Source: Micromonospora humi
Lineage (GTDB): Bacteria; Actinomycetota; Actinomycetes; Mycobacteriales; Micromonosporaceae
NCBI RefSeq assembly: GCF_900090105.1
Contig: NZ_FMDM01000012.1
Span: forward strand, 81,104-145,103
Direction: 5' to 3'
Length of the DNA stretch: 64,000 nt
Within the stretch, counting starts at the first letter, position 1; every line of letters starts with the position of its first letter. A program made the position numbers and the translations under genes. Below the pieces are notes generated by a model that did not search any database, was not told the origin of the DNA, and was given only the letters and a program-made list of their open reading frames with translations. Shown one piece after another: positions 1-64,000 of this stretch.

Positions 1-265
1 CTGGCAGGCCACCGGCAAGACCGTCGTGTTCATCACGCACGGCATCGACGAGGCCGTCTACCTGGGCCGACGGGTCGCCGTCATGACCTCCCGCCCCGGC
101 CGGATCAAGCAGGTCATCGACATCGAGCTCGGCGACCGGCAGGCCGAGGAGGACGTCCGCTCCACCGACGCGTTCCGCCACCACCGGCACCAGATCTGGA
201 CGCTGTTGCGCGACGAGGTACGCGCCGCGCAGTCCGCCGTCCGCGAGGAGGCCCGCGTTGGTTGA
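1..265 (+). CDS. ABC transporter ATP-binding protein, C-terminal part (SsuB/TauB/NrtD type)
   Basis: Only the last 87 codons are in the window (reading frame starts at base 2). The visible part contains the H-loop, 'VVFITHGIDEAVYLGRRVAVM', with the switch histidine, followed by the C-terminal tail 'SRPGRIKQVIDIEL' that is typical of ATPases energising sulfonate, taurine or nitrate importers. Walker A and B lie outside the window. The stop overlaps the start of the permease by 8 bp, so both are one operon with the downstream flavin enzymes. The substrate cannot be read from this piece; an organosulfur or aromatic compound fits the neighbours. Confidence 0.85.
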   Translation, partial: WQATGKTVVFITHGIDEAVYLGRRVAVMTSRPGRIKQVIDIELGDRQAEEDVRSTDAFRHHRHQIWTLLRDEVRAAQSAVREEARVG

Positions 266-1109
266 CGTCGCCGCACGACCCGCCGCGACCCGGCCCGCCG
301 TGTCCCCGGTGGCCGCCGCGCCCGCCCGGTCCGGGCGGCTGCTCGCGCTCGGCGGCCGGGCCCTGCACCGCAGCGTCGCGCTGCTGGCGCTGGCCGCGAT
401 CTGGGAGACCGTGCCCCGCACCGGCCTGGTCGACCGGGTCTTCCTGCCCCCGCTGTCCGAGGTGCTCGTCGCCTGGTGGGAGCTGCTGCGCAGCGGGCAG
501 CTGGCCGAGCACGTCGGCGCCAGTCTCACCCGCTCGCTCACCGGTCTGGCCCTCGCGGTGGTCACCGCCATCCCGCTCGGCCTGTTGATCGGCTGGTACC
601 GGCCCCTGGCGGACCTGCTCAGCCCGCTGCTGGAGGTGTTCCGCAACACCGCCGCGCTGGCGCTGCTGCCGGTCTTCGTGCTCATCCTCGGGCTCGGCGA
701 GACCTCCAAGATCGCCCTGGTGCTCTACGCCTGCTCCTGGCCGATCCTGCTGAACACCATCGCCGGCGTGAAGGGCGTCGACCCGCTGCTGGTCCGCTCG
801 GCCCGCTCGATGGGCCTCGACCACCTGCGGCTGTTCCAGAAGGTGATCCTGCCGGCGTCCGTGCCCACCATCTTCACCGGCGTCCGGCTCGCCGGGGCCT
901 ACTCGATCCTGGTGCTGGTCGCCGCCGAGATGGTCGGCGCCAAGGCCGGCCTCGGCTACCTCGTCAACTACGCGCAGTACAACTTCGCGATCCCCGACAT
1001 GTACGCCGGGATCATCACCATCTCCGCCATCGGGCTGGTGGTCAACCAGCTCCTCGTCGCCGGGGAACGTCGCTTCTCCACCTGGCGCGTCGACGTCACC
1101 ACCGCCTGA
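258..1109 (+). CDS. ABC transporter permease (SsuC/TauC family)
   Basis: 283 aa with about six hydrophobic membrane spans and a BPD_transp_1 EAA loop near residues 175-195 ('ARSMGLDHLRLFQKVILPAS'), the contact site for the ATPase. It would form the membrane channel of a sulfonate/nitrate/taurine-type importer with the upstream ATPase. The start is a TTG at 258, chosen because GAGGAGG lies just upstream at 245-251 and no ATG or GTG is better placed; it overlaps the ATPase stop. The periplasmic binding protein is not in the window and may lie upstream. Confidence 0.88.
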   Translation: MVDVAARPAATRPAVSPVAAAPARSGRLLALGGRALHRSVALLALAAIWETVPRTGLVDRVFLPPLSEVLVAWWELLRSGQLAEHVGASLTRSLTGLALAVVTAIPLGLLIGWYRPLADLLSPLLEVFRNTAALALLPVFVLILGLGETSKIALVLYACSWPILLNTIAGVKGVDPLLVRSARSMGLDHLRLFQKVILPASVPTIFTGVRLAGAYSILVLVAAEMVGAKAGLGYLVNYAQYNFAIPDMYAGIITISAIGLVVNQLLVAGERRFSTWRVDVTTA

Positions 1110-1120
1110 GAGGAACCGCC

Positions 1121-2455
1121 ATGACCCGGACCCTGCACCTCAACGCCTTCCTGATGGGCGTCGGCCACCACGAGGCCGCCTGGCGGCATCCGCTGACCGA
1201 CCCCGGCCGCCTCGGCGACGTGCGCCACTTCCAGGAGCTGGCCCGCATCGCCGAGCGGGGCACGCTCGACTCGGTCTTCCTCGCCGACGGGTTGGCCGTC
1301 GGCCCGGCCGTGCGGCACAACATCCAGGCCGTCTTCGAGCCGCTCACGCTGCTCGCCGCGCTGGCCACCGTGACCGAGCACATCGGGCTGATCGCCACCG
1401 CCTCGACCAGCTACACCGAACCGTTCAACCTGGCCCGCGCGTTCGCCTCGCTGGACCACCTCAGCGGCGGCCGGGCCGGCTGGAACATCGTCACCTCCGC
1501 CCAGGCCCGCGAGGCCCGCAACTTCAACCTCGAGGACCATCCCGCGCACGCCGACCGCTACCGCCGCGCCGCCGAGCACGTCGAGGTGGCGATCAAGCTC
1601 TGGGACAGCTGGGAGGACGACGCGCTGGTGCTCGACACCGCCGCCGGCGTCTTCGCCGACACCGACCGGGTGCACGAGATCGCGCACACCGGCGAGCGGT
1701 TCCGGGTGGCCGGCCCGCTCAACACGCCCCGACCGCCGCAGGGCCGGCCGCTGCTGGTGCAGGCCGGCTCGTCCGCCGACGGCATCGCGTTCGCCGCCCG
1801 CTACGCCGAGGCCGTCTTCACCGCGCAGCAGACCCTCGCCGACGGCCAGGCCTTCTACACCGCGCTCAAACGGGCCGTCGCCGACGCCGGCCGCGACCCG
1901 GACCTGGTCAAGGTGCTGCCCGGCATCGCGCCGGTGATCGGGGGTACCGAAGCGGAAGCCCGTGCCCTCGCCGACGAACTGGAGGCGCTGATCGTGCCCG
2001 AGCACGCCCTCGCGCAGCTCTCCGGCATGACCGGGCTCGACCTGACCGGCCTGCCGCTGGACGGGCCGCTGCCCGACCTGCCCGACGCCACCGCCGTGCA
2101 GTCGCACCAGAGCCGCTACCAGCTCGTCGTCGACCTCGCCCGGCGCGACCGGCTCACCCTGCGGCAGCTCATCGGCCGCCTCGGCGGTGGGCGCGGGCAC
2201 CGGGTCGTGGTCGGCACCCCGGAGCAGATCGCCGACCAGATCGAGCTCTGGTTCACCCAGGGCGCCGCCGACGGCTTCAACGTCATGCCACCGCTGCTAC
2301 CCCACGGACTGGAGGCCTTCGTGGACCACGTCGTACCCCTGCTGCGTCGGCGCGGGCTGTTCCGGTCCGCGTACGCCGGCCGCACCCTGCGCGAGCACTA
2401 CGGCCTGCCCCGGCCGGCCAGCGTCCACGCCGTCCGCGAGCTGGTGGCGTCGTGA
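1121..2455 (+). CDS. LLM-class FMN-dependent monooxygenase (NtaA/SnaA/DszA family)
   Basis: 444 aa, the usual length for the NtaA/DszA/SoxA branch of bacterial luciferase-like enzymes. Family features seen are the N-terminal 'LNAFLMGVGHHEAAWRHP', the 'GWNIVTS' motif near residue 125 and 'NVMPPLLPHGLEAFVDHVVP' at the C-terminus. Such enzymes use FMNH2 and O2 to open or desulfurise sulfur heterocycles, sulfonates or chelators. FMNH2 would come from the flavin reductase encoded next (GTGA overlap). The ATG at 1121 follows a GAGAGGAA ribosome site 11 bp after the permease stop. Substrate unknown. Confidence 0.88.
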   Translation: MTRTLHLNAFLMGVGHHEAAWRHPLTDPGRLGDVRHFQELARIAERGTLDSVFLADGLAVGPAVRHNIQAVFEPLTLLAALATVTEHIGLIATASTSYTEPFNLARAFASLDHLSGGRAGWNIVTSAQAREARNFNLEDHPAHADRYRRAAEHVEVAIKLWDSWEDDALVLDTAAGVFADTDRVHEIAHTGERFRVAGPLNTPRPPQGRPLLVQAGSSADGIAFAARYAEAVFTAQQTLADGQAFYTALKRAVADAGRDPDLVKVLPGIAPVIGGTEAEARALADELEALIVPEHALAQLSGMTGLDLTGLPLDGPLPDLPDATAVQSHQSRYQLVVDLARRDRLTLRQLIGRLGGGRGHRVVVGTPEQIADQIELWFTQGAADGFNVMPPLLPHGLEAFVDHVVPLLRRRGLFRSAYAGRTLREHYGLPRPASVHAVRELVAS

Positions 2456-3015
2456 CCACCGTGGACCGGCCGGCCGCCGGCCCGGTCGAGCTGCGTCCGG
2501 TCGACGTCGACTCGTTCCGCGGCCTGCTGCGCCGCCAGGCGTCCACGGTCACCGTGGTCACCACGCCCGGCCTGCGCGGCGACCGGCTCCGGCCGACGCT
2601 GCCACCGGCCGGTTTCACCGCGACCTCGTTCACCTCGGTCTCGCTGGACCCGCCGCTGGTGTCGGTCTGCCTCGGCCGCGCGTCGTCGAGCTGGCCGACC
2701 GTCGCGCACGCCGAGCACGTGGCCGTGCACCTGCTCGCCTCCGGCCAGCAGGAGATCGCGCAGATCTTCGCCACCAGCGGCATCGACCGGTTCACCGCCC
2801 ACCCCGGCTGGGCCACCGGCCCGTTCGGGGTGCCGCTGATCGGCGACGCGCTGGCCGTCCTGCTGTGCCGGGTGGTCCGCCGCATCGAGGCCGGCGACCA
2901 CACCATCGTGCTGGGGGAGCCGCTGGCGCTCGGCGCCGGCGAGGACGGCGACCCGCTGCTGCACCACCGGGGCCGCTACACCACCACGCTCGAGGACTGG
3001 TCCGACTCGTGGTGA
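2452..3015 (+). CDS. flavin reductase domain protein (FMN reductase partner)
   Basis: 187 aa of the flavin_reduct/HpaC fold: 'FRGLLRRQASTVTVVTT' at the N-terminus, then 'GFTATSFTSVSLDPPLVSVC' and 'VAVHLLASGQQEIAQIFA'. It should reduce FMN with NAD(P)H and hand it to the adjacent LLM monooxygenase. It starts at a GTG inside the monooxygenase stop (GTGA overlap), which implies translational coupling. The region after residue 40 contains a short insert ('LRGDRLRPTLPPA') not usual in the family core. Confidence 0.85.
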   Translation: MTTVDRPAAGPVELRPVDVDSFRGLLRRQASTVTVVTTPGLRGDRLRPTLPPAGFTATSFTSVSLDPPLVSVCLGRASSSWPTVAHAEHVAVHLLASGQQEIAQIFATSGIDRFTAHPGWATGPFGVPLIGDALAVLLCRVVRRIEAGDHTIVLGEPLALGAGEDGDPLLHHRGRYTTTLEDWSDSW

Positions 3016-3623
3016 GCGCCCCGGCCGACGAGCTGCTCGCGCTGGACCGGGCCGCCCAGGACCTGCTGTTCCGGGCGGCCCGCACGGCCACCGCGTTCAC
3101 CGCCGAGCCGGTCGACGACGCGCAGGTCCGGGCCGTGCACGACCTCGTCCGCAACGGCCCGACCGCGATGAACGCGCAGCCGCTGCGGGTGCTGCTGCTG
3201 CGGTCACCGGCGGCCCGGGCGCGGCTGCTGCCGCACGTCAGCGCCGGCAACCGGGACAAGACGGCGAGCGCGCCGCTGACCGCGGTGCTCGCCGCCGACG
3301 TGGACTGGCACGACCGGCTGCCGGAGCTGTTCCCGCACCGCCCCGGCGCGCGGGACTGGTTCACCGGCGACCCGGCCGGCCGGGAGGCGCAGGCCCGGTT
3401 CAACGCCGCGCTGCAGATCGGCTACCTGGTGGTCGGCGTGCGCGCGGCCGGGCTGGCCGCCGGGCCGATGGCCGGGTTCGACACGGCCGCGGTGGAACGC
3501 GAGTTCTTCCCCGACGGGCGGCACCGGGTGCTGCTGCTGATGAACATCGGCCGACCGGCGCCGAGCGCCGGGCGGGAACGCCTGCCCCGGCTGGCCTACG
3601 ACGAGGTGGTCAGCACGCTGTGA
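3012..3623 (+). CDS. nitroreductase family protein, RutE/HadB-like
   Basis: 203 aa. 'FRAARTATAFTAEPVDDAQV' followed by 'VRNGPTAMNAQPLRVLLLRS' matches the malonic semialdehyde reductase RutE branch of FMN nitroreductases, as does 'NAALQIGYLVVGVRAAGLAAGPMAG' near residue 145. It probably reduces an aldehyde or enone product released by the monooxygenase. The GTG at 3012 overlaps the flavin reductase stop by 4 bp; a GTG at 3009 is an alternative. Its stop abuts the stop of the converging Rrf2 gene with no intergenic base. Confidence 0.82.
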   Translation: MSAPADELLALDRAAQDLLFRAARTATAFTAEPVDDAQVRAVHDLVRNGPTAMNAQPLRVLLLRSPAARARLLPHVSAGNRDKTASAPLTAVLAADVDWHDRLPELFPHRPGARDWFTGDPAGREAQARFNAALQIGYLVVGVRAAGLAAGPMAGFDTAAVEREFFPDGRHRVLLLMNIGRPAPSAGRERLPRLAYDEVVSTL

Positions 3624-4079
3624 TCAGCGCGGCTCCCACGCGTCCGGCTGGGCGGTCAGCTTGCGCACGTGCGCCGGGAGCCGGCCGCTGACCAGCTCGT
3701 CCAGGCTCACCTCGTCGACCACCCGGCGCACCGAGGCGCGTACCGCCACCCAGAGCCGGGGCAGGTTCTCCGCCGCGCCCTCGTACTTCGTCTCCTCGGG
3801 GCGCAGCCCGCGTACCCCGGCGAGCGGACCGTCGACGGCGCGCAACACCTGCCCGATGGTGACCTCGCGCGGCGGCCGGGACAGCGTGTAGCCACCCTCG
3901 GCGCCGCGCTGGGCCCGGACGATCCCGGACCGGCGCAGGTCGGCCAGGACCGCCTCGAGGAACTTGCGGGGCATGTCCTGCTCCGCCGCGATGGCCTGGG
4001 TGGACAGCAGGGTGGGGTACGCGGTGGCCAGGCTCAGGGCCGCCCGGACCGCGTAGTCGCCGCGCGCGGAGATCTGCAC
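3624..4079 (-). CDS. Rrf2-family transcriptional regulator (CymR-like, no Fe-S cysteines)
   Basis: 151 aa with the Rrf2 winged helix: 'MQISARGDYAVRAALSLA' and 'MPRKFLEAVLADLRRSGIVRAQRGAEGGYTLSRPP' (recognition helix and wing). The protein contains no cysteine, so it cannot bind the Fe-S cluster of IscR/NsrR members. This fits CymR-type sensors that respond to sulfur metabolites or partner proteins. It converges on the monooxygenase operon, so regulation of that operon is an inference from proximity only. Confidence 0.85.
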   Translation of the reverse strand: MQISARGDYAVRAALSLATAYPTLLSTQAIAAEQDMPRKFLEAVLADLRRSGIVRAQRGAEGGYTLSRPPREVTIGQVLRAVDGPLAGVRGLRPEETKYEGAAENLPRLWVAVRASVRRVVDEVSLDELVSGRLPAHVRKLTAQPDAWEPR

Positions 4080-4086
4080 AGTGCCA

Positions 4087-5004
4087 TCATGCCCGGCCGG
4101 CCGGCACGGGGGAGTCGGCGGGCGGGCGCGGACGCACCGGACGGACGGGCAACGGTTGTTCGCGGGCCGCGCGGAACGCCCCCGGGCTCACCCCGACCTC
4201 GCGGGTGAAGAAGCGGCCGAAGTTGGTCGGCTCGGGAAAACCGAGCCGCCGCCCGATCCGGGCGATCGGGTCGTCGGTCGCGGCCAGCAGCCGGCAGGCC
4301 TGCAACGCCACCCGCTCGTCGATGACCTGCTTGGCGCTGCGGCCGGTCACCGCCAGGCAGGCCCGGGTGAGGGTACGCACCGAGCAGCCGATCTGCGCGG
4401 CGTAGTCCTCCACCCGGCGGGTCCGCCGGTAGCCGCGTTCCACCTCCCGGCACAGCCGCCGGAACGTCTCCGCCTCGGCGCGCGGCGACGGCGCCTCCCC
4501 GGGGTGCGGCAGCAGGCTCAGCCGCAGCAGCAGCACCGCGAGCTGGTGGCGCAGCAGCGCCGCGGCGGCCGGCACCAGCGCGTGCCGGTCGGCGTCCACG
4601 GCCAGCTGGGTCACCTCGCTGATCACCGCGTCCTCGTCCTCGCCGGCGAGCTGGCGGTGGGTGGGCACCGCGTCCGGGTCGACGTCGAGGCCGCGCAGCG
4701 CGTCCGGCCCCCAGCTCACCACCGTGGCGTCGAGCTGGGTGCCGAGGCAGCGCAGCGCCTGGCCGGGGCGGGCGCGCAGCAGTGTGCCCGGGCGGCAGGG
4801 CACCGCCCGGAAGTCCAATTCGGCGCTGCCGTGCCCGTGGGTGACCAGGATCAGCAGGTCACGGTCGAGCAGCACCGGCCGGGGCCAGCCGGGCGCGGGG
4901 GTGAGGTCGTCGAGCGCGCCGGTGACGATCTCGTCGGTGGTGAGGCGGGGTTCCGACAGGCCGGTGCGGGTGGCCGGCGGGGGCTGACCGGTAGTGACCA
5001 TCAT
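4087..5004 (-). CDS. AraC-family transcriptional regulator
   Basis: 305 aa from the ATG at 5004 (a second ATG at 5001 is equally possible). The N-terminal cupin-like sensor ('LITHGHGSAELDFRAV', 'CRPGTLLRARPGQALR') precedes a C-terminal double helix-turn-helix: 'YAAQIGCSVRTLTRACLAVT' and 'IGRRLGFPEPTNFGRFFTRE'. The longer open frame to 5607 is the shadow of the SDR gene. It is divergent from the SDR at 5162, with a 157-bp shared promoter region, so that gene is the most likely target. Confidence 0.82.
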   Translation of the reverse strand: MMVTTGQPPPATRTGLSEPRLTTDEIVTGALDDLTPAPGWPRPVLLDRDLLILVTHGHGSAELDFRAVPCRPGTLLRARPGQALRCLGTQLDATVVSWGPDALRGLDVDPDAVPTHRQLAGEDEDAVISEVTQLAVDADRHALVPAAAALLRHQLAVLLLRLSLLPHPGEAPSPRAEAETFRRLCREVERGYRRTRRVEDYAAQIGCSVRTLTRACLAVTGRSAKQVIDERVALQACRLLAATDDPIARIGRRLGFPEPTNFGRFFTREVGVSPGAFRAAREQPLPVRPVRPRPPADSPVPAGRA

Positions 5005-5161
5005 CCCCGACGGTAACCGGCCGGACAGCACGTTGCATCTCGACGGTTTCGCCCCACCCGGGCGCTCTTGTCGGCGCGTACGACGGACGGTTACGTTACC
5101 GGTCGGTAAGGCGCGGGCCGGCCGACGGCCGCGACCGGCGGAAAACGGCGATGGGATGGGC

Positions 5162-5938
5162 ATGACGGATCTGTTCTCGGTCGACGGCAAGACGGTCCTG
5201 GTCACCGGCGGCTCCCGGGGGATCGGGCTGATGATCGCGCGCGGATTCGTCCGGGCCGGCGCCCGGGTGATCATCTCCTCGCGCAAGGCCGACGTCTGCG
5301 AGTCGGTCGCCAAGGAACTCGCCGCCGAGGGGCACTGCGAGGCCATCCCCGCCGACCTGAGCACCGACGCGGGCGCGCTCGCGCTGGCCGAGGCCGTCCG
5401 GCAGCGCCACGACCGGCTGCACGTGCTGGTCAACAACGCCGGCGCCACCTGGGGCGCGCCGCTGGAGGAATACCCGGAGGGCGCGTTCGACAAGCTCTGG
5501 GCGGTCAACGTCAAGGCCGTCTTCCGGCTCACCACCGCGCTGCTGCCGGCGCTGCGCGCCGCCGCCGACGCGGACGACCCGGCCCGCGTCATCAACATCG
5601 GCTCCATCGACGGGCTCCGGGTGCCGTGGATGGAGGTGTACGCCTACTCCGCCACCAAGGCGGCCGTGCACATGCTCACCCGCGGCCTCGCCCACCAGCT
5701 CGCCGGCGAGGCGATCACTGTCAACGCGATCGCGCCCGGCCCGTTCGAGAGCAAGATGATGGCGTTCGCGCTGGACGACCCGGAGTCCCGCGCCGCGATC
5801 GAACAGCAGGTGCCGCTGGGCCGCATCGGGCGCCCCGAGGACATGGCGGGCACCGCGATCTACCTCGCGTCGCGCGCCGGCGCGTACCTCACCGGAGCGG
5901 TCATCCCGGTCGACGGCGGGATCACCACGCGCGGCTGA
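5162..5938 (+). CDS. short-chain dehydrogenase/reductase
   Basis: 258 aa classical SDR. The cofactor motif 'TGGSRGIG' is near residues 14-21, NNAG near 92, the catalytic Ser in 'NIGSIDG', and YxxxK as 'YSATK' near 161-165; 'PVDGG' at the C-terminus is typical of the family. An NAD(P)-dependent alcohol/ketone oxidoreductase of unknown substrate. ATG 5162 is chosen; ATG 5156 in the same frame is possible, and neither has a strong ribosome site. It is divergent from the AraC regulator and followed by a bidirectional terminator. Confidence 0.85.
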   Translation: MTDLFSVDGKTVLVTGGSRGIGLMIARGFVRAGARVIISSRKADVCESVAKELAAEGHCEAIPADLSTDAGALALAEAVRQRHDRLHVLVNNAGATWGAPLEEYPEGAFDKLWAVNVKAVFRLTTALLPALRAAADADDPARVINIGSIDGLRVPWMEVYAYSATKAAVHMLTRGLAHQLAGEAITVNAIAPGPFESKMMAFALDDPESRAAIEQQVPLGRIGRPEDMAGTAIYLASRAGAYLTGAVIPVDGGITTRG

Positions 5939-5966
5939 CCCGCGTACCCCATGGGGTGAAGACGGC

Positions 5967-6005
5967 CCGGGGCCGCGCGGACTCGGCAGATCCGCGCGGC
6001 CCCGG
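5967..6005. terminator. bidirectional stem-loop terminator
   Basis: A perfect 15-bp stem (5967-5981 with 5991-6005, core GGGGCCGCGCGGA) closes a 9-nt loop between the convergent SDR and SsgB-like genes. There is no T-tract, as is usual in actinobacteria. Confidence 0.75.
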
Positions 6006-6016
6006 TGTGGTCGTGC

Positions 6017-6448
6017 TCAGCGACCGGCGAGCAGCCGGTTCACCGCGGTGTCGACGTCCAGGTGCTCGGCCTCCCGGCCGCGCGGGACGACGACGTAGGT
6101 CCGGCGCAGGAAACGCACCAGCACGCTGCGCGGGACCTCGAACAGGGCGTTGCCGTCCGGGGACGACAGCGCCAGCGCGACGAAGTCGCCGCGCGGGGTG
6201 GCCCACGGCCAGACCCGGACGTCGCCGATGCCGGCCGGCTCGTCGAGCCCGGTGACCAGCAGCTCGCGGGCGAACGACCAACTCACCGCCTCGCCGCCGG
6301 CCGACTCGGCATGGAACAGGACATGGACCGCATACGGGTCAGCAGGGTCGTAACGCAGGCTGGCACGCACCGGCAAGGCGGTGGCGTCAGGCGCGACGAG
6401 CCTTAGCGACGTCTCGACCTCTACGGTCGTCGGTCGGATGACACTCAT
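6017..6448 (-). CDS. ssgB: SsgA-like sporulation/cell-division protein, SsgB type
   Basis: 143 aa. It matches the SALP family through 'RYDPADPYAVHVLFHA', 'SWSFARELLVTGLDEPAGIGDVRVWP' and 'VALALSSPDGNALFEVP'. SsgB homologues localise FtsZ at sporulation septa and are confined to morphologically complex actinomycetes, which supports the taxonomic reading of the window. It starts at ATG 6448, and an AT-richer 267-bp upstream region separates it from the next gene. The symbol rests on family similarity, not on synteny. Confidence 0.85.
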   Translation of the reverse strand: MSVIRPTTVEVETSLRLVAPDATALPVRASLRYDPADPYAVHVLFHAESAGGEAVSWSFARELLVTGLDEPAGIGDVRVWPWATPRGDFVALALSSPDGNALFEVPRSVLVRFLRRTYVVVPRGREAEHLDVDTAVNRLLAGR

Positions 6449-6715
6449 GGACGTTCTCCCCCCGGCACCGCTGCGGAACGCGCGTGTCCCGCTTTTCCCA
6501 TACTCAGGTGCTGCTCCTGGCTACGCTCCGCCATACGCTGACTTCACCCAGTGGTGGGAAGGGGGTCGGAAAGCCCTCGGGACCATGGGATCCCGCGTAG
6601 AATTTCCGGTTCCGCCCACTCCGTCGTTCCGCCCGGCAACGGGTGGTTCAGTCGTCGACTTACTCCGGTAACGTCCAGTCGTCAGCAGGGGTGACGGTCG
6701 CGGGCGACACTGGGG

Positions 6716-7255
6716 GTGGAAATGGTCACGAGAAGCACCTCCACGGCGACCAGGGCCGCGGCCGATCCGCCGGAGGATGCGGCCCGAACAGCCAGAAATC
6801 GGGGGTACGCGGTGCCGGTCGACGGGCGTTCACCACGCGCTCTCCTCCCGCGCCGGCAACGAGGCTGGCGAGGCCGTCTCAACACCACGCTCGACCTGAT
6901 CCGCGCCAACCCCACCGGCCGCGTCGCCCTGAAGATCTTCATCGGCATCCTCGGCGCCCTGGTGGTCACCGTCGGCATCGCGCTGATCCCGCTGCCCGGC
7001 CCCGGCTGGCTGCTCGTCATCGCCGGCCTCGGCGTCTGGGCGGTCGAGTTCCACTGGGCCCGCCGGCTGCTCGCCTTCACCCGCCGCCACGTCAACGCCT
7101 GGACGCGCTGGGTGACCAGCAGATCGCTGCCGGTGCGCTTCGTGCTCGGCCTGGTCGGGCTGGTCTTCGTGTCGGTGGTGGTGTGGCTGTCGCTCAAGTA
7201 CAGCCTCGGCATCGACGTGGTGGCGAGGGCGCTGCACTACCTCGCGACGCACTGA
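6716..7255 (+). CDS. PGPGW-family transmembrane protein (TIGR02611-like)
   Basis: 179 aa. A basic, disordered N-terminus of about 60 residues is followed by two close membrane spans around 'ILGALVVTVGIALIPLPGPG' and 'WLLVIAGLGVWAVEF', and a third near residue 150. The PLPGPGW signature is diagnostic of this actinobacterial membrane family of unknown function. It is monocistronic and lies between ssgB and tRNA-Val. Confidence 0.82.
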   Translation: MEMVTRSTSTATRAAADPPEDAARTARNRGYAVPVDGRSPRALLPRRQRGWRGRLNTTLDLIRANPTGRVALKIFIGILGALVVTVGIALIPLPGPGWLLVIAGLGVWAVEFHWARRLLAFTRRHVNAWTRWVTSRSLPVRFVLGLVGLVFVSVVVWLSLKYSLGIDVVARALHYLATH

Positions 7256-7305
7256 GACCCGGTTTTTGGTCCGGCCTCTCGATCGGGTAGAGTCATGGGC
7301 GCTGA

Positions 7306-7377
7306 GGGCGATTAGCTCAGCGGGAGAGCGCTTCGTTCACACCGAAGAGGTCACTGGTTCGATCCCAGTATCGCCCA
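7306..7377 (+). tRNA. tRNA-Val(CAC)
   Basis: Full cloverleaf: acceptor GGGCGAT/ATCGCCC, D-stem GCTC/GAGC, anticodon loop TTCACAC, T-arm CACTGG TTCGATC CCAGT. Discriminator A at 7377; CCA is not encoded. It is canonical in every position, unlike many tRNAs of the array further right. It marks the left edge of the accessory island. Confidence 0.95.
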
Positions 7378-7395
7378 CCGTGAGTATGTGCAGTT

Positions 7396-7444
7396 CAGAA
7401 GCCCGTTACTGGAACCGCCGGTAACGGGCTTCTGACGTTTTGCT
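7396..7444 (+). terminator. Rho-independent terminator of tRNA-Val
   Basis: A 14-bp perfect stem CAGAAGCCCGTTAC / GTAACGGGCTTCTG (7396-7409 with 7431-7444) with a 21-nt loop, followed by ACGTTTTG, sits 19 nt after the tRNA. Confidence 0.8.
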
Positions 7445-7450
7445 CCTTAG

Positions 7451-7472
7451 ATTGGGAGCAGATTGGGAGCAG
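7451..7472. repeat. tandem 11-bp repeat ATTGGGAGCAG x2, possible att scar
   Basis: Two perfect head-to-tail copies of ATTGGGAGCAG occur just downstream of the tRNA-Val terminator. A related GGGAGCAG element occurs at 15367 and 17103. Such sequences are seen near integrase 3' ends and attachment sites of actinobacterial tRNA-associated elements; that link here is inference. Confidence 0.45.
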
Positions 7473-7802
7473 AACGTTCGGCTCCGATGGCCGACGCGGT
7501 AGGCGAGCCGGCGGCCACTACTGGCTCACACCGCCCCGCCGTTGGATCAGGGAGCCGGACGTACCGCAAGCACCTGCGTGATGAGAGGCCAGGCTTGGCT
7601 CCGGGGCCCACCGATGACTGCGGTCCGGTGGGCCCCGGTCCACATGGCGAACGTGGATCCAGCTCTTGGTGCTTCGCAGGGCCTTGGCTGACCACTTTGC
7701 AGCTCTCCCTGATCCGAAGCCGGTGAGCCTCTTGCGGCCAGCAGTTGTCTATCGCGGGCGAATCCTCGGGCCAGCGATACCGCAACAGAGGGGTCACTGG
7801 AG
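7473..7802. other. gene-free stretch with one strong hairpin
   Basis: No convincing reading frame. A perfect 13-bp inverted repeat (7601-7613 with 7626-7638, arm CCGGGGCCCACCG, 12-nt loop) could be a terminator left from a lost gene. Open frames on both strands lack any family resemblance. Confidence 0.4.
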
Positions 7803-7937
7803 ATGGAGGTCTTCTCCTACATCGAAGGCTTCTACAACCCGCGCCGCCGGCACAGCCGTCTGGGTAACGTCAGCCCCGACACCTACGAGAAGATCCACCG
7901 AGAGACACTGACACACATTGAGGTGTCCGGCCGATAG
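7803..7937 (+). pseudogene. IS3-family transposase C-terminal remnant
   Basis: 44 residues containing 'YIEGFYNPRRRHSRLGNVSP', the terminal part of the DDE integrase core of IS3-type OrfB, which includes the last conserved acidic/Arg-rich segment. About 80% of the transposase is missing, so it is inactive. The stop at 7935-7937 is immediately inside a 12-bp IS terminus (GGGGTCACTTCA). Confidence 0.8.
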
Positions 7938-7949
7938 GGGTCACTTCAG
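7925..7949. repeat. IS3-type terminal inverted repeat, left copy
   Basis: 25 bp ending GGGGTCACTTCAG. The exact reverse complement of all 25 bases is found at 15852-15876, so the two ends bracket a 7.9-kb segment in inverted orientation. The outer dinucleotide (TG...CA) fits IS3-family ends. Confidence 0.7.
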
Positions 7950-7951
7950 GG

Positions 7952-8428
7952 CACCTGCGGGACCTGGCGCTGTCGCTGTCGGACCTGGCTGACGACCCGG
8001 CCAAGTCTGGCCGGCTCGACGAGGCCCTGGCCGTCGGCGAGGAGACCCTCGAACTGCAGCGTGAGGTCGCGGCGGTCAACCGGCCGGCAATCCTGGCGCG
8101 ACACGCGGAGATGTTGAGGCGGCAGGCGGTACGGCTGAACGACGCAGGCCGCACGGCCGAGGCGCTGGCGCTGGGCGAGGAGGCGATCACGGCCGCTCGC
8201 GAGGCCGTCGCCCGTAACCGGGCCCCCAATCTCAAGATCTTGTCGTACGCGCTGGAGGATCAGGCGGCGCGGCTCGAGCAACTACCCCGTCGCGGTTCAG
8301 GACATGCAAGGCCGCACCGGGCCACGCCAAACTCCCGCAAGAGGAAGGAACGCCAGGCACAGGCCATGGCCCGGGAAGCACAGGAGCTTTGGGCGGAATA
8401 CCAACAAGAAGATCCCGTCTCCGGCTGA
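7952..8428 (+). pseudogene. TPR-protein C-terminal fragment
   Basis: The frame is open from just inside the IS end to a TGA at 8426-8428. It reads as TPR-like helices: 'GRLDEALAVGEETLELQREV' and, about 45 residues later, 'GRTAEALALGEEAITAAREA'. It has no plausible start codon or ribosome site near the IS junction, so it is the tail of a TPR (possibly STAND-type) gene cut by the IS event. The last part ('MAREAQELWAEYQQ') is helical. Confidence 0.6.
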
Positions 8429-8705
8429 GTGACGGAACTGCGTGCGGATCCGCTGGTTCCTCGACGAAGCCGCCGATGGCGGCTACCGCCAAGAAGACGT
8501 TGCCGCGCCTGCGTTCACCCTGCCCGCGCGGGCCGCTTACGCCAGGTGGTCGAGGGTCGCTGGTTCGCGTTACCTGATGGCCGTGCATCCGAATAGGACC
8601 TATGCGCATGTAGCTGCCCGGACAGCGTCGTTCGATGCGTACCGGGCGTCACAGCGCACACGCTACCCGCTGCGGCCCACGTCCGGTCCTGTTGAGGCCT
8701 GCTCG

Positions 8706-9035
8706 TCAGGCGCCGCAGCCTCCGCCCAGGTAGTACAGGCTCAGGGCTAGTCCTAATGCCCAGCCGGTCACGAGGCCAGCCCATGATCCGCGGCCGAGCC
8801 GTCCGGACAGCGCGACACAGCAGCCCAGCAACACCAGTTGCGCGATGCCGTATATGACGACGCCGAAGAGCAGCGCCGCTAGTCTCCCGCCGGCGTCGAG
8901 GTCCGCGTTCGGGCCCCCGCCACCGGCGATAGCCGATGCAGCCGTGACCCCAGCGGCCAAGGCCTGCCCAGCGAGGGCGATGACTGCTCCGGCAACAGTC
9001 GCTCTGGTGATCGTCACCGCCGCAGCGTGGCACAC
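8706..9035 (-). CDS. small membrane protein, unknown function
   Basis: 109 aa from a GTG at 9035 (or 9033). Three hydrophobic segments are visible: residues about 12-36 (Ala/Val rich), 55-75 ('LLFGVVIYGIAQLVLLGCCV') and 84-104. It ends in a Gly/Cys-rich tail. No family recognised. It is monocistronic and divergent from the barstar-domain gene. Confidence 0.55.
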   Translation of the reverse strand: MCHAAAVTITRATVAGAVIALAGQALAAGVTAASAIAGGGGPNADLDAGGRLAALLFGVVIYGIAQLVLLGCCVALSGRLGRGSWAGLVTGWALGLALSLYYLGGGCGA

Positions 9036-9228
9036 GTCGATCGCTGGCGGTTCAGAGGACCGACGCCGTACATGATATTGATCGCCTACCGTGGTTAGTC
9101 GCGACGGTCCCTGGTCCTGACGGGCCTACTCGCGCGGCGTTGCAGGATGCGGGCGAGCCAGGGCAGCTGGGGCAGGTGGGCGGTGACGCGCTCCTCACGC
9201 GGGTCGGTAGCCCGGATAGGATCCTGGC

Positions 9229-10503
9229 GTGACGACGAGCGCCGGCTCCAAGGATGGCCGTGCGCCGCAGCAGGAGTGCCGGACGCCGGAACATTTGGCG
9301 GGCCCGCGGTGGCTGCTCCTTGGCGATGTCGGCTTCGACAGCGTCTATGAGGACGATGTGCCGCTGGCGGCGTGCGCGGAGATCGAAGGATTGTTCGTCG
9401 ACCTGCCTCAGCGACCGCGGGAACGGTTTACCCTCGTTGGCTGCGCTCCGGACGGCGCGTTCGCCGACCTGCTCAACCGGCTGCCCGCCGAGGCCCTCGG
9501 CACCGAACGGGCGTGGCTCGGTGACGTCGCGATAACGGCGCCTGCGCCTTCGCAGAGCATGTCGCCGTCCTGGTCGGGCGAGTACCTCGGTGACGTGCTC
9601 GTGCTCGGACAGCGGCCAAGCAGGGTGGGGCTCGGATCCGTGGACATCGACCTCGACGGGTTCGTCCACCTCTACGACCGTACGGATGCCGTGGTGCGTC
9701 CCGGCAACGTCGCCCATTTCGTTCTCCTGGGTGGGGGCGAGACGCCGTACGGCACATGCCGGGACGTCAGCGGTGTGTTCCGCGAGCAAGCCCCACCGCT
9801 GGTGCCGCAGGTCCGGCTCCTCGGCTGCCGGCCGGAGGCGCCCATGCTGGCCGCGCTCGACGCGGTCGGGCAATCGACCAAGGTCAGCGTGCGTCGCCGT
9901 CGCATCCGCGCTGAGGTGCACACGATCGCGGCCGACGGCTCGGCCCATCGGGTGATCGACGCTGTGGTGTCCGGAACGGTTGAGTCAGGCGAGCCGTCGC
10001 GGTTCGGAGGTGGGCTCCTCGACGTGACCGTCGACAGCGACCCACAGGAGCCGCTGCCTACGGCAGTCCTCGACATTCTCACGCACTGGCACCACGGGCC
10101 GCCCGCCCGGAAGAACATGTGGTCCGGCTACGGCCGGGAGTTGCGGCACCAGTGGGCCATGGCCGCGGCCGCCCACCAGTCTGTTGCGCAGGACCGACCG
10201 ACCGGTACCACGTACGACCTCGACGGCTGGTACGTCACGGACATCGAAGGGTTCTACTGCGCGATCGGCGAGGCGGTCAACGGCCCGGGCGGATACTTCG
10301 GCTGCAACCTCGACGCCTTCGACGACTGCCTCCGCGGAAGGTTCGGCGCGAGGACACCGTTCCGGCTGGTATGGCACGAATCGGCCGTCGCTCGTGACCA
10401 CCTCGTCGCCGGCTACGATCGGCGACGACTCGCGCCGGCGGCGACCATGGAGTACCTGCTCGGCATCTTCGCGGAACACGACGTCGAGATCGACCTGCGT
10501 TGA
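9229..10503 (+). CDS. large protein with C-terminal barstar-like domain
   Basis: 424 aa from GTG 9229. Residues about 325-424 match barstar (RNase inhibitor) proteins: 'YDLDGWYVTDIEGFYCAIGE', then 'GYFGCNLDAFDDCLRG', with the conserved Gly-Trp, the acidic aromatic helix and the NLDAxxDCL motif. Classical barstars are about 90 aa. Here about 320 extra N-terminal residues of unknown fold precede the domain, beginning with a barstar-adjacent sensor-like segment ('GPRWLLLGDVGFDSVY'). It may neutralise a barnase-like RNase toxin or act as an immunity protein for a polymorphic toxin. No toxin gene is adjacent. It lies 0.45 kb upstream of the tRNA array. Confidence 0.75.
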   Translation: MTTSAGSKDGRAPQQECRTPEHLAGPRWLLLGDVGFDSVYEDDVPLAACAEIEGLFVDLPQRPRERFTLVGCAPDGAFADLLNRLPAEALGTERAWLGDVAITAPAPSQSMSPSWSGEYLGDVLVLGQRPSRVGLGSVDIDLDGFVHLYDRTDAVVRPGNVAHFVLLGGGETPYGTCRDVSGVFREQAPPLVPQVRLLGCRPEAPMLAALDAVGQSTKVSVRRRRIRAEVHTIAADGSAHRVIDAVVSGTVESGEPSRFGGGLLDVTVDSDPQEPLPTAVLDILTHWHHGPPARKNMWSGYGRELRHQWAMAAAAHQSVAQDRPTGTTYDLDGWYVTDIEGFYCAIGEAVNGPGGYFGCNLDAFDDCLRGRFGARTPFRLVWHESAVARDHLVAGYDRRRLAPAATMEYLLGIFAEHDVEIDLR

Positions 10504-10677
10504 GCTGGACCGTCGCTGCTGCGCTGCAAAGCGTCCGGTCGGTGCGCGGGCCGCAGGGTGGGCTGAACTACCGGCGGTGTCGCTGCCCGTCGCGTATCCG
10601 TCGTCCGCGGACGGCGTGCACCTCGAAGACTGACGGCCCACCTCACGAAGCACATGAGTGTGGCTTCGGAATATCCA

Positions 10678-10719
10678 TTGCCAACCGTGGGCATCGGCCT
10701 TACCTTGAAATGGCAAGGT
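10678..10719 (+). promoter_or_regulatory. candidate sigma70 promoter with overlapping operator
   Basis: TTGCCA (10678-10683), 17-bp spacer, TACCTT (10701-10706). An inverted repeat ACCTTG-N6-CAAGGT (10702-10719) overlaps the -10 element, as in repressor-controlled promoters. It precedes the 42-codon ORF by 32 bp. Confidence 0.45.
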
Positions 10720-10750
10720 CAACCGGACCGAACCCAGGGAGTTCCCCGTG

Positions 10751-10879
10751 ATGCAGTACGCCTCCACCGAAACCACGCGGTTCATGCCGCGCGGCGGTGT
10801 CGTGCTGCCCTCGATCGGGCGAGCCCACGATCTGTGCGCGAGCGAGCAGAACTGGAAGCCGGGGTGGTGGCGCGAATAG
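10751..10879 (+). CDS. 42-aa hypothetical protein upstream of the tRNA array
   Basis: Short ORF ATG 10751 to TAG 10877-10879, with GGGAG at 10738-10742 as ribosome site. It encodes a basic, Trp-rich peptide (starts MQYASTETTRFMPRGG, ends NWKPGWWRE). The placement between a promoter/operator and a textbook terminator, with the stop 17 nt before the terminator stem, supports expression. No family recognised. Confidence 0.5.
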   Translation: MQYASTETTRFMPRGGVVLPSIGRAHDLCASEQNWKPGWWRE

Positions 10880-10895
10880 CGCAGAAGCATTCGCG

Positions 10896-10930
10896 AAGCC
10901 GCCCACCCGACAGGGACAGGGCGGCTTTTT
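10896..10930 (+). terminator. Rho-independent terminator before the tRNA array
   Basis: 9-bp stem AAGCCGCCC / GGGCGGCTT (10896-10904 with 10919-10927), 14-nt loop, running into TTTTT. It ends the 42-aa gene just 20 nt before tRNA-Trp. Confidence 0.8.
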
Positions 10931-10949
10931 CATTACCCAACAACCTCAT

Positions 10950-11022
10950 AGGGGCATAGCTCAACTGGTAGAGCACCGGTCTCCAAAACCGAAGATTGCA
11001 GGTTCGAGTCCTGTCGCCCCTG
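10950..11022 (+). tRNA. tRNA-Trp(CCA)
   Basis: Acceptor AGGGGCA/CGCCCCT, anticodon loop CTCCAAA, T-arm GCAGG TTCGAGT CCTGT, discriminator G. The first anticodon-stem pair is C-A and the last acceptor pair A-C, both mismatched. Confidence 0.9.
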
Positions 11023-11091
11023 CGTTTTCGCCACGGCCGCGGCCGGCGGCGCTGATAATTCTCAACTCCACAGTGGATGGCATAAGCGAGA

Positions 11092-11123
11092 CCCCGGCCG
11101 GCGCCTGCACGGGCCGGCCGGGG
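11092..11123. repeat. 11-bp hairpin between tRNA-Trp and tRNA-Pro
   Basis: CCCCGGCCGGC / GCCGGCCGGGG (11092-11102 with 11113-11123), 10-nt loop. It sits in a 110-nt gap, the largest at this end of the array, and may be a processing signal or attenuator. Confidence 0.4.
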
Positions 11124-11133
11124 GGCAACACCT

Positions 11134-11206
11134 CCGGGACGAGGGAAACGGCTGACCCGCTCGCTTTGGGAGCGAGAGACACGGGGTTCGACACCCCGGT
11201 CCCGGA
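11134..11206 (+). tRNA. tRNA-Pro(TGG)
   Basis: Acceptor CCGGGAC/GTCCCGG, anticodon stem CTCGC/GCGAG with loop TTTGGGA, T-arm CGGGG TTCGACA CCCCG. Position 8 is G instead of T, and the D-arm has only three pairs. Confidence 0.8.
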
Positions 11207-11210
11207 CCGT

Positions 11211-11283
11211 GGGGATGTAGCTCTGCTGGGAGAGCGCCGCCGCGGCAGGTCGGAGGCCAGGGGTTCGAGTCCCCTCTTCTCCA
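11211..11283 (+). tRNA. tRNA-Ala(GGC), C33 variant
   Basis: Acceptor GGGGATG/CTTCTCC (one T-T mismatch), D-stem GCTC/GAGC, T-arm AGGGG TTCGAGT CCCCT. Anticodon loop GCGGCAG places GGC at 34-36, with C instead of the near-universal T at 33. Confidence 0.72.
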
Positions 11284-11292
11284 CATACCGAT

Positions 11293-11365
11293 GCCCTCCT
11301 GGCGTAACTGGTAGCGCACGGGAGTGAAGACCCCCGAGGACTCCGTTCAAGTCGGGGGGAGGGCA
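11293..11365 (+). tRNA. tRNA-Phe(GAA)
   Basis: Acceptor GCCCTCC/GGAGGGC, loop GTGAAGA, T-arm CTCCG TTCAAGT CGGGG. The first and last anticodon-stem pairs (C-C, A-C) are mismatched. Confidence 0.78.
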
Positions 11366-11412
11366 CGTTGGCGGGTGCGCGGGCGCGCGACCACGATCCC
11401 CGCCGGCTCCAT

Positions 11413-11486
11413 GGGCCGTTGGAGCAAGCTGGCAGCTCACCTGGTTCTCAGCCAGGAGGTCACGGGTTCGAGCCCCGTACGGCCTA
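11413..11486 (+). tRNA. tRNA-Glu(CTC)
   Basis: Acceptor GGGCCGT/ACGGCCT, D-stem GAGC/GCTC, anticodon stem CCTGG/CCAGG with loop TTCTCAG, T-arm ACGGG TTCGAGC CCCGT. Confidence 0.9.
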
Positions 11487-11501
11487 CGCACGAAATGCCA
11501 C

Positions 11502-11574
11502 GCGGTCGTGGTGGACTCGGCGGACACATCGGTCTTCCAAACCGAAAAAACGGGTTCGATGCCTGCCGGCCGCT
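11502..11574 (+). tRNA. tRNA-Gly(TCC)
   Basis: Acceptor GCGGTCG/CGGCCGC, anticodon stem TCGGT/ACCGA with loop CTTCCAA, T-loop TTCGATG with an imperfect T-stem. Confidence 0.8.
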
Positions 11575-11581
11575 CAACCAT

Positions 11582-11654
11582 TCCGGGATGCTCTGCTGGC
11601 CGGGCGCCCCGACTTTGGATCGGGAGGACGCAGGTTCGATTCCTGCTCCCGGAG
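11582..11654 (+). tRNA. tRNA-Gln(TTG)
   Basis: Acceptor TCCGGGA/TCCCGGA, anticodon stem CCCGA/TCGGG with loop CTTTGGA, T-arm GCAGG TTCGATT CCTGC. Confidence 0.88.
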
Positions 11655-11657
11655 CTT

Positions 11658-11732
11658 GCCCCGGTAGCCCAACGGTAGAGGCCGCCGATTCAAGATCAGC
11701 GTGAGCTGGGGGTTCGAATCCCTCCCGGGGCA
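11658..11732 (+). tRNA. tRNA-Leu(CAA), short variable arm
   Basis: Acceptor GCCCCGG/CCGGGGC, loop TTCAAGA, T-arm GGGGG TTCGAAT CCCTC. The variable region is only about 7 nt, whereas bacterial Leu tRNAs are normally class II with a long arm. Confidence 0.78.
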
Positions 11733-11737
11733 CTCAG

Positions 11738-11810
11738 GCCGTCGTAGCTCAGTTGGTAGAGCAGCGCCATGGTAGGGCGCAGGTCGCCGGTTCGATTTCG
11801 GCCGACGGCT
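11738..11810 (+). tRNA. tRNA-Thr(GGT)
   Basis: Acceptor GCCGTCG/CGACGGC, anticodon stem GCGCC/GGCGC with loop ATGGTAG, T-arm GCCGG TTCGATT TCGGC. Confidence 0.9.
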
Positions 11811-11814
11811 CCAT

Positions 11815-11887
11815 GCGGACGTAGCGCAGTCGGTAGCGCGGCACCTTGCCAAGGTGCAGGTCGCGGGTTCGATCCCCGCCGTCCGCT
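11815..11887 (+). tRNA. tRNA-Gly(GCC)
   Basis: Acceptor GCGGACG/CGTCCGC, anticodon stem GCACC/GGTGC with loop TTGCCAA, T-arm GCGGG TTCGATC CCCGC. Fully paired. Confidence 0.93.
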
Positions 11888-11923
11888 CTCACGATCACCG
11901 GCCACGACAGGAAGGAGGGCCCG

Positions 11924-12367
11924 GTGGACGCCGTTCTCGTCCTCAACGCCGACTTGGGACCGCTGCACCGGGTCCCGATCTAACACGCGATCCGGATGCT
12001 CATGCGCCAGGTCGCCGAGATCCACGAGGCCGAGCCGGACCGGCACCTCGGCATCTTCCCGATGCCCCGCGTGCTGCGGCTCGTCCGGTACGTCGTCACC
12101 CGCTGGCGCTACACCCACGGGCCCGCCTGGAGCAAGGGCGGCGTCCTGCGCCGCGACGGCCACCGGTGCGGCTACTGCCCCGCGCCGGCGACCACGGTCG
12201 ACCACGTCCTTCCCCGATCCCGTGGCGGGCGGAACACCTGGCAGAACACGATCAGCGCTTGCTACGCGTGCAACCAGCGCAAGGGCGACCGGACCCCCGC
12301 CGAGGCGGGCATGCAGCTGCTCCGACAGCCGACGGTTCCCTCCTGGTCGAGCATGATGCAGCGCTGA
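11924..12367 (+). pseudogene. HNH endonuclease, interrupted by an in-frame TAA at codon 20
   Basis: A GTG at 11924 behind AAGGAGG opens a frame coding a complete HNH nuclease of 147 codons, but codon 20 (11981-11983) is TAA. After it the frame continues with 'VLRRDGHRCGYC', 'TTVDHVLPRSRGG' and 'CYACNQRKGD', i.e. both zinc CxxC pairs and the HNH core are intact. Internal restart at ATG 11996 or 12002 would give a 123-aa product retaining the catalytic domain but lacking the N-terminal 'VLVLNADLGPLHRV' segment. No array tRNA has an anticodon able to read TAA. It may be a pseudogene, a restart gene or a sequencing error. Confidence 0.8.
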
Positions 12368-12403
12368 TCCCGGCCGGCGGGTCCGCGGCCCGCCGGCCAC
12401 CCT

Positions 12404-12475
12404 TCCCGGGTCGTCTAGTCGGTAAGACGCCGCACTCTGGATGCGGAGAGCTGGGTTCGAATCCTGGCCCGGGAG
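12404..12475 (+). tRNA. tRNA-Gln(CTG)
   Basis: Acceptor TCCCGGG/CCCGGGA, anticodon stem CCGCA/TGCGG with loop CTCTGGA, T-arm CTGGG TTCGAAT CCTGG. Confidence 0.9.
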
Positions 12476-12481
12476 CGCGAT

Positions 12482-12555
12482 GCCCTCGTAGCCCAACGGT
12501 AGAGGCGACGGTCTGAGGGGCCGTACAGTGGCGGGTTCGAATCCCTCCGAGGGCA
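12482..12555 (+). tRNA. tRNA-Leu(GAG), short variable arm
   Basis: Acceptor GCCCTCG/CGAGGGC, anticodon stem ACGGT/GCCGT with loop CTGAGGG, T-arm GCGGG TTCGAAT CCCTC. The variable region is 6 nt. It shares the D-arm scaffold (GCCCAACGGTAGAGGC) with tRNA-Leu(CAA) at 11658. Confidence 0.8.
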
Positions 12556-12559
12556 CCAA

Positions 12560-12632
12560 GCCGGCGTAGCTCACCAGGTAGAGCACCGACCTTGTAACTC
12601 GGAGGCAACCGGTTCGAGCCCGGTCGCCGGCT
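12560..12632 (+). tRNA. tRNA-Thr(TGT)
   Basis: Acceptor GCCGGCG/CGCCGGC, loop CTTGTAA, T-arm ACCGG TTCGAGC CCGGT. The last anticodon-stem pair is C-C. Confidence 0.85.
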
Positions 12633-12636
12633 CCAG

Positions 12637-12709
12637 GCCAGCGCAGCACGACAGGCGGTGCGCGCTTCTCGTAAGGGCGAGGTAGGGCGTTCGAGCCGCC
12701 TCGCTGGCT
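12637..12709 (+). tRNA. tRNA-Thr(CGT)
   Basis: Acceptor GCCAGCG/CGCTGGC, D-stem GCAC/GTGC, anticodon stem CGCTT/GGGCG (two wobbles) with loop CTCGTAA, T-arm GGGCG TTCGAGC CGCCT. Position 8 is C instead of T. Confidence 0.75.
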
Positions 12710-12715
12710 CTCCAT

Positions 12716-12788
12716 GCCGACGTAGCTCAGGTGGTAGAGCGGCCGGCTCATAACCGGCAGGCCCCCGGATCGACACCGGGCGTCGGCA
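12716..12788 (+). tRNA. tRNA-Met(CAT), or Ile2
   Basis: Acceptor GCCGACG/CGTCGGC fully paired at position 1-72, so an elongator. Anticodon stem GCCGG/CCGGC with loop CTCATAA. The T-loop begins with A (ATCGACA) instead of T. CAT could also be the lysidine-modified Ile2 tRNA, which sequence alone cannot settle. Confidence 0.82.
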
Positions 12789-12792
12789 CCAC

Positions 12793-12876
12793 GCGCTCGT
12801 GGTGGAACTCAGGTAGACACGCGCGGTTCAGAGCCGCGTGCCGAGAGGCATGGGGGTTCGACTCCCCCCGAGCGCA
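12793..12876 (+). tRNA. tRNA-Leu(CAG)
   Basis: Class II, 84 nt: acceptor GCGCTCG/CGAGCGC, anticodon stem CGCGG/CCGCG with loop TTCAGAG, long variable arm TGCCGAGAGGCATG, T-arm GGGGG TTCGACT CCCCC. Confidence 0.92.
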
Positions 12877-12890
12877 CGCAGCAACACCAT

Positions 12891-12963
12891 GGGGTCGTAG
12901 CTCAGCTGGTAGAGCGCTGCTTTCGCGATGCAGAGGCCGGCGGTTCGACTCCGCCCGATTCCA
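12891..12963 (+). tRNA. tRNA-Ala(CGC)
   Basis: Acceptor GGGGTCG/CGATTCC with two wobble pairs, loop TTCGCGA, T-arm GGCGG TTCGACT CCGCC. A 100-nt gap with no recognisable gene follows. Confidence 0.85.
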
Positions 12964-13065
12964 CGTCCCTCGCCCCGTCTCCGGCTGTACGGCGAGCGCA
13001 CGAGGACAAGGCGCCGATCGTGAGGCTCGCGAGCTGATCGGCGGCACCGTCAATCAGCCGGTCCA

Positions 13066-13138
13066 GTCGGCGTGGCCTAGCGGCTAAGGCACCTCGTTGT
13101 CAGCGAGGGGATCGCGGGTTCGAGTCCCGTCGTCGGCG
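13066..13138 (+). tRNA. tRNA-Asp(GTC)
   Basis: Acceptor GTCGGCG/CGTCGGC, anticodon stem CCTCG/CGAGG with loop TTGTCAG, T-arm GCGGG TTCGAGT CCCGT. Confidence 0.9.
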
Positions 13139-13149
13139 CGCAAGATCAT

Positions 13150-13237
13150 GGAGGGGTGGCATGAGCGGTCTATGGCGCTGCCCTGCTAAGGCAGTACGGG
13201 GGCAACCTCGTCCCGGGTTCGAATCCCGGTCCCTCCG
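13150..13237 (+). tRNA. tRNA-Ser(GCT)
   Basis: Class II: acceptor GGAGGGG/TCCCTCC, anticodon stem CTGCC/GGCAG with loop CTGCTAA, variable arm ACGGGGGCAACCTCGT, T-arm CCGGG TTCGAAT CCCGG. Followed by an encoded CCA (13238-13240), rare in this array. Confidence 0.92.
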
Positions 13238-13241
13238 CCAG

Positions 13242-13315
13242 GTCGTCGTAGCTCAGCAGGTTGGAGCGCTTCCCTGATTAGGAAGAGGTCGGCGGTTCGA
13301 GTCCGCCCGGCGACA
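13242..13315 (+). tRNA. tRNA-Ile(GAT)
   Basis: Acceptor GTCGTCG/CGGCGAC, anticodon stem CTTCC/GGAAG with loop CTGATTA, T-arm GGCGG TTCGAGT CCGCC. Confidence 0.9.
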
Positions 13316-13319
13316 CCAT

Positions 13320-13392
13320 GCCCCCGTGGCTCAGCGGATAGAGCACTGGATTACGGATCCAGGGGTCGCGCGTTCGAATCGCGCCGGCGGTA
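13320..13392 (+). tRNA. tRNA-Arg(ACG)
   Basis: Acceptor GCCCCCG/CGGCGGT with one C-C mismatch, anticodon stem CTGGA/TCCAG with loop TTACGGA, T-arm GCGCG TTCGAAT CGCGC. Confidence 0.87.
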
Positions 13393-13397
13393 CGTAT

Positions 13398-13470
13398 CGG
13401 GATGTGGCGCAGTTGGTAGCGCGCTGCGCTGGGGGTGCAGAGGTCGTCGGTTCGAGCCCGGCCATCCCGA
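13398..13470 (+). tRNA. tRNA-Pro(GGG)
   Basis: Acceptor CGGGATG/CATCCCG, D-stem GCGC/GCGC, loop CTGGGGG, T-arm GTCGG TTCGAGC CCGGC. Confidence 0.9.
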
Positions 13471-13474
13471 CCAA

Positions 13475-13548
13475 CGGGCTGTAGCGCAGGTTGGTAGCGC
13501 GCCGCGTTCGGGGCGCGGAGGTCGTCGGTTCGAATCCGGCCAGCCCGA
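13475..13548 (+). tRNA. tRNA-Pro(CGG)
   Basis: Acceptor CGGGCTG/CAGCCCG, anticodon stem CCGCG/CGCGG with loop TTCGGGG, T-arm GTCGG TTCGAAT CCGGC. Closely related in scaffold to the preceding Pro(GGG) gene, suggesting tandem duplication. Confidence 0.92.
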
Positions 13549-13553
13549 CTCAT

Positions 13554-13639
13554 GGTGAGGCCACCCGATAGGTGACGGGCGCCGCCTCGAAAGCGGACAG
13601 GGTCGCAAGGCCTTGGGGGTTCGACTCCCTCCCTCACCG
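13554..13639 (+). tRNA. tRNA-Ser(CGA)
   Basis: Class II: acceptor GGTGAGG/CCTCACC, anticodon loop CTCGAAA on a CCGC/GCGG stem, long variable arm around AGGGTCGCAAGGCCTT, T-arm GGGGG TTCGACT CCCTC. Confidence 0.88.
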
Positions 13640-13689
13640 CCACGCCGCCCGGCTCCTACTGTCGGGCTCTTACGGCACAATCTCCTGAC

Positions 13690-14135
13690 GTGAAGAAGCG
13701 GTGCTCGATGTGCGGCGAGACGAAGCCGCTCGACCAGTTCGCCGTAAGCCGTCGCCGCACCGACGGACGGATCACGTATTGCAAGCCGTGCAAGAAGGTC
13801 TACAACGAGGCGTACTACCAGCGGACGCGCGATCGGCACAACCCGAGCCGGGCAGCGCGAAGGGATCAGCACCGCGCTGAGAACGCGCCCGCCTGATCGA
13901 CTACCTGCGCTCTCACCCGTGCGTCGACTGCGGGGAAGACGACGTCGTCGTCCTGGACTTCGACCACCAGCGCGACAAGGTTGCCGAGATCAACGACCTG
14001 CTCCGCAACGGCGCGACTTGGACGCGCATCCTCGCGGAGATCGAGAAGTGTGAGGTGGTGTGTGTGAACGACCACCGACGTCGTACGGCAAGGGGGCCCA
14101 GGGATGGGCGCGCGCCGACGACCATGCGCCGTTAG
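13690..14135 (+). pseudogene. HNH/zinc-finger endonuclease split by a frameshift
   Basis: Frame 1 from GTG 13690 encodes 'KKRCSMCGETKPLDQFAV' and a second CxxC ('YCKPCKK'), then stops at 13894-13896. The next frame continues directly from about 13880 with 'LIDYLRSHPCVDCGEDD', 'VVLDFDHQRDKVAEI' and 'EIEKCEVVCVNDHRRR', which is the second half of the same family. Joining them needs a one-base shift and no slippery heptamer is apparent. The final zinc motif reads CVNDH, where CxxCH is usual, so a ligand is also lost. The tail overlaps the start of tRNA-Lys(CTT). Most likely a decayed gene. Confidence 0.72.
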
Positions 14136-14198
14136 CTCAATCGGTAGAGCTGCTGACTCTTAATCAGTAGGTTCCGGGTTCAAGTCCCGGGCGGCGTA
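14126..14198 (+). tRNA. tRNA-Lys(CTT)
   Basis: Acceptor GCGCCGT/GCGGCGT (two wobbles), anticodon stem GCTGA/TCAGT with loop CTCTTAA, T-arm CCGGG TTCAAGT CCCGG. Overlaps the end of the HNH reading frame by 10 bp. Confidence 0.9.
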
Positions 14199-14204
14199 CC
14201 ACCT

Positions 14205-14277
14205 GCCCCGCTAGCTCAGCGGACAGAGCAGCCGCCTCCTAAGCGGCAGGTCGCTGGTTCGAGTCCAGCGCGGGGCG
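14205..14277 (+). tRNA. tRNA-Arg(CCT)
   Basis: Acceptor GCCCCGC/GCGGGGC, anticodon stem GCCGC/GCGGC with loop CTCCTAA, T-arm GCTGG TTCGAGT CCAGC. Confidence 0.93.
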
Positions 14278-14286
14278 CAGCACGAT

Positions 14287-14358
14287 GCCGCCGGCGCCTG
14301 ATGGCCGGGCTCCAGATTTTTAATCCGGACTGCGGAGGTTCGATTCCCTCCGGCGGCA
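14287..14358 (+). tRNA. tRNA-Lys(TTT)
   Basis: Acceptor GCCGCCG/CGGCGGC, anticodon loop TTTTTAA on CCAGA/TCCGG (one A-C mismatch), T-loop TTCGATT with one mismatch in the T-stem. Position 8 is G. Confidence 0.72.
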
Positions 14359-14360
14359 CT

Positions 14361-14436
14361 TGCGGGGTAGAGGAGTTCGGTCGTCCTCGCCGGCCTCATA
14401 AGCCGGAAATCGCGGGTTCGAATCCCGCCCCCGCTC
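14361..14436 (+). tRNA. initiator-like tRNA-fMet(CAT)
   Basis: The 5' half TGCGGGGTAGAGGAGTTCGG is the bacterial initiator pattern. Position 1 T faces 72 T, an unpaired 1-72 as in fMet tRNAs. Anticodon stem CCGGC/GCCGG with loop CTCATAA, T-arm GCGGG TTCGAAT CCCGC. The three G-C pairs (29-31) of true initiators are only partly kept (G, G, C). Confidence 0.78.
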
Positions 14437-14438
14437 CC

Positions 14439-14510
14439 GCCGCGGTAGCTCAGCGGGAGAGCAACGCCTCGACAAGGCGTAGGTCGCTGGTTCGATCCCA
14501 GCTCGCGGCA
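14439..14510 (+). tRNA. tRNA-Val(GAC), C33 variant
   Basis: Acceptor GCCGCGG/TCGCGGC, anticodon stem ACGCC/GGCGT with loop TCGACAA, placing C at 33, T-arm GCTGG TTCGATC CCAGC. Confidence 0.85.
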
Positions 14511-14516
14511 CGCAGA

Positions 14517-14587
14517 CGCGCGTTCGGTCATGAGTAGGCCCCTAGCCTTTTAAGCTGGTGAAGCGGGTTCGAGTCCGGCACACGCGA
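14517..14587 (+). tRNA. probable tRNA-Lys(TTT), degenerate
   Basis: Acceptor CGCGCGT/ACACGCG with a C-A mismatch, anticodon stem CTAGC/GCTGG with loop CTTTTAA, T-stem GCGGG/CCGGC with a G-G mismatch, D-stem imperfect. A second Lys(TTT) in the array. Weak folding suggests decay. Confidence 0.6.
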
Positions 14588-14591
14588 CCAT

Positions 14592-14665
14592 TCCGGCGTC
14601 GCCCAATCGGTAGGGCAGCGGACTGTTAATCCGTACAGGCACTGGTTCGAGTCCAGTCGTCGGAG
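14592..14665 (+). tRNA. tRNA-Asn(GTT)
   Basis: Acceptor TCCGGCG/CGTCGGA, anticodon stem GCGGA/TCCGT with loop CTGTTAA, T-arm ACTGG TTCGAGT CCAGT. Confidence 0.9.
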
Positions 14666-14669
14666 CAAT

Positions 14670-14756
14670 GGAGGGGTCCCGGCGGTCACGGGGACGCCGT
14701 TGGAAACGGTGTAGGGGGCGGAAGCCTCCTCGTGGGTTCGAATCCCACCCCTTCCG
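14670..14756 (+). tRNA. tRNA-Ser(GGA)
   Basis: Class II: acceptor GGAGGGG/CCCTTCC, anticodon stem CGCCG/CGGTG with loop TTGGAAA, long variable arm GGGGGCGGAAGCCTCCT, T-arm GTGGG TTCGAAT CCCAC. Confidence 0.9.
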
Positions 14757-14761
14757 CGCAT

Positions 14762-14833
14762 GCCCGCGTAGCTCAACGGGAGAGCACCTGGTCCACACCC
14801 AGGGGGTCGGAGGTTCGACACCTTCCGCGGGCA
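14762..14833 (+). tRNA. tRNA-Val(CAC), C33 variant
   Basis: Acceptor GCCCGCG/CGCGGGC, anticodon stem CCTGG/CCAGG with loop TCCACAC, so C at 33; T-arm GGAGG TTCGACA CCTTC. It duplicates the decoding capacity of the canonical tRNA-Val at 7306 but is clearly divergent in sequence. Confidence 0.88.
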
Positions 14834-14853
14834 CTGGCCTCCGGGTCGAGGTT

Positions 14854-14924
14854 GTGGCTGTAGCTCAATGGCAGAGCGCCGGGTTGTGGCCGCGGAGGTG
14901 CCGGGTCAGTACCGGCCAGTCACC
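14854..14924 (+). tRNA. tRNA-His(GTG), aberrant T-loop
   Basis: Acceptor GTGGCTG/CAGTCAC, loop TTGTGGC, discriminator C as in His tRNAs. The T-loop is GTCAGTA on GCCGG/CCGGC, lacking the TTC motif. The base before position 1 is T, so the G-1 needed by HisRS is not encoded. Confidence 0.7.
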
Positions 14925-14927
14925 CCA

Positions 14928-15011
14928 GTGGGTGCGCCACCGATGGGGAGGTGGGCCTGGCTGTAACCCAGGTGCGTAGACGCTCAGGGGGTTCGAATCC
15001 CTCCACCCGCA
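14928..15011 (+). tRNA. tRNA-Tyr(GTA)
   Basis: Class II: acceptor GTGGGTG/CACCCGC, anticodon stem CCTGG/CCAGG with loop CTGTAAC, variable arm TGCGTAGACGCTCAG, T-arm GGGGG TTCGAAT CCCTC. Confidence 0.88.
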
Positions 15012-15013
15012 CT

Positions 15014-15087
15014 GCCCACGTAGCTCAGCGGATAGAGCACCAGCTTCCGGAGTTGGGTTGTCGGAGGTTCGAGTCCTTCCGTGGGCG
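15014..15087 (+). tRNA. tRNA-Arg(CCG)
   Basis: Acceptor GCCCACG/CGTGGGC, anticodon stem CCAGC/GTTGG with loop TTCCGGA, T-arm GGAGG TTCGAGT CCTTC. Confidence 0.9.
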
Positions 15088-15091
15088 CCTT

Positions 15092-15162
15092 GGTCGTGTG
15101 CCCGAGTGGTCAGGGAGCGGTCTGCAAAACCGCGTACGCCGGTTCGAATCCGGTCACGGCCT
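15092..15162 (+). tRNA. tRNA-Cys(GCA)
   Basis: Acceptor GGTCGTG/CACGGCC, anticodon stem GCGGT/ACCGC with loop CTGCAAA, T-arm GCCGG TTCGAAT CCGGT. Last gene of the array. Confidence 0.92.
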
Positions 15163-15349
15163 CGACTGCCATCCACTGCGGATAGCGAGCGGGATGCCAG
15201 TACTTTAAGCCGGCGGGATGCGGTGGGACCGAGGCGGCGAGCGCGTCTCAGCTGAGGGACTGACCCCGCGCGGGCAGACACCCGCACAGGTGCCGGCCCG
15301 CGCGACGGGATGCCAGGCCCGCCGATCAGGTGCCACCGTTCGCGAGCCG

Positions 15350-15400
15350 AGATTGAGGGAGCGGGTTGGGAGCAGACGGATGCACTGAACAGCGTAGAAC
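15350..15400. repeat. imperfect direct repeat R1 (GGGAGCAGACGG type)
   Basis: About 50 bp with only some 8 mismatches to 17084-17135; the core GGGAGCAGACGG is shared, followed by TGCAC(T/C)GAAC. It shares GGGAGCAG with the tandem repeat at 7451. Located in the otherwise gene-free 360-bp gap between the tRNA array and the EF-Tu-like ORF. Confidence 0.6.
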
Positions 15401-15524
15401 CGCACCGAACGGCACCGAACCGCGTTCAACTGCACCCACCCCAACCTGCACATTCTCGTTTCCGCAGGTCAGTGGCGGTGCGGAGTCCTGCTTCACACCG
15501 AAGCGGTCGGCGTTGCTCCCGACG

Positions 15525-15785
15525 TCACTGCTCGGTCGCTCGGACGACATCTCCTGACTCTACGTCGGACGCCGCCACGTCTGGCAGGGCGAGAGACGCC
15601 ATGCCGGGAGGTGAGTGCAGCTCACTGTAAGCCCGGGTGGTGACCACGACGTTGCGGTCGCGCAGAACCTCCACCATGTCGCCGTGGCGCAGCTCGGTAG
15701 GGCTACAGGCACCGGACACGATCACTGGACGGCCCGTGATGTTGAAAACGTGGGAGATCACCATCTCGAAGCGCGGTTCCGGCAC
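15525..15785 (-). CDS. EF-Tu domain-2-like mini-protein
   Basis: 86 aa from GTG 15785. The pattern 'MVISHVFNITGRPVIVSG' followed by 'ELRHGDMVEVLR' and, at the end, 'DVESGDVVRA' reproduces the beta-barrel domain 2 of EF-Tu/translational GTPases (the F.I.GRG.VV.G...GD signature). The GTPase domain and domain 3 are absent. Stand-alone proteins of this type occur in actinobacteria with no assigned role. In EF-Tu this domain contacts the aminoacyl-tRNA 3' end. It is the first gene beyond the tRNA array, on the opposite strand. Confidence 0.65.
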   Translation of the reverse strand: MPEPRFEMVISHVFNITGRPVIVSGACSPTELRHGDMVEVLRDRNVVVTTRAYSELHSPPGMASLALPDVAASDVESGDVVRATEQ

Positions 15786-15851
15786 GAGCCAAGTGTAGGG
15801 GTGGCTGGTGTACGGACGGGGCGCAAGACAACGTCAAACGTCGACAACCAG

Positions 15852-15876
15852 CTGAAGTGACCCCTATCGGCCGGAC
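15852..15876. repeat. IS3-type terminal inverted repeat, right copy
   Basis: CTGAAGTGACCCC at its outer end. All 25 bases are the exact reverse complement of 7925-7949; similarity stops there. No transposase coding is attached to this copy. A 7-bp palindrome (CGTCACG-GG-CGTGACG) lies at 15912-15927. Confidence 0.7.
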
Positions 15877-16024
15877 TCATCAAGAGGTGTCCGCACATAC
15901 CGCCAAACGAGCGTCACGGGCGTGACGAGCAGCCCGTGCGGCGAAGTCGGGGCTGCCGCGCGTTCGTTAGCCCGAACGATTGACGAAACCTCCCGGCACG
16001 GCCTCCCGACGGAGCGCACTGATC

Positions 16025-16064
16025 TGCCGCAGAGGGCACCCCCGCCAGCTTCCGCTCGTGGCGA
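16025..16064. repeat. direct repeat copy 1 flanking the isochorismatase gene
   Basis: The 20-bp core CCCGCCAGCTTCCGCTCGTG (16041-16060) recurs exactly at 16684-16703, and flanking bases (TGCCGCAGA/GGCAC versus CGCCGCAGA/GGCAC) are also similar. The two copies bracket the gene at 16112-16627. Confidence 0.65.
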
Positions 16065-16111
16065 GATCCAGGCGCTCGGACGTGGAGCACGACGGGCTCA
16101 GCTGGGGCGAG

Positions 16112-16627
16112 TCAGAGCTGAGCCAGAAGTTCCTGGGTGTCGAGGACGTCGCCGAACCGGGGCAGGACCACGGCAAGGGCGTGTTCGTGTTCCGCCGTCG
16201 TCATCCCGCTCATCGCGTCGGCTGCGAACACCACGTGGAAACCGTGGTCGGCGGCCGCTCGTGCGGTCGACTCGACCCCCATGGTGGTAGCCAGCCCCGC
16301 CATGACGACGGTGTCGACGCCGCGCTCGCGCAACTGAGCGGCCAGATCAGTGCCGTAGAAGGCGCCAATCGTGCGTTTCACCACGACCACGTCCCCGTCC
16401 TGCGGTTCCATCTCCGGAACGAAGCCGCTCCCCGGCGGCTGTTCGGCGATGTTCGGCCGCTCGACTCGGACCAACACCGCGGTGCCGCCGGCCCGCCGGA
16501 GCGCGGTGGCCAGACGGGCCGTCCGGTTCACGACGTCGGCACCACGGTGCGGACCCAGATTCTGATCAACGATGCGAGGCATCAGGTCGACTGCTATCAA
16601 CGCCGTCCGGGTGGCCGCAAGTGTCAT
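16112..16627 (-). CDS. isochorismatase-family hydrolase lacking the catalytic Cys
   Basis: 171 aa from ATG 16627. The family Asp ('TALIAVDLMPRIVD', near residue 11) and Lys ('VVVKRTIGAFYGTDL') are present. The third triad residue, normally Cys in 'T..CVESTAR', is Gly in 'ATTMGVESTARAAADHGFHV'. True isochorismatases (EntB, PhzD) also lack this Cys, whereas nicotinamidase-type members need it, so it may act on a vinyl ether rather than an amide. It is monocistronic inside the accessory island and flanked by a 40-bp direct repeat. Confidence 0.8.
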   Translation of the reverse strand: MTLAATRTALIAVDLMPRIVDQNLGPHRGADVVNRTARLATALRRAGGTAVLVRVERPNIAEQPPGSGFVPEMEPQDGDVVVVKRTIGAFYGTDLAAQLRERGVDTVVMAGLATTMGVESTARAAADHGFHVVFAADAMSGMTTAEHEHALAVVLPRFGDVLDTQELLAQL

Positions 16628-16665
16628 GCCGACGAGCGTACGCGTCGATGATCGCGTATCCAGGT

Positions 16666-16707
16666 CCGCCGCAGACGGCACGCCCCGCCAGCTTCCGCTC
16701 GTGCCGA
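16666..16707. repeat. direct repeat copy 2 flanking the isochorismatase gene
   Basis: Second copy of the repeat described at 16025, with the identical 20-bp core at 16684-16703. Confidence 0.65.
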
Positions 16708-17083
16708 TGAGCGCGAGACCCGCGCAGGTATACGGCTGTCAAGGGTGCTGGCGTTCACGCGGGTTCCCTGAAGACGAAGCCGGCTGCGTACGGCGGGACT
16801 TCGTCCTTCTGGCGGGCATGGCCTGGAAGGCCTTGCGAGCGGTCACCTCGCCGCACATCGAAACCGTCGCGGGCAAGCTGCTGCGGCGGTACCGGGTCGG
16901 GGCGGCAGCGAAAGCGTGGGCGCTCGGTCGCTCGGGTCTTCAACTGCACGACTACGCGTTGCGTCTGAGGATCCGCCCGAACATGCCGCCGAACGTGCGC
17001 GGTGCCTCAGGGCATCGGTCCTGCTGAGCAACCAGACGCGGTCCCCGCGGCGGCCGCCGGTCAGCTGCCGGCGGTGTCGCGCC
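16708..17083. other. gene-free stretch
   Basis: Open frames exist on both strands but none has a ribosome site or recognisable family. The + frame ending near 17027 ('SPHIETVAGKLLRRYRVG') looks like a protein fragment but is not identifiable. It may be residue of island genes. Confidence 0.3.
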
Positions 17084-17135
17084 GAGACCAGGGGAGCGGG
17101 ACGGGAGCAGACGGGTGCACCGAACGGCGTCGAAC
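17084..17135. repeat. imperfect direct repeat R2 (GGGAGCAGACGG type)
   Basis: Second copy of the repeat at 15350-15400, ending about 85 bp before the first NB-ARC gene. It could mark the right edge of the accessory island. Confidence 0.6.
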
Positions 17136-17220
17136 AGCTTCATCCGTCTTCGCGCACCCGGACCGGCTAGGTCCCGCAGGTGACAAGATTGCCCCAGGGC
17201 CGGGAGGGCAGGGGGCGGCG

Positions 17221-19482
17221 ATGGCGGACCAGGAGAGCCTGGGCGAGTTGCTCCGCCGGCATCGCATCGGTGTCGGCCTGACGCTGGAGCAGTTGGCCGA
17301 GGCCTCCGGGGTCAGCGGCCGGACGATCAGCGACGTGGAGCGTGGCATCAGTCGCGCTCCGCGGGCGCGCACCGTGGCGGCTCTGGCCGACGGCCTGCGG
17401 CTCGACCCGGCGGAGCGGTCGGAGTTGCTGGCCGCCGCGCGCGCCGGGCGCCGCCGCGCTGCCGCGCCGGAACCGGCCGCGGCGCCTGGGTCGGCCATGC
17501 CGCGGGGGTTGCCGGACTTCACCGGCCGCCGGCGGGAGCTGGACGCGATCGTCGGGTGGGCGGGCGGCGCCCGGGTCGGTGAGCCGGCGCCGGTGGTCCT
17601 GGTCACCGGCTCACCGGGTCTCGGCAAGACCTCGCTGGCCGTACGGGCAGCCGGCGAGTTGGCCGGTTCCCTCCCGGACGGGCAGTTCTTCGTCGACCTG
17701 CGGGGTCTGGACGCCCGGCCGTTGCCTACGGCGACCGTGCTGGATCGGTTGATCCGCGCGCTCGAACCGAGCACCGGCGCCGTGCCGAGGCAGGTCGAGG
17801 AGGCCTCGGCCGTGTGGCGGTCGATGATCCGGGGCCGTCGGATCGTGGTGCTGCTGGACAACGCGGCGCACGAGAGCCAGGTCCGCCCCGTGCTGCCGTC
17901 TGAGGGCCCCGCGGTGGTGCTGGTCACCAGCCGGCGCGGTCTCACGGGCCTGGAGGGCGTGCACCGGATCATGTTGGAGCCGCTGCCTGACGAGGCGGCG
18001 GTGGACCTGCTGGCCGGTATCGCGACGGACCGGGTCGAGGCGGCCGGGCTGCGGCGGCTGGCCCGGCTCTGCGCCAACGTGCCGCTGGCGTTGCGGATCG
18101 CCGGTAACCGGCTGTCGACCCGGCCGGGATGGACCGTCGACGATCTCGCCGACCGGCTCGACCGGCAGGAGCGGCGGTTGGACGTTCTCACCGAGGGCGA
18201 TCTGGAGGTGCGGGCGGCGTTCGCGTTGTCGCACCAGCAGTTGTCGGAGGCGGCCCGGCGGTTGTTCCGGCGGTTGGCGTTGGTGCCGGGGCCCTCCACA
18301 TCGGTCGAGCTCGCCGCCGTGCTCGCCGACGAGACCCCGCCGGACGCCGAGGACAGGCTGGACGAGTTGCTGGACCTGACCCTGGTGCAGCAGCGCAGTG
18401 ACGGCCGGTTCACCAGCCACGACCTGTTGAAGCTGTACGCCGGTGAGGAGCTGGTGGCCGCCGAGGACGCCGCCGGCCGGGCGGACGCCGAACGCCGGAT
18501 GCGCGACTGGCTGCTGGACACCACCATCGTGGCCGGGCGGTGGTACGAACCGGCGTTCGGTGCGCCCGCACCCGGAGCGACCCGGTGGGTGGAGCTCGAC
18601 ACCGCCGAGGCGGCTCGGCGGTGGTTGCAGGCGGAGGCGGAGAACTGGGTGCCGGCGTTGCGGCAGACCGCCGAGGCGGGGGAGCACCGGCGGGTGGTCG
18701 ACGTGGCCGAGTCGCTGCACTGGTTCTCCGACCTCTGGGCGAACTCCGGATACTGGCAGGAGGTGTACACCCTGTCCGCGGAGGCGGCGGACGCCTTGGC
18801 CGACGACCGGCTACGCGCGGTGCACCGCGGCTATCTCGCCTGGGTTTACAACGAACCGTTGAACGAACCGGAGGAGGGCTACCGGCAGGCGGTGCTGGCG
18901 TACGAGCACGCCCGCCGGGCCGGTGACCTGGGCCAGCAGGGCTGGGCGCGGATGTACGCCGCGTGGGCGCAGTGGCAACTGGGCGGTCACGAAGAGCAGT
19001 TGGCGCTGAGCCAGGAGGCGGTCGCCCTGTTCCGGGCGGCGGGCGACCGGGAGGGGTTGCCGCAGGCGCTGATGGAACGCGGCAAGGCGCTGGCGCGACT
19101 CGGTCGCAGCGCGGAGGCGATCGCGACGTACACCGAGATGATCGGCGTGGTCAGTTCGCCGGAGACCGCCCCCGCCCCGACCCTCGCTCGGTTGGCGATG
19201 GTGGCGGCCTACGGCGGCATCGGGCGGATCCACCTGGAGGCCGGGCGGTGGGAGCAGTCGATCGAGTTCAGCGACCAGGCGCTCCGATTCGCCCGGGAGA
19301 CGGGCCACCGGGAGCAGGCGGCGGTGATGCTGACCCGGCGGGCCGAGGCCCGCGTCCACCTGGGTGACCTCCTCGCCGCGGTGGCGGACCTGCGGGAGGC
19401 CCTCGACCTGCAGCGGGACGCGGGGGACGAGCGGGGCCAACGCGCCACCCGGGAGCGGCTGGAACAGCTGCTCGGGCGCTGA
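17221..19482 (+). CDS. XRE-HTH / NB-ARC / TPR signal-transduction ATPase, copy 1
   Basis: 753 aa from ATG 17221. N-terminal XRE helix-turn-helix (residues 10-70: 'LTLEQLAEASGVSGRTISDV'), STAND NTPase with P-loop GSPGLGKT (130-137) and Walker B-like 'RIVVLLDNA', 'LVTSRR' sensor, the 'GLRRLARLCANVPLALRIAG' winged-helix region, then TPR-like helices from about 480 to the end. It probably binds DNA and switches with ATP/ADP upon ligand sensing, as AfsR/SARP-like STAND regulators do. A nearly colinear paralogue follows 69 bp downstream. Confidence 0.88.
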   Translation: MADQESLGELLRRHRIGVGLTLEQLAEASGVSGRTISDVERGISRAPRARTVAALADGLRLDPAERSELLAAARAGRRRAAAPEPAAAPGSAMPRGLPDFTGRRRELDAIVGWAGGARVGEPAPVVLVTGSPGLGKTSLAVRAAGELAGSLPDGQFFVDLRGLDARPLPTATVLDRLIRALEPSTGAVPRQVEEASAVWRSMIRGRRIVVLLDNAAHESQVRPVLPSEGPAVVLVTSRRGLTGLEGVHRIMLEPLPDEAAVDLLAGIATDRVEAAGLRRLARLCANVPLALRIAGNRLSTRPGWTVDDLADRLDRQERRLDVLTEGDLEVRAAFALSHQQLSEAARRLFRRLALVPGPSTSVELAAVLADETPPDAEDRLDELLDLTLVQQRSDGRFTSHDLLKLYAGEELVAAEDAAGRADAERRMRDWLLDTTIVAGRWYEPAFGAPAPGATRWVELDTAEAARRWLQAEAENWVPALRQTAEAGEHRRVVDVAESLHWFSDLWANSGYWQEVYTLSAEAADALADDRLRAVHRGYLAWVYNEPLNEPEEGYRQAVLAYEHARRAGDLGQQGWARMYAAWAQWQLGGHEEQLALSQEAVALFRAAGDREGLPQALMERGKALARLGRSAEAIATYTEMIGVVSSPETAPAPTLARLAMVAAYGGIGRIHLEAGRWEQSIEFSDQALRFARETGHREQAAVMLTRRAEARVHLGDLLAAVADLREALDLQRDAGDERGQRATRERLEQLLGR

Positions 19483-19551
19483 CGGCGGCGAGCTCGTCCG
19501 CCGGGGCGTGGCACACTTGGTCCGCCAAGAACCAGCTCAGGAGGGCGGCGG

Positions 19552-21801
19552 ATGTCGCAGGAGCCGGCGCTCGCCGCCGCGCTGCGGGAGCTACGTACCC
19601 GGGCCGATCTGACGCTGGAGCAGTTGTCGGCGGCGTCCGGGGTCAGCGTCCGGGCGATCAGCGACATGGAGCGCGGCGTCAGTCGCGGTCCCCAGGCCAA
19701 GACGGTTGCGGCGTTGGCGGACGCGTTGCACCTCACCGGCGCGCATCGCTCGGCACTGCTGGCCGCCGCCCGGGCGGGCCGGCAACGCGGCACCGGGGAG
19801 GGCCCCGAGTCGGCCAACCGGTGCCCGATGCCCCGCCGCCTGCCCGATTTCATCGGCCGGCGGATGGAACTCGACCTGCTCACCGCGAACGCGGTCGACC
19901 CGTCGGTGGCCCAGGTCACTCTGATCAGCGGTTCCGCCGGGATGGGGAAGACCTCACTGGCGGTGCAGGCGGCTGCGGAACTGGCCGACGCGCAGCCGGA
20001 CGGCCAGTTCTTCGTCGATCTGCGTGGCATGGATCCCCGCCCGCTGTCCGCGCTCGTGGTGCTCGAACGGCTCATCCGGGCGGTGGATCCCGGGATCACG
20101 TCCGTGCCGAAGTCCGTGGACGCGGCCTCCGCGCTGTGGCGTTCCGTCATCGATGGGCTGCGCGTCATGGTGATCCTCGACAACGCCGCGTCGGAGGGGC
20201 ACGTCCGGCCAGCGCTGCCCGCCGCCGGTCCGGCCGTCGTCCTGGTCACCAGCCGCCGTACCCTGCCCGGCCTGGAGGCCGTACGCCGGATCGCGCTGGA
20301 GCCGCTACCGCCCGAGTTCGGGGTGGGGATGCTGGCCGGCATCGTGCCGGACCGCTCCGCTCAGCTCAGCGCGTTGAGCCGGCTCGCCGACCTGTGCGCG
20401 AACGTGCCGCTGGCACTGCGGATCGCCGGGAACCGGCTGGCCAGCCGGCCCGGCTGGACCGTCGAGGACCTCGTTGCCCGACTCGCCGCCGAGGAGCGTC
20501 GGCTCGACGGGCTCGCCGTGGGGGATCTGTCGGTCAAGGCGGCTTTCGAGCTGTCGTACCGGCAGTTGTCCGGCGTGGGCCGACGGATGTTCCGCCGGCT
20601 CGCGCTGGTGCCGGGCTCCTCGACCGGTACGCCATTGGCTGCCGTGCTGGCCGACGAGCCGCTCGCGATCACCGAGGCGGCCCTCGACGAACTGCTCGAT
20701 CTGGGGCTGGTCCAGCAGAATCGGGACGGCCGCATCTCCTTCAACGAGCTGCTACGGCTTTACGCCGGGGCGCAGTTGCGTCGAGAGGAGTCGGCCGCGG
20801 ACCGTGCCAGTGCGACCCTCGCCGCCCGGGACTGGTTGCTGGACACGGCGGTGGTGGCCGGTCGCTGGTATGAGCCGGAGTTCGGTGCGCCGCCGTCGGG
20901 CTCCACCCGCCTGGTCGAACTGGACACCGCGGACGCGGCCCGCAACTGGCTGACCGATGAGGCGGAGAACTGGCTGGCCGCGCTGCGGGCGTCCGCCGCG
21001 GACGGAAACCACCGGCGGGTGGTGGAGGTGGCGGACTCGCTGCACTGGTTCTCCGACCTGTGGGCGCACTGGGGCTACTGGGACGAGGTGTTCACCCTCT
21101 CCGCGCAAGCCGCCGACCGGCTCGACGACGACCTGCTGCGAGCCACCCATCGTGGCTATCTCGCCTGGGCGCACACCGTCGCACTCGGCGATCCGGCGGA
21201 GGGCTTCCGGCAGGCCGAGCTGGCCCACCGTCACGCGCTGCGCGCTGGTGACGTAGGCCAGCAGGGCTGGGCGCGGCTCTACGGCGGTTGGGCCAGATGG
21301 TCGGCGGGCGAACACGCGGCGGCCCTGGCGCTCGCGACCGAGGCGGCCGGGCTGCTGCGGGCCGCGCGCGACCGCGAGGGGTTGCCGCAGGCGCTCGGCA
21401 TGATCGGCAACTGCCGGCGCGACCTGGGTCGCCACCAGGAGGCGATCGATGCGTACGAGGAGGTGCTGCGTGTCGTCCGGCAGCCCGAGGATGCGCCGCT
21501 CGGGCGCCTGGCCCGGATGGCCGAGATGGCGGTGACCCGGGAGATCGCGTACCTCCATCACCAGCTCGGTCGGTGGCGCGAGGCCATCGACATGGGCACG
21601 GCGGCGCTGGGGATGGCGCGTGAGCTGGACCACTCCCGTCAGGTGGCGGTGGTGCTGTCCCGCCGGGCCGAGGTGTACGTCAGCTCGGGTGACACCGCCG
21701 CGGCGGTCGCCGACCTGCGGGCGGTCGAGCGTGTGCAGCGGGAAACCGACGACGAGGCGGGGCTGCGCCGGACCCGCCGGCGACTCGCCGAACTGCGCTG
21801 A
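19552..21801 (+). CDS. XRE-HTH / NB-ARC / TPR signal-transduction ATPase, copy 2
   Basis: 749 aa, same architecture as the preceding gene: HTH 'LTLEQLSAASGVSVRAISDM', P-loop GSAGMGKT (127-134), 'RVMVILDNA', then 'LADLCANVPLALRIAGNRLA', and a TPR half with identical landmarks ('RWYEPEFGAPPSGSTRLVEL', 'ADSLHWFSDLWAHWGYWDEV'). ATG 19552 follows GGAGGGCGG. Tandem duplication with moderate divergence, mostly in the HTH flank and TPR surfaces, suggests different inputs. Confidence 0.88.
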   Translation: MSQEPALAAALRELRTRADLTLEQLSAASGVSVRAISDMERGVSRGPQAKTVAALADALHLTGAHRSALLAAARAGRQRGTGEGPESANRCPMPRRLPDFIGRRMELDLLTANAVDPSVAQVTLISGSAGMGKTSLAVQAAAELADAQPDGQFFVDLRGMDPRPLSALVVLERLIRAVDPGITSVPKSVDAASALWRSVIDGLRVMVILDNAASEGHVRPALPAAGPAVVLVTSRRTLPGLEAVRRIALEPLPPEFGVGMLAGIVPDRSAQLSALSRLADLCANVPLALRIAGNRLASRPGWTVEDLVARLAAEERRLDGLAVGDLSVKAAFELSYRQLSGVGRRMFRRLALVPGSSTGTPLAAVLADEPLAITEAALDELLDLGLVQQNRDGRISFNELLRLYAGAQLRREESAADRASATLAARDWLLDTAVVAGRWYEPEFGAPPSGSTRLVELDTADAARNWLTDEAENWLAALRASAADGNHRRVVEVADSLHWFSDLWAHWGYWDEVFTLSAQAADRLDDDLLRATHRGYLAWAHTVALGDPAEGFRQAELAHRHALRAGDVGQQGWARLYGGWARWSAGEHAAALALATEAAGLLRAARDREGLPQALGMIGNCRRDLGRHQEAIDAYEEVLRVVRQPEDAPLGRLARMAEMAVTREIAYLHHQLGRWREAIDMGTAALGMARELDHSRQVAVVLSRRAEVYVSSGDTAAAVADLRAVERVQRETDDEAGLRRTRRRLAELR

Positions 21802-21822
21802 CCGCCGACCCGCACCGGCTCG

Positions 21823-22578
21823 TCAGGCGGCGGGCCGCCCGGCGCGCAACGCCATCACGGCGACGTCGTCCAGGTTGACCCCGCCCCCGAATGCCAGCGC
21901 CGCCTCCTGCACGTGCCCGGGGACCAGGGCCACCTCGATCCCGCCCATCCGGGCGAGCAGGAGAGACAGGCGGCCGGCGTACTCCTCGTTCCCGCACCGA
22001 GCCTCGGTGACCCCGTCGGTGTACAGCAGCAACGTGTCGTCCGGCCCGAGCAACAGCCGGGTCTCGACCAGCCGGGGCTCGCTCACCACCCCCAGCATCG
22101 TGCCACCGCCGTCACCGACCGGGCCGACCTGCCCGTCCGGCCCGCGTAGCAGCACGGGCGGGTGCCCGGCGGAGCAGAGGACGACTTCCACCCCGGACTC
22201 CGCCGGCCGCAGCAACAGACAGACCATGGTGAGGAAGCGGGTGGTGACGGTCACGTCGTCGTCGGCGAGCAGGTGGTTCAGCGCCGACAGGATCTGCCGC
22301 GGTCGGTCGTTCAGGGCGGCGGCGCGACGGATCACGGCGCGCACGTCGTCGGCGACCGCGGCCGCCGCCGCGCCCTTGCCACAGACGTCGCCGAGCACGG
22401 CGATCCAGCGGTCGTTCCCGGTGGGAAAGACGTCGAGGAAGTCACCGGACAGCTCGGCGCCGCTCGCCGGCAGGCTGCTGACGGCCACCTGGAAGTACGC
22501 GGGCTGCGGCGGGGCGGGGTAGGCCGTGCGGCCCACTTCGTGGTGCGGTGCCGGTCGGGCCGGGGCGATCGAACTCAT
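21823..22578 (-). CDS. SpoIIE-type PP2C phosphatase
   Basis: 251 aa, catalytic domain only. Motifs 'LSGDFLDVFPTGNDRWIAVL' then 'GDVCGKGAAAAAVA' (metal-binding Asp), 'VLCSAGHPPVLLRG', 'LLLYTDGVTEAR' and 'NLDDVAVMALR' are diagnostic. It would dephosphorylate an anti-anti-sigma protein (STAS) in a stress sigma network. No GAF/PAS sensor or kinase domain is attached, and no cognate STAS/HATPase gene is in the window. It converges on the STAND pair. Confidence 0.9.
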   Translation of the reverse strand: MSSIAPARPAPHHEVGRTAYPAPPQPAYFQVAVSSLPASGAELSGDFLDVFPTGNDRWIAVLGDVCGKGAAAAAVADDVRAVIRRAAALNDRPRQILSALNHLLADDDVTVTTRFLTMVCLLLRPAESGVEVVLCSAGHPPVLLRGPDGQVGPVGDGGGTMLGVVSEPRLVETRLLLGPDDTLLLYTDGVTEARCGNEEYAGRLSLLLARMGGIEVALVPGHVQEAALAFGGGVNLDDVAVMALRAGRPAA

Positions 22579-22951
22579 GGGAGGTAGCGCTTCCTGACGT
22601 GGGCCGTCGTACCCCCTGAATAAACCCGGTCGCCGGTCGGGACACCACGAAGAACACAGGCAGAAGCCCCGACACCCCTCGCGGACCGTCGTTCACCGGC
22701 TCCCGGACGGCTCCCGCCGGTGAGGGTGCGACCCAGGTCACCCGGGAAGCCGCGAAGGGGCAGGAGGCGGTGGTCGGGCGACCGATTTCGGTTACTTCGT
22801 CGCCTCTCAGTTCGAGGGTCGGTGACTTCTGCCTGTCTTCTTCATGGTCGTCACCGGGGCGGACCGGTTGACTCGGTGGTGCGGCGGGACCGACAGGCAC
22901 GGGGCTCACCGGTCCGCCCGCACTCATCCCTCCCAGGTCAGGAGTACCTAC
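22579..22951. promoter_or_regulatory. divergent intergenic region with an 8-bp inverted repeat
   Basis: 373 bp between the SpoIIE gene (minus) and the hydrolase operon (plus). An inverted repeat TCACCGGC-N15-GCCGGTGA (22693-22723) is the clearest element; no gene is visible. The start of the hydrolase has GTCAGGAG as ribosome site at 22938-22945. Confidence 0.35.
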
Positions 22952-23785
22952 ATGCCCTACGTCAAGGTCGGCGAAGAGAACAGCGGCGACATCGACATCT
23001 ACTACGAGGACCACGGCACCGGTCAGCCGGTGGTGCTGATCCACGGATACCCGCTCAACGGCGCGTCCTGGGAGAAGCAGACCCGCGAGCTGCTCGCCGC
23101 CGGCCACCGGGTCATCACGTACGACCGGCGTGGGTTCGGCAAGTCGAGCCAGCCCACGGTCGGCTACGACTACGACACCTTCACCGCGGACCTGAACACC
23201 CTGCTGGAGCACCTCGACCTGCGCGACATCGTCCTGGTCGGCTTCTCCATGGGCACCGGCGAGGTCACCCGCTACCTCGGCGCCTACGGCTCCGGCCGGG
23301 TCCGCAAGGCGGTGCTGATGGGCGCCATCCCGCCGTTCCTGCTCAAGACCGACGACAACCCCGACGGCGTCGACCGGCAGGTCTTCGAGGACATCAAGGC
23401 CGCGGTGGTCGCCGACCGGCCGGCGTACTTCAAGGACTTCCTGAACAACTTCTACAACGTCGACGTCCTCGGCGGCACCCGGATCAGCGACGAGGCGTGG
23501 CAGAACAGCTTCATCACCGCGGTCGGCGCTTCGGCGTACGCCGCGTACGCCTGCGTCGACAGCTGGCTGACCGACTTCCGTGACGACCTCGCGAAGATCG
23601 ACGTGCCGACGCTGCTGCTGCACGGCGACGCCGACCGGATCCTGCCGATCGACGCCACCGCCAACCGGCTGCCCGGGCTGATCGCCGACCTGCGCTTCGA
23701 GGTCATCCCCGGCGGCCCGCACAACATCGCCTGGACCCACCCCGAGCTGGTGAACCGTCACCTGCTCGAGTTCATCGCCGCCTGA
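22952..23785 (+). CDS. alpha/beta hydrolase, non-heme chloroperoxidase/esterase family
   Basis: 277 aa. The oxyanion 'LIHGYPLNGASWEKQ', nucleophile elbow GFSMG (Ser99), acid in 'LLHGDADRILP' (Asp228) and His in 'GGPHNIAWTHPELVN' follow the cofactor-free haloperoxidase pattern. These proteins are esterases or perhydrolases in vivo. First gene of an operon with a second hydrolase (17 bp downstream) and a pirin, a combination that hints at aromatic or stress-related metabolism. Confidence 0.87.
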   Translation: MPYVKVGEENSGDIDIYYEDHGTGQPVVLIHGYPLNGASWEKQTRELLAAGHRVITYDRRGFGKSSQPTVGYDYDTFTADLNTLLEHLDLRDIVLVGFSMGTGEVTRYLGAYGSGRVRKAVLMGAIPPFLLKTDDNPDGVDRQVFEDIKAAVVADRPAYFKDFLNNFYNVDVLGGTRISDEAWQNSFITAVGASAYAAYACVDSWLTDFRDDLAKIDVPTLLLHGDADRILPIDATANRLPGLIADLRFEVIPGGPHNIAWTHPELVNRHLLEFIAA

Positions 23786-23802
23786 CCCGCAGGAGAGAAG
23801 AC

Positions 23803-24516
23803 ATGACCGCTCCGACCGTCGTGCTGGTGCACGGCGCCTTCGCCGACGCCGCCAGTTTCGCGCCCGTCGTCACCGAACTGCTCGATGCGGGCCTCCCGGT
23901 GCGCGCGCCGGCCGTGCCCAATCGCAGCCTGCTCGGTGACGCCGGGTACATCGCCTCGGTGGTCCGGCAGATCTCCGGCCCGGTCGTCCTGGTCGGCCAC
24001 TCGTACGGCGGCGCGGTGATCACCGTCGCCGGCACCGAGCCCAACGTCGTGGGCCTGGTCTACCTCGCCGGATACGCCCTGGACGAGGGCGAGAGCCTCG
24101 GCGAGCTGCAGGGCCGGTTCCCGGACTCCGACCTGGCCACCGCCCTCGTCTACACCCCGTTCCCGGCCGGGGACGGGCAGGAGGGCACCGACGTGTCGGT
24201 CGACGTCGAGCGGTTCCCGGCGATCTTCGCCCACGACGTCGACCCGGCCACCGCAAGGGTCCTCGCCGTCTCCCAGCGGCCGCTCGCCGGCGCCGCTTTC
24301 GGGGAAAAGGCCACCGCCGCAGCATGGCGGACCAAGCCGTCGTGGGGCATCGTCGCCGCCGCAGACCACACCATCAACCCCGAGGTCGAGCGGTTCGGTT
24401 ACTCCCGGGCCGACATGACGGTCACCGAGCTGGACTCGTCGCACCTGATGATGCTCTCCCACCCACGAGAGGTCGCCGCCGTGATCCGCGAGGCGGTCGA
24501 CCGTACCGCCGGCTGA
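23803..24516 (+). CDS. alpha/beta hydrolase
   Basis: 237 aa with 'VVLVHGAFADAASFAPVV', nucleophile 'VLVGHSYGGAVIT' (Ser near 67) and His near the C-terminus ('LDSSHLMMLSHPREVA'). It belongs to the small esterase branch related to EstC/salicylate esterases. It lies 17 bp after the chloroperoxidase-like gene, with AGGAGA as ribosome site, so co-transcribed. Substrate unknown. Confidence 0.85.
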   Translation: MTAPTVVLVHGAFADAASFAPVVTELLDAGLPVRAPAVPNRSLLGDAGYIASVVRQISGPVVLVGHSYGGAVITVAGTEPNVVGLVYLAGYALDEGESLGELQGRFPDSDLATALVYTPFPAGDGQEGTDVSVDVERFPAIFAHDVDPATARVLAVSQRPLAGAAFGEKATAAAWRTKPSWGIVAAADHTINPEVERFGYSRADMTVTELDSSHLMMLSHPREVAAVIREAVDRTAG

Positions 24517-24599
24517 CCAGCCCGCCCCCACCCGGCGCGGCCGCCCCCTCCCCGGGCCGGCCGCGCCGGGCGCAGCTCCATCCGCTGAGGAGACCCGAG

Positions 24600-25370
24600 A
24601 TGACCGCCCTGCTCACCCCGAACGTCGACATCCGTCGCGCGGGCGACCGCTTCTCCACCGGACTTTCCTGGTTGGACAGCAAGCACTCGTTCTCGTTCGG
24701 CCGCCACTACGACCCCGCCAACACCCACCACGGGCTGCTGCTGGTCAACAACGACGACCGGGTACGCACCGGCACCGGCTTCGAGACCCACCCACACCGC
24801 GACATGGAGATCGTCACCTGGGTGCTCCGCGGCTCGCTGGTGCACCAGGACTCCACCGGTCACAGCGGCGTCATCTACCCAGGCCTCGCCCAGCGGATGA
24901 GCGCCGGCACCGGCATCCTGCACAGCGAGAAGAACGACGCCTACCGGCTGGAGGCCGACCGGCCGCACGAACAGGTGCACTTCGTGCAGATGTGGGTGGT
25001 GCCCGACGAGTCCGGCGCCACCCCCGGCTACGAACAGCTCGAGATCGACGACGCGCTGCTCGCCGGCGACCTGGTCCCGGTGGCGTCCGGCATGGACCGG
25101 CACGACGGCCTGGCCGCCATCCGGATCCGCAACCGGTACGCCGCGCTGCACGCCGCCCGGCTCACCCCCGGCCAGAGCGTGCAGTTGCCGGAGGCGCCGT
25201 TCCTGCACCTGTTCGTGGCGCGCGGCGCGGTGACGGTCGAGGGCGCCGGCCCGCTCGGCGCCGGTGACGCGGCCCGTTTCACCGCCGTGGGTGGCCAGCG
25301 CGTCACCGCCGTCGAGCCCGCCGAGATCCTCGCCTGGGAGATGCACGCCACCCTGGCGGACCAGGCATGA
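24600..25370 (+). CDS. pirin family protein
   Basis: 256 aa bicupin. The metal-binding first cupin carries 'GFETHPHRDMEIVTWVLRG' and the downstream His ('GTGILHSEKN'). It resembles YhhW/YhaK-type pirins, some of which are quercetin 2,3-dioxygenases. ATG 24600 follows GAGGAGA. Last gene of the hydrolase operon, 83 bp after the second hydrolase. Confidence 0.87.
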   Translation: MTALLTPNVDIRRAGDRFSTGLSWLDSKHSFSFGRHYDPANTHHGLLLVNNDDRVRTGTGFETHPHRDMEIVTWVLRGSLVHQDSTGHSGVIYPGLAQRMSAGTGILHSEKNDAYRLEADRPHEQVHFVQMWVVPDESGATPGYEQLEIDDALLAGDLVPVASGMDRHDGLAAIRIRNRYAALHAARLTPGQSVQLPEAPFLHLFVARGAVTVEGAGPLGAGDAARFTAVGGQRVTAVEPAEILAWEMHATLADQA

Positions 25371-25416
25371 ACACCACCGCACCGGCTGCCGACGGTCCGT
25401 CCCGACGAACCGCGGT

Positions 25417-25974
25417 GTGACCGTTCGCCCAGGTGAGCCAGGCCGCAGCGTGGACCTCGCCGCTGCCGTTGATCGACTGATCGCGGCGGTGGTCGACCCG
25501 ATCCCCGCCCCGGTACGCCTCCCGGTGGTCGTCTTGCCGCCCGGCAACGCCACTCCCGCAATCGCCGGCGTCGATCAGCTGATCGGCAGCTTCACCACCT
25601 ACCACCCGTGCTGCCAGGGCCGGGTCACCAACATCCACCGCATCGCCGACCTGGTCGACGGCACGATCATCACCCCCGGGTGGACATTCTCGCTGAACAC
25701 CACCGCTGGTGAACGGACCCTGGACCGGGGCTTCGTGCCGGCACCCGCCATCGTCAACGGGGAACTCGTCGACCAGCCCGGCGGCGGAGTGTCGCAGTTC
25801 TCCACCACCCTGTTCGACGCCGCCTGGTTCGCCGGCCTGCCGATCCTCGCCCACCAGCCCCACACCAAGTACATCTCCCGCTGTCCGCCGGGCCGGGAGC
25901 CTGGACTGAGCCTGAGCATCGAGATCGACAGCGTCCCGGTTCAAGCCCGTTTGCGAGGAGTGATCTCCTGCTGA
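25417..25974 (+). pseudogene. truncated VanW-family protein
   Basis: The frame reads the end of a peptidoglycan-binding-like domain and then the VanW core: 'RIADLVDGTIITPGWTFSLN', 'TLDRGFVPAPAIVNGE' and 'GGGVSQFSTTLFDAAWFAGL'. VanW proteins are normally over 400 aa with an N-terminal membrane anchor. Here the anchor and first domain are missing, and the C-terminus stops about 35 residues after the core. GTG 25417 is the best start but has a poor ribosome site. Probably a remnant, less likely a minimal cytoplasmic VanW protein. Confidence 0.65.
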
Positions 25975-26140
25975 AGGCCCGGCCGTTCTGCTGTCGGTGC
26001 GAATCCCGGCACCCGAGACCCGAATCCCCCCAGCGGACCTCTGGCCAGGGCTTGTTGCTCGGAGACCTCTTCGGCGAGACCGAAGGCGTGAATGTCGAGG
26101 TTCCGCCGGACCTGCCTGTCGATGGGAGCGGCCGGGCGCA

Positions 26141-28714
26141 TCAGCCAGCCGTGGATCTGTCCGACCGGTATTGCCAGTAGACGAGGTTGTTGTGTGTGGC
26201 GCGGATGTCGGGGTGGTTCGGGCCGAGGACACGCCGGCGGTCGCTGAGCAGCGCTCGGAAGGCGGCTGCCGCACCTCTGGCATCTCCGGCGTACCCGCGC
26301 CACGAGGCGAGGTTGTTGCGGGTGGTCAGCGTGTCCGGATGGTCGGGTCCGAGGACACGCAGGCGGTCCGACAGGAGCTCTTCGAAGGCGGCCACCGCAC
26401 CGGCGGCGTTCCCCGCCTTACCTCTCCAGTGCGCGAGGTTGTTGCGGGTGGTCAGCGTCTGCGGGTGGTCGGGCCCGAGGACGCGCAGGCGGTCCGCCAG
26501 GAGTTCCTCGAACGCCGTCACGGCGCCGGCGGCGTCCCCGGCCTCACCCCGCCAGTGAGCCAGGTTGCTCCGTACCCGAAGTGTGTCGGGATGGTCGCGG
26601 CCGACACGACGAAGCTGCTCGTCAAGTAGCTCCTGGAAGGCTGAGACGGCCTCGCCGGCGTCGCCCGCCAGGCCGCACCAGGAGGCGAGGTTGTTGCGAG
26701 TGTTCAGGGTGCGAGGATCGTCTGGGCCGAGGACGCGCAACTGCTCGCTCAGGAGGGCCCGGAAGGCGGCGACAGCGCCGGCGGCGTCCCCGGCCATGCC
26801 TCGCCAGAGGGCGAGGTTGTTGCGGGTGGCCAGAGTTTGGGGATCATCGGGGCCGAGGATGCGTAGCATGCTGGTGAGGAGATCCTGGAAGGCAGCGGCC
26901 GCGCCGGCGGGATTCCCGGACTGCCCCTGCCAATCCGCCAGATAGCTGCGGATGCCCAGGGTGTGAGGATGATCGGGGCCGAGGAGACGTAGGTGCTCGT
27001 CGAGTAGGTCCTGGAAGCCGGCGACCGCACCGGCCGGGTCGCCCGCCTCGCCCAGCCAGTGGGTGAGGTCGCTTCGGGTGACCAGGATGTCGGGGCGGTC
27101 CGGCCCGAGGTGCCGCCGCTGGTCGTCCAGTAGCTCGCCGAGGAACGTGATGGCCGGTAGGAGCAGTCCGGTTCGGCCGAAACTGCGTCCAATGGCGAAC
27201 AGCACCGGGTGGGTGCGGGGGGCGATCAGCAGATGTCCGGTGGCGTGGCGTAACGCAAGGGCGTTGTTCCGTAGGAACTGTTCCGGCTCGGGATGGCGCG
27301 CCGAGGACCAACAGTCGAGGAGGGCGTCGGCGGCGGCCAGCGCGGCGGCGCGCAGTTCATCGGGCGAGAGGTGCTCGCGGGTAGCGCGTTGGACGAGGGC
27401 GTGAACGCGGATCTGACCGTTGGTGACGGTGGCCAGACTGAACCGGTGCAGGTTGTGCAGAGCACTGGTGGCCGCGTGAGCATCGCTCTGCTGATCGTCA
27501 CCTGTCGTGCGGGTGAGGTAGGCCAGGACGGGCCGGCTGGTGAAGACGGCCGCAGGTATGCCGTTGGAATCCAACACTGAGGCCAGGGCGAGCATCGGTC
27601 GTGCGAGGTCTTGAGGCTCGGCCCGGTCCGCCGCCTCGACGGACAGGGACCACGCGGCGGTCACCGTTGCTCGCTGGTCGTCAGGTAGAGCGTCCTGGTG
27701 GGGCAACAGCTCTGCCAGAGCAAGCTTCCGGTCGGCGAGGCGCCTGCGGTAGCCGGCGCAGTCGAGGCCGTCCGTATCGGCGCGGTCACGGATGTAAGCC
27801 GTCGCTTGAGCAAGTGCGAGAGGTAAGAAGCCCAGGTCAGCGGCGAGTCCGTCCGCGCCGGTCAGCCGAGCCGGGTCGGCGATGGCTCGCTTCACGTAGG
27901 AAACGGCCTCGACAGGTGTGAAGAGACCTACGGTGATCAAGGCCCGTCCCTCGGTCGCCAGGACGGCGTCACGACGACGGGTTGTCACCAGCGTGCGGCC
28001 GTTGCTGTTGGCGGGAGGCCACAGACCAGCGGCGTGGACCGGCGCGTCGAGGTTGTCCAGGACGATCAGGTGCCTTCGGTGGGTGCGCTCGAGCCAGCCG
28101 AGCAGGGCACCTGCTGCTTCCTCGGGAGGAACCTTGGCGCCGACCACCCCGAGCCGCTCCGCGGTCTGGGCGTACGCGGTGACGATCGCGTCGCGGCTGG
28201 CGGCAGTAATCCACACCAGCAGATCAAGCTGATCGGTGTCCGCCAGATGGCGCGCGAACCGGGCAGCCAACTGGGTCTTGCCGACCCCGCCCATCCCGGA
28301 CAGGACCTGGGTCGTCACCATCGTCCGCCCGGCACGAGCCGAGGCGAACAGGTCGTCGGCGATGCGGCGATCCTGGAACCACGCCGCCAGCCGCGGGACC
28401 GACCCGACCTGAATCAAGCTACCGACAGTGGCACCGCTCCTGGGCCGGACCGGGCCGGAAACGGGCCGCAGCATCACCACCAACGTGAACAGTCCGAGCA
28501 GCGCGCTGACTATCCCCGCTATCCACCCCGCCTGCTCCGTGCCTTTCCACCCCGGGCTCGGCAGGTCCCCGCCCCACGGACCGCCCACGGCAAACGCGGC
28601 GAGGCCGAGCACCAGCGCCACGGCTGTCCCCAACACCAGGCCTGTTTGGTGCCGCCGCGGCTTGCGGTCAAAGACTCGGGTCACCACCCCATCATCGATG
28701 GTCGTACCCATCAT
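26141..28714 (-). CDS. membrane-anchored NB-ARC / TPR repeat protein
   Basis: 857 aa from ATG 28714. Two transmembrane helices (about 27-45 and 64-84) precede an NB-ARC ATPase (P-loop GMGGVGKTQ near 140, 'RRHLIVLDNLD', 'TLVTTRRRDAVL') and a TPR half ending in seven 42-residue repeats plus a partial eighth, each built on 'LGPDHP.TL.TRNNLA.WRG'. Such proteins are STAND sensors; the membrane anchor is unusual for the type. The repeats are so alike that copy number may vary by recombination. A CDC-like effector is not attached. Confidence 0.85.
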   Translation of the reverse strand: MMGTTIDDGVVTRVFDRKPRRHQTGLVLGTAVALVLGLAAFAVGGPWGGDLPSPGWKGTEQAGWIAGIVSALLGLFTLVVMLRPVSGPVRPRSGATVGSLIQVGSVPRLAAWFQDRRIADDLFASARAGRTMVTTQVLSGMGGVGKTQLAARFARHLADTDQLDLLVWITAASRDAIVTAYAQTAERLGVVGAKVPPEEAAGALLGWLERTHRRHLIVLDNLDAPVHAAGLWPPANSNGRTLVTTRRRDAVLATEGRALITVGLFTPVEAVSYVKRAIADPARLTGADGLAADLGFLPLALAQATAYIRDRADTDGLDCAGYRRRLADRKLALAELLPHQDALPDDQRATVTAAWSLSVEAADRAEPQDLARPMLALASVLDSNGIPAAVFTSRPVLAYLTRTTGDDQQSDAHAATSALHNLHRFSLATVTNGQIRVHALVQRATREHLSPDELRAAALAAADALLDCWSSARHPEPEQFLRNNALALRHATGHLLIAPRTHPVLFAIGRSFGRTGLLLPAITFLGELLDDQRRHLGPDRPDILVTRSDLTHWLGEAGDPAGAVAGFQDLLDEHLRLLGPDHPHTLGIRSYLADWQGQSGNPAGAAAAFQDLLTSMLRILGPDDPQTLATRNNLALWRGMAGDAAGAVAAFRALLSEQLRVLGPDDPRTLNTRNNLASWCGLAGDAGEAVSAFQELLDEQLRRVGRDHPDTLRVRSNLAHWRGEAGDAAGAVTAFEELLADRLRVLGPDHPQTLTTRNNLAHWRGKAGNAAGAVAAFEELLSDRLRVLGPDHPDTLTTRNNLASWRGYAGDARGAAAAFRALLSDRRRVLGPNHPDIRATHNNLVYWQYRSDRSTAG
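26170..27130 (-). repeat. 126-bp coding tandem repeats (TPR)
   Basis: Seven full copies of a 126-bp unit (42 codons) with strong nucleotide conservation, most visible in the recurring string GCGAGGTTGTTGCGGGTGG on the + strand (for example near 26303, 26431 and 26811). Confidence 0.75.
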
Positions 28715-28943
28715 GAGGAAACCGACGACCCGGCAGAGGCAACAATCAACCTTGGCATTCCGCGGGTTGGCGAACCGCGCAGATCATGAACGGACGACGA
28801 TCGGGTCTGTCGACGAAGCGACCAGACGCGGTTGGCAGCGACTGTCCAGCGTGGGCCGGCGGCGACACCGCGGCGGACCTCGCAGGGCGGCGCCGGTGTA
28901 GCCGTCAACCGATGGTGGACAGCCGCCGTCAACGGGACGGCGT

Positions 28944-29834
28944 TCAGTTCGCGGGAAGCAACCGACCTGTCTCTGTGCCCTGGGCGTCGAGGAGCACCAG
29001 GATGTGACCGTCGAATCCTGCTCGTCTGGCCGTCGTGAGCCATCCTCCGACGGACACACTGTCGGCGCAGAACACCAGGGTCGTTCCTCTTGTGGTCGTG
29101 AGTAGTGTGCCGCTGGTAGCGGTGATCCACCGACCGCTCTCGTCGTTGCAGCCGTCGGATCCGTGCCATTCGCCGTCAGCCGTGAACGTCACGTATGCGG
29201 CCCTGTGTCCCGACAGGGGAACCCAGCGACCCGTCAGCCGGTGTCGGTCCACCGGAACCAGCCTCCCCGGTAGGGCGACCGCTGGTGTCAGGGCCCGGCG
29301 GGCCTCGTCAGTGAGCACCGGCGGCTCCAGTGCGTCGTCGGCCTTGTCGGGCTCGGGGGTCGGTGTCGCCCCGGGGATCAGCCGGGCGACCGGTTGTGCT
29401 CGTGCGTCCAGGAGCACGGGTAGCCCTGCGCGGTCGAACTGGTAAGCGGTGACGCGGCGCAGCCATCCGGGGGTTTCTTGACTGGCCTTCGCGCAGCCGG
29501 GGATGCCTTCGACCGCGGCGGTGGCAGCCGTGAAGATGTCCGCGAGGAAGGTGCCGTCGCTGCTGGCCCGCCAGGATCCCCCCAGAGTGCCGCAGCGGCT
29601 GCCGATCAGGTCCAGATCACGGTCCGCGAGGCGCAGGATCGTGCCCGCGCCGGGATCGGCAACGTCGACGATCGTCCAAGAACCGATCAGTGACGTCGGC
29701 GCCAACGGCACCACCGGCCCACTGGTTCCCGAGGTCGGCTGCGGATTCGCGCGCTCCGGGTGGCTCTGCCTACTGCACGCGGCGAGCAGCACACCCACCA
29801 CGACCAGCGTCGCGAGGTAACCCTGTCGTACCAC
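28944..29834 (-). CDS. putative lipoprotein with META/HslJ-like domain
   Basis: 296 aa. The lipobox 'VVGVLLAACSRQ' places the lipidated Cys near residue 20. Two similar halves are seen: residues 50-130 and 195-290, the second with 'LTGRWVPLSGHRAAYVTFTA', 'GSDGCNDESGRW' and a final 'LVLLDAQGTETGRLLP', resembling HslJ/META secreted domains. No enzymatic motif. Encoded on the same strand as the NB-ARC protein, 230 bp upstream of it. Confidence 0.7.
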   Translation of the reverse strand: MVRQGYLATLVVVGVLLAACSRQSHPERANPQPTSGTSGPVVPLAPTSLIGSWTIVDVADPGAGTILRLADRDLDLIGSRCGTLGGSWRASSDGTFLADIFTAATAAVEGIPGCAKASQETPGWLRRVTAYQFDRAGLPVLLDARAQPVARLIPGATPTPEPDKADDALEPPVLTDEARRALTPAVALPGRLVPVDRHRLTGRWVPLSGHRAAYVTFTADGEWHGSDGCNDESGRWITATSGTLLTTTRGTTLVFCADSVSVGGWLTTARRAGFDGHILVLLDAQGTETGRLLPAN

Positions 29835-30015
29835 CTCTGCTCCTCCGGTCGAGCCCCGGCCAGGCTCTGGGTCTCGTGCAGCGAGTTACCGAACCGCCTG
29901 CTCCTCTCTAACGGCCGGGAGGGACATCGGGTGCGCCCGGAGTTCGCGCAAGCCTGATACGCCACGGCGACGCGAGGACTGAGGTCTACCGCTGTGGTGG
30001 ACTCGGCCAGCACGA

Positions 30016-30207
30016 CGGCTGGAGCGGCGGCTACGTGAGCGGCGGTACGCGGAATCACGGGCGGACGGGACCGCAGCCGACGAGCTGGCCACGGCCGTCG
30101 GCCATCGCATGTACATGGTCCGGGTGAAACTGGGCTTGGGGGACATCGCCTACGCGATGGGCGACCGGTCCGCAGCCGGGACGGCATGGCTGGCGGCACA
30201 CCAGTGA
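30016..30207 (+). pseudogene. C-terminal fragment of a regulator/TPR protein
   Basis: About 64 codons reading 'RLERRLRERRYAESRADG' and 'LGLGDIAYAMGDRSAAGTAW', ending at TGA 30205-30207. The pattern is that of the C-terminal helices of LuxR/NB-ARC-type regulators, but no start or upstream domain is present. Low-level evidence of a decayed gene in the 650-bp gap 29835-30484, which otherwise holds nothing recognisable. Confidence 0.35.
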
Positions 30208-30484
30208 TCATGCGGGCTTTCGTGCGGATGCCTCGGTCGGGTAGCAGGTTGGCCAGGACGCGCGTTCACCGCCGGATCGAAGTGCAGCGGATCGCGGTCG
30301 CCCGTCGGGCCGGTGGAGCAGGGGGGGCGGGGCGCGCGGCTGGCCGGTGGAGCTCTCCGTGGTGAAGCGGCAGTTCGTCCGGGGTAGCTGCCGGCGGCTC
30401 CGCTCGGTGGGCCCGGGCATCGTTCGCGCATGCCGAAGAGCGGATACGGAACGCCTGCCGCCCGCCGGCATCAGACGTGTCAGC

Positions 30485-31444
30485 ATGACGTCCGTGGATC
30501 ACTACGGGCTTCTGCGGCGAGCCGCGACCGACGCGGGCTTCACCGAGACGGAGACGGAGGCATTCGCCGAACTGCTGCGCTTCGCCATCTGGACAGGTCA
30601 GCGGAACAACGGCGAGCTCGCGGCGCATTCTCGGGGTCTGCCGCCCCAGCGGCCCGCCGACCTGCTCGTCGGCCAGGCCGGCGGCCTGCCGCAGCTCCCG
30701 GTCGGCATGCCGTGGCCCACCGACCCGGAGGGCTACCCGCTGCCGTTCATCGCGTCCTTCGACTGTGCCGCGCTGCCGCGGATCGAGCGCCTGCCGCTAC
30801 CGTCCGACGGCTCCCTGCTGGTGTTCCTGCATCACGAGGAGGACTACGACACCTGTGAGCGCAGCGACGAGCAGCAGTACGGGCGGCTGCTTCACGTAAG
30901 GGCCGGCACGGAGACCGCGGCGCAGCCGCCGGCCAACTACGCTGCCCATCCCTACTACGCGGACCGTGACTTCATCGCCCCCGAGCAGGACCTTGTCGCT
31001 GTCGTCCACGCCGCCCTGCCCTCGTGGCTGACCGCGGAGGATGCGGACCTGTCCGTCTTCCAGCAGCAACTGGCGCGCGACATGCCGCATCATCGGGAAC
31101 TGTGTGCTCTGGTCGACCGGCTCTGGCCGGCCGCCAACGTCCCCGCCTTCCAGTTCGGCGGCTACTCGTGGCACACCGGTGGCGTGTCCTACGGCAAGCT
31201 GTACGACGATCCTGAGCTGGAGATGGCAGAGAAGAAGCTTCGAGGCCGCCTGCCCGGCATCGACCGCGCCCAGGAGGCCCTCCTGGTGGAACAGGAGTTG
31301 CAGCGGGTCCGCCGGGAGTGGCTCCCGTTGGTGCAGTTCGAGACCCGTGACGACGTCTACTTCGGCCGTTTCATGATCCGTCTCGACGACCTCGCCGCCC
31401 GGCGGTTCGACCGCGCTGTCTCCTGGACCGAGTTCACCGAGTGA
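30485..31444 (+). CDS. DUF1963 (YwqG-like) protein
   Basis: 319 aa from ATG 30485. The family core is 'GGLPQLPVGMPWPTDPEGYP', 'LPFIASFDCAALPR', 'GSLLVFLHHEEDY' and 'GGYSWHTGG'. YwqG-like proteins are frequent in contact-dependent toxin/immunity and other cytoplasmic contexts, but biochemical function is unknown. An in-frame extension to 30347 exists, but the codons before 30485 look non-coding. Confidence 0.8.
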   Translation: MTSVDHYGLLRRAATDAGFTETETEAFAELLRFAIWTGQRNNGELAAHSRGLPPQRPADLLVGQAGGLPQLPVGMPWPTDPEGYPLPFIASFDCAALPRIERLPLPSDGSLLVFLHHEEDYDTCERSDEQQYGRLLHVRAGTETAAQPPANYAAHPYYADRDFIAPEQDLVAVVHAALPSWLTAEDADLSVFQQQLARDMPHHRELCALVDRLWPAANVPAFQFGGYSWHTGGVSYGKLYDDPELEMAEKKLRGRLPGIDRAQEALLVEQELQRVRREWLPLVQFETRDDVYFGRFMIRLDDLAARRFDRAVSWTEFTE

Positions 31445-31673
31445 GCGAGGACAGGTGTCGCTCTCCCGGCAGGCGCAGCTCAGGTCCAGTCAGCGAGTGC
31501 GTGAGCAGGCGTGTCGATGACGACCACCTCCGACACATGGCTTCGCAAGTCTTCGACGCCCTGCCGCCGGTCGTGCCGGCCGGCCCACCCTGGCGTCACG
31601 CTCGGTAGGTCCTTGAGCGGGCGTGGTGCCCGCTCTCGGGCGATGCGCGGGCACCCCGACTAGCGTGTACGAC

Positions 31674-32144
31674 ATGGTCGAGTCTTGGGACCTTTCGAGT
31701 CCGGCTTCGCGTCGGGAAGCGCTCCGGATGGTTGACGTAGCTGATCCCGGCCCTTGCCACGCGATGCTCCGAGAGATCTTCGATCTCGAAAGGGCGTGGC
31801 GCGAAGGCCCGGACGTGGGCGAGAGCGACGAGTACGAGCAGGTCTACGTGACGGCCTTTCTGCTGTTCCTCATCGGCGATCCCGCGGACTCACCGCGCCT
31901 GTACGGGGCGAAGTTCCGCACGGGCGACATGGACCTGGGCATCGGCTTCGACGCCCAGGCCATCTTCGGAGCGGGCCGGGGCGACACGCTTCATTGGCTC
32001 TTGGAGAACGGATACGCCGACGAGCGCGCGCGTCTGTCTGAGTGGTTGTCGCAGTCGGAAGACCCGAAGATCGAAGACTGGGCTCGGCACGTACGCGATT
32101 ACTTCTACTCACCGGACGGCGTGTTGCTCCTGGATCCGCTCTAG
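31674..32144 (+). CDS. hypothetical acidic protein
   Basis: 156 aa from ATG 31674 (GTG 31665 is possible). Acidic and all-soluble; recognisable strings are 'FDLERAWREGPDVGESDEYE' and 'RGDTLHWLLENGYADERARL'. It resembles small immunity-type or SMI1-neighbour proteins in composition only. No family assigned. It follows the DUF1963 gene after 229 bp and is not obviously co-transcribed. Confidence 0.6.
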   Translation: MVESWDLSSPASRREALRMVDVADPGPCHAMLREIFDLERAWREGPDVGESDEYEQVYVTAFLLFLIGDPADSPRLYGAKFRTGDMDLGIGFDAQAIFGAGRGDTLHWLLENGYADERARLSEWLSQSEDPKIEDWARHVRDYFYSPDGVLLLDPL

Positions 32145-32251
32145 ACACGCCCTGGCCAGCAGGATCCGTCCGCTCCTGCCGCTGACAAAGCTCGCCGTCG
32201 GCGTGACGGACGGGGTGGCGGCCGGCAGGCGAGGTCAGGCAGGGTGATCCG

Positions 32252-32962
32252 ATGGATGTCGCGATTGTTCTCGTGCACAGCCCCTCGGTGGGTCCTCTGA
32301 CGTGGGCGCCTGTGGCGGCGAGGCTGAACGCCTCGGGCGTGGTCACGGTGGTGCCCTCGCTGCTCGGTGTGGCGGATGCCGGGCCGCCGTTCTGGCCGTC
32401 CGTCGCGGAGACCGTCGGCAGATCCATCGGCGAGTTGCCGTCGGACATGCCGGTGGTCCTGGTCGCGCACAGCAACGCCGGCCTCTTCGTCCCGGTCATC
32501 GTCGAGGCTGCCGGGCGTCCCGTGACCGGCTGTCTGTTCGTCGACGCGGCGCTGCCCGCCCGCAGCGGGCCGACGGCGGTGGCGCCGCCTGAGTTTCTCG
32601 ATTTTCTGCGGCCCAAGGCGACCGGTGGCCGGCTGCCGCAATGGACGGCGTGGTGGGACGAGTCCGATGTCGCGCCGATGTTTCCGGATCCGCAGACCCG
32701 GCGTGCTGTCTCGGCCGAGCAGCCGCGCCTGCCGTTGAGCTACTACGAGGAGAAGGTTCCCGTTCCGGACGGCTGGGACGACGCGGCATGTGGCTATCTG
32801 CTGTTCGGGCCGCCCTACGACCAGACCGCGCAGGACGCGCGGGACCGCGGCTGGGACGTCGACCAGGTGCCCGGGCTTCACCTGCATCAACTCGTGGATC
32901 CGGACGCGGTGACCGCGCGCATCGTCGCCATGGTCGACAGGTGGTGTTCGCCGGCCGGCTGA
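32252..32962 (+). CDS. alpha/beta hydrolase
   Basis: 236 aa. 'IVLVHSPSVGPLTWAPVAAR' forms the oxyanion strand, the nucleophile elbow is 'VLVAHSNAGLFVP' (Ser near 77), and the C-terminal His lies in 'GLHLHQLVDPDAV'. Asn replaces the usual Gly/Met after the nucleophile. Esterase or lipase-like, substrate unknown. ATG 32252 with GGGTGATCCG upstream is a weak site. Confidence 0.78.
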   Translation: MDVAIVLVHSPSVGPLTWAPVAARLNASGVVTVVPSLLGVADAGPPFWPSVAETVGRSIGELPSDMPVVLVAHSNAGLFVPVIVEAAGRPVTGCLFVDAALPARSGPTAVAPPEFLDFLRPKATGGRLPQWTAWWDESDVAPMFPDPQTRRAVSAEQPRLPLSYYEEKVPVPDGWDDAACGYLLFGPPYDQTAQDARDRGWDVDQVPGLHLHQLVDPDAVTARIVAMVDRWCSPAG

Positions 32963-32998
32963 GGATGCGCCACCGGCCCGGCGGGCGGGAGCAGACGG

Positions 32999-33979
32999 TC
33001 AATCCCCGGTGGCACGCTCGACCGCGGCGCGGTCGCTCGCCACGATGAGGTCGAGTAGTTCCCCGCCCAGCCCGGCCGGTGCCCGGACCCGACCGCCGCC
33101 GGTGGAGATCGCCTGCGGGCAGGACGCGTCGCCGAGCACCACCGAGACCCTGTCGAGGGCGATTCCGACCGCACCGGGCGTCTTCAGCTCGCATTCCTCA
33201 CCCGCGGGCACGGGGTCGCGCAGCTCGGCGAGGGCGATCCGGATCCGGGCCAGCGTCTTGGCGTCCATGGCGGTGACCATGGGGCCCGCGTTCTCGCTGA
33301 CGGCGGCGGTGATGCGGTCGGGCAGCACGAGGCCGCCGGAGGCCGGAGCCGCCGGCCCCGCGGGCCAGGTCACGCGCGCGAGCAGCTGCTCGCGACCGTT
33401 GGCGTCACCCGAGATGAAGACCCCCGTCGCCATCTCCTCCTCATCGAAGGCGCGGTAGGTCCACTGGGACCGCCTGATGTCCTCCGTCACCTGGAGCAAC
33501 CGCCCGTCCTCGACTACCAGCCGCTCGGGGTTGACGTATCGGGGAACGGCGTCCCGCACGAGAGCCATCCAGGTCTGACCTTCCGACGGGCACGCGGACC
33601 CGGGCTGCCTTGCCCGGGGGGAACCCCGCCGCTCGGCGAGGTAGACGGTGCGCGGCTCGGCGAGGCAGGGGTCGAAGGTGGTGACCTCGCTCGTCCGCCA
33701 CCCCTTCGGGACGGCCACCGACAGGCCACCCAGGCTCACCGTTCTCCCAGGGGCCCCGCCGGCGTCGGGTCGTTCCGGGGCCGCGATTCGGAGGGGCAGG
33801 ACCACCCCGGCCGCGACCGCAACCGCGACCGCGACGGAGCCGGCGGTGCCCCAGGCCCGCCGGCGGCGCCGGACGCTGCGCCGCCCGAGGCTGACCAGCC
33901 GCGCGGCGGGATCGGTCTCGATCGGCGTCACGGAGGCGGCTGCGCGTTCGAGCAATTCGTTGACGTGGGTGGGATTCAC
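32999..33979 (-). CDS. membrane protein partner of ECF sigma factor (putative anti-sigma)
   Basis: 326 aa from GTG 33979, overlapping the sigma stop by 4 bp. A basic N-terminal cytoplasmic segment (residues 1-42) precedes a single transmembrane span ('GTAGSVAVAVAVAAGVVLPL') and a large exported domain with Cys pairs ('FDPCLAEP', 'GSACPSEG'). This topology and the coupling to an ECF gene fit an anti-sigma or signal-sensing partner, though no zinc anti-sigma motif (HxxxCxxC) is present. Confidence 0.7.
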   Translation of the reverse strand: MNPTHVNELLERAAASVTPIETDPAARLVSLGRRSVRRRRRAWGTAGSVAVAVAVAAGVVLPLRIAAPERPDAGGAPGRTVSLGGLSVAVPKGWRTSEVTTFDPCLAEPRTVYLAERRGSPRARQPGSACPSEGQTWMALVRDAVPRYVNPERLVVEDGRLLQVTEDIRRSQWTYRAFDEEEMATGVFISGDANGREQLLARVTWPAGPAAPASGGLVLPDRITAAVSENAGPMVTAMDAKTLARIRIALAELRDPVPAGEECELKTPGAVGIALDRVSVVLGDASCPQAISTGGGRVRAPAGLGGELLDLIVASDRAAVERATGD

Positions 33980-34497
33980 GGCGTCTCCTTGGCAGATTCG
34001 ACGAACAGACCGCTGGCGCGCAGCGCCGCCAGGGCACGGGACGTGCGGCTCTTGACCGTTCCCACCGCGACGCCGAGGGTCTGTGCCACCTCGGCCTCGG
34101 AGGCGTCGGCCCAGAACCGCAACACGAGCACCACCCGCTGGTCGGCGGGCAACCGGCGCAGACTGGCGAGCACCTGCACGCTGAGGTCTGACCGATCGGT
34201 GAAGCCACCACGGGATGTGTCCGGCAAGTCCCCGGTCGGCACCTCGTCCCGCCAGCGCCGACGCCTGGCCCGCATCGCGGTACGGACCATCACCCGCCGG
34301 ACGTACGCCTCCGGTCGCCCGTCCGGCAGGCCGAGCCGGTGCCACGACCGGTAGGCCGCGATCAGCCCCTCCTGGGCCAGGTCTTCGCCCAGCCGGCCGT
34401 CACCGGTCAGTAGCGCGCCGAAGCGGACGATCTCGCGGTACCGGCTGACGACGAAGTCCTCGTAGCCGGGGGGTTCCGCTCTGCGAAGCAAGCCCAT
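33976..34497 (-). CDS. SigE-family ECF RNA polymerase sigma factor
   Basis: 173 aa. Region 2 'YREIVRFGALLTGDGRLGED' and 'RPEAYVRRVMVRTAMRARRR', region 4 'LRRLPADQRVVLVLRFWADA' with 'EVAQTLGVAVGTVKSRTSRA'. It belongs to the actinobacterial SigE-like ECF group. It is co-transcribed with the membrane partner and probably autoregulated (see candidate promoter). Confidence 0.9.
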   Translation of the reverse strand: MGLLRRAEPPGYEDFVVSRYREIVRFGALLTGDGRLGEDLAQEGLIAAYRSWHRLGLPDGRPEAYVRRVMVRTAMRARRRRWRDEVPTGDLPDTSRGGFTDRSDLSVQVLASLRRLPADQRVVLVLRFWADASEAEVAQTLGVAVGTVKSRTSRALAALRASGLFVESAKETP

Positions 34498-34506
34498 ACC
34501 TCACTA

Positions 34507-34533
34507 AGGGACCTGGACCTGCCGGATGGTTCC
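34507..34533 (-). promoter_or_regulatory. candidate ECF promoter for the sigma gene
   Basis: On the minus strand GGAACC (34533-34528) is followed after 15 bp by GTCCCT (34512-34507). GGAAC is the typical ECF -35. The predicted start of transcription lies at about the ATG at 34497, i.e. a leaderless mRNA. Confidence 0.45.
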
Positions 34534-34614
34534 CCGGTCCGGCCCGGTCGCGACGAGCGCCCCGGCGCAGGCCGAGCCGGGCGAGGAGCCCGGCGCCAAG
34601 GGGATCGGGCCGTG

Positions 34615-35388
34615 CTACCGCGAGCCGTTCTCCTCGTGGGTGACCGGAGCCGCTCGGACGCGAGCGAGCAGGTTCAACCCCAGGGCGTACGCGGCGGAGC
34701 TCACCAGCAGGGCGATGCCGGCGCCGCGCCCCCAGTCGCCCACCGTCACGGGCGGCACGGCCCAGACATCCGTCGACAGTCCGGCCAGTGCGATCGCCGT
34801 GCCGGCCGCCATCGGTGGAACGGTCCACAGCAGCGCGTACGGCGCGTGGAACCGGTCGTCCTGCACCAGCCCGACCAGCGTGGCGACGCACCAGCCGAGC
34901 AGGATCAGGAGCACGAGCGGCCAGCGCGTCGCGGGTCGCCGCAGGCGCCCGTGCAGCAGCGCGCCGAGGCCCACGCCGGCAGCGGCGTGGAGCGGGTAGG
35001 CGGCCACCTCGTACAGGAGAACCCTGACCAGGATCGGGTCGTCGAGTGCCGGGGTCGTGAAGAAGGCGCTGTCGAGGGCTCGGGCGAGCGGGTACGCGAC
35101 CGCGACGGCCACCCCGGCCAGGAGCAGCGCGAGCGGGACCGCCACCGCCAGCGCCCTCGCCTGTGCGTTCCGTCCGGCGAGGACGACGCCGGCCAGCCAC
35201 GCCAACGCCTGCCCGCAGAGGACGCCGGAGGTGTACCGGAGGATGCGCGTGGTGTGGAGCAGCTCGTACTGCTGCGCGTCGCCCTGCGCGTCGTAGTTGA
35301 TCCAGAAGCCGTAGAACCAGCCGTTGAACGGCATGGCCACGAGCACCAGCAGCGCCATCGCCGGCACCGACCACAAAACCGGGCGCAT
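34615..35388 (-). CDS. polytopic membrane protein, unknown function
   Basis: 257 aa from ATG 35388 with about seven hydrophobic segments and no charged catalytic cluster. The first is 'VPAMALLVLVAMPFNGWFYG' and the last 'GIALLVSSAAYALGLNLLAR'. No family recognised. Divergent from the formamidase-like gene with a 121-bp gap. Confidence 0.7.
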   Translation of the reverse strand: MRPVLWSVPAMALLVLVAMPFNGWFYGFWINYDAQGDAQQYELLHTTRILRYTSGVLCGQALAWLAGVVLAGRNAQARALAVAVPLALLLAGVAVAVAYPLARALDSAFFTTPALDDPILVRVLLYEVAAYPLHAAAGVGLGALLHGRLRRPATRWPLVLLILLGWCVATLVGLVQDDRFHAPYALLWTVPPMAAGTAIALAGLSTDVWAVPPVTVGDWGRGAGIALLVSSAAYALGLNLLARVRAAPVTHEENGSR

Positions 35389-35509
35389 CCGTCGAGCTTG
35401 CCCGTCCCTGCGGCGGTCGGGCAAGGGGACGGCCGGCGGTCGGACCGACTGTCGCGGAGCGGCGACGGATGCTCGACACTGGATCCTTCCGTCCCGACGA
35501 GGAGTTGCC

Positions 35510-36523
35510 ATGACCGAGGTCGTCACCTACCGGCCCGAGCCGGCGGAGATGTCGTACACCTTCGGCGGCCGGGAGCCGGTCCTGCGGGTCCGGCCCGGCA
35601 CCGTCGTGCAGCTGTACACCGAGGACTGCTACGGCGGCCGGGTGCGGGGGGTCGACGACCTGCCCTCACGGGTGTGCGAGTTCCCCTACCTCAACCCGGT
35701 GACCGGACCGATCCACGTCGAGGGCGCCGAACCGGGGGACACGCTCGCGGTGCACGTGGTGGCCGTCGAACCGGCCCGGGACTGGGCGGTCTCCAGCACC
35801 TTTCCGCACTTCGGCGCGTTGACCGGCACGCACACCACGGCCATGCTGCACCCCCCGCTCGACGAGGTGGTCTGGATGTACGACGTCGACGTCGCCGCCG
35901 GGACGGTGACGTACCGGGCCCGCCGCGGCGACTACACGGTGGCGCTGCCGTTGGACCCGATGCACGGGACCATGGGGGTGGCGCCGGCGGCATTCGAGTC
36001 ACGGATGACGATCGTGCCGGACGCCCATGGCGGCAACATGGACTCACCCGAGCTGCGGGCCGGCGTGACCGCGTACTTCGGGGTCAACGTGCCGGGCGCG
36101 CTCTTCGCGGTGGGTGACGGTCACTGCCGGCAGGGCCACGGCGAGGTGTGCGGCACCGGGGTCGAGGCGGCGATGAACACCACGCTGATCCTCGACCTGG
36201 TGAAGGGCGTGTCGACGCCGTGGCCGCGGCTGGAGTCCGACGACGCGCTGATGAGCACCGGCTCGGCCCGGCCGCTGGAGGACGCGTACCGGATCAGCCA
36301 GCACGACCTGGTCAGCTGGACGGCCGAGCTGATGGGGTTGGACCAGCTCGACGCGTACCAGCTGGTCAGCCAGGCCGGTGAGGCGCCGGTGGGCAACGTG
36401 TGCGACCCGAACTACACGATGCTGGCCCGGGTGGCCCGGCGCTACCTGGGCGGCGTGACCGCGTACGACGGCGTTCACGCACGGCTTCGCGAGACGGGCC
36501 GGGCCCACCTGGCCCACCGCTGA
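35510..36523 (+). CDS. acetamidase/formamidase family protein
   Basis: 337 aa FmdA_AmdA family: 'VRPGTVVQLYTEDCYGG', 'GPIHVEGAEPGDTLAVHV', 'HGGNMDSPELRAGVTAYFGV' and 'GDGHCRQGHGEVCGTGVEAA' with the conserved metal/substrate histidines. It should hydrolyse formamide or short amides to ammonia and acid. Length is shorter than fungal FmdS but normal for this bacterial clade. ATG 35510 follows GAGGAGTT. Confidence 0.87.
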   Translation: MTEVVTYRPEPAEMSYTFGGREPVLRVRPGTVVQLYTEDCYGGRVRGVDDLPSRVCEFPYLNPVTGPIHVEGAEPGDTLAVHVVAVEPARDWAVSSTFPHFGALTGTHTTAMLHPPLDEVVWMYDVDVAAGTVTYRARRGDYTVALPLDPMHGTMGVAPAAFESRMTIVPDAHGGNMDSPELRAGVTAYFGVNVPGALFAVGDGHCRQGHGEVCGTGVEAAMNTTLILDLVKGVSTPWPRLESDDALMSTGSARPLEDAYRISQHDLVSWTAELMGLDQLDAYQLVSQAGEAPVGNVCDPNYTMLARVARRYLGGVTAYDGVHARLRETGRAHLAHR

Positions 36524-36541
36524 CGGTCGACCCGGCCCCGC

Positions 36542-39500
36542 TCACCGCCGGCCGGTCCCGGTAGCTCCGACCGGATGCGGACCGGTTCGGGCGGGGTCCA
36601 CCTCGGTCGCGGCCGTTCTCCGGTCCAGCTGCCAACCCCGGCCGTACGCCTCGTCGAAGGGCGCCTCGCCGAGCGCGCCCCGGCTCCGGCGGGCGAGTTC
36701 GCGTACCCGCCCGTCGGTGCGGTCGTGCGTGCCGCGCAGTCGGGACGCGGCGCCGAGCAGGACGGCGGCCTCGTGGTGCCGTCCGTTCGCTGCGGCCAAC
36801 GCGGCCGTCTCGACCGCCACCAGCGACAGCACGGGCAGATCCCTGCTGCTCAGGGCCGCCGCGTACGCCTGCTCCAGGGCCTGCCGCGCACCGGCCGGGT
36901 CGCCCAGCTCCAGGCGCAGTGCGGCCCGGGTCGCGCCGGCCACCGCCCGCACGTGGTGGTGGGGGAACGCGATGTCGGTGGGCTGCCCCCGCTCGGCGTT
37001 GTCGAGGAGTTCGCCGGCGCGGCTCGGGTCGCCGAGTCGCAACCAGAGGCCGGCTTCCCGAACAGCGACCAGGACCACCATCTCCGCCCCGGCGGCGCGC
37101 CGGGCTCGCTCCCGGGCTGAGTCGATCATGGCGGTGGCGAGGTCGGTCTCACCGCGTCGCAGGTGCAGGTCGGCCCAGCGCAGGTCGCGATAGACCTGGT
37201 CGCCCGGGCTGGACGAGCCGAACTCGTCGGCCAGCGACCGGGCCTCGCGCAGGTCGGCCAGCGCCCCGTCCAGGTCGCCGTCGTACTGTCGGATCTGGGC
37301 GCGCATCGGCAGCGCGGCGACTCGGCCCCAGCGGTCGCCGACCCGGCGGAAGCGGTCCAGGGCCGCCGCCACGTCCGCGCGCATCCCCTCCACGTCGCCC
37401 GCGTTCTCGGCGAACTCGGCCCGGAAGATGCCGGCCAGCCCGGCCAGCCATCCGTCGTCGCCGTCGGCTGCCCGTTCGACGAGCGCGAGCGCGGCCTCCT
37501 CCTGCCGGAACGCGAGCGGAAGCGCGGCGAGCGCCGCGAACAGACCCGGCAGTCGGGGGTACGCGAGCAGCCGCAGGGTCAGCTCCCGGGTCCGTGCCCG
37601 GTCGTCCGCCGACTCTCGCGCGGTCATTCCGGGCCGGGTGCCGACTCCCCGGTGGAACAGGTGGATCGCCGTGGCGCAGTCGCGTTCCGGGGTCCGTTCG
37701 CCGGCGGGCACCGCCAGCGCCTCGCCCAGCCAGTGGTCCGCGTCGGAGTGCCGGCCGGACAGCTGCCAGTACCAGGTCAGGTCGAGGGCGAGCGCGACCG
37801 CGGCGGAGGCGTCGCCGGCCGCGCAGAGCTGACGCAGGGCGGCGAGCGTGTTGTCGTACTCGGCGTTGAGCACCCGCACGGCGGTGAGCTGAGCGGCCCC
37901 GCGCAGCATCGGGTCGTACCGGGCCAGGAGCGCGGCGAAGTAGCCGGCGGCCAGGTCACGGGCGGTGTTAAGGTCGCCGCGCTCGGCCAGCCGCTCGGTG
38001 CCGTACTCGCGCAGCGTCTCCAGCATGCGGTAGCGACCCGGCTCGTTCGCGAGTTGGAGCAGCGACCGGTCGACCAGGGCGGCCAGCAGCTCCGGGATCT
38101 CCGCCGCGGGTACGGAGGTGGCCGCGCAGACCGCGGTGGCGGACGCCGGTGTGACGCCGCCGGGCAGGACCGAGACCCGTTCGGCGACGGTACGTTCGCG
38201 GTCGCCGAGCAGCTCCCAGCTCCAGGCGATCACCGCCCGCAGCGTGCGGTGCCGGGTCGAGGCGGTGCGGCTGCCGGTGCCGAGGAGTCGGAACCGGTCG
38301 GACAGCCCGTCGGCGAGTTCCGGCAGGGACAGCGTGCGCATCCGAGCGGCGGCCAGCTCCAGCGCGAGCGGCAGCCCGTCCAGCCCTCGGACCACCCGGC
38401 GGATGTCCGGCAGGGTCGTGTCGTCCACGGTGAAACCCGGTCGGACGGCCGCGGCGCGTTCGGCGAACAGGCGTACCGACGCCGTCCGCCGCGCCTCGTC
38501 GAGGCTGTCGTCGGGCTCGGGAAGTGCCAGCGGGCCGAGCGGCACCAGCGCCTCGCCGTCCACCGCGAGGGGCTCGCGGCTGGTCGCGAGCACGCGCAGC
38601 CCGGCGCACCGGGGCAGCAACGCCGCGAGCAGACGGGCGACGGCGTCGATCAGGTGCTCGCAGTTGTCCACCAGCAGCAGGCTCTCCTGACCGGCGAGCT
38701 GGTCCACGAGGACGTCCAGCTCGTGGCCCGCGCTGCGCGTCCGGGCCGCCGACGTGACGCCGCCGCGCCGCCCGGTGGCGGCGAGCAGGGCAGCTGCGAC
38801 CTCGGCCGGATCGGTCAGCGCGGCGAGGTCGACCCACCGGACGCCGTCGCGGTACCCGTGGCGATGACGGTGGGCGTACTCGACGGCGAGGCGGGTCTTG
38901 CCGGCGCCGCCGGGGCCCAGCACGGTGACCAGACGTCCGGTGGCGAGCAGGGCGGCGATCCGGGCGAGATCGTCGTCGCGCCCGACGAAGCTGGTCAGCG
39001 GCGCGGGCGGCGTACCGGGCGTGCTCGGCGCGGGCGGCTCGGGCCGGGCGGTGTCGCCGGTCCGCTCGGCGCGCAGCAGGCGCAGGTGGCGCTCGCGCAG
39101 CGCCGAGCCCGGATCGGTGCCCAGGGCGTCCGCCAGGGCTTTCCGCACCCGCTCGTAGCAGGTGAGCGCCTCGGCCTGGCGGCCCTGGGCGACGAGCGCG
39201 TCCATCAGCAGCGCGGCCGCCCGCTCGTGGACCGGCTGCTCCGCGAGCAGGGCGGCCAGTCGGGCGGCGGCCGCGTCCGCGCGGCCCAGGGACAGCTCCG
39301 CGTCGGCCAGGCCGGTGACGGCGTCGAGCGAGGCGTGCGCCAGGCGGGCCGCGGCGGCCGGCGCCACCGCGGCGACGGCCGCGGGCTCGGTGCCGGGGCG
39401 GTCACCCCAGATCGCGACGGCCTCGCCCAGCACGGCCGCCGCGGCGAGCGGATCCCCGGCGTGCAGGTGCTCCCGGCCGGTGGCGGCGAGCAGTTCGAAC

Positions 39501-39814
39501 CGCAGCGCGTCCACGCCGTCGGCGGTCACCTCGAGCCGGTACCCGCCGCCCGCCTGGGTGACGGCGCCGGACGAGCCGAGGGTACGTCGCAGCCGCGAGA
39601 CGAGCGCCTGCAGCGCGTGAGCCGGGTCGGCGGGCAGGTCCTCGGCCCAGATCGCGTCGACCAACGTCTCCTGCCCGACCGCCCGCCCGCCGGCGAGCGC
39701 CAGCCGTACGAGCAGGCCCTGCGACCGCGCGCCCGGCACCGGCAGGACGACGTCACCACGGCGGACCCGCAGGGCGCCGAGCAGTTCGAGGCGAAGCCGC
39801 GCATCCCCGTCCAC
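36542..39814 (-). CDS. SARP/AfsR-type regulator: BTAD, NB-ARC, TPR
   Basis: 1090 aa from GTG 39814. N-terminal winged helix ('LRLELLGALRVRRGDVVLPV', 'ALQALVSRLRRTLG'), bacterial transcriptional activation domain (residues about 100-245), NB-ARC ATPase (P-loop GPGGAGKT near 300, 'SLLLVDNCEHLI', 'LRVLATSREPLAVDGE'), then a long TPR half with a final 'LARRSRGALGEAPFDEAYGR'. AfsR-like architecture. It is divergent from the MFS/oxidoreductase operon, the most likely target; SARPs bind direct repeats (see 39868). Confidence 0.9.
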   Translation of the reverse strand: MDGDARLRLELLGALRVRRGDVVLPVPGARSQGLLVRLALAGGRAVGQETLVDAIWAEDLPADPAHALQALVSRLRRTLGSSGAVTQAGGGYRLEVTADGVDALRFELLAATGREHLHAGDPLAAAAVLGEAVAIWGDRPGTEPAAVAAVAPAAAARLAHASLDAVTGLADAELSLGRADAAAARLAALLAEQPVHERAAALLMDALVAQGRQAEALTCYERVRKALADALGTDPGSALRERHLRLLRAERTGDTARPEPPAPSTPGTPPAPLTSFVGRDDDLARIAALLATGRLVTVLGPGGAGKTRLAVEYAHRHRHGYRDGVRWVDLAALTDPAEVAAALLAATGRRGGVTSAARTRSAGHELDVLVDQLAGQESLLLVDNCEHLIDAVARLLAALLPRCAGLRVLATSREPLAVDGEALVPLGPLALPEPDDSLDEARRTASVRLFAERAAAVRPGFTVDDTTLPDIRRVVRGLDGLPLALELAAARMRTLSLPELADGLSDRFRLLGTGSRTASTRHRTLRAVIAWSWELLGDRERTVAERVSVLPGGVTPASATAVCAATSVPAAEIPELLAALVDRSLLQLANEPGRYRMLETLREYGTERLAERGDLNTARDLAAGYFAALLARYDPMLRGAAQLTAVRVLNAEYDNTLAALRQLCAAGDASAAVALALDLTWYWQLSGRHSDADHWLGEALAVPAGERTPERDCATAIHLFHRGVGTRPGMTARESADDRARTRELTLRLLAYPRLPGLFAALAALPLAFRQEEAALALVERAADGDDGWLAGLAGIFRAEFAENAGDVEGMRADVAAALDRFRRVGDRWGRVAALPMRAQIRQYDGDLDGALADLREARSLADEFGSSSPGDQVYRDLRWADLHLRRGETDLATAMIDSARERARRAAGAEMVVLVAVREAGLWLRLGDPSRAGELLDNAERGQPTDIAFPHHHVRAVAGATRAALRLELGDPAGARQALEQAYAAALSSRDLPVLSLVAVETAALAAANGRHHEAAVLLGAASRLRGTHDRTDGRVRELARRSRGALGEAPFDEAYGRGWQLDRRTAATEVDPARTGPHPVGATGTGRR

Positions 39815-39867
39815 CCCACGATCGTCGCCCGCGCGCCTCGCGCCGCCAAATTCGGGGCCCGGGCCGC

Positions 39868-39927
39868 GTGAGCGGCGTGTGCGGGCCGTGTGAGCGGCCG
39901 GGGCCACTCTTGCGGTCCAGGGCCACT
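39868..39927. promoter_or_regulatory. direct repeats in SARP/MFS divergent promoter
   Basis: GTGAGCGGC at 39868 and 39890 (22 bp apart, two helical turns) and GGGCCACT at 39901 and 39920. SARP regulators recognise direct repeats spaced by about 11 or 22 bp, so these are candidate binding sites. Confidence 0.35.
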
Positions 39928-39956
39928 GACGGCCACCTCCGACATCGAGGGTCGAG

Positions 39957-41495
39957 ATGAATTCTGACGCGGCAACCGAGGAAGCCAACCGGGCGGCGGG
40001 CCCGCGCCCGGTGCGGGGCGATGCCGCGGGCGGCGGGGAATCCGGTGGGCCGAACCGGTGGCTCGCGCTCGCCGTCCTGTGCGTCGCCCAGCTGATGGTC
40101 ATCCTGGACTCCACCATCGTGAACATCGCGCTGCCGAGCGCGCAGCGCGACCTGGGGTTCTCCGACGGCGACCGGCAGTGGGTGGTGACCGGATACGCGC
40201 TGGCGTTCGGAAGCCTCCTGCTGCTGGGTGGACGGCTCTCGGACCTGTTCGGGCGGAAGCGACTGTTCGTCCTCGGTGTGCTGGGTTTCGCCGCGGCCTC
40301 GGCGGTCGGCGGCGCCGCCGGTGGCTTCCCGCTCCTGCTCGTCGCCCGGGTCGGTCAGGGGGCGTTCGGGGCGATGCTCGCGCCCGCCGCCCTGTCGCTG
40401 CTGTCGGTCACCTTCGCCCGGGACGCGAAGGAGCGCGGTCGTGCCTTCGGGGTCTTCGGCGCGGTCTCCGGCGCGGGCGGCGCTCTGGGGCTGCTGCTGG
40501 GTGGCGTCCTCACCCAGGACGCGTCGTGGCGGTGGTGTCTGTACGTGAACCTGGTCATCGCCGCGCTCGCCCTGGCCGGTGCGTCGATCTGGCTCCGCGG
40601 CGGCGACCGGCCCGAACGGGTACCGCTCGACGTCGCGGGCACGGTCACGGTGGCCCTCGGCCTGGTCGCGATCGTGTTCGGGCTCGGCAACGCGGAGTCG
40701 CAGGGCTGGACCGACGTCCGGACCCTCGGCGCGGTTCTCGCCGGAACGGTCCTCGTGGTCGTGTTCGTGCTGATCGAGCGCCGCGTCGCGCATCCGCTGC
40801 TGCCGCTGGGCGTCGTTCTGGACCGCACCAGGGGAGCCGCGTTCCTGTCGGTGGGGATCTCGGGGATCGGATCCTTCGCGATCTTCCTCTTCCTCACCTA
40901 CTACCTCGTCGACACGCTGGGGTTCACGCCCCTGCAGACCGGCACGGCCTTCCTGCCGATGGTCGCCCTGCTGGTGGTGGGGGCGGTCCTCTCCGGGGCG
41001 ATGCTCATGCCGCGTACCGGCCCGCGTCCGCTCGTCCCGGTGGGCTGCCTGCTCGCCGCCGCCGGGATGGTGCTGCTCACCGGGATCGGCACCGACTCCA
41101 GCTACGTCGGCGGTGTGCTGCCGGCGCTGCTCGTCATCGGATTCGGTTTCGGACTGATCTTTGGTCCGGCCCAGAACGCGGCCACCAGCGGAGTCGACTC
41201 CCGTCGGGCCGGCGTGGCCTCCGCGATGGTCAACACCACCCAACAGGTCGGTGGGTCGATCGGGACGGCCGTGTTCAGCTCGCTCGCGGCGACCGCGATC
41301 ACCCGGTTCCTGACCTCGCACGCCGCGACCGCCGCGCAGCCGGCCACCCGCGCCGACGCCACCATCGCCGGCTACCACCTCGTGTTCTGGATCGCGGCCG
41401 CGGTGTTCCTGGCCGCTGCCGTACTGGCCGCCGCCCTGTTCCGCAGCGGCCCACTGCCGGTCGACCCGGATGCCGCGCCGGTCGCGGCCGGCTGA
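39957..41495 (+). CDS. MFS transporter, DHA2 (EmrB/QacA) drug-efflux family
   Basis: 512 aa with a 35-residue hydrophilic leader and about 14 membrane spans. Family markers are 'LMVILDSTIVNIALPSAQRD' in TM1, 'GRLSDLFGRKRLFVLG' in the loop 2-3 (motif A) and 'SGAGGALGLLLGGVL' (motif C). Proton-driven export of drugs or the product of the neighbouring enzymes. First gene of an operon with a quinone oxidoreductase and two SDRs. Confidence 0.9.
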   Translation: MNSDAATEEANRAAGPRPVRGDAAGGGESGGPNRWLALAVLCVAQLMVILDSTIVNIALPSAQRDLGFSDGDRQWVVTGYALAFGSLLLLGGRLSDLFGRKRLFVLGVLGFAAASAVGGAAGGFPLLLVARVGQGAFGAMLAPAALSLLSVTFARDAKERGRAFGVFGAVSGAGGALGLLLGGVLTQDASWRWCLYVNLVIAALALAGASIWLRGGDRPERVPLDVAGTVTVALGLVAIVFGLGNAESQGWTDVRTLGAVLAGTVLVVVFVLIERRVAHPLLPLGVVLDRTRGAAFLSVGISGIGSFAIFLFLTYYLVDTLGFTPLQTGTAFLPMVALLVVGAVLSGAMLMPRTGPRPLVPVGCLLAAAGMVLLTGIGTDSSYVGGVLPALLVIGFGFGLIFGPAQNAATSGVDSRRAGVASAMVNTTQQVGGSIGTAVFSSLAATAITRFLTSHAATAAQPATRADATIAGYHLVFWIAAAVFLAAAVLAAALFRSGPLPVDPDAAPVAAG

Positions 41496-41530
41496 GCCGA
41501 CCGGCCCCACGGAAAGTTGAGGAGAACATC

Positions 41531-42442
41531 ATGAGAGCAGCACAGTTCCGCGAGTTCGGTGGCCCCGAGGTCCTGACGATCGTGGACCTGCCGGATCCGC
41601 ACCCGGGCCCCGGCCAGGTCCGCATCGTCGTGCGCGCGGTCGGGATCAGCGCGACGGACACCAAGGTGCGTGCCGGCACGGTGAGCTTCGGTGCCGAGCT
41701 GCCGCAGACGACGGGACGCGACGTCGCCGGCGTGGTCGACGAGGTGGGCGAGGGCGTCACCGACGTGACCGTCGGCGACCGGGTCTTCGGCATCTCCGAC
41801 GACGGCGCCGCCGCGGCCGAGCTGGCGTTGCTGACGTTCCGCGCGGTGATCCCCCGGTCGCTCGGCTTCGTCGACGCCGCCGGGCTGCCCGTCGCGCTGG
41901 AGACGGCGACGCGGGTCATCGACCAACTCGGCGTCACCGGCGGCACCACCCTGTTCGTCAACGGCGCGTCCGGTGGCATCGGCAGCACGGCCGTGCAGCT
42001 CGCCGTGGCCCGCGGCGCCCGGGTGATCGGCGCCGCCGGGGCCGCCAACCAGAACTACCTCAGGCTGCTCGGCGCACAGCCCGTCACCTACGGCGACGGC
42101 ATGGTCGACCGGGTTCGGGCCCTCGCGCCGGAGGGCGTCGACGTCGCGTTCGACGTCGCGGGGAACGGGATCCTGCCCGAACTCGTCGGCCTGGCCGGCG
42201 ACGCCCGGAACGTGGTGACGATCGCCGACGTCGAGGGCGCCAGGGAGCACGGTGTGCACTTCAGCAACGGCTTCGTCGACGGCCACGGCTTCCGCTCGCT
42301 CGCCGACGTCGGTGAGTTGATCGAGGCGGGTCGGTTCTGGCTCCCCGTCGACCGGACCTTCCCCCTCGAGCGGATCGCCGAGGCGCACCGCGCCAGCGAG
42401 AACGCCCACGTGCGGGGCAGGTTGGCGCTGGTGCTCGGCTGA
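41531..42442 (+). CDS. NADP-dependent quinone oxidoreductase/zinc-less MDR alcohol dehydrogenase
   Basis: 303 aa, MDR superfamily: 'AAQFREFGGPEVLTIVDLPD', 'GRDVAGVVDEVGEGVT', nucleotide-binding 'VNGASGGIGSTAVQLAVARG'. It lacks the catalytic Cys/His zinc ligands of alcohol dehydrogenases, so a quinone or enone reductase. Start ATG 41531 with TTGAGGAGA, 35 bp after the transporter. Confidence 0.87.
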   Translation: MRAAQFREFGGPEVLTIVDLPDPHPGPGQVRIVVRAVGISATDTKVRAGTVSFGAELPQTTGRDVAGVVDEVGEGVTDVTVGDRVFGISDDGAAAAELALLTFRAVIPRSLGFVDAAGLPVALETATRVIDQLGVTGGTTLFVNGASGGIGSTAVQLAVARGARVIGAAGAANQNYLRLLGAQPVTYGDGMVDRVRALAPEGVDVAFDVAGNGILPELVGLAGDARNVVTIADVEGAREHGVHFSNGFVDGHGFRSLADVGELIEAGRFWLPVDRTFPLERIAEAHRASENAHVRGRLALVLG

Positions 42443-42520
42443 GGGCGGGAACTCGACGTCCGTCCCGCCCGACCTTCCCGGCGGGAGCGACAACCGATCA
42501 ACGAAACGAAGGGAGACGAC

Positions 42521-43258
42521 ATGGGTGACGAACAACCGCGGGTCGCGATCGTGACCGGCGGGTCGGGAGGCATCGGCCGGGCGGTCGTCGAGCGGCTCGC
42601 CGCCGACGGCATGTCCGTCGTCGTGCACTACGCCGGCAACGAGGAGCGTGCGACACAGACCGTGCGGTCGGTGACCGGCCAGGGCGGGTCCGCGGTCGCG
42701 GTGGCGGCGGACGTGGCCGAGCCGGCTCAGGTACGGGCGCTGTTCGACGAGGCGGAGCGGCGACTCGGTGGGGTGGACGTGGTGGTCAACACCGCGGGCA
42801 TCATGCTGCTCGCCCCGCTGGCCGAACTCGACGTGGCGGACTTCGACCGGATGCACCGCACGAACGTCCGGGGCGCGTTCCTGGTCAGCCAGCAGGCGGC
42901 GGAACGCCTGCGACCAGGCGGCGCGCTGATCAACTTTTCGTCCAGCGTGGTGCGGCTGGCGCAGCCGACCTACGGCGCCTACGCGGCGACGAAGGGTGCG
43001 GTGGAGGCGATGACGCTGATCCTCGCCAGGGAACTGCGCGGCCGGGACGTCACCGTCAACGCCGTGGCCCCCGGTCCGACGGCCACCCCGTTGTTCCTCG
43101 ACGGCAAGGACCAGCAGACGATCGACCACCTCGCGTCGCTGCCGCCGCTGCAACGGCTGGGCCGGCCGGACGACATCGCCGAGACCGTCGCCTTTCTCGC
43201 CGGGCCGGCGCGCTGGGTCAACGGTCAGGTCATCCACACCAACGGCGGGATCGTCTGA
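42521..43258 (+). CDS. short-chain dehydrogenase/reductase (3-oxoacyl reductase-like)
   Basis: 245 aa classical SDR: 'VTGGSGGIGRAVVERLAADG', NTAG ('VVVNTAGIM', the usual NNAG is altered), Ser in 'LINFSSSVVRLAQPT', active site 'YAATK', C-terminal 'VNGQVIHTNGGIV'. ATG 42521 follows GAAGGGAGA. Part of the MFS operon. Confidence 0.86.
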   Translation: MGDEQPRVAIVTGGSGGIGRAVVERLAADGMSVVVHYAGNEERATQTVRSVTGQGGSAVAVAADVAEPAQVRALFDEAERRLGGVDVVVNTAGIMLLAPLAELDVADFDRMHRTNVRGAFLVSQQAAERLRPGGALINFSSSVVRLAQPTYGAYAATKGAVEAMTLILARELRGRDVTVNAVAPGPTATPLFLDGKDQQTIDHLASLPPLQRLGRPDDIAETVAFLAGPARWVNGQVIHTNGGIV

Positions 43259-43288
43259 CCGCCGACAACCCACGTGGGAAGGAGTGCC

Positions 43289-44176
43289 ATGAACAAGATC
43301 GTGGTCATCACCGGAGCGTCGAGCGGCTTCGGCGCCATGGCGGCCCGGGAACTGGCGCACGCGGGCCACACCGTCTACGCGGGCATGCGGGACCTCCGGG
43401 GCAGGAACGCGGAGGCGGCAGCCGATCTCACCGCCCATGCCCGCCGGGAGGGGGTGGACGCCAGGGCGGTCGAGATGGACGTCGCGGACCAGGCCTCCGT
43501 CGACGCGGCGATCGAGCGGATCGTCGCGGAGAGCGGCCGTCTCGACGTGGTGGTGCACAACGCCGGGCACATGACGTTGGGTCCGGCGGAGGCGTTCACG
43601 GTCGAGCAGCTCGCGAGCGTGTACGACACCAACGTGCTCTCGACGCAGCGGGTGAACCGGGCGGCGTTGCCGCACCTGCGCCGGCAGCGGGACGGACTGC
43701 TGGTCTGGGTCGGTTCCAGCAGCGCCCGCGGCGGCACCCCGCCCTGGCTGGGGCCGTACTTCGCGGCGAAGGCGGCCGAGGACGCCCTGGCGGTGAGCAT
43801 CGCCGCGGAGGTCACCCGGTTCGGGATCGACACCTCGATCATCGTGCCCGGCTCGTTCACCACCGGCACCAACCACTACGCGCACGCCGGGCGTCCGCAG
43901 GACGCCGCCGTGGCCGAGGAGTACGACGCGGTCTACGCCGGCGTGCGGGACGACCTGCTGCGGCGCCAGGCGGCCCTGTCGCCGCCGGACGCCGACCCGA
44001 CCGAGGTGGCCCGGCAGCTCGCCCGGGTGGTCGACCTGCCGAAGGGCAGCCGGCCCTTCCGGGTCTACATCGACCCGGCGCAGGACGGCGCCGAGGAGAT
44101 CTTCCGCATCGGCGACCGCGTCCGCCGCGACTTCTACCGCACCGTCGGCTACCCGGACCTGCTGACTCCGAGCTGA
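43289..44176 (+). CDS. short-chain dehydrogenase/reductase
   Basis: 295 aa SDR: 'VITGASSGFGAMAARELAHA', 'DVVVHNAGHMTLGPAEAF', Ser in 'VGSSSARGGTPPW', and the active-site Tyr-Lys as 'YFAAK' near 158-162. A 50-residue C-terminal extension ends 'YIDPAQDGAEEIFRIGDRVR', as in a subset with an extra lid. ATG 43289 behind GGAAGGAG. Last gene of the operon. Confidence 0.85.
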   Translation: MNKIVVITGASSGFGAMAARELAHAGHTVYAGMRDLRGRNAEAAADLTAHARREGVDARAVEMDVADQASVDAAIERIVAESGRLDVVVHNAGHMTLGPAEAFTVEQLASVYDTNVLSTQRVNRAALPHLRRQRDGLLVWVGSSSARGGTPPWLGPYFAAKAAEDALAVSIAAEVTRFGIDTSIIVPGSFTTGTNHYAHAGRPQDAAVAEEYDAVYAGVRDDLLRRQAALSPPDADPTEVARQLARVVDLPKGSRPFRVYIDPAQDGAEEIFRIGDRVRRDFYRTVGYPDLLTPS

Positions 44177-44245
44177 AAGACGGATCGGCGTACGCGCGGG
44201 GCGGTGCCCGGGCGACTCGGTGTGCGGTCGCCCGGGCGCCGCCGG

Positions 44246-44989
44246 TTACGTGGTCGTTCCGGCCCGGTGCAGGATCTGGGCCAGCTCGGCCGGTCGGCTG
44301 AGCATCGGCCAGTGCCACGTCGGCAGTTCCTCGTACCGCCACGAGTCGCCGGTCATGTGCCGGCACAGCGGCACGGTGGCGGCCATCTGGCGCGTCTGCT
44401 CGACGGTGAAGCTCGACAGCACACCGAGGCGCGGCAGCTTCTCCCACGCCCTGGTGAGCCGCACCGGGGTGGTGGCGGTCGCCCACGGTTGGGCAGTGGA
44501 TCGCTCGGTGAGCAGCGCGACGACCGATTCGTCCACATCTGCCGCGGTCGCCGCCAGGTCGGCCCACGGCGGGGGCGGCAGCCGCCAGCCGTCGCCGTGT
44601 TCGGCCACCGCCGCCGCGTTGCGTTCGCGTTCCTGGGGCGGGTTGAAGTCGTCGTTCGCGGCCCCGTCGGGCAGGGGACCGGTGTCGACGAAGACCAGCT
44701 GGGCGATGCGGTCGGTCATGCGATCGGCGGCGGCGGTCGTCACCACCGCGCCGGCGTAGCTGTGCCCGACGAGGACCACGTCGTGCAGGTCCTCGTAGCG
44801 CAGCAGGTTGACCACGTCGGTGACGTGGACGTCGAGGTCGGTGTCCGGGCGGGCCAGGTGGGCACGCTCGCCCAGGCCGGTCAGGCTCAGCGGGTACACG
44901 TCATGGCCGTGCCCACGCAGGGCGTCGGCGACCGGACGCCAGGCCCACGCGCCGAGCCAGAACCCGGGAACCAGTACGAATGTCGTCAT
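44246..44989 (-). CDS. alpha/beta hydrolase (EstC/MES-like esterase)
   Basis: 247 aa. 'FVLVPGFWLGAWAWRPVADA', 'PLSLTGLGERAHLARPDTDL', nucleophile 'VLVGHSYAGAVVT' and a C-terminal His in 'ELPTWHWPMLSRP' match methyl-ester esterase-type hydrolases. Divergent from the WYL regulator with a 58-bp shared promoter, suggesting direct control. Confidence 0.85.
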   Translation of the reverse strand: MTTFVLVPGFWLGAWAWRPVADALRGHGHDVYPLSLTGLGERAHLARPDTDLDVHVTDVVNLLRYEDLHDVVLVGHSYAGAVVTTAAADRMTDRIAQLVFVDTGPLPDGAANDDFNPPQERERNAAAVAEHGDGWRLPPPPWADLAATAADVDESVVALLTERSTAQPWATATTPVRLTRAWEKLPRLGVLSSFTVEQTRQMAATVPLCRHMTGDSWRYEELPTWHWPMLSRPAELAQILHRAGTTT

Positions 44990-45006
44990 GCCTGGCACGC
45001 TACGAT

Positions 45007-45034
45007 CAATACCGGACAGGTTCCGCCCGGATTG
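45007..45034. promoter_or_regulatory. candidate operator between esterase and WYL regulator
   Basis: Near-palindrome CAAT(A)CCGG ... CCGGATTG; half-sites are complementary except for one inserted base. It lies in the 58-bp divergent gap. Confidence 0.3.
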
Positions 45035-45047
45035 GGAGGTCGAAGAA

Positions 45048-46037
45048 GTGACCCGGCCCACCGCGCGTGTCCTGGCGTTGCTGGAGATCCTCCAGGCCGG
45101 TGGCGGCTTCACCGTCGCCGACCTGGCCGGGCGGCTGGGCGTCGACGAGCGCACGGTCCGCCGCTACGCCACGCACCTCGCCGACCTCGGCATCCCGGTC
45201 GAGGCCCGGCGCGGTCGCTACGGCGGGTACCGGCTCGCACCCGGATACAAGCTGCCGCCACTCATGCTCACCGACGAGGAGGCCGTCGCCGTCATGCTCG
45301 GGCTCGTCGCCGCCACCCGGGCAGGGCTGGTCACCGCCGAGGGCGCGGCCGCCGAGAGCGCGACCGCGAAGATCCGCCGGGTGCTGCCGGCCGTCCTCGC
45401 CCGGCGCATCGATGCGCTGCTGGACACCGTGGACTTCACCGCACCGGTCCGCAGGTCCGCCCCGCCGGGCATCGAGGTGCTGCTGGTGCTCGCCGACGCG
45501 GCCCGACACCAGCAACCGGTGAGCATCACCTACACCAGTTGGCGCGGCCGGTCCGGCGAGCGGCAGCTCGACCCGTACGGGCTGGTCTTCCACGCCGGCC
45601 GGTGGTACGTCACCGGACACGACCACCACCGCGGCGCCGTGCGGACGTTCCGGCTCGACCGGATCGGGACGGCCCGCCCCGGCCAGGGCAGGTTCGACAT
45701 CCCGGCCGGCTTCGATCCCACCGGGCAGGTTCTCGCCGGGCTGGCCGCCGTGCCGTACGCGCACGACGTCTCCGTGGTGCTGCACACCAGCCTCGGGCAG
45801 GCGCGGCGACGGATCCCGCCGTCGGTCGGCACGCTCACCGAGGTCCCCAGCGGGGTGCGCCTCACCACCCGGGCCGAACGGCTCGACGGTGCGGCACAGC
45901 TGCTCGCCGGGCTCGGCTGGCCCTTCACGATCGACCGACCGGACGAACTCAAGGACGAGGTACGCGCCCTGGCCACCCGGCTGCTCACCGCCACCGAGCG
46001 GCCGGGCCTCAGCGCAACGCCGCGGACGCCTGAGTGA
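45048..46037 (+). CDS. HTH-WYL (YafY-type) transcriptional regulator
   Basis: 329 aa from GTG 45048. N-terminal winged HTH 'FTVADLAGRLGVDERTVRRY', 'GIPVEARRGRYGGYRLAPGY', then a WYL domain ('QPVSITYTSWRGRSGERQLD', 'PYGLVFHAGRWYVTGHD') and a WCX tail. WYL domains sense ligands such as nucleic acids or nucleotides. The 3' end overlaps the convergent TetR gene by 29 bp. Confidence 0.88.
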   Translation: MTRPTARVLALLEILQAGGGFTVADLAGRLGVDERTVRRYATHLADLGIPVEARRGRYGGYRLAPGYKLPPLMLTDEEAVAVMLGLVAATRAGLVTAEGAAAESATAKIRRVLPAVLARRIDALLDTVDFTAPVRRSAPPGIEVLLVLADAARHQQPVSITYTSWRGRSGERQLDPYGLVFHAGRWYVTGHDHHRGAVRTFRLDRIGTARPGQGRFDIPAGFDPTGQVLAGLAAVPYAHDVSVVLHTSLGQARRRIPPSVGTLTEVPSGVRLTTRAERLDGAAQLLAGLGWPFTIDRPDELKDEVRALATRLLTATERPGLSATPRTPE

Positions 46038-46614
46038 TCAGCCACTCCTCCGACCGCTGGTAGGTCCAGCCGTTGTCGTCGAGCAGAGTGAAGTAGCCGG
46101 AGTATCCGAAGTAGAACCAGAGGATGTCGGTGGCCTCCGCGACGTCCATCCCGTCCCGGAGGCCGCCGACGTCGCGGAGCCGGACGGCGACGGCTTCCAC
46201 GGCGTCGCGGTAGCGCTTCGTGGCCACCCGCAGGTCCGCGGCGACCTCGGGATGGTGCGGCGCGGTCGTCAAGGTCAGCCGCATGATGTCGCCGTACGTC
46301 TCGCGCATGGCCCGGACCGTGGCCGCCGTGTTCCGCAGGATCTCGTCCGGGTCGGTGAGGGTCTCCTGCCGGGAGAGGGTCTGCGCCACGATCGGCGCCT
46401 GGCTCCACCGGTCGACAAGCGTCCGGATCAGCCCCTGCTTGCCGCCGGTCACCGCGTACACCGTGGCCGGCGCCACGCGGGCCTCCGCGGCGATGTCCTC
46501 GATCTTCGTCGCGAAGTATCCGTTGCGGGCGAAGAGCGAGCGCGCCGCGTCGATGATGGCGGCGCGGGTGGCCGCGGCGTACTCGGCCCGGCGGTTCCTG
46601 GGCGGTTCGGTCAT
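46009..46614 (-). CDS. TetR-family transcriptional regulator
   Basis: 201 aa. HTH 'IIDAARSLFARNGYFATKIE' and 'DIAAEARVAPATVYAVTGGK', ligand domain ending 'WFYFGYSGYFTLLDDNGWTY'. Divergent from the FAD oxidoreductase, with an inverted repeat in the 70-bp gap, so probably its repressor. Confidence 0.88.
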   Translation of the reverse strand: MTEPPRNRRAEYAAATRAAIIDAARSLFARNGYFATKIEDIAAEARVAPATVYAVTGGKQGLIRTLVDRWSQAPIVAQTLSRQETLTDPDEILRNTAATVRAMRETYGDIMRLTLTTAPHHPEVAADLRVATKRYRDAVEAVAVRLRDVGGLRDGMDVAEATDILWFYFGYSGYFTLLDDNGWTYQRSEEWLITQASAALR

Positions 46615-46637
46615 GGTCCGGTGAGCATAGCCTCCGT

Positions 46638-46666
46638 CATTCGCCAGAGTTGGTCTCCGGCGAATG
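46638..46666. promoter_or_regulatory. candidate TetR operator
   Basis: Inverted repeat CATTCGCC-N13-GGCGAATG (46638-46645 with 46659-46666) between the TetR gene and the FAD oxidoreductase. A second, wider one, CCAGAGT/ACTCTGG, occurs at 46644 and 46674. Confidence 0.5.
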
Positions 46667-46684
46667 GGTGGATACTCTGGCGAC

Positions 46685-47953
46685 ATGAGTGACAGGCTGA
46701 CGTCAGGACCGCGGTACGAGGCAGCTCGGACGATCTGGAACGGCGCGGTGTCCCGCCGTCCACTCGCCGTTCTTCGATGCGCCGGCGCGGCCGACGTCCA
46801 GGCCGGGGTGCGGGCCGCCCGGGAGGACGGTCTCCCGCTGTCGGTGCGCGGCGGCGGGCACGACTGGGCCGGTCGGGCCCTCGTCGACGGGGGACTGACG
46901 CTGGATCTGAGCCCGATGCGGCAGGTGAGCGTCGACCCGGCCACCGCGGTCGCCACCGTGGCGGGCGGCGCCACCTCGGCCGACGTGGCCGCGGCCGCGC
47001 AGCGGGCCGGGCTGGTCGCGGTGACCGGGACGGCCGGTTCGGTCGGGATGGCCGGCCTGACGCTCGGCGGTGGTTACGGGCCGCTGAGCGGCCGGTTCGG
47101 CCTCGCCGCCGACAACCTGCTGTCGGCCGACGTGGTGCTCGCCGACGGCACGCTGGTCACCGTCGACGAAGAACACGATCCCGAGTTGCTCTGGGCGCTG
47201 CGCGGCGGTGGCGGCAACTTCGGCGTGGTCACCACGATGCGGATCCGGCTGCACGCGGTGCCGGCGATCCTGGCCGGGATGATCATGTTCCGGTTCGACG
47301 TCCTGCCGGACCTGGAGGAGTCGCTGCTGCGCGGGCCGGACGAGCTGACTGTGCAGGCCGGGTTCATCACCGCGCCGACCGGCGAGCCGGTGCTCTTCGC
47401 CGCGCCGACCTGGTGCGGGGATCCCGAGGTGGGGATGAAGGCGCTGCACCGGCTCACCGAACTCGGCGAGCCGCTGACGGCGCAGGTCGGTCCGACCACG
47501 ATGCCCGACCAGCTCGCGCAGATCGACGCGATGTTCCCGGCGGGCCGCCACGTCGAGATCGGGGCACGTACGGTCACCGCACTCGACCCTGAGGTCCGGC
47601 AGATCCTGCTCGACGCCGCGAACGCCACGACCTCGCCGCTGTCGGCGATCTCGCTGCACAGCCTCCACGGGGCGGCCGCCCGCGTCCCCGCCGACGCCAC
47701 CGCGTTCCGCAACCGGACGCCGCACCTCATGGTCGAGACCATCGCGGTCTGGGAACCGGGAGACCCCGCTGAGGATCAACACCGTGCCTGGGTACGGGGA
47801 ACCGACAGGCTTCCGGGCGGCTATCCCAACCTGCTCGGGCCGGAGGACACCGCGCGTACCGCCGCCGCCTTCGGGCCGAACGGCGAGCGCCTGCTGGCCG
47901 CCAAGAAGCGGTACGACCCGGACCTCGTGTTCCACGCCCCGGGTGCGCTGTGA
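46685..47953 (+). CDS. FAD-binding oxidoreductase (berberine-bridge/VAO family)
   Basis: 422 aa. FAD_binding_4 domain with 'LPLSVRGGGHDWAGRALVDG', whose GGGH histidine is the usual covalent flavin site, 'SVGMAGLTLGGGYGPLSGRF' (the Cys for a second covalent bond is absent), and the C-terminal BBE motif 'GGYPNL' with 'KKRYDPDLVF'. An oxidase or dehydrogenase of a small alcohol, sugar or aromatic metabolite. Controlled probably by the divergent TetR; overlaps the MerR gene by 4 bp. Confidence 0.88.
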   Translation: MSDRLTSGPRYEAARTIWNGAVSRRPLAVLRCAGAADVQAGVRAAREDGLPLSVRGGGHDWAGRALVDGGLTLDLSPMRQVSVDPATAVATVAGGATSADVAAAAQRAGLVAVTGTAGSVGMAGLTLGGGYGPLSGRFGLAADNLLSADVVLADGTLVTVDEEHDPELLWALRGGGGNFGVVTTMRIRLHAVPAILAGMIMFRFDVLPDLEESLLRGPDELTVQAGFITAPTGEPVLFAAPTWCGDPEVGMKALHRLTELGEPLTAQVGPTTMPDQLAQIDAMFPAGRHVEIGARTVTALDPEVRQILLDAANATTSPLSAISLHSLHGAAARVPADATAFRNRTPHLMVETIAVWEPGDPAEDQHRAWVRGTDRLPGGYPNLLGPEDTARTAAAFGPNGERLLAAKKRYDPDLVFHAPGAL

Positions 47954-48720
47954 GCTGGAGCACCCGGGAGATCGCCCAACTCGCCGGCACGACGCTGCGA
48001 GCGGTACGTCACTACCACGACATCGGCCTGCTCGCGGAGCCAGAGCGGCGTAGCAACGGGTACAAGCAGTACGGGGTGGCGCACCTCGTCCGGATCCTGC
48101 GGATCAGGCGCCTGACGGAGTTGGGGTTCTCGCTGACGCAGATCGCGGCCATGCCGGACACCGACGACCAGCCCGTCGAGGCCCTGCGCACGCTCGACGC
48201 CGAACTCGCCGCCACCATCGAACGACTCCAACGGGCGCGCCTCGAACTCGGCGTCATCCTGCGGCAACCCACACCGGCGGAACTACCACCCGGCTTCGTC
48301 GCACCCGGTGTCGTGTCGACGATGCCGCCCGCCGATCGTTCGTTTCTCGTCGTGCTCACCCGGGTCCTCGGTGCCGAGACCATGCGGGCCTGGGCGGACA
48401 TGCTGCGCAAGCCCGTCACCGACCCGGTCGCCGAGCGGTTCGACGCGCTACCCGAGGACGCCGACGAGCAGACCCGGGACTCGGTGGCCCGGGACCTGGC
48501 CCCCTTCGTGCGGGCGCTGTACGCGGAGAATCCCGGAGTCGGGATCACGAACGCCGGCACCCGGTACAGCGCGCGCTACGTCCAGCAGGCCGTGGGCAAG
48601 GCGTTGGCGGACCTCTACAACCCCGCGCAGCTGGACGTCCTGCGGCGCACCAACCGGCTGCTGTCCGAACCGGACGACCAGTCGACCGTGGCCCGCCCAC
48701 CGAAGCGGGAGATCCGATGA
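47950..48720 (+). CDS. MerR-family transcriptional regulator
   Basis: 256 aa from GTG 47950 within the oxidoreductase stop (GTGA). N-terminal MerR HTH 'STREIAQLAGTTLRAVRHYH', 'LLAEPERRSNGYKQYGV', coiled-coil dimer helix, and a 140-residue effector part with no metal-binding Cys. It may be part of an autoregulated oxidoreductase operon. Confidence 0.87.
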   Translation: MSWSTREIAQLAGTTLRAVRHYHDIGLLAEPERRSNGYKQYGVAHLVRILRIRRLTELGFSLTQIAAMPDTDDQPVEALRTLDAELAATIERLQRARLELGVILRQPTPAELPPGFVAPGVVSTMPPADRSFLVVLTRVLGAETMRAWADMLRKPVTDPVAERFDALPEDADEQTRDSVARDLAPFVRALYAENPGVGITNAGTRYSARYVQQAVGKALADLYNPAQLDVLRRTNRLLSEPDDQSTVARPPKREIR

Positions 48721-48811
48721 CGGCTCGCCCCGGGTGCTGCTGGATGGACCGACGCCTCCGCGTCCCGGTCACCGGCGAGGAACGGGGAGCGCGGCCCGGC
48801 GCAGCGCCGGC

Positions 48812-49135
48812 TCAGTTGTCGCCCGACGCCTGATCGTGCCGCCGGCCCGGGTCCAGGGCGAGGCGCTGCGAGATCCGAACGTACAACATGCCCATGCAGC
48901 CGCTGAGGGTCGCGATGACGATCGCCTTGGTGACCGGACTGCCCGTGGCGATGTCCGCCACGACGAGCAGGGACACCATGAACGCGGCCAAGCCGAGCGC
49001 GGCGTAGACCCTGTCCTGCGCCTTCTCCCACCGGCGCATGGTGCGGCTGCGCTGCCGGTCGACGCTGCGGGTCTCGATGAACAGTGCGATCAGCAGGACG
49101 GGAACCACCTGTACCGCACCCTCGTAGAGGATCAC
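48812..49135 (-). CDS. small membrane protein
   Basis: 107 aa from GTG 49135, with GGAAAGG eight bases upstream. Three hydrophobic segments: 'AVQVVPVLLIALFIETRSV', 'YAALGLAAFMVSLLVVADIA' and 'AIVIATLSGCMGMLYVRI'. A charged linker with five Arg/Lys lies between the first two. No family. Encoded in tandem with the DUF3159 gene, 32 bp downstream. Confidence 0.7.
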   Translation of the reverse strand: MILYEGAVQVVPVLLIALFIETRSVDRQRSRTMRRWEKAQDRVYAALGLAAFMVSLLVVADIATGSPVTKAIVIATLSGCMGMLYVRISQRLALDPGRRHDQASGDN

Positions 49136-49167
49136 GTTCGTGCCTTTCCGGGTCGATGGTCGCGACG

Positions 49168-49833
49168 TCAGGTGACAGGTCGGGGCCCCGCGTCCGGTCG
49201 GCTGCCGGCCGCGATGAGGCGTCGGGTGCTGCGCCGGAAGCTCCACACGACGACCAGCGCGGCCAGCACGGTGAGTGGAGTGCCCATGACGATCCGGGCG
49301 AGGCCCAGCCCGCCGGTGCTGTCGGTCAGATAGAGCCACTGCTGGATCGCGAATCGCGAGCCGAACACCGACGCCGCGGCCAGGGTCGCCAGATCGTGTG
49401 CCGTGCGGACGGCCCCGTCGGATCGCCACGCGTGCGTTCCGCCGTGCAGGACGTTCCAGATGACGCCGGTCAGCGGGCGACGAGCCAGCACCGACCCGAA
49501 CGTGACGACGAACCCGGCCAGCGAGGCCCAGATCCCGATCACGAAGAAGTCCCGCGCGGAGCCGGTCCAGGCGACGATGCCGGCGGCCACCGCCACGCCG
49601 AGCAGGCTGCCGACAGCGGAGACGAGGCGCTCGCCGCGCAGCAGCCGAACGATGAACAACACCAGCCCGGTCGCGACCGCGACACCGGCCGCCACCGCCA
49701 GCGGAAGGAACGTGTTCGCCGTGACGAACACGATCACCGGGACCGTCGAGTAGACGAACCCGGCGACGCCGCCCATCTGGTCCAGCACGGTGGTTCTGGC
49801 CGGCATCGCGTCTGGTTCCGCCTCGTTCCGCAT
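49168..49833 (-). CDS. DUF3159-like membrane protein
   Basis: 221 aa from ATG 49833 with six hydrophobic segments. 'GSARDFFVIGIWASLAGFVV' and 'LTGVIWNVLHG' with 'WRSDGAVRTAHDLATL' are typical of the DUF3159 family of actinobacterial integral membrane proteins (function unknown). The conserved 19-bp palindrome lies 16-34 bp upstream of the start. Confidence 0.72.
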   Translation of the reverse strand: MRNEAEPDAMPARTTVLDQMGGVAGFVYSTVPVIVFVTANTFLPLAVAAGVAVATGLVLFIVRLLRGERLVSAVGSLLGVAVAAGIVAWTGSARDFFVIGIWASLAGFVVTFGSVLARRPLTGVIWNVLHGGTHAWRSDGAVRTAHDLATLAAASVFGSRFAIQQWLYLTDSTGGLGLARIVMGTPLTVLAALVVVWSFRRSTRRLIAAGSRPDAGPRPVT

Positions 49834-49848
49834 CCGAGCAATTAGCGG

Positions 49849-49867
49849 GTGTGCCGTAGCGGCACAC
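49849..49867 (-). promoter_or_regulatory. GTGTGCCG-CTA-CGGCACAC palindrome, copy 1 of a recurring element
   Basis: Perfect 8-bp inverted repeat with a 3-bp centre, preceded on the minus strand by GGGCTTGA. The half GTGTGCCGCTACGG with the preceding TTGA recurs at 51699 and 57318. Confidence 0.6.
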
Positions 49868-50064
49868 TCAAGCCCACACCGCATGGAGTGGCCGAACTCA
49901 CGAGCGTTCGGCGGCGGGTCGGCACGTCGGGGCAGCCGCAGGATCGCGGCCAGTTCCTCGCGGATCCGTTGCTGGCGCTCGATGCTGGCGGCCGGTTCGG
50001 CGTCGAGGGCGCGGAACGTATGTCCCGCGCCCTCGACCGAGCTGCCACCGGGGCACAGTCGACG

Positions 50065-51561
50065 TCAGCCGCGTTGGCAGTTCCGGTCGCCGGCCGGCAT
50101 CGCGCCGTCGACCAGGTACGACGTGGTGACGTTGAGCGCGCAGGCGTTGCCGCCGAGCACGTAGACGCCGTGTCCGCTCCCGTCGACGGTGACCAGCCGG
50201 GCGCGCTTGTCGAACTTCTCGCGCAGCAGCTTGCCACCGGCGAGCGGGGTGACCGGGTCGTGCCGGTTCTGCAGGATCAACACGTTGCGCCGTCCCTTGT
50301 CGTTCACCGCGACGGGCGGCTCGGACGGTTCGTGCGTCCAGTAGGCGCAGGGGAGGATATTGGCGCTGGCCGCGCCGAACAGCGGGAACCGCTTGCGGTC
50401 CTGCGCGACGGCCCGCCGGTAGGTGTCCACGTCCTCCGGCCACTCGACGTCGTTGCAGGTGACGGCGAGGAACACGGTGAGCGCGTTGTCCTGCGGGTTG
50501 GGTGCCGCTGCCGCCTTCGCCTGCGGTGCCCCACCGGGGTTCAGGTAGGTCTGCCAGAGCCGCGCGAGGTTGGCGTACTGGATCTCGTTGTAGAGGGAGC
50601 CGAAAGTGACCTGCCGAAAGAGGGGACCGGTCATCCCGTCGGGGGCGGGTTTCTCGTCGAGCCGTTCGGCGAGGGTGAGGTAGGTCCGGCGGACCTGCTG
50701 CGGCGTGCGGCCCAGGCCGTAGGACTCGTGCCGCTTCGCCGCCCACGCCGCGAAGTCGGGGAACGTCTGCTCCATGCCGAGCGCGAACCGGCGCAGTCCG
50801 GCACGGTCGAGGTGGGTGTCGCCGACGATGCTGTCCAGCACCACCCGATCGGTGGTGGCCGGGAACATCGAGGTGTACGCGGCGCCGAGTGCCGACCCGT
50901 AGGACGCCCCGTAGAAGCTGGCCTTCTCCTCGCCGAGCGCGGCGCGGATCCGGTCCAGGTCGCGGGCCATGTTCGCGGTGCTCAGGTGGCGCAGCCGTCC
51001 CTCGGTGTCGTGGGCCGCGCACCGGTCGGCGACGTCCTTGGCGATCTCCGCCTGCCGGGTGACGGCCGCGTCGTCGGGCGCGTACGGCGGGATGTTGGCC
51101 CAGTAGGCGTCGTCGGCGGTGAAGCCGCAGCTCACCGGCGACGAGTGGCCGACGCCCCGGGTGTCCATGCCGATCAGGTCGTAGGCGTCGGTGACGCCGG
51201 TCGGCAGTCCCTTCGAGACCAGGAAGGCCGGCTGGTCCAGGCCGGTGCCGCCCGGCCCGCCCGGGTTGAACATCAGCACGCCACGTCGCTTCTCCGGCTT
51301 CGTGCTGGCGATCCGCGACACCATGATCTCGATCTGGGTGCCGTCCGGGTCGTCGTAGTCCAACGGAACCGGCACCTTCGCGCACCGCACCGGCAGCTGC
51401 ACCGTCGGCGGCACCACCACGTCCTTCGGGCACGCCGTCCACTGCGGACCCGCCGCGGACCTCGGCACCGCCGACTCCTCGGCCATCGCCGGAATCACCG
51501 TGACCAGGGCACCAGCCAACCCCAGCGTCCCCACCAGGGCCACACCACGTCTTCGCACCAT
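50065..51561 (-). CDS. secreted alpha/beta hydrolase (tripeptidyl aminopeptidase/SlpE-like)
   Basis: 498 aa with a signal peptide ('MVRRRGVALVGTLGLAGALV', cleavage after 'AMA'). 'LMFNPGGPGGTGLDQPA' is the oxyanion loop, GASYGS the nucleophile elbow (Ser near 235), and 'ILQNRHDPVTPLAGG' plus 'VDGSGHGVYVLGG' carry the Asp and His. The TAP_C-type lid fits extracellular tripeptidyl aminopeptidases such as Streptomyces SlpD/SlpE. Cys are paired near the C-terminus. Confidence 0.87.
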   Translation of the reverse strand: MVRRRGVALVGTLGLAGALVTVIPAMAEESAVPRSAAGPQWTACPKDVVVPPTVQLPVRCAKVPVPLDYDDPDGTQIEIMVSRIASTKPEKRRGVLMFNPGGPGGTGLDQPAFLVSKGLPTGVTDAYDLIGMDTRGVGHSSPVSCGFTADDAYWANIPPYAPDDAAVTRQAEIAKDVADRCAAHDTEGRLRHLSTANMARDLDRIRAALGEEKASFYGASYGSALGAAYTSMFPATTDRVVLDSIVGDTHLDRAGLRRFALGMEQTFPDFAAWAAKRHESYGLGRTPQQVRRTYLTLAERLDEKPAPDGMTGPLFRQVTFGSLYNEIQYANLARLWQTYLNPGGAPQAKAAAAPNPQDNALTVFLAVTCNDVEWPEDVDTYRRAVAQDRKRFPLFGAASANILPCAYWTHEPSEPPVAVNDKGRRNVLILQNRHDPVTPLAGGKLLREKFDKRARLVTVDGSGHGVYVLGGNACALNVTTSYLVDGAMPAGDRNCQRG

Positions 51562-51678
51562 CTTCTTCTCCCGTTCCGGCCCGCACTCGGCGGGCTCGCC
51601 CCCATCCGAACCCGTGCCCTCGCGGCACAGTCAAACGGGCGCCGGGTCTGCTGCGGATCTTTCTCGAGGACGGTCGGC

Positions 51679-51740
51679 AGGATCACACGCGCGCGGAGTT
51701 GAGTGTGCCGCTACGGCCGGGTGTCTCGTCGAGAACGCAA
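51679..51740 (+). promoter_or_regulatory. conserved upstream element, copy 2
   Basis: AGGATCACACG, 9 bp, then TTGAGTGTGCCGCTACGGCC, then GGGTGT. The same arrangement with identical spacing is found at 57297-57343. It lies just upstream of the lipoprotein hydrolase, 43 bp before its ATG. TTGAGT could act as -35. Confidence 0.6.
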
Positions 51741-51766
51741 ACATGTGGATCGAATCGGAGACTTCC

Positions 51767-53389
51767 ATGACCTTGTTCGACCCGGGTCCGCCGGTGGACT
51801 CGTCCGCCCCGCCCGCTCCCCGGCGCGCCACCGCCCGGGTCGGCGCCGCTGCCGGGGCGGCCGCGGTGCTCGCGCTGGTCACGGCCTGCACCGGCACCCC
51901 GAACTCGGCGGAGTCCGAGCCGCAGCCGTCCGCCGCCGGGCTGGAGGTCTTCTACGGGCAGAAGCTGTCGTTCGGCTCGTGTGCGGGCTACGGCACCACG
52001 CCCGGGCAGCAGAAGCTCTACGTCGCCCCCTTCGAGTGCGCCCGGCTGACGGTGCCGCTGGACTACCGGAACCCGAAGGGCCGGACCATCCAGGTCGCGG
52101 TGCTCCGGCTCCCCGCCCAGGGCGACCCCGGGCAGCGCATCGGATCACTGGTGCTCAACCCGGGCGGCCCGGGCGGCTCGGGCCTGGCCCAGGCGACGAG
52201 CTTCAGCGCCGCGCACGCGAAGAGCCCGCTGCGGCAACGCTTCGACGTGGTCGGGTTCGATCCGCGCGGGGTCGGGTCGTCGACGCCCGCGATCAGCTGC
52301 TTCACCGACGCCGAACGCGATCGTGGCGAGGACCGGACGACGCTGCTGGCGTCGTCCGGGCAGTGGAGCGAGGAGGACACTCGCCGTCTGGCGGAGCGCT
52401 GCGCGAAGGGCTCCGGCGGGGCGGACGTCCTGGCCGCGGTCGGCACCCGCAACACCGCCCGCGACATGGACGTCCTGCGCTCGGCGCTGGGCGACGAGAA
52501 GTTGACCTACGCGGGACAGAGCTACGGCACCCGACTCGGCGCGGTCTACGCCGAGATGTTCGGCAGGAACGTACGGGCGCTGGTGCTGGACGGCGTGACG
52601 GACCCCACCCTGGAGAACCCGCAGCGGCGGCTCACCCAGCAGGCCGGCTTCCAGCAGAGCTTCGAGAAGCTGGTTGCCTCCTGCGTGCCCAGCAGGGACT
52701 GCCCGCTGGGCACCGACCCGGCCCGGGCCACGGAGGTCTTCCAGAAGCTGGTCCGGCCGCTGATCGACAAGCCCGTCCCGGCCGGCGAGGGGCGCACGCT
52801 GAACTTCAACCAGGCCACCGGCGGGGTCACCGCCGGCCTCTACTATCCCGAGGCCTGGCCCACGCTCATCAAGGGCCTCGCCCAGCTCAAGCAGGGCGAC
52901 GGGACGCAGCTCCTGAAGGTCGGCGACGTGTTCGGCGGTCGGGACGCCTCCGGCGTGTGGGACAACTTCCTCGAGGCCAACCTCGCCGTCAACTGCAACG
53001 ACGAGGTGCGCCGCACGCCCGAGGAGGAAGCCCGGCTGCGCGCCGACATCGCCCGGACCAGCCCGTTCGTCGCCACCGGCAGGAACGTCGACGGCGTCAC
53101 CCGGGACCCGTGCGAGTCCTGGCCCGGCGAGCCGAGCCTCGGCATCCCCTACGCGCAGGACGTCGAGGGCCTGCCCGACACGCTGATCATCTCCGTCACC
53201 GGCGATCCGGCCACCCCGTACGCCGCCGGGAAGGTCCTGGCCGACGAGATCGGCGGCACGGTGCTCACCGTCGAGGGCGCGCGGCACACCGTCGCGCAGG
53301 AGCGGGTCAGCCCCTGCGTCGACGCCGCCTTCGTCGCCTACCTCATCGAGGTGAAGGTGCCCGCCGAAGACCGACACTGCCGACTCTGA
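51767..53389 (+). CDS. alpha/beta hydrolase lipoprotein (tripeptidyl aminopeptidase-like)
   Basis: 540 aa from ATG 51767, chosen for GGAG six bases upstream (ATG 51743 is possible). Lipobox 'ALVTACTG' gives a lipidated Cys. 'LVLNPGGPGGSGLAQAT', nucleophile 'YAGQSYGTRLGAVYAEMFG', acid 'VTGDPATPYAAGKVL' and 'GARHTVAQER' define the family. A divergent paralogue of the gene at 50065. Confidence 0.87.
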   Translation: MTLFDPGPPVDSSAPPAPRRATARVGAAAGAAAVLALVTACTGTPNSAESEPQPSAAGLEVFYGQKLSFGSCAGYGTTPGQQKLYVAPFECARLTVPLDYRNPKGRTIQVAVLRLPAQGDPGQRIGSLVLNPGGPGGSGLAQATSFSAAHAKSPLRQRFDVVGFDPRGVGSSTPAISCFTDAERDRGEDRTTLLASSGQWSEEDTRRLAERCAKGSGGADVLAAVGTRNTARDMDVLRSALGDEKLTYAGQSYGTRLGAVYAEMFGRNVRALVLDGVTDPTLENPQRRLTQQAGFQQSFEKLVASCVPSRDCPLGTDPARATEVFQKLVRPLIDKPVPAGEGRTLNFNQATGGVTAGLYYPEAWPTLIKGLAQLKQGDGTQLLKVGDVFGGRDASGVWDNFLEANLAVNCNDEVRRTPEEEARLRADIARTSPFVATGRNVDGVTRDPCESWPGEPSLGIPYAQDVEGLPDTLIISVTGDPATPYAAGKVLADEIGGTVLTVEGARHTVAQERVSPCVDAAFVAYLIEVKVPAEDRHCRL

Positions 53390-53535
53390 CCCCGCCCGCC
53401 GGCGGCGGCCATGCCGGATCGGCATGAACATCGCGACGTCTGTCTTCGACCGTTCGCGGGATCGCTGCCAGGGTCGAGTCATGTCCGTCCGGCGCCGTCC
53501 GGCGCCGGCCCGACGCATCACGAGGGAGAGCGATC

Positions 53536-54441
53536 ATGATTCTTGTGGCACGCCGCCTGGTGGCCGCGGTGGCAGTGGCGTCCCTGGCCGCCTGCGGCCC
53601 CGCCGAGGCCGCCGGGCAGCCGACGCCCGACCGTGCGGTGCCGGCCATCTCGTCGTCCGCCCCCGACCGGGACCGCGAGTTCCGGCGGCTGGAGCAGGAG
53701 TTCGACGCGCGGCTGGGGGTGTACGCCGTCGACACCGGCACCGGCCGGACCATGGGCTACCGGGCCGACGAGCGGTTCGCGTACGCCTCGACGTTCAAGG
53801 CCCTCGCCGCCGCGGAGATCCTCGACGAGACCACCGACGCCGAGCTGGACAAGGTGGTGCGGTACTCGGCGGACGACCTGGTGACCTACTCGCCGATCAC
53901 CGAGCAGCACGTCGACGAGGGCATGACGCTGCGCGCGATCGCCGACGCGGCCGTGCGGTACAGCGACAACACCGCCGGCAACCTGATGTTGCGCCGGCTC
54001 GGCGGGCCGCAGAAGTTCGAGAAGGAGCTGCGCGAGGTCGGGGACAAGGTCACCGACCCGGCGCGCTGGGAGACCGACCTCAACGAGGCCCGGCCGGGTG
54101 ACCGGCGGGACACCAGCACGCCCCGGGCGCTGGCCGGGTCCCTGCGGGCGTACGCCGTCGGTGACGCCCTCGAACCGGCGGACCGCGACGTCCTCAACGG
54201 CTGGCTGCGGGGCAACACCACCGGTGCCGAGCTGATCCGCGCCGGCGTCCCCGATGGCTGGGTCGTCGGGGACAAGACCGGCTCCGGCGGGTACGGCACC
54301 CGCAACGACATCGCGGTGATCTGGCCGCCGGACCGCGCCCCGATCGTCCTCGCGGTGCTCTCCAGCCGCGACGAGAAGGACGCCGAATACGACAACGCCC
54401 TCATCGCCCGGGCGACCGAGGTCGCGCTCGCCGGATGGTGA
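53536..54441 (+). CDS. class A beta-lactamase (lipoprotein)
   Basis: 301 aa. Lipobox 'ASLAAC' (Cys20). All class A motifs are present: S85-T-F-K88, S143-D-N145, E179-T-D-L-N183 (omega loop) and K247-T-G249. It hydrolyses beta-lactams and is anchored outside the membrane. ATG 53536 behind GAGGGAGAG. It is followed 60 bp later by the CPBP protease gene and is likely co-transcribed. Confidence 0.93.
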
Positions 54442-54501
54442 CGCCGGCCCGCTCCCTAGGGCGTGGCACCGCCGACCCGACGAAAGGTACGTGAATCTCC
54501 C

Positions 54502-55416
54502 ATGAACGCCGCACGATCCGACGGAGCGCGGGAGCATCCGCCGCCTGCCGTCGATCCCTCCCGCCCGTTCGGCGCTCACCTGCGCATGGCCTGGTGGAAG
54601 CCGCTCGTGGTCCTCGCCCTGCCGCCGTTGGTGATGCTGGTCCTGCAGGTGCTGTCCTGGCAGCTCGTGGGCGTCATCGAGGGCAGCGACGACCCGATGT
54701 CCCCGACCATGACACCGTTGAAGTCCCTGGGTATCAACCTCAGCATCTTCACGGCGGGTGTCGTGGCGATCCTGCTGCTGGCCCGGATCGCCGGGGTGCC
54801 GTGGCGCAGCCTGATCAGCTCGCCCCGGGCCTTCGACGCCCACCGCCTGGGAACCTACCTGGCCGGGGCGGCGCTGCTGGTGGGTGTCGGGATCGGGGTG
54901 ACCGCGCTGGTCGCGCGCGACTCGACGCCCTGGGTCGGCTTCGGTGTCAGCGGCACGACGATCGGCCTGCTGGTGGTCACCGTGCTGAGCACGCCGCTGC
55001 AGTCCGTCGGCGAGGAGCTGTGGTGGCGCAGCGCGGTGCTGCCGGCCACCGGCTCGTGGCTGCGTGCGGTCCGGCCGGCCCTGGCCGTCGGGCTCGTCGT
55101 CTCCAGCCTGGGCTTCGCCGTGCTCCACGGCTCGAACGACCCCTGGTTCTTCGGATACTTCGCCTTCATCGGCCTCTGCACCGGCCTGATGGCGATCATC
55201 AGCCGCGGCATCGAGGCGCCGGTCGCCTTCCACGTCGCCAACAACATCCTGTTCGGAATCGTCAACACGGTGCTGGCCGACGGCGCGCCCTACGCGATCG
55301 ACCGGTCCACCGACACCGGTGACGCGTCGCTGCTGATCCTGGCGACCGTCAACGTCGCCATGGTGGCGCTGGTGTGGCTGCGCGAGCGGCGAGCCCGGGC
55401 CGCGAGCGCGGACTAG
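54502..55416 (+). CDS. CPBP-family intramembrane metalloprotease
   Basis: 304 aa from ATG 54502. Eight or so membrane spans and the catalytic motifs EELWWR (near 173-178), 'GFAVLHGSNDP' (FxxxH), and 'VAFHVANN' (HxxN). CAAX-protease and bacteriocin-processing type. Its stop overlaps the stop of the convergent serine hydrolase in the palindrome CTAG. Confidence 0.86.
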   Translation: MNAARSDGAREHPPPAVDPSRPFGAHLRMAWWKPLVVLALPPLVMLVLQVLSWQLVGVIEGSDDPMSPTMTPLKSLGINLSIFTAGVVAILLLARIAGVPWRSLISSPRAFDAHRLGTYLAGAALLVGVGIGVTALVARDSTPWVGFGVSGTTIGLLVVTVLSTPLQSVGEELWWRSAVLPATGSWLRAVRPALAVGLVVSSLGFAVLHGSNDPWFFGYFAFIGLCTGLMAIISRGIEAPVAFHVANNILFGIVNTVLADGAPYAIDRSTDTGDASLLILATVNVAMVALVWLRERRARAASAD

Positions 55417-56333
55417 CCCCACCAGGGCAGGGTGCCCGTCCGCAGGTGGTCGTGCAGTGAGCGGGCGACCTGCGCCATCGTCGCCTCGCTGCCGGGTTGG
55501 GCGGCGGCGGGCACCCGGGAGGCGGTGAGCGCGGCCACCGCGTACGACTGCCCGTCGGCGTGCTCCACCACCCCCACCTCGTGGCGCAGGTGCAACAGCG
55601 TGCCGGTCTTCGACGACCAGCGGGACGCGTCCGAGGTGAAGTCCGGCGCCAGCCGCTGCCGGTGCAGGTTGTCGCCCATCAGGGCGCGTACCCGGGCGGC
55701 GGTGACCTGCTGGATCGTCGAGGGCCGCCAGAGGGCGTGCAGCAGGTCGACGAACGCCCGGGCCGACCCGGTGTTGGCGCGGGTGACGTCGAGTTGGGCG
55801 ACCGGGTGGCCCTGCCCGGGGGTTTCCGCGCCGATGGCGAGGGAGTGGGCCAGGTGCGCGTCGTCGGGGTCGAGGCGTTCGACCGGTGTGTCGGAGAGGT
55901 CGCCGGCCCGATGCCGGACGGCGATGCCGTCGATCCGCAGTCGTCGCAGCTCGGCGGTGACGGCGGCCGGCGGGACGAGGTCGAACAGGGCGTCGGCGGC
56001 GACCGAGTCGCTGATGCAGGTGCTCAGGTAGAGCAGGTCGTCCACGGCGATCCGGGCGGGGTGGCGGAAGCGGCTCAGCCCGGTCGGGCCCGGCGTGGTG
56101 AGCCGGCCGGGCGCGACCTCGACCGGCCTCGTCGGGTCGAGTTCCCCGCGCGCGACCCGTTCTCCCACGGCGACCGCCAGCGGCACCTTCACCAGGGACG
56201 CCGACGGGTACGGGATGTCCGCGTCGAAGCCGATCTCCGCACCGGTGTCGAGGTCGCGGACCAGGAAGGCGCCGTGCAGTCCCGCCTCGTCGAGCAGGTC
56301 GCGCGCGTTGCGGACGACCGCGGTGGCGCTCAT
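55413..56333 (-). CDS. beta-lactamase-like serine hydrolase (class A fold)
   Basis: 306 aa from ATG 56333, within the LysR stop (ATGA). SxxK as 'YPSASLVKVPLAV' (near 43-46), SDS in 'LSTCISDSVAADAL' and KTG in 'RWSSKTGTLLHL'. No signal peptide is evident, so unlike the neighbouring beta-lactamase it may be cytoplasmic or a non-beta-lactam hydrolase. Co-transcribed with its LysR regulator, as in AmpR systems. Confidence 0.86.
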   Translation of the reverse strand: MSATAVVRNARDLLDEAGLHGAFLVRDLDTGAEIGFDADIPYPSASLVKVPLAVAVGERVARGELDPTRPVEVAPGRLTTPGPTGLSRFRHPARIAVDDLLYLSTCISDSVAADALFDLVPPAAVTAELRRLRIDGIAVRHRAGDLSDTPVERLDPDDAHLAHSLAIGAETPGQGHPVAQLDVTRANTGSARAFVDLLHALWRPSTIQQVTAARVRALMGDNLHRQRLAPDFTSDASRWSSKTGTLLHLRHEVGVVEHADGQSYAVAALTASRVPAAAQPGSEATMAQVARSLHDHLRTGTLPWWG

Positions 56334-57244
56334 GCCGGCTCTCCTGACGAGGGGCCCACGGTCGGCCCCGGGTGGTCGGGCGCGCCCAGGCATCGCGCCA
56401 CCTCGGCGTGCAGGACCGTGCCGAGCGGCTCGTGGTCCTCGCGTACGCCGGCGGCGAGGTCGTAGCCCCGCAGGAGGCGCGGGCCGGCGAGGGGGCACCA
56501 GTGCAGTCCGAACTCCTCGGCCTGCCGGCGGGAGCAGAGCAGCAGGTCGGGGGTGCCGAGGGCCGTCGCCGCGGCGTCGACCAGGGACACCGCGACGCTC
56601 ACCTGGGCCGGTGCCAGGCCGGCCGACTGACCGGCCCGGGTCAGTGGGTCCCGCAGGTGCGCGACGTCGTCCTCCGGTTGGATCAGGACTCGCCGGCGTG
56701 CCTGCGTGCGCGCCCGGCCGCTGCGCAACGTCTCCAGGTACACCGTCGGCGCCGGAAACGGGGTCCGGGCGGCCAGCCCCAGCGGCACCCGCCAGGCCGC
56801 CGCCGCTTCCGGAACGGCCACGATCCCGGCACCGACCTCCAGGGTCCGGCAGAGCCGGACCCGCTCCGCCGGGCCGGCCGGCCGTACCTCCAGGTGGATC
56901 CGCTGCCGTCGGGCCGCGACGACCAGGGCGGCGAGGAGGTGCGGCGGACAGATCTCGGGTACGGCGAACCGCAACGGCCGCAACCGGGCCCGCTCGGCGT
57001 CGTCGACCATCGCGTCGGCGAGGTCGACCAGCCGCCGCGCCGACGGCAGCATGTCCTGCCCGAACGAGGTCAACCGGACCGCGCGGGACGACCTGTCGAC
57101 CAACCGCCCCCCGAAATGTTCCTCCAGGGCGGCGACGCGGCGACTGGCGACCGACTGGGGGATGCCCGCGGCGGCGGCGCCGGAGGTGAAGCTGCCGTGG
57201 CCGCTGACCGCGACGAAGGCCCGGCAGGCGGCGACCACATCCAC
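56330..57244 (-). CDS. LysR-family transcriptional regulator
   Basis: 304 aa from ATG 57244. N-terminal HTH 'ACRAFVAVSGHGSFTSGAAA' and 'GIPQSVASRRVAALEEHFGG', then the PBP-like ligand domain. Overlaps the serine hydrolase gene by 4 bp, so it is in the same transcript, in contrast to the usual divergent arrangement. Its putative operator could be the conserved element at 57297-57343. Confidence 0.86.
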   Translation of the reverse strand: MDVVAACRAFVAVSGHGSFTSGAAAAGIPQSVASRRVAALEEHFGGRLVDRSSRAVRLTSFGQDMLPSARRLVDLADAMVDDAERARLRPLRFAVPEICPPHLLAALVVAARRQRIHLEVRPAGPAERVRLCRTLEVGAGIVAVPEAAAAWRVPLGLAARTPFPAPTVYLETLRSGRARTQARRRVLIQPEDDVAHLRDPLTRAGQSAGLAPAQVSVAVSLVDAAATALGTPDLLLCSRRQAEEFGLHWCPLAGPRLLRGYDLAAGVREDHEPLGTVLHAEVARCLGAPDHPGPTVGPSSGEPA

Positions 57245-57296
57245 CCACCGAACCTATACCCGGGGCGGAGGGACGAAGGGGGTCGGCGGCACGGAC

Positions 57297-57343
57297 GAGG
57301 ATCACACGGACGTGGGCTTGAGTGTGCCGCTACGGCCGGGTGT
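57297..57343 (+). promoter_or_regulatory. conserved upstream element, copy 3
   Basis: AGGATCACACG, 9 bp, TTGAGTGTGCCGCTACGGCC, GGGTGT, in the 127-bp divergent gap between the LysR regulator and the acyltransferase gene. Same spacing as at 51679. Confidence 0.6.
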
Positions 57344-57371
57344 GTCATCGACGGCGAACGTGTAGGACGAC

Positions 57372-58610
57372 GTGAAGGACACCATGCGCCACTCCTCAGC
57401 ACACCCGGTCGTGCGCCCGCTGGGCGCGTTCGAGCACCTCATCGACCTCTACATCAGCCGCAACCCGGTACAGTTCTCGCTCGCCGTCGAACTCGCCTCG
57501 CCCGTCTCGGCGTGGCAGCTGGAGCGCGCGCTCGTGCGGTTGCAGCAGACGCACCCGCTGCTCGCCGTCGGCATCGACCGCACCGGTGATCGCCCGACCT
57601 TCCGGGAGGCGACCGAACCGATCGAGGTGCGCCCGTTCCACGGGGGCGACTGGCGCGACGCGGCGGCGCTGGAGCAGACGCGCCCCGTCGATCCCGATCG
57701 GGGTCCGCTGGCGCGCGCGACGCTCGTGAGCGACGCGCCCGGTGCCGGAGGAACGGTCGTCCTGCTGACGTTCTCCCACCAGATCACCGACGGGCGCGGC
57801 GCGCTGCGCGCGGCACACGATCTCCTCGCGATCCTCGACGCGCGGACGCTCCCGTCCCGGCCGGTGCCCCTCGACCAGGAGAGCCTGCTCGCGCGGCTCC
57901 CAGAGTCGGAGCGGCCGGCCGATCACGACCCGGGCGCCGCGGCGGAGCCGACCGTGGCCGCCACGATCCGTCCGTTCGACGCCACGGCACCACGCATCGA
58001 GGTCGCCGAACTCGACCCCGCGACGACCGACCACCTTCGCACCGCCGCCCGCGCGCACGCGTCGACCGTCCAGGGGGTGCTCTGCGCCGCCGCCGCCCAG
58101 GCGCTCTCCGCGCGCACCGGGGCCGAGCGCGTCCGCATCAACGTTCCCATCGACCTCCGCTCCGCGCTGGGTCTCGAGGACGACGTCGTGAACCGCTTCA
58201 CGGCGACGACCGTGGTGCTGCGGGCACCCGCGGACAGCGCGCTCTGGTCACTCGCGCAGGACGCGACGGCGCAACTGCGCGCGGCGCGCGACGCCGCGCG
58301 CGAGGCGGCGCTGATGCTGGCCTCGCTCGACCCCGCCGATGCCGTGGAGGCAGAGGCGGCGATGCTCGCGGCCACCACCGCCGATCTGGAGATCACCAAT
58401 CTGGGGACGTCCGAGCCCGGCCCGTCGTCCGCGGTCGCGATCTGGGGACCGACGATGACGACGCAGGTCCGCGACGAGCGGATTCTCGGTGTCGTCACGC
58501 ACGGCGGGGCGCTCCGGATGGTGTTGACGACGCACAGCGCCACGGAGGGTCTTCCCGCTGACATCGCCGGCCGCCTCACCCGACTGCGAGCGTCGGGAGC
58601 CGAGGGCTAG
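57372..58610 (+). CDS. condensation-fold acyltransferase (PapA/AATase type)
   Basis: 412 aa from GTG 57372 (ATG 57384 is possible). The catalytic HxxxDG is 'FSHQITDGRG' (His136, Asp140), the N-terminal 'ALVRLQQTHPLLAVGID' and the C-terminal 'INVPIDLRSAL' are typical of the PapA5/alcohol acetyltransferase branch of condensation domains. It would transfer an acyl chain to an alcohol or amine. The partner membrane protein follows 37 bp later. Confidence 0.84.
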   Translation: MKDTMRHSSAHPVVRPLGAFEHLIDLYISRNPVQFSLAVELASPVSAWQLERALVRLQQTHPLLAVGIDRTGDRPTFREATEPIEVRPFHGGDWRDAAALEQTRPVDPDRGPLARATLVSDAPGAGGTVVLLTFSHQITDGRGALRAAHDLLAILDARTLPSRPVPLDQESLLARLPESERPADHDPGAAAEPTVAATIRPFDATAPRIEVAELDPATTDHLRTAARAHASTVQGVLCAAAAQALSARTGAERVRINVPIDLRSALGLEDDVVNRFTATTVVLRAPADSALWSLAQDATAQLRAARDAAREAALMLASLDPADAVEAEAAMLAATTADLEITNLGTSEPGPSSAVAIWGPTMTTQVRDERILGVVTHGGALRMVLTTHSATEGLPADIAGRLTRLRASGAEG

Positions 58611-58647
58611 GCCGTCCGGCGGTTCTTCGCAGACAGGAGGTTCTCAG

Positions 58648-59301
58648 GTGGCGTTCGAGGGATTGCGCAACCGCCACGCGGCCTGGCGGGTGCGCCCGGG
58701 CAACGGGCAACCGCTGCCGCGCTTCCGCTGGTGGCAGCTGCTGAGCAGGTCGGTGCGCACGCTGACGCTGCGCGCACCGGACGGCACCACGCCGACCTAC
58801 GCGGTCGACGTCCGCCAGCTGGGTGATCGCGACGACGGCGCGGTACGCGCGCGGCTCTACCTCGACGGCGCGCTGGTCTCGCTCTCGACGATGCCGGCTC
58901 GTTTCCCCGTCCCGGGTGGTCACATCGAGGTCGCCGTCGGCGCCTACGGGCTACGACGCTGCCACTACGTGCGGGTCGACGGCACCGCGACGCAGTTGGT
59001 GCCCCACCCCGCCTCCGCCGAGGGGCGACGCGCCCGCCTGCACCGCACGCACCCGGGCCTGAGTCGCCTCGTCGGCGCCGTCTCGACACTGCTCGTGCTC
59101 GTCGGGATCTGCGTGGCCGTGCCCCAGCTCGCCGAGACGATCTCGCACGCTCCACCCGTGGCGGATGCGCTCGGGACCTTCGATCTCCCGGTGCGCGTCC
59201 CGCCCGCGGTGAACCTCGCCGCCGGCCTCGCGGCGGTCGCGGGCAGCGCCGAGCGTGCTCTGCGCCTGCGTTCGAACTGGGTCGACTCCCTCGCGAGCTG
59301 A
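58648..59301 (+). CDS. membrane protein downstream of acyltransferase
   Basis: 217 aa from GTG 58648. A soluble domain of 145 residues ('PDGTTPTYAVDVRQLGDRDD', 'VPGGHIEVAVGAYGL') precedes two hydrophobic segments ('GAVSTLLVLVGICVAVPQLA', 'PPAVNLAAGLAAVAGSAERA'). No recognised family. Probably forms a two-gene unit with the acyltransferase. Confidence 0.7.
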   Translation: MAFEGLRNRHAAWRVRPGNGQPLPRFRWWQLLSRSVRTLTLRAPDGTTPTYAVDVRQLGDRDDGAVRARLYLDGALVSLSTMPARFPVPGGHIEVAVGAYGLRRCHYVRVDGTATQLVPHPASAEGRRARLHRTHPGLSRLVGAVSTLLVLVGICVAVPQLAETISHAPPVADALGTFDLPVRVPPAVNLAAGLAAVAGSAERALRLRSNWVDSLAS

Positions 59302-59688
59302 CCACGAGAAAGTCACCGCCCTCCCCGGGGCGCCGCCGCGACGCCCGCCGCTAGGTTCCCCATGGCGGTCGAGGGTACGAAACCCGTCGTAGCGTGGCCG
59401 GCGCCGGATCGGCTGGGCGGACGCGGCTCCGTCACGGACTCCGTCTCGAAATATGGGAGATCGGCCGACGCTCCGAACGGGAACCACCGTGCTGAGTCCC
59501 ACCATTCAGGATTCCCATCGGCGGCACTTGTGCGTCCACCAGGGATCCGACCTCGGGTGCTCCACGTCACATTGTTGCGGCCAGGGCCCGCTCGTATCGT
59601 CTGCCGGCAAGCTGAGCGACAGCGCACCGTCGCCTGTTGTTCACTGTCGGGCAATGTTGCCATCCGCGAGAGCAACGGGGGCTCACGC
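59302..59688. promoter_or_regulatory. 387-bp upstream region of the P-loop/deaminase operon
   Basis: No gene is evident on either strand. AT-richer than its neighbours, with an inverted repeat GGCAA-TG-TTGCC (59649-59660) 28 bp before the start codon, which may be an operator, and TTGTTC (59637-59642) as possible -35. Confidence 0.4.
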
Positions 59689-60756
59689 ATGGGTATCGCT
59701 GTCTATTCACTCGATTTCGGACTGGCCACGGTCCACCTGGACTGCCGTCCGTTGGCGGACCACGAGGTGGTCCGCCGGGCGCTCGCCTTCTTCGGCTCCC
59801 ATGCCACCGTGTCGGCATCCGCCGAGGTGCCGGACCAGCCGGCCGAGGCGGTGCTGCGCTGCGCTGAATGGGAGGCCGTCCCGGCGGGTTGGCGTGCGGC
59901 GGCGACCACCGCGGTCACCATCCGGCGCAGCAGTGCCGCCGCGTTCAACCTGCACGGCCTGCGCGGCCACGTCGACGGCGCCGACGTCGTGGTCTGCCAG
60001 GACACCACTACCGCTCTGCGGCTGCGCGACGGCGTCCGCTCCGCGGACCTGTACCTCGGCTCGGCGTCGTTCGTCCAGCTGGTCGAGTTCGTCCGGGACA
60101 TCGTGCTGAAGGCGGCCGAACGTACCGGGGCCGTGCAGGTGCACGCGGCCTGCGCCGCTCGCGACGGAAAGGCCGTCGCGATCGTCGGGGCCAAGGGCGC
60201 CGGCAAGAGCACCATGTTGCTCGATCTGGTCGGCCGGCACGGCTTCCGGCTGGTGTCCGGCGACAAGATCCTTGTCGAGCGGACCGACGAAGGCCTGACC
60301 GTGCGCGGCTGGCCGGACTTCCCGCACCTGGGCGTGGGCACGATCGTCGGTCATCCGGCACTGGCCGCCGAGGTCGCCGCGCTCGGGCACGACCTCGACG
60401 CGGCCGAGCCGCAGCGCAAGCTGTTGCTGGATCCCGAGGTGCTGGAGCGGGCCTTCGGCCTGACCTACCAACCGGGGGCGGTGCCGTTGTCGGCGGTGGT
60501 CCTGCCGGAGGTCGCCCGCGGCGGCGCGGGAGAGCTGTCCGTCCTGGCCCACCCGGACCTCGACGAGGTGATGCGCCACGTCGAGCGCACCGCCGACAAC
60601 CGGTGGATGAGCTGGCACGCCTTCCGCACCTCGGTGCCGGCGGACGTGTCGGGCCGCGCGGAGGCGGCAGTGCGTGCGGGTCTCGCTCGGCTCGACTGGT
60701 GGCGGTCGACCGGACGGGCGCCCTATCCGGGCGCGGACAAGCTGGTGTCGGCATGA
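59689..60756 (+). CDS. HPr-kinase-like P-loop protein
   Basis: 355 aa from ATG 59689. An N-terminal mixed domain (1-145) precedes 'VHAACAARDGKAVAIVGAKG' with P-loop GAKGAGKST (167-175) and 'RLVSGDKILVE', the layout of HPr kinase-related proteins that phosphorylate Ser or small substrates with ATP. HprK signature residues for HPr binding are not evident and no ptsH is nearby, so the substrate differs. The stop overlaps the next ATG. First gene of a four-gene operon. Confidence 0.78.
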   Translation: MGIAVYSLDFGLATVHLDCRPLADHEVVRRALAFFGSHATVSASAEVPDQPAEAVLRCAEWEAVPAGWRAAATTAVTIRRSSAAAFNLHGLRGHVDGADVVVCQDTTTALRLRDGVRSADLYLGSASFVQLVEFVRDIVLKAAERTGAVQVHAACAARDGKAVAIVGAKGAGKSTMLLDLVGRHGFRLVSGDKILVERTDEGLTVRGWPDFPHLGVGTIVGHPALAAEVAALGHDLDAAEPQRKLLLDPEVLERAFGLTYQPGAVPLSAVVLPEVARGGAGELSVLAHPDLDEVMRHVERTADNRWMSWHAFRTSVPADVSGRAEAAVRAGLARLDWWRSTGRAPYPGADKLVSA

Positions 60757-61295
60757 GGGTCGCGTTCATCGGCCCGACCGGCTCGGGCAAGTCGACCTCG
60801 GCCGAGCTGGTCGAGGAGTACGCCGCGGCGCGGGGCCGGACCACGGCGCGGATCAAACTCGCGGACCCGCTCTATCGGCTCCAGCAGCAGGTGTACGCGG
60901 CGGCCGGGCGCTCGATCGAGCCCTACGCGCAGGACCAGGTGCTGCTGGAGGCGTTGGCCGGAGAACTGCGCCGGATCAATCCGGTCAGCCTGGCCACCGA
61001 CCTCCTGCGCCGGTTGGAGCGCACCGACGCCGACATCATCGTCAACGACGACCTGCGTGACCCGCACGTCGACGCGGTGCGGCTGCGGGCGGCGGGGTTC
61101 CGGGTGGTGCGGGTGCGCTGCGCCGAGCAGACCCGGCTGCGCCGCCTCGCGCGGCGCGCGGACGTGGCTGCGGTACGGCACTCCGCGACGACCAGCGAGA
61201 TCGACCTGATCGAGACGGACCACGAGATTCTCAACAACGGCAGCGTCGCCGAGTTGCGCAGCGCTGTCGAGCAGATGTTGGAGGGCCTCGGATGA
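60753..61295 (+). CDS. dNMP-kinase-like P-loop NTPase
   Basis: 180 aa. P-loop GPTGSGKST (7-15), 'TARIKLADPLYRLQQQVYAA' and 'DADIIVNDDLRDPHVDAVRL' followed by 'AGFRVVRVRCAEQTRLRRLA' match the deoxynucleoside monophosphate kinase family (T4 gp1-like). It could phosphorylate a deoxynucleotide or a related phosphate acceptor. ATGA overlaps with genes on both sides. Confidence 0.8.
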   Translation: MRVAFIGPTGSGKSTSAELVEEYAAARGRTTARIKLADPLYRLQQQVYAAAGRSIEPYAQDQVLLEALAGELRRINPVSLATDLLRRLERTDADIIVNDDLRDPHVDAVRLRAAGFRVVRVRCAEQTRLRRLARRADVAAVRHSATTSEIDLIETDHEILNNGSVAELRSAVEQMLEGLG

Positions 61296-61843
61296 TCCTC
61301 ACAGGTCAGGAGATCGAACAGCAGGTGGCCCAGGGCCGGGTCGTCATCGACGGGTTCGACCCCGCCCGCATCGAGCCGAACAGCTACGGATTCCGCCTGG
61401 CCGACACGCTGCTTCGCTACGACGACGGCGTGCTCGACCCCGCGGTGCCGCCCCGCTACGAGCGGCTGGTCATGGACGACGGCGGGCTGGTGCTGGAGCC
61501 GCACCGGTTCTACCTCGGCTCGACGCTGGAGGCGATGGGTAGCGAACACCACGCGGCCACGCTCTACGCCTGCCGGTCGGTGGCGACGCTGGGCATGTGG
61601 ATCCAGTTCTCCGCGCCCCTGGGGCACAGCGGTGCGATCTTTCCGTGGACGCTGGAGATCACCGTCGCACAGCGGCTTCGGGTGTACCCGGGCATGGTGG
61701 TCGGCAAGATCGCGTTCTGGGCGCTCCAGGGCCAGCCGCACCGGTACGCGGGCAAGTACACCGGATCCCGCAGTGTCGTGCCGTCGCGGCTGGCGCAGGA
61801 ATCCGTGCACGCCGGCCGTGAACTGGTGGTGACCGGGCGATGA
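61292..61843 (+). CDS. dCTP deaminase-like protein A (retains Glu, lost Ser/Arg)
   Basis: 183 aa, DCD/dUTPase fold: 'FYLGSTLEAMGSEHHAATLY', 'FPWTLEITVAQRLRVYPGMV'. Compared with E. coli Dcd the catalytic Glu is kept (E122 in 'WTLEIT'), Ala108 is kept, but the RSSLAR segment reads CRSVAT (94-99), so the nucleophile-positioning Ser and the Arg are lost. Starts in ATGA and ends in ATGA with the next gene. Colinear with the N-terminal domain of the downstream fusion protein. Confidence 0.85.
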   Translation: MILTGQEIEQQVAQGRVVIDGFDPARIEPNSYGFRLADTLLRYDDGVLDPAVPPRYERLVMDDGGLVLEPHRFYLGSTLEAMGSEHHAATLYACRSVATLGMWIQFSAPLGHSGAIFPWTLEITVAQRLRVYPGMVVGKIAFWALQGQPHRYAGKYTGSRSVVPSRLAQESVHAGRELVVTGR

Positions 61844-64000
61844 TCCTCACCGGACCGGAGATCAGCCGGGAGCAGGCCACCGGGCGCATCGTCATCTCGC
61901 CGTTCACGCCCGAGCAGGTCAATCCGAACAGCTACAACTTTCGTCTGGGGCGGAGGCTGCGCGTCTACGTGGCCGCCGAACTGGACCCGCGCCGGCCCAA
62001 CGAGTTCACCGAGATCGACATCCCGGACGAGGGGCACGTGTTGGAGCCTGGCCGGCTCTACCTGGCGCACACCGAGGAGGTGCTGGGTAGCGAGTTCTAC
62101 GCGCCCACCTTCGCGGCGCGCTCGTCGGTGGCCCGGCTCGGCCTGTTCATCAACCTGTCGGCGTGCCTGGGCGACATCGGCTTCGTCGGCCAGTGGACGT
62201 TGCAGCTGTACGCGGTGCACCGGGTGCGGGTGTACCCGGGTATGAACATCGGCCAGATGATGTGGTGGCGCCCGGCCGGTGAGATCGCCCTCTACGACGG
62301 CAAGTACCAGAGCTCGGCGGGTCCGCGCTCCAGCGACATCCACCTCGACCTCGACCGGCAGATCGCCCGCGGCCGCTTCCCGGGCCTCCGCACCCGGGTC
62401 GAGGCGGGGACGGTCGGCAACAAGTTCGCCCGGCTGGCCTGGGCCAGCAGCCGGGTCCCGGTGCCCGAGGCGTTCGCGGTCCCGGCCACCGAGCTCACCG
62501 CCGCCGTGCCCGCCGACGCGATGCGACGGCTCCAGCAGGTCTTCGAGGAGCTGCGCGCGACGATCGGGTCGTCGTTCCTGGAGTCGACGGCGGAACTGGC
62601 CGACATCGCGGGCGGCCTACGGATGCCGCCCGCGGCGCGGGAGATGCTGAGGACCAGGCTGACCGACGTGTTCGGCCCGGAGCCGTCCGCGCGCTTCGCG
62701 GTGCGCTCGTCCGGGCTGGCCGAGGACTCCGCGCAGGCGAGCTACGCCGGCGCGCACCTCACCACGCTCGGGGTGACCGGCGTCGACGAGGTGATCGAGG
62801 CGGTCGAGGCGGGCTGGCGCTCGTACTATGCGGCTCCGGCGGTCAGTGCCCGGGTCCGCGCCGGTGACTTCGACCCGCAGCCGCGGCTGGCGGTCGTGGT
62901 GCAGCGGATGGTCGACGCCCGCCTCGCCGGGGTGGCGATGACCGGCCTGACCGGGGACCCCGAGCGGGTGGATGTGGAATACCGCGAAGGGCTGGGTGAC
63001 GTCCTGGTCGCCGGGGCAGACGCCGCGCTGCGCGGCAACGACCTGGCGGCGGTGCCCACGGCCCACCGGCCGGTACTGGCTCGCGTGCACGAGCTCGTCG
63101 GGGCGTTGCGCGCCGAACTGGGGGAGGACGTCGACGTCGAGTGGGCCGCCGACGACGCCGACGTGTACGTGTTGCAGGTCCGCCCGGTCACCGCCACCGT
63201 CTCCCGCCGCTCGTCCGCCGGGCCGGCGGTCGAGGTGGTCCGTCTCTACACCGAGGATCCGCCGGCCGGGGCCGACCTGCAGGAGGTGTCCGACGTCTAC
63301 GCCGGGTACGTCGCCAAACGTGGGCCGGCGTACCGCCTGGCCGCGGCGCAGGAGGTGCCGACGGCGCCCGGCTGGCTGTTCGGGTTCAACGCCGAGGGCC
63401 TCGCCGGCGAGGCCGGTGCCATGGCGCTGAAGCAGGCGCTCTCGGTCGGCTCCGCTGCCGAGTGCGTCCTGGACCTGGGCGGGAACCTCCGCCAGATCAT
63501 CGTCGACAAGGACGAGGTGGCGGCCCGGCTGGCCGAGGTCGCCGAGCCGGGCCACGTGCGCTACGCCGTGGTCCGTGACTTCCTCCGCGGTGACCTGGGC
63601 TTCATCTCCCGGTTGAGCGGCGACGGGATGGTCGTGGAGTACACCCCGGAGGGGCTGCTCGCCCTGAACCGAGGCACCGCGGGCGCCCAGCGCGTCGTGG
63701 TACGGGACCTGGCGGTCGGGCTGGAGGTCCCCGGTAACGTCGAGGCTCCGGCGCAGGCCGCCGGCCTGGTCCGGCACCTGCCGACGATCGCCCGGATGAC
63801 ATCCGCGATGCAGGAGTGGACCGGGCCGGTGACGGTCGAGTGGGTGTACGCCCTCGGCCAGCCGTACTTCGTCGACTTCTCCGCCCTGCACGGCGACGTG
63901 CAGCTGCTGGCGGCCGACGACGAGACGATCTCGGCCGGCGTCGCCCACGGACCGGTGCTGCGGCTCGACGACGCCGCCGACGACGAGTGGCTGCGGCGGC
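61840..64000 (+). CDS. dCTP deaminase-like domain fused to PEP-synthase-type ATP-grasp domain (partial)
   Basis: At least 720 aa; runs off the window. Residues 1-190 are a DCD domain with RSSVAR (94-99, intact) but Gln122 in place of the catalytic Glu ('WTLQLY'), the reciprocal of protein A. Residues about 215-455 form a PPDK_N/PEP synthase ATP-binding domain: 'RFAVRSSGLAEDSAQASYAG' and 'VDVEWAADDADVYVLQVRPV'. Residues 460-720 contain a second, weaker copy ending 'PVTVEWVYALGQPYFVDFSA'. No phosphohistidine swivel domain is seen before the window end. ATG 61840 overlaps the preceding stop. Confidence 0.85.
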   Translation, partial: MILTGPEISREQATGRIVISPFTPEQVNPNSYNFRLGRRLRVYVAAELDPRRPNEFTEIDIPDEGHVLEPGRLYLAHTEEVLGSEFYAPTFAARSSVARLGLFINLSACLGDIGFVGQWTLQLYAVHRVRVYPGMNIGQMMWWRPAGEIALYDGKYQSSAGPRSSDIHLDLDRQIARGRFPGLRTRVEAGTVGNKFARLAWASSRVPVPEAFAVPATELTAAVPADAMRRLQQVFEELRATIGSSFLESTAELADIAGGLRMPPAAREMLRTRLTDVFGPEPSARFAVRSSGLAEDSAQASYAGAHLTTLGVTGVDEVIEAVEAGWRSYYAAPAVSARVRAGDFDPQPRLAVVVQRMVDARLAGVAMTGLTGDPERVDVEYREGLGDVLVAGADAALRGNDLAAVPTAHRPVLARVHELVGALRAELGEDVDVEWAADDADVYVLQVRPVTATVSRRSSAGPAVEVVRLYTEDPPAGADLQEVSDVYAGYVAKRGPAYRLAAAQEVPTAPGWLFGFNAEGLAGEAGAMALKQALSVGSAAECVLDLGGNLRQIIVDKDEVAARLAEVAEPGHVRYAVVRDFLRGDLGFISRLSGDGMVVEYTPEGLLALNRGTAGAQRVVVRDLAVGLEVPGNVEAPAQAAGLVRHLPTIARMTSAMQEWTGPVTVEWVYALGQPYFVDFSALHGDVQLLAADDETISAGVAHGPVLRLDDAADDEWLRR

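Follow-up and report, generated by a model that had tools for sequence, protein, structure and literature searches.

One question raised by this locus is what kind of DNA element is repeated among its hydrolase and envelope genes, and which protein reads it. The window, by which we mean the whole stretch of 64,000 nt that was analysed, comes from a Micromonospora soil bacterium and was described in an earlier note as carrying a conserved 60-bp upstream element in three places: before a DUF3159 gene, before a hydrolase lipoprotein gene and in the gap between a LysR gene and an acyltransferase gene. The reading that we favour is that the locus holds four sigma-70-type promoters, in which the element is the -35 and the 19-bp spacer, and that these are read by a MerR-family protein, MerR1; we give this reading a probability of roughly 85%.

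Repeated sites and promoter geometry

Three exact copies of TTGAGTGTGCCGCTACGG are found, at 49871-49854 (-), 51699-51716 (+) and 57318-57335 (+), which confirms the repeat before the DUF3159 gene, before the hydrolase gene and in the LysR/acyltransferase gap. A fourth, related copy, with three mismatches over 51634-51617, lies at 51634-51615 (-), 5' of the other hydrolase gene (AbhA), so that there are four promoters and not three places. The length of 60 bp does not hold either: copies 2 and 3 have 54 bp in common at 87% identity (51679-51732 and 57298-57351), and for copy 1 the shared stretch is 25 bp against copy 3 and 19 bp against copy 2. Copy 1, described as a perfect palindrome, does have two inverted arms of 8 bp (GTGTGCCG and CGGCACAC), but with 3 bp between the arms it is not palindromic through its centre. 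The AGGATCACACG that was noticed in copies 2 and 3 is real, and its TCACA core recurs 9-10 bp 5' of the -35 in 12/12 aligned class 3 Micromonospora promoters; a partly decayed copy in genome G008, outside that alignment, is without the core.

The motif is matched four times in the window, against a mean of 0.04 in shuffled sequence, and none of 100 shuffles reached four. Pattern TTGACTGTGCCGCTAGGGCA, with up to three mismatches in 20, finds the same four places and no others in the whole 6.66-Mb genome, and its reversed-pattern control gives 0 matches. This genome-wide search excludes a motif that occurs hundreds of times, and the local regulon that the earlier note proposed is well supported. 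A looser 26-nt pattern (three mismatches) gave 24 genome-wide matches, 3 of them within the cluster, versus 20 in its control, which outside the cluster is background only; additional targets elsewhere in the genome were therefore rejected.

Each of the four sites fits a promoter in which the -35 and the -10 are separated by a 19-bp spacer that contains the conserved block (Table 1), and the 19-bp spacing is found directly in the sequence at all four and at their counterparts in congeneric loci. The repeat lies upstream, as was said, but its nature is that of the -35 and spacer of a MerR-type promoter. According to a review excerpt (PMC9909328), MerR promoters have spacers of 19-20 bp with a palindrome. 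The spacer dyad is present at the DUF3159 and AbhA sites; the AbhB and PapA sites carry a diverged right half that is itself conserved, and such class 3 sites have no canonical right half-site and poor -10s. The DUF3159 start codon falls on the predicted +1/+2, so its transcript would be leaderless or nearly leaderless.

Table 1. Genes and predicted promoter-operators of the locus, by position in the window
Feature	Position	Strand	Basis or remarks
FAD-linked oxidase (BBE type)	46685..47953	+	Pfam FAD_binding_4 and BBE; stop overlaps MerR1 start
MerR1, MerR-family regulator, 256 aa	47950..48720	+	winged HTH, coiled coil 75-105, helical C-terminal domain
Small protein gene, 107 codons from GTG, 3' of DUF3159	48812..49135	-	no Pfam match
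DUF3159 protein, predicted regulon member	49168..49833	-	Pfam DUF3159 E 3.4e-57
Class 1 promoter-operator of DUF3159	49841..49871	-	TTGAGT-N19-GCTAAT, 8-bp inverted repeat; aligned in 8 Micromonospora loci
MerR2 remnant (second MerR) behind AbhA	49909..50043	-	tblastn 62% over 45 aa, E 7.7e-10, against intact MerR2 of G076
AbhA, TAP-like alpha/beta hydrolase	50065..51561	-	Pfam Abhydrolase_4/_1
Class 2 promoter-operator of AbhA	51604..51634	-	TTGACT-N19-TCGGAT, dyad CTGTGCC-N5-GGCACgG
GATCACAC box	51681..51688	+	10 bp 5' of AbhB promoter -35
Class 3 (asymmetric) promoter-operator of AbhB	51699..51729	+	TTGAGT-N19-TCTCGT, intact left half-site, right half GGCCGGGTG
AbhB, TAP-like hydrolase, predicted regulon member	51767..53389	+	Pfam; related to mycobacterial Hip1/CaeA (Hip1 7sfm)
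Class A beta-lactamase (BlaA)	53536..54441	+	NCBIfam NF033103, 336 bits, cut-off 200; 146 bp 3' of AbhB
Rce1-like (CAAX-type) protease	54502..55416	+	Pfam Rce1-like
GATCACAC box	57300..57307	+	10 bp 5' of PapA promoter -35
Class 3 promoter-operator of PapA-type acyltransferase	57318..57348	+	TTGAGT-N19-TGTCAT
PapA/condensation-type acyltransferase, predicted regulon member	57384..58610	+	Pfam PapA_C E 2.8e-09

Copies 2 and 3 form a 54-bp direct repeat that flanks 5.6 kb, and one possible option is that the copies are recently duplicated DNA without regulatory meaning; a locus in G026 lacks the intervening genes and has PapA behind the AbhA-divergent promoter, as such a history would have it. 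Yet two copies stand on the opposite strand, the right halves differ, and sites in other genera have a -10 at the equal distance. Across genomes the core is kept and the flanks diverge: in alignments of sites picked by hand (class 1 n=8, class 2 n=4, class 3 n=12; G008 copies excluded), the mean share of the commonest base is 94-96% in the 31-bp core and 58-82% in the flanks. Based on this difference between core and flank we reject a meaningless repeat, which we consider scarcely credible.

The promoters are followed by genes whose operon extents we infer. The small gene is kept beside DUF3159 in four loci (L042, L044, L045 and L047) and is probably cotranscribed with it. The class A beta-lactamase gene is probably on the AbhB transcript, and the Rce1-like protease gene probably follows on it; in G068 a class 3 promoter precedes the Rce1-like protease, AbhB is absent and a BlaA fragment alone lies between. 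The beta-lactamase has a Pseudonocardia homolog with its own MerR-type promoter, and class A beta-lactamase genes under such a promoter would be unusual. For AbhA the nearest solved chain is 8e18, a secreted hydrolase (E 2e-65).

Candidate readers of the four promoters

The earlier note proposed the LysR regulator (56330-57244) as the first protein to test, and a rival reading is that it binds the element and controls the cluster. The LysR and acyltransferase genes are divergent and have one motif copy between them, and LysR is present in all 7 genomes that carry motif and MerR1. However, of 121 congeneric genomes 34 have a LysR ortholog (E up to 1e-60), and 27 of the 34 have neither MerR1 nor the motif (at most one mismatch); motif copies are present in G008 and G076, where LysR is absent at E 1e-20; and in G023, G026, G050 and G068 the sites are kept with LysR located elsewhere in the genome. 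The LysR upstream regions point the same way. In a comparison of 19 genomes (26 rows of which 7 were duplicates, L158 left out), the exact GATCACAC box stands 5' of LysR only in the present genome (G000) and in G035, where LysR abuts PapA, and in G068 a one-mismatch match lies at a different place. Co-occurrence and upstream regions together lead us to reject LysR as the reader, which is very unlikely.

MerR1 is the best candidate, and the likely one, for the reader of all four promoters, as judged from comparison of sequences. It has a Pfam MerR_1 match (E 4.5e-15) and a structure model with pLDDT 85.9; its gene, outside the segment to which the earlier note had drawn attention, probably forms one operon with the FAD-linked oxidase gene, and the four promoters lie between 1.1 and 8.6 kb from its end. 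A point against MerR1 is that no site of this kind was found 5' of this operon in Micromonospora. MerR1, DUF3159 and PapA occur in an identical set of 7 of the 121 congeneric genomes, and the motif with at most one mismatch is found in 7/7 genomes with MerR1 and in 2/114 without (Fisher p 5.7e-10, uncorrected for descent); the locus and motif may be together in these 7 through common descent. Of the two exceptions, G076 has the related MerR2 beside AbhA, and G008, with no MerR of the subfamily, has DUF3159 and AbhB only in partial form. The G008 sites at these two genes still show 0 and 1 mismatches, so there is little decay despite the absence of MerR1, which counts against our reading. This congeneric scan gave 19 matches at up to one mismatch and 74 at up to two, and with a reversed-pattern control sum of 37 most of what appears at two mismatches is to be taken as background. 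In genomes without MerR1 such matches were examined in G036, G055, G079, G037 and, for one match, G008 (G035:C7:72550 was left out); neither the G037 match nor the G008 one is followed by a promoter-like -10 at the 19-bp distance.

Another hypothesis is that the sites are read by some other MerR-family protein encoded in the genome. G000 has 24 MerR_1-type matches, so another protein could bind them, and in G076 the AbhA site is accompanied by MerR2 and not by MerR1. Against this hypothesis, MerR1 has no second member of its subfamily in G000 at E 1e-12, and the AbhA operator is intact there although AbhA's own MerR2 is reduced to a remnant. MerR1 also shares its 7 genomes with the regulon genes, and in 30 of the 80 loci of MerR relatives the same operator precedes a MerR gene (in 4 of the 30, a second MerR that is 43-44% identical). 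We regard a different MerR as unlikely.

Operators at MerR relatives in other genera

The MerR subfamily is present in Micromonospora, Mycolicibacterium, Nocardia, Pseudonocardia, Rhodococcus, Streptomyces and others. We looked at the loci of the best 80 of 133 relatives found, many of which are closely related to each other; alignments A1 and A2 cover the window and 46 of these 80. When the four Micromonospora loci are excluded, the pattern TTGA-N2-GTGCC-N5-GGCAC (at most one dyad mismatch) gives 62 sites in 76 loci, where three shuffles gave 0, 1 and 0. The TTGA falls at offset -6 relative to the dyad in 60 non-redundant cases, against 0-5 at each of 16 other offsets, and among these sites the unselected T31 is found in 60/60 and T26 in 55/60, which places a -10 at 19 bp. 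The conservation of the operator at actinobacterial relatives of MerR1 is thus as directly seen in the genomes as its co-occurrence with MerR1 among the congeners.

Across the 80 loci there are 86 sites in total, 55 of them within 2.7% of strand positions. The gene 3' of the site encodes a MerR in 30 cases, DUF3159 in 10, AbhB and AbhA in 6 each, PapA in 2, BlaA in 1 and other proteins in 31. A chosen part of these 31 was inspected, in a list of 30 sites that includes some asymmetric ones from outside the 31, and 7 proteins were named. The palindromic site is absent in 29 of the 80 loci, of which 22 have an asymmetric site; neither kind was found in 7 of the 80 (L096, L100, L102, L105, L111, L133 and L135).

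These asymmetric sites raise the possibility that MerR1 reads the palindromic classes 1 and 2, and that at class 3, with its TCACA, MerR1 is joined or replaced by a second factor, a reading that overlaps with our own. The right half of class 3 is GGCCGGGTG or nearly so in every aligned Micromonospora copy, and the TCACA, kept upstream of the -35 in all 12, is also seen in a Rhodococcus MAG, in Actinophytocola and at two Pseudonocardia loci, one of which reads CCACA. However, a very similar asymmetric site that lacks TCACA stands directly divergent from the MerR gene at 25 loci of Mycolicibacterium/Mycobacterium. Together with the 22 loci in which the asymmetric site is found without any palindromic one, these suggest that MerR itself probably reads the asymmetric sites. 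We hold a second factor to be rather unlikely, and keep MerR1 as the candidate reader of all three classes.

Proposed mechanism and known systems

As in other MerR systems, the over-long 19-bp spacer would hinder the use of the promoters by RNA polymerase. A MerR1 dimer would sit on the spacer dyad and, once a small molecule is bound, would distort the DNA and turn the promoters on; such binding and activation we infer, together with an inducer that may be peptide-like or another antibiotic. The predicted targets are DUF3159 with the small gene, AbhA, AbhB together with the two genes that follow it (class A beta-lactamase, Rce1-like protease), and the PapA-type acyltransferase. The output would be a set of chemically induced hydrolases and envelope proteins, including one membrane protein.

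A broader and quite tentative proposal, which we think is more probably wrong than right, is that this is an actinobacteria-wide, undescribed MerR system, in which an antibiotic or peptide sensor co-induces clan-SC serine peptidases (S9, TAP-like/Hip1-like), a class A beta-lactamase, CAAX-type proteases and DUF3159. It would use palindromic and asymmetric operators, the latter with a further TCACA factor, and the induced enzymes would defend the cell against antibiotics of the peptide or beta-lactam type. Among the open-licence PubMed Central papers found by search we recognised none that deals with this MerR subfamily, with its operator or with a regulon of this kind. For a MerR subfamily found across many actinobacterial genera there is now a motif in the DNA, a candidate protein to read it and a list of predicted targets, which make its inducer and function directly testable, and DUF3159, a name that full-text literature search met in 2 papers, gains a regulatory context.

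By profile, over residues 3-105, the nearest solved sequence to MerR1 is the TipA N-domain (2vz4), and TipA and AlbA, like MerR1, join a MerR head to an all-helical C-terminal domain. That the MerR1 C-terminal domain is of TipAS type is nevertheless doubtful, as no sequence relation was found (hhalign probability 0.2%) and the structural similarity to AlbA is weak (VIA-align, Z 4.9 over 102 residues and 4.4 over 101, too low to mean much). A Pfam comparison of 47 members (E 0.1) matched 17 families, TipAS not being one of them, and Foldseek gave no match at E 0.001; a separate TipAS protein is encoded in the same genome.

A system closer at hand is the transporter-MerR pair of Micromonospora (G079 and G055), in which a transporter-like gene, judged by eye to be MFS, has a near-leaderless promoter TTGACT-GTGCCGTGGCGGCAY with a spacing of 19 bp and lies near a MerR 38-44% identical to MerR1; in G036 the transporter alone was checked. 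These pairs differ from the MerR1 system in having another target and another MerR, and no hydrolase regulon was seen with them. Mycobacterial Hip1/CaeA has its homolog in AbhB (E 2.9e-99), whose promoter here is of MerR type. With the MerR, CueR, SoxR, BmrR, Mta and TipA systems the present one shares the 19-bp spacing, a MerR winged HTH with coiled coil and, at the DUF3159 and AbhA sites, the dyad in the spacer. It differs from them in having several targets, some apparently in trans, and a conserved asymmetric operator class, and in a regulon of hydrolases, beta-lactamase and acyltransferase where the known MerR systems have metal or efflux genes.

Four predicted promoters of one anatomy

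The earlier note had taken a conserved element upstream of genes in the envelope-hydrolase cluster to define a local regulon, and the genome-wide search supports this: with up to 3 mismatches in 20 allowed to a merged pattern, the four copies of the cluster were found and no others in the 6.66-Mb assembly (37 contigs, 99.99% complete). Set out with their downstream genes, all four copies are predicted promoters (see table), and in 4/4 the conserved block sits inside the 19-bp spacer. MerR-family promoters are built in this way: according to the review PMC9909328, their spacers are 19–20 bp long and a palindrome located there is bound and distorted by MerR proteins. The DUF3159 start codon lies approximately at the predicted first transcribed base; among the gene-assigned sites of relative loci, 9/55 have a spacing of 37, which puts the start codon exactly on that base.

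Positions and predicted promoters (G, congeneric genomes; L, loci from relatives' genomes; others in the window)
Feature	Position	Strand	Detail
TTGAGTGTGCCGCTACGG exact copy 1	49871–49854	−	motif search
TTGAGTGTGCCGCTACGG exact copy 2	51699–51716	+	motif search
TTGAGTGTGCCGCTACGG exact copy 3	57318–57335	+	motif search
Related fourth copy	51634–51615	−	motif search
DUF3159 predicted promoter			TTGAGT-GTGCCGCTACGGCACACCC-GCTAAT, 19-bp spacer
AbhA predicted promoter			TTGACT-GTGCCGCGAGGGCACGGGT-TCGGAT, 19-bp spacer
AbhB predicted promoter			TTGAGT-GTGCCGCTACGGCCGGGTG-TCTCGT, 19-bp spacer
Acyltransferase predicted promoter			TTGAGT-GTGCCGCTACGGCCGGGTG-TGTCAT, 19-bp spacer
MerR2 remnant behind AbhA	49909–50043	−	62% identity over 45 residues to intact MerR2 of G076
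DUF3159 upstream stretch	49872–49916		diverged
TetR gene	46009–46614	−	
TetR/FAD oxidase gap	46614–46685		
LysR and second beta-lactamase-like protein	55413–57244		pair
L052 (G076), AbhA ortholog, intact MerR2	6367–8703		one 19-bp-spacer promoter each
L064, Mycolicibacterium S9-family peptidase	8048–9937		asymmetric operator
L095, Mycolicibacterium S9-family peptidase	10724–12949		asymmetric operator
L080, Pseudonocardia hydrocarbonoxydans	17060–17090		palindromic MerR-type promoter

At the AbhB and acyltransferase sites (class 3) the left half is retained and the right half is GGCCGGGTG. We judge this asymmetric form to be more than decay, because it is nearly constant in Micromonospora and recurs in other genera: before AbhB in Actinophytocola and in a Rhodococcus MAG, and, with the sequence GTCCGRGTG, in 25 Mycolicibacterium/Mycobacterium loci (manual count), where the site directly diverges from MerR. 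When up to 3 mismatches were allowed, a dedicated pattern found 63 sites, against 0, 1 and 0 in shuffles; 41 have at most 2 and the other 22 are mostly palindromic sites, and T31 is present in 58/59 non-redundant ones. All 12 aligned Micromonospora class 3 promoters carry TCACA 9–10 bp upstream of the −35; the box lies at a similar position in four other-genus loci, one with CCACA, and is absent from the mycobacterial asymmetric sites.

Most DUF3159 promoters carry a conserved upstream stretch, GTGAGG...CACACC, about 4 bp farther upstream than the TCACA box. The start codons of both Mycolicibacterium peptidase genes lie near the predicted +1, and the L064 gene is directly divergent from MerR.

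MerR1 as the candidate reader

Loci named M. mirobrigensis, M. maritima, M. okii and Micromonospora sp. RP3T match MerR1, a MerR-family regulator encoded at 47950–48720, at 83–89%, and from these relatives the genome is judged to be a Micromonospora. MerR1 has orthologs (E up to 1e-60) in 7/121 congeneric genomes. DUF3159 and the acyltransferase both occur in the same seven genomes, and the motif (at most 1 mismatch) is present in all of them and in two others. One of these, G008, has no MerR of the MerR1 subfamily; its DUF3159 and AbhB genes are partial, and its sites are still recognisable, the AbhB one without the TCACA box. In the other, G076, AbhA adjoins a second MerR (MerR2) of 45% identity, and both genes have a promoter of this kind. 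MerR2 remnants also exist in G023 and G026. Because the window's AbhA operator is intact though AbhA's own MerR is broken, the sequence suggests that this operator was taken over by MerR1. The acyltransferase keeps its site in both G050 and G102, although in G050 the gene is distant on the same contig (by coordinates ~5.8 Mb) and in G102, where the −35 is TGGAGT, on a separate contig; this would fit control in trans. We put the probability that sites and genes form a MerR-type regulon at about 0.85.

In G026, where the genes between the 54-bp repeats are absent, the class 3 promoter divergent from AbhA has the acyltransferase downstream of it, a layout that looks much like the product of recombination between these repeats; LysR, retained ~40 kb away, counts against simple deletion.

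LysR, the regulator that the earlier note named first for a binding test, was rejected as reader: it is present in 34/121 genomes, 27 of them without MerR1, and the upstream box is missing from the examined LysR upstream regions except where LysR abuts the acyltransferase. In other genomes LysR takes different positions. A GTATAGGTT −10 precedes LysR in most upstream regions compared, and its start seems to be leaderless behind it.

The TetR gene is divergent from the probable FAD oxidase–MerR1 operon. MerR1 may itself be under TetR control, because the gap holds an inverted repeat of the CGTCAGAGTTGGTCTCTGACG kind, recognisable in five congeneric loci.

Sites at MerR relatives in other genera

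MerR1 relatives were sought in genomes of 84,980 species and the best 80 of 133 were kept. The 76 non-Micromonospora loci (1.47 Mb) hold 62 sites of the palindromic form, where shuffles gave 0, 1 and 0; T31 (60/60 non-redundant sites) and T26 (55/60) were not selection criteria, and the consensus is TTGACC-GTGCCGCagCGGCACGGTG-TnnacT. Over all 80 loci, with T31 required and at most 2 dyad mismatches, 86 sites stand before genes for MerR (30), DUF3159 (10), AbhB (6), AbhA (6), PapA (2), class A beta-lactamase (1) and others (31). The one class A beta-lactamase site is that of L080, where the homolog (51%) has a promoter of its own. Of seven further target proteins chosen by hand, four are S9-family peptidases, two are Rce1-like proteases and one is an alpha/beta hydrolase, which points to serine hydrolases and membrane proteases as recurrent targets.

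In L054, L055 and L056 a related operator, TTGACTGTGCCGTGGCGGCAY, with a near-leaderless promoter precedes a transporter-like gene (MFS by eye); in the first two a MerR 38–44% identical to MerR1 is nearby.

MerR1 model and the probable role of the hydrolases

In the AlphaFold model of MerR1 (pLDDT 85.9) a MerR head is followed by a coiled coil (75–105) and a C-terminal domain of helices. The first two parts match the CadR, CueR, SoxR, Mta and TipA structures (Z 11.5–12.9, 100–115 residues), and the C-terminal domain, modelled alone at pLDDT 87.9, had no confident match in the structure search. Because its similarity to the AlbA drug-binding domain is weak at most (Z 4.9 over 102 residues, rmsd 4.3; and 4.4) and direct comparison gave no sequence relation to TipAS, binding of an organic compound by this domain, possibly of an antibiotic, can only be inferred.

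Most likely the regulon would serve as an inducible hydrolase set which modifies or destroys a compound encountered at the envelope. The window beta-lactamase scores above NCBI's class A cut-off; a role in antibiotic defence is rather doubtful. By homology, AbhB is related to mycobacterial Hip1/CaeA, and AbhA to the hydrolases 8e18 and TnmK2.
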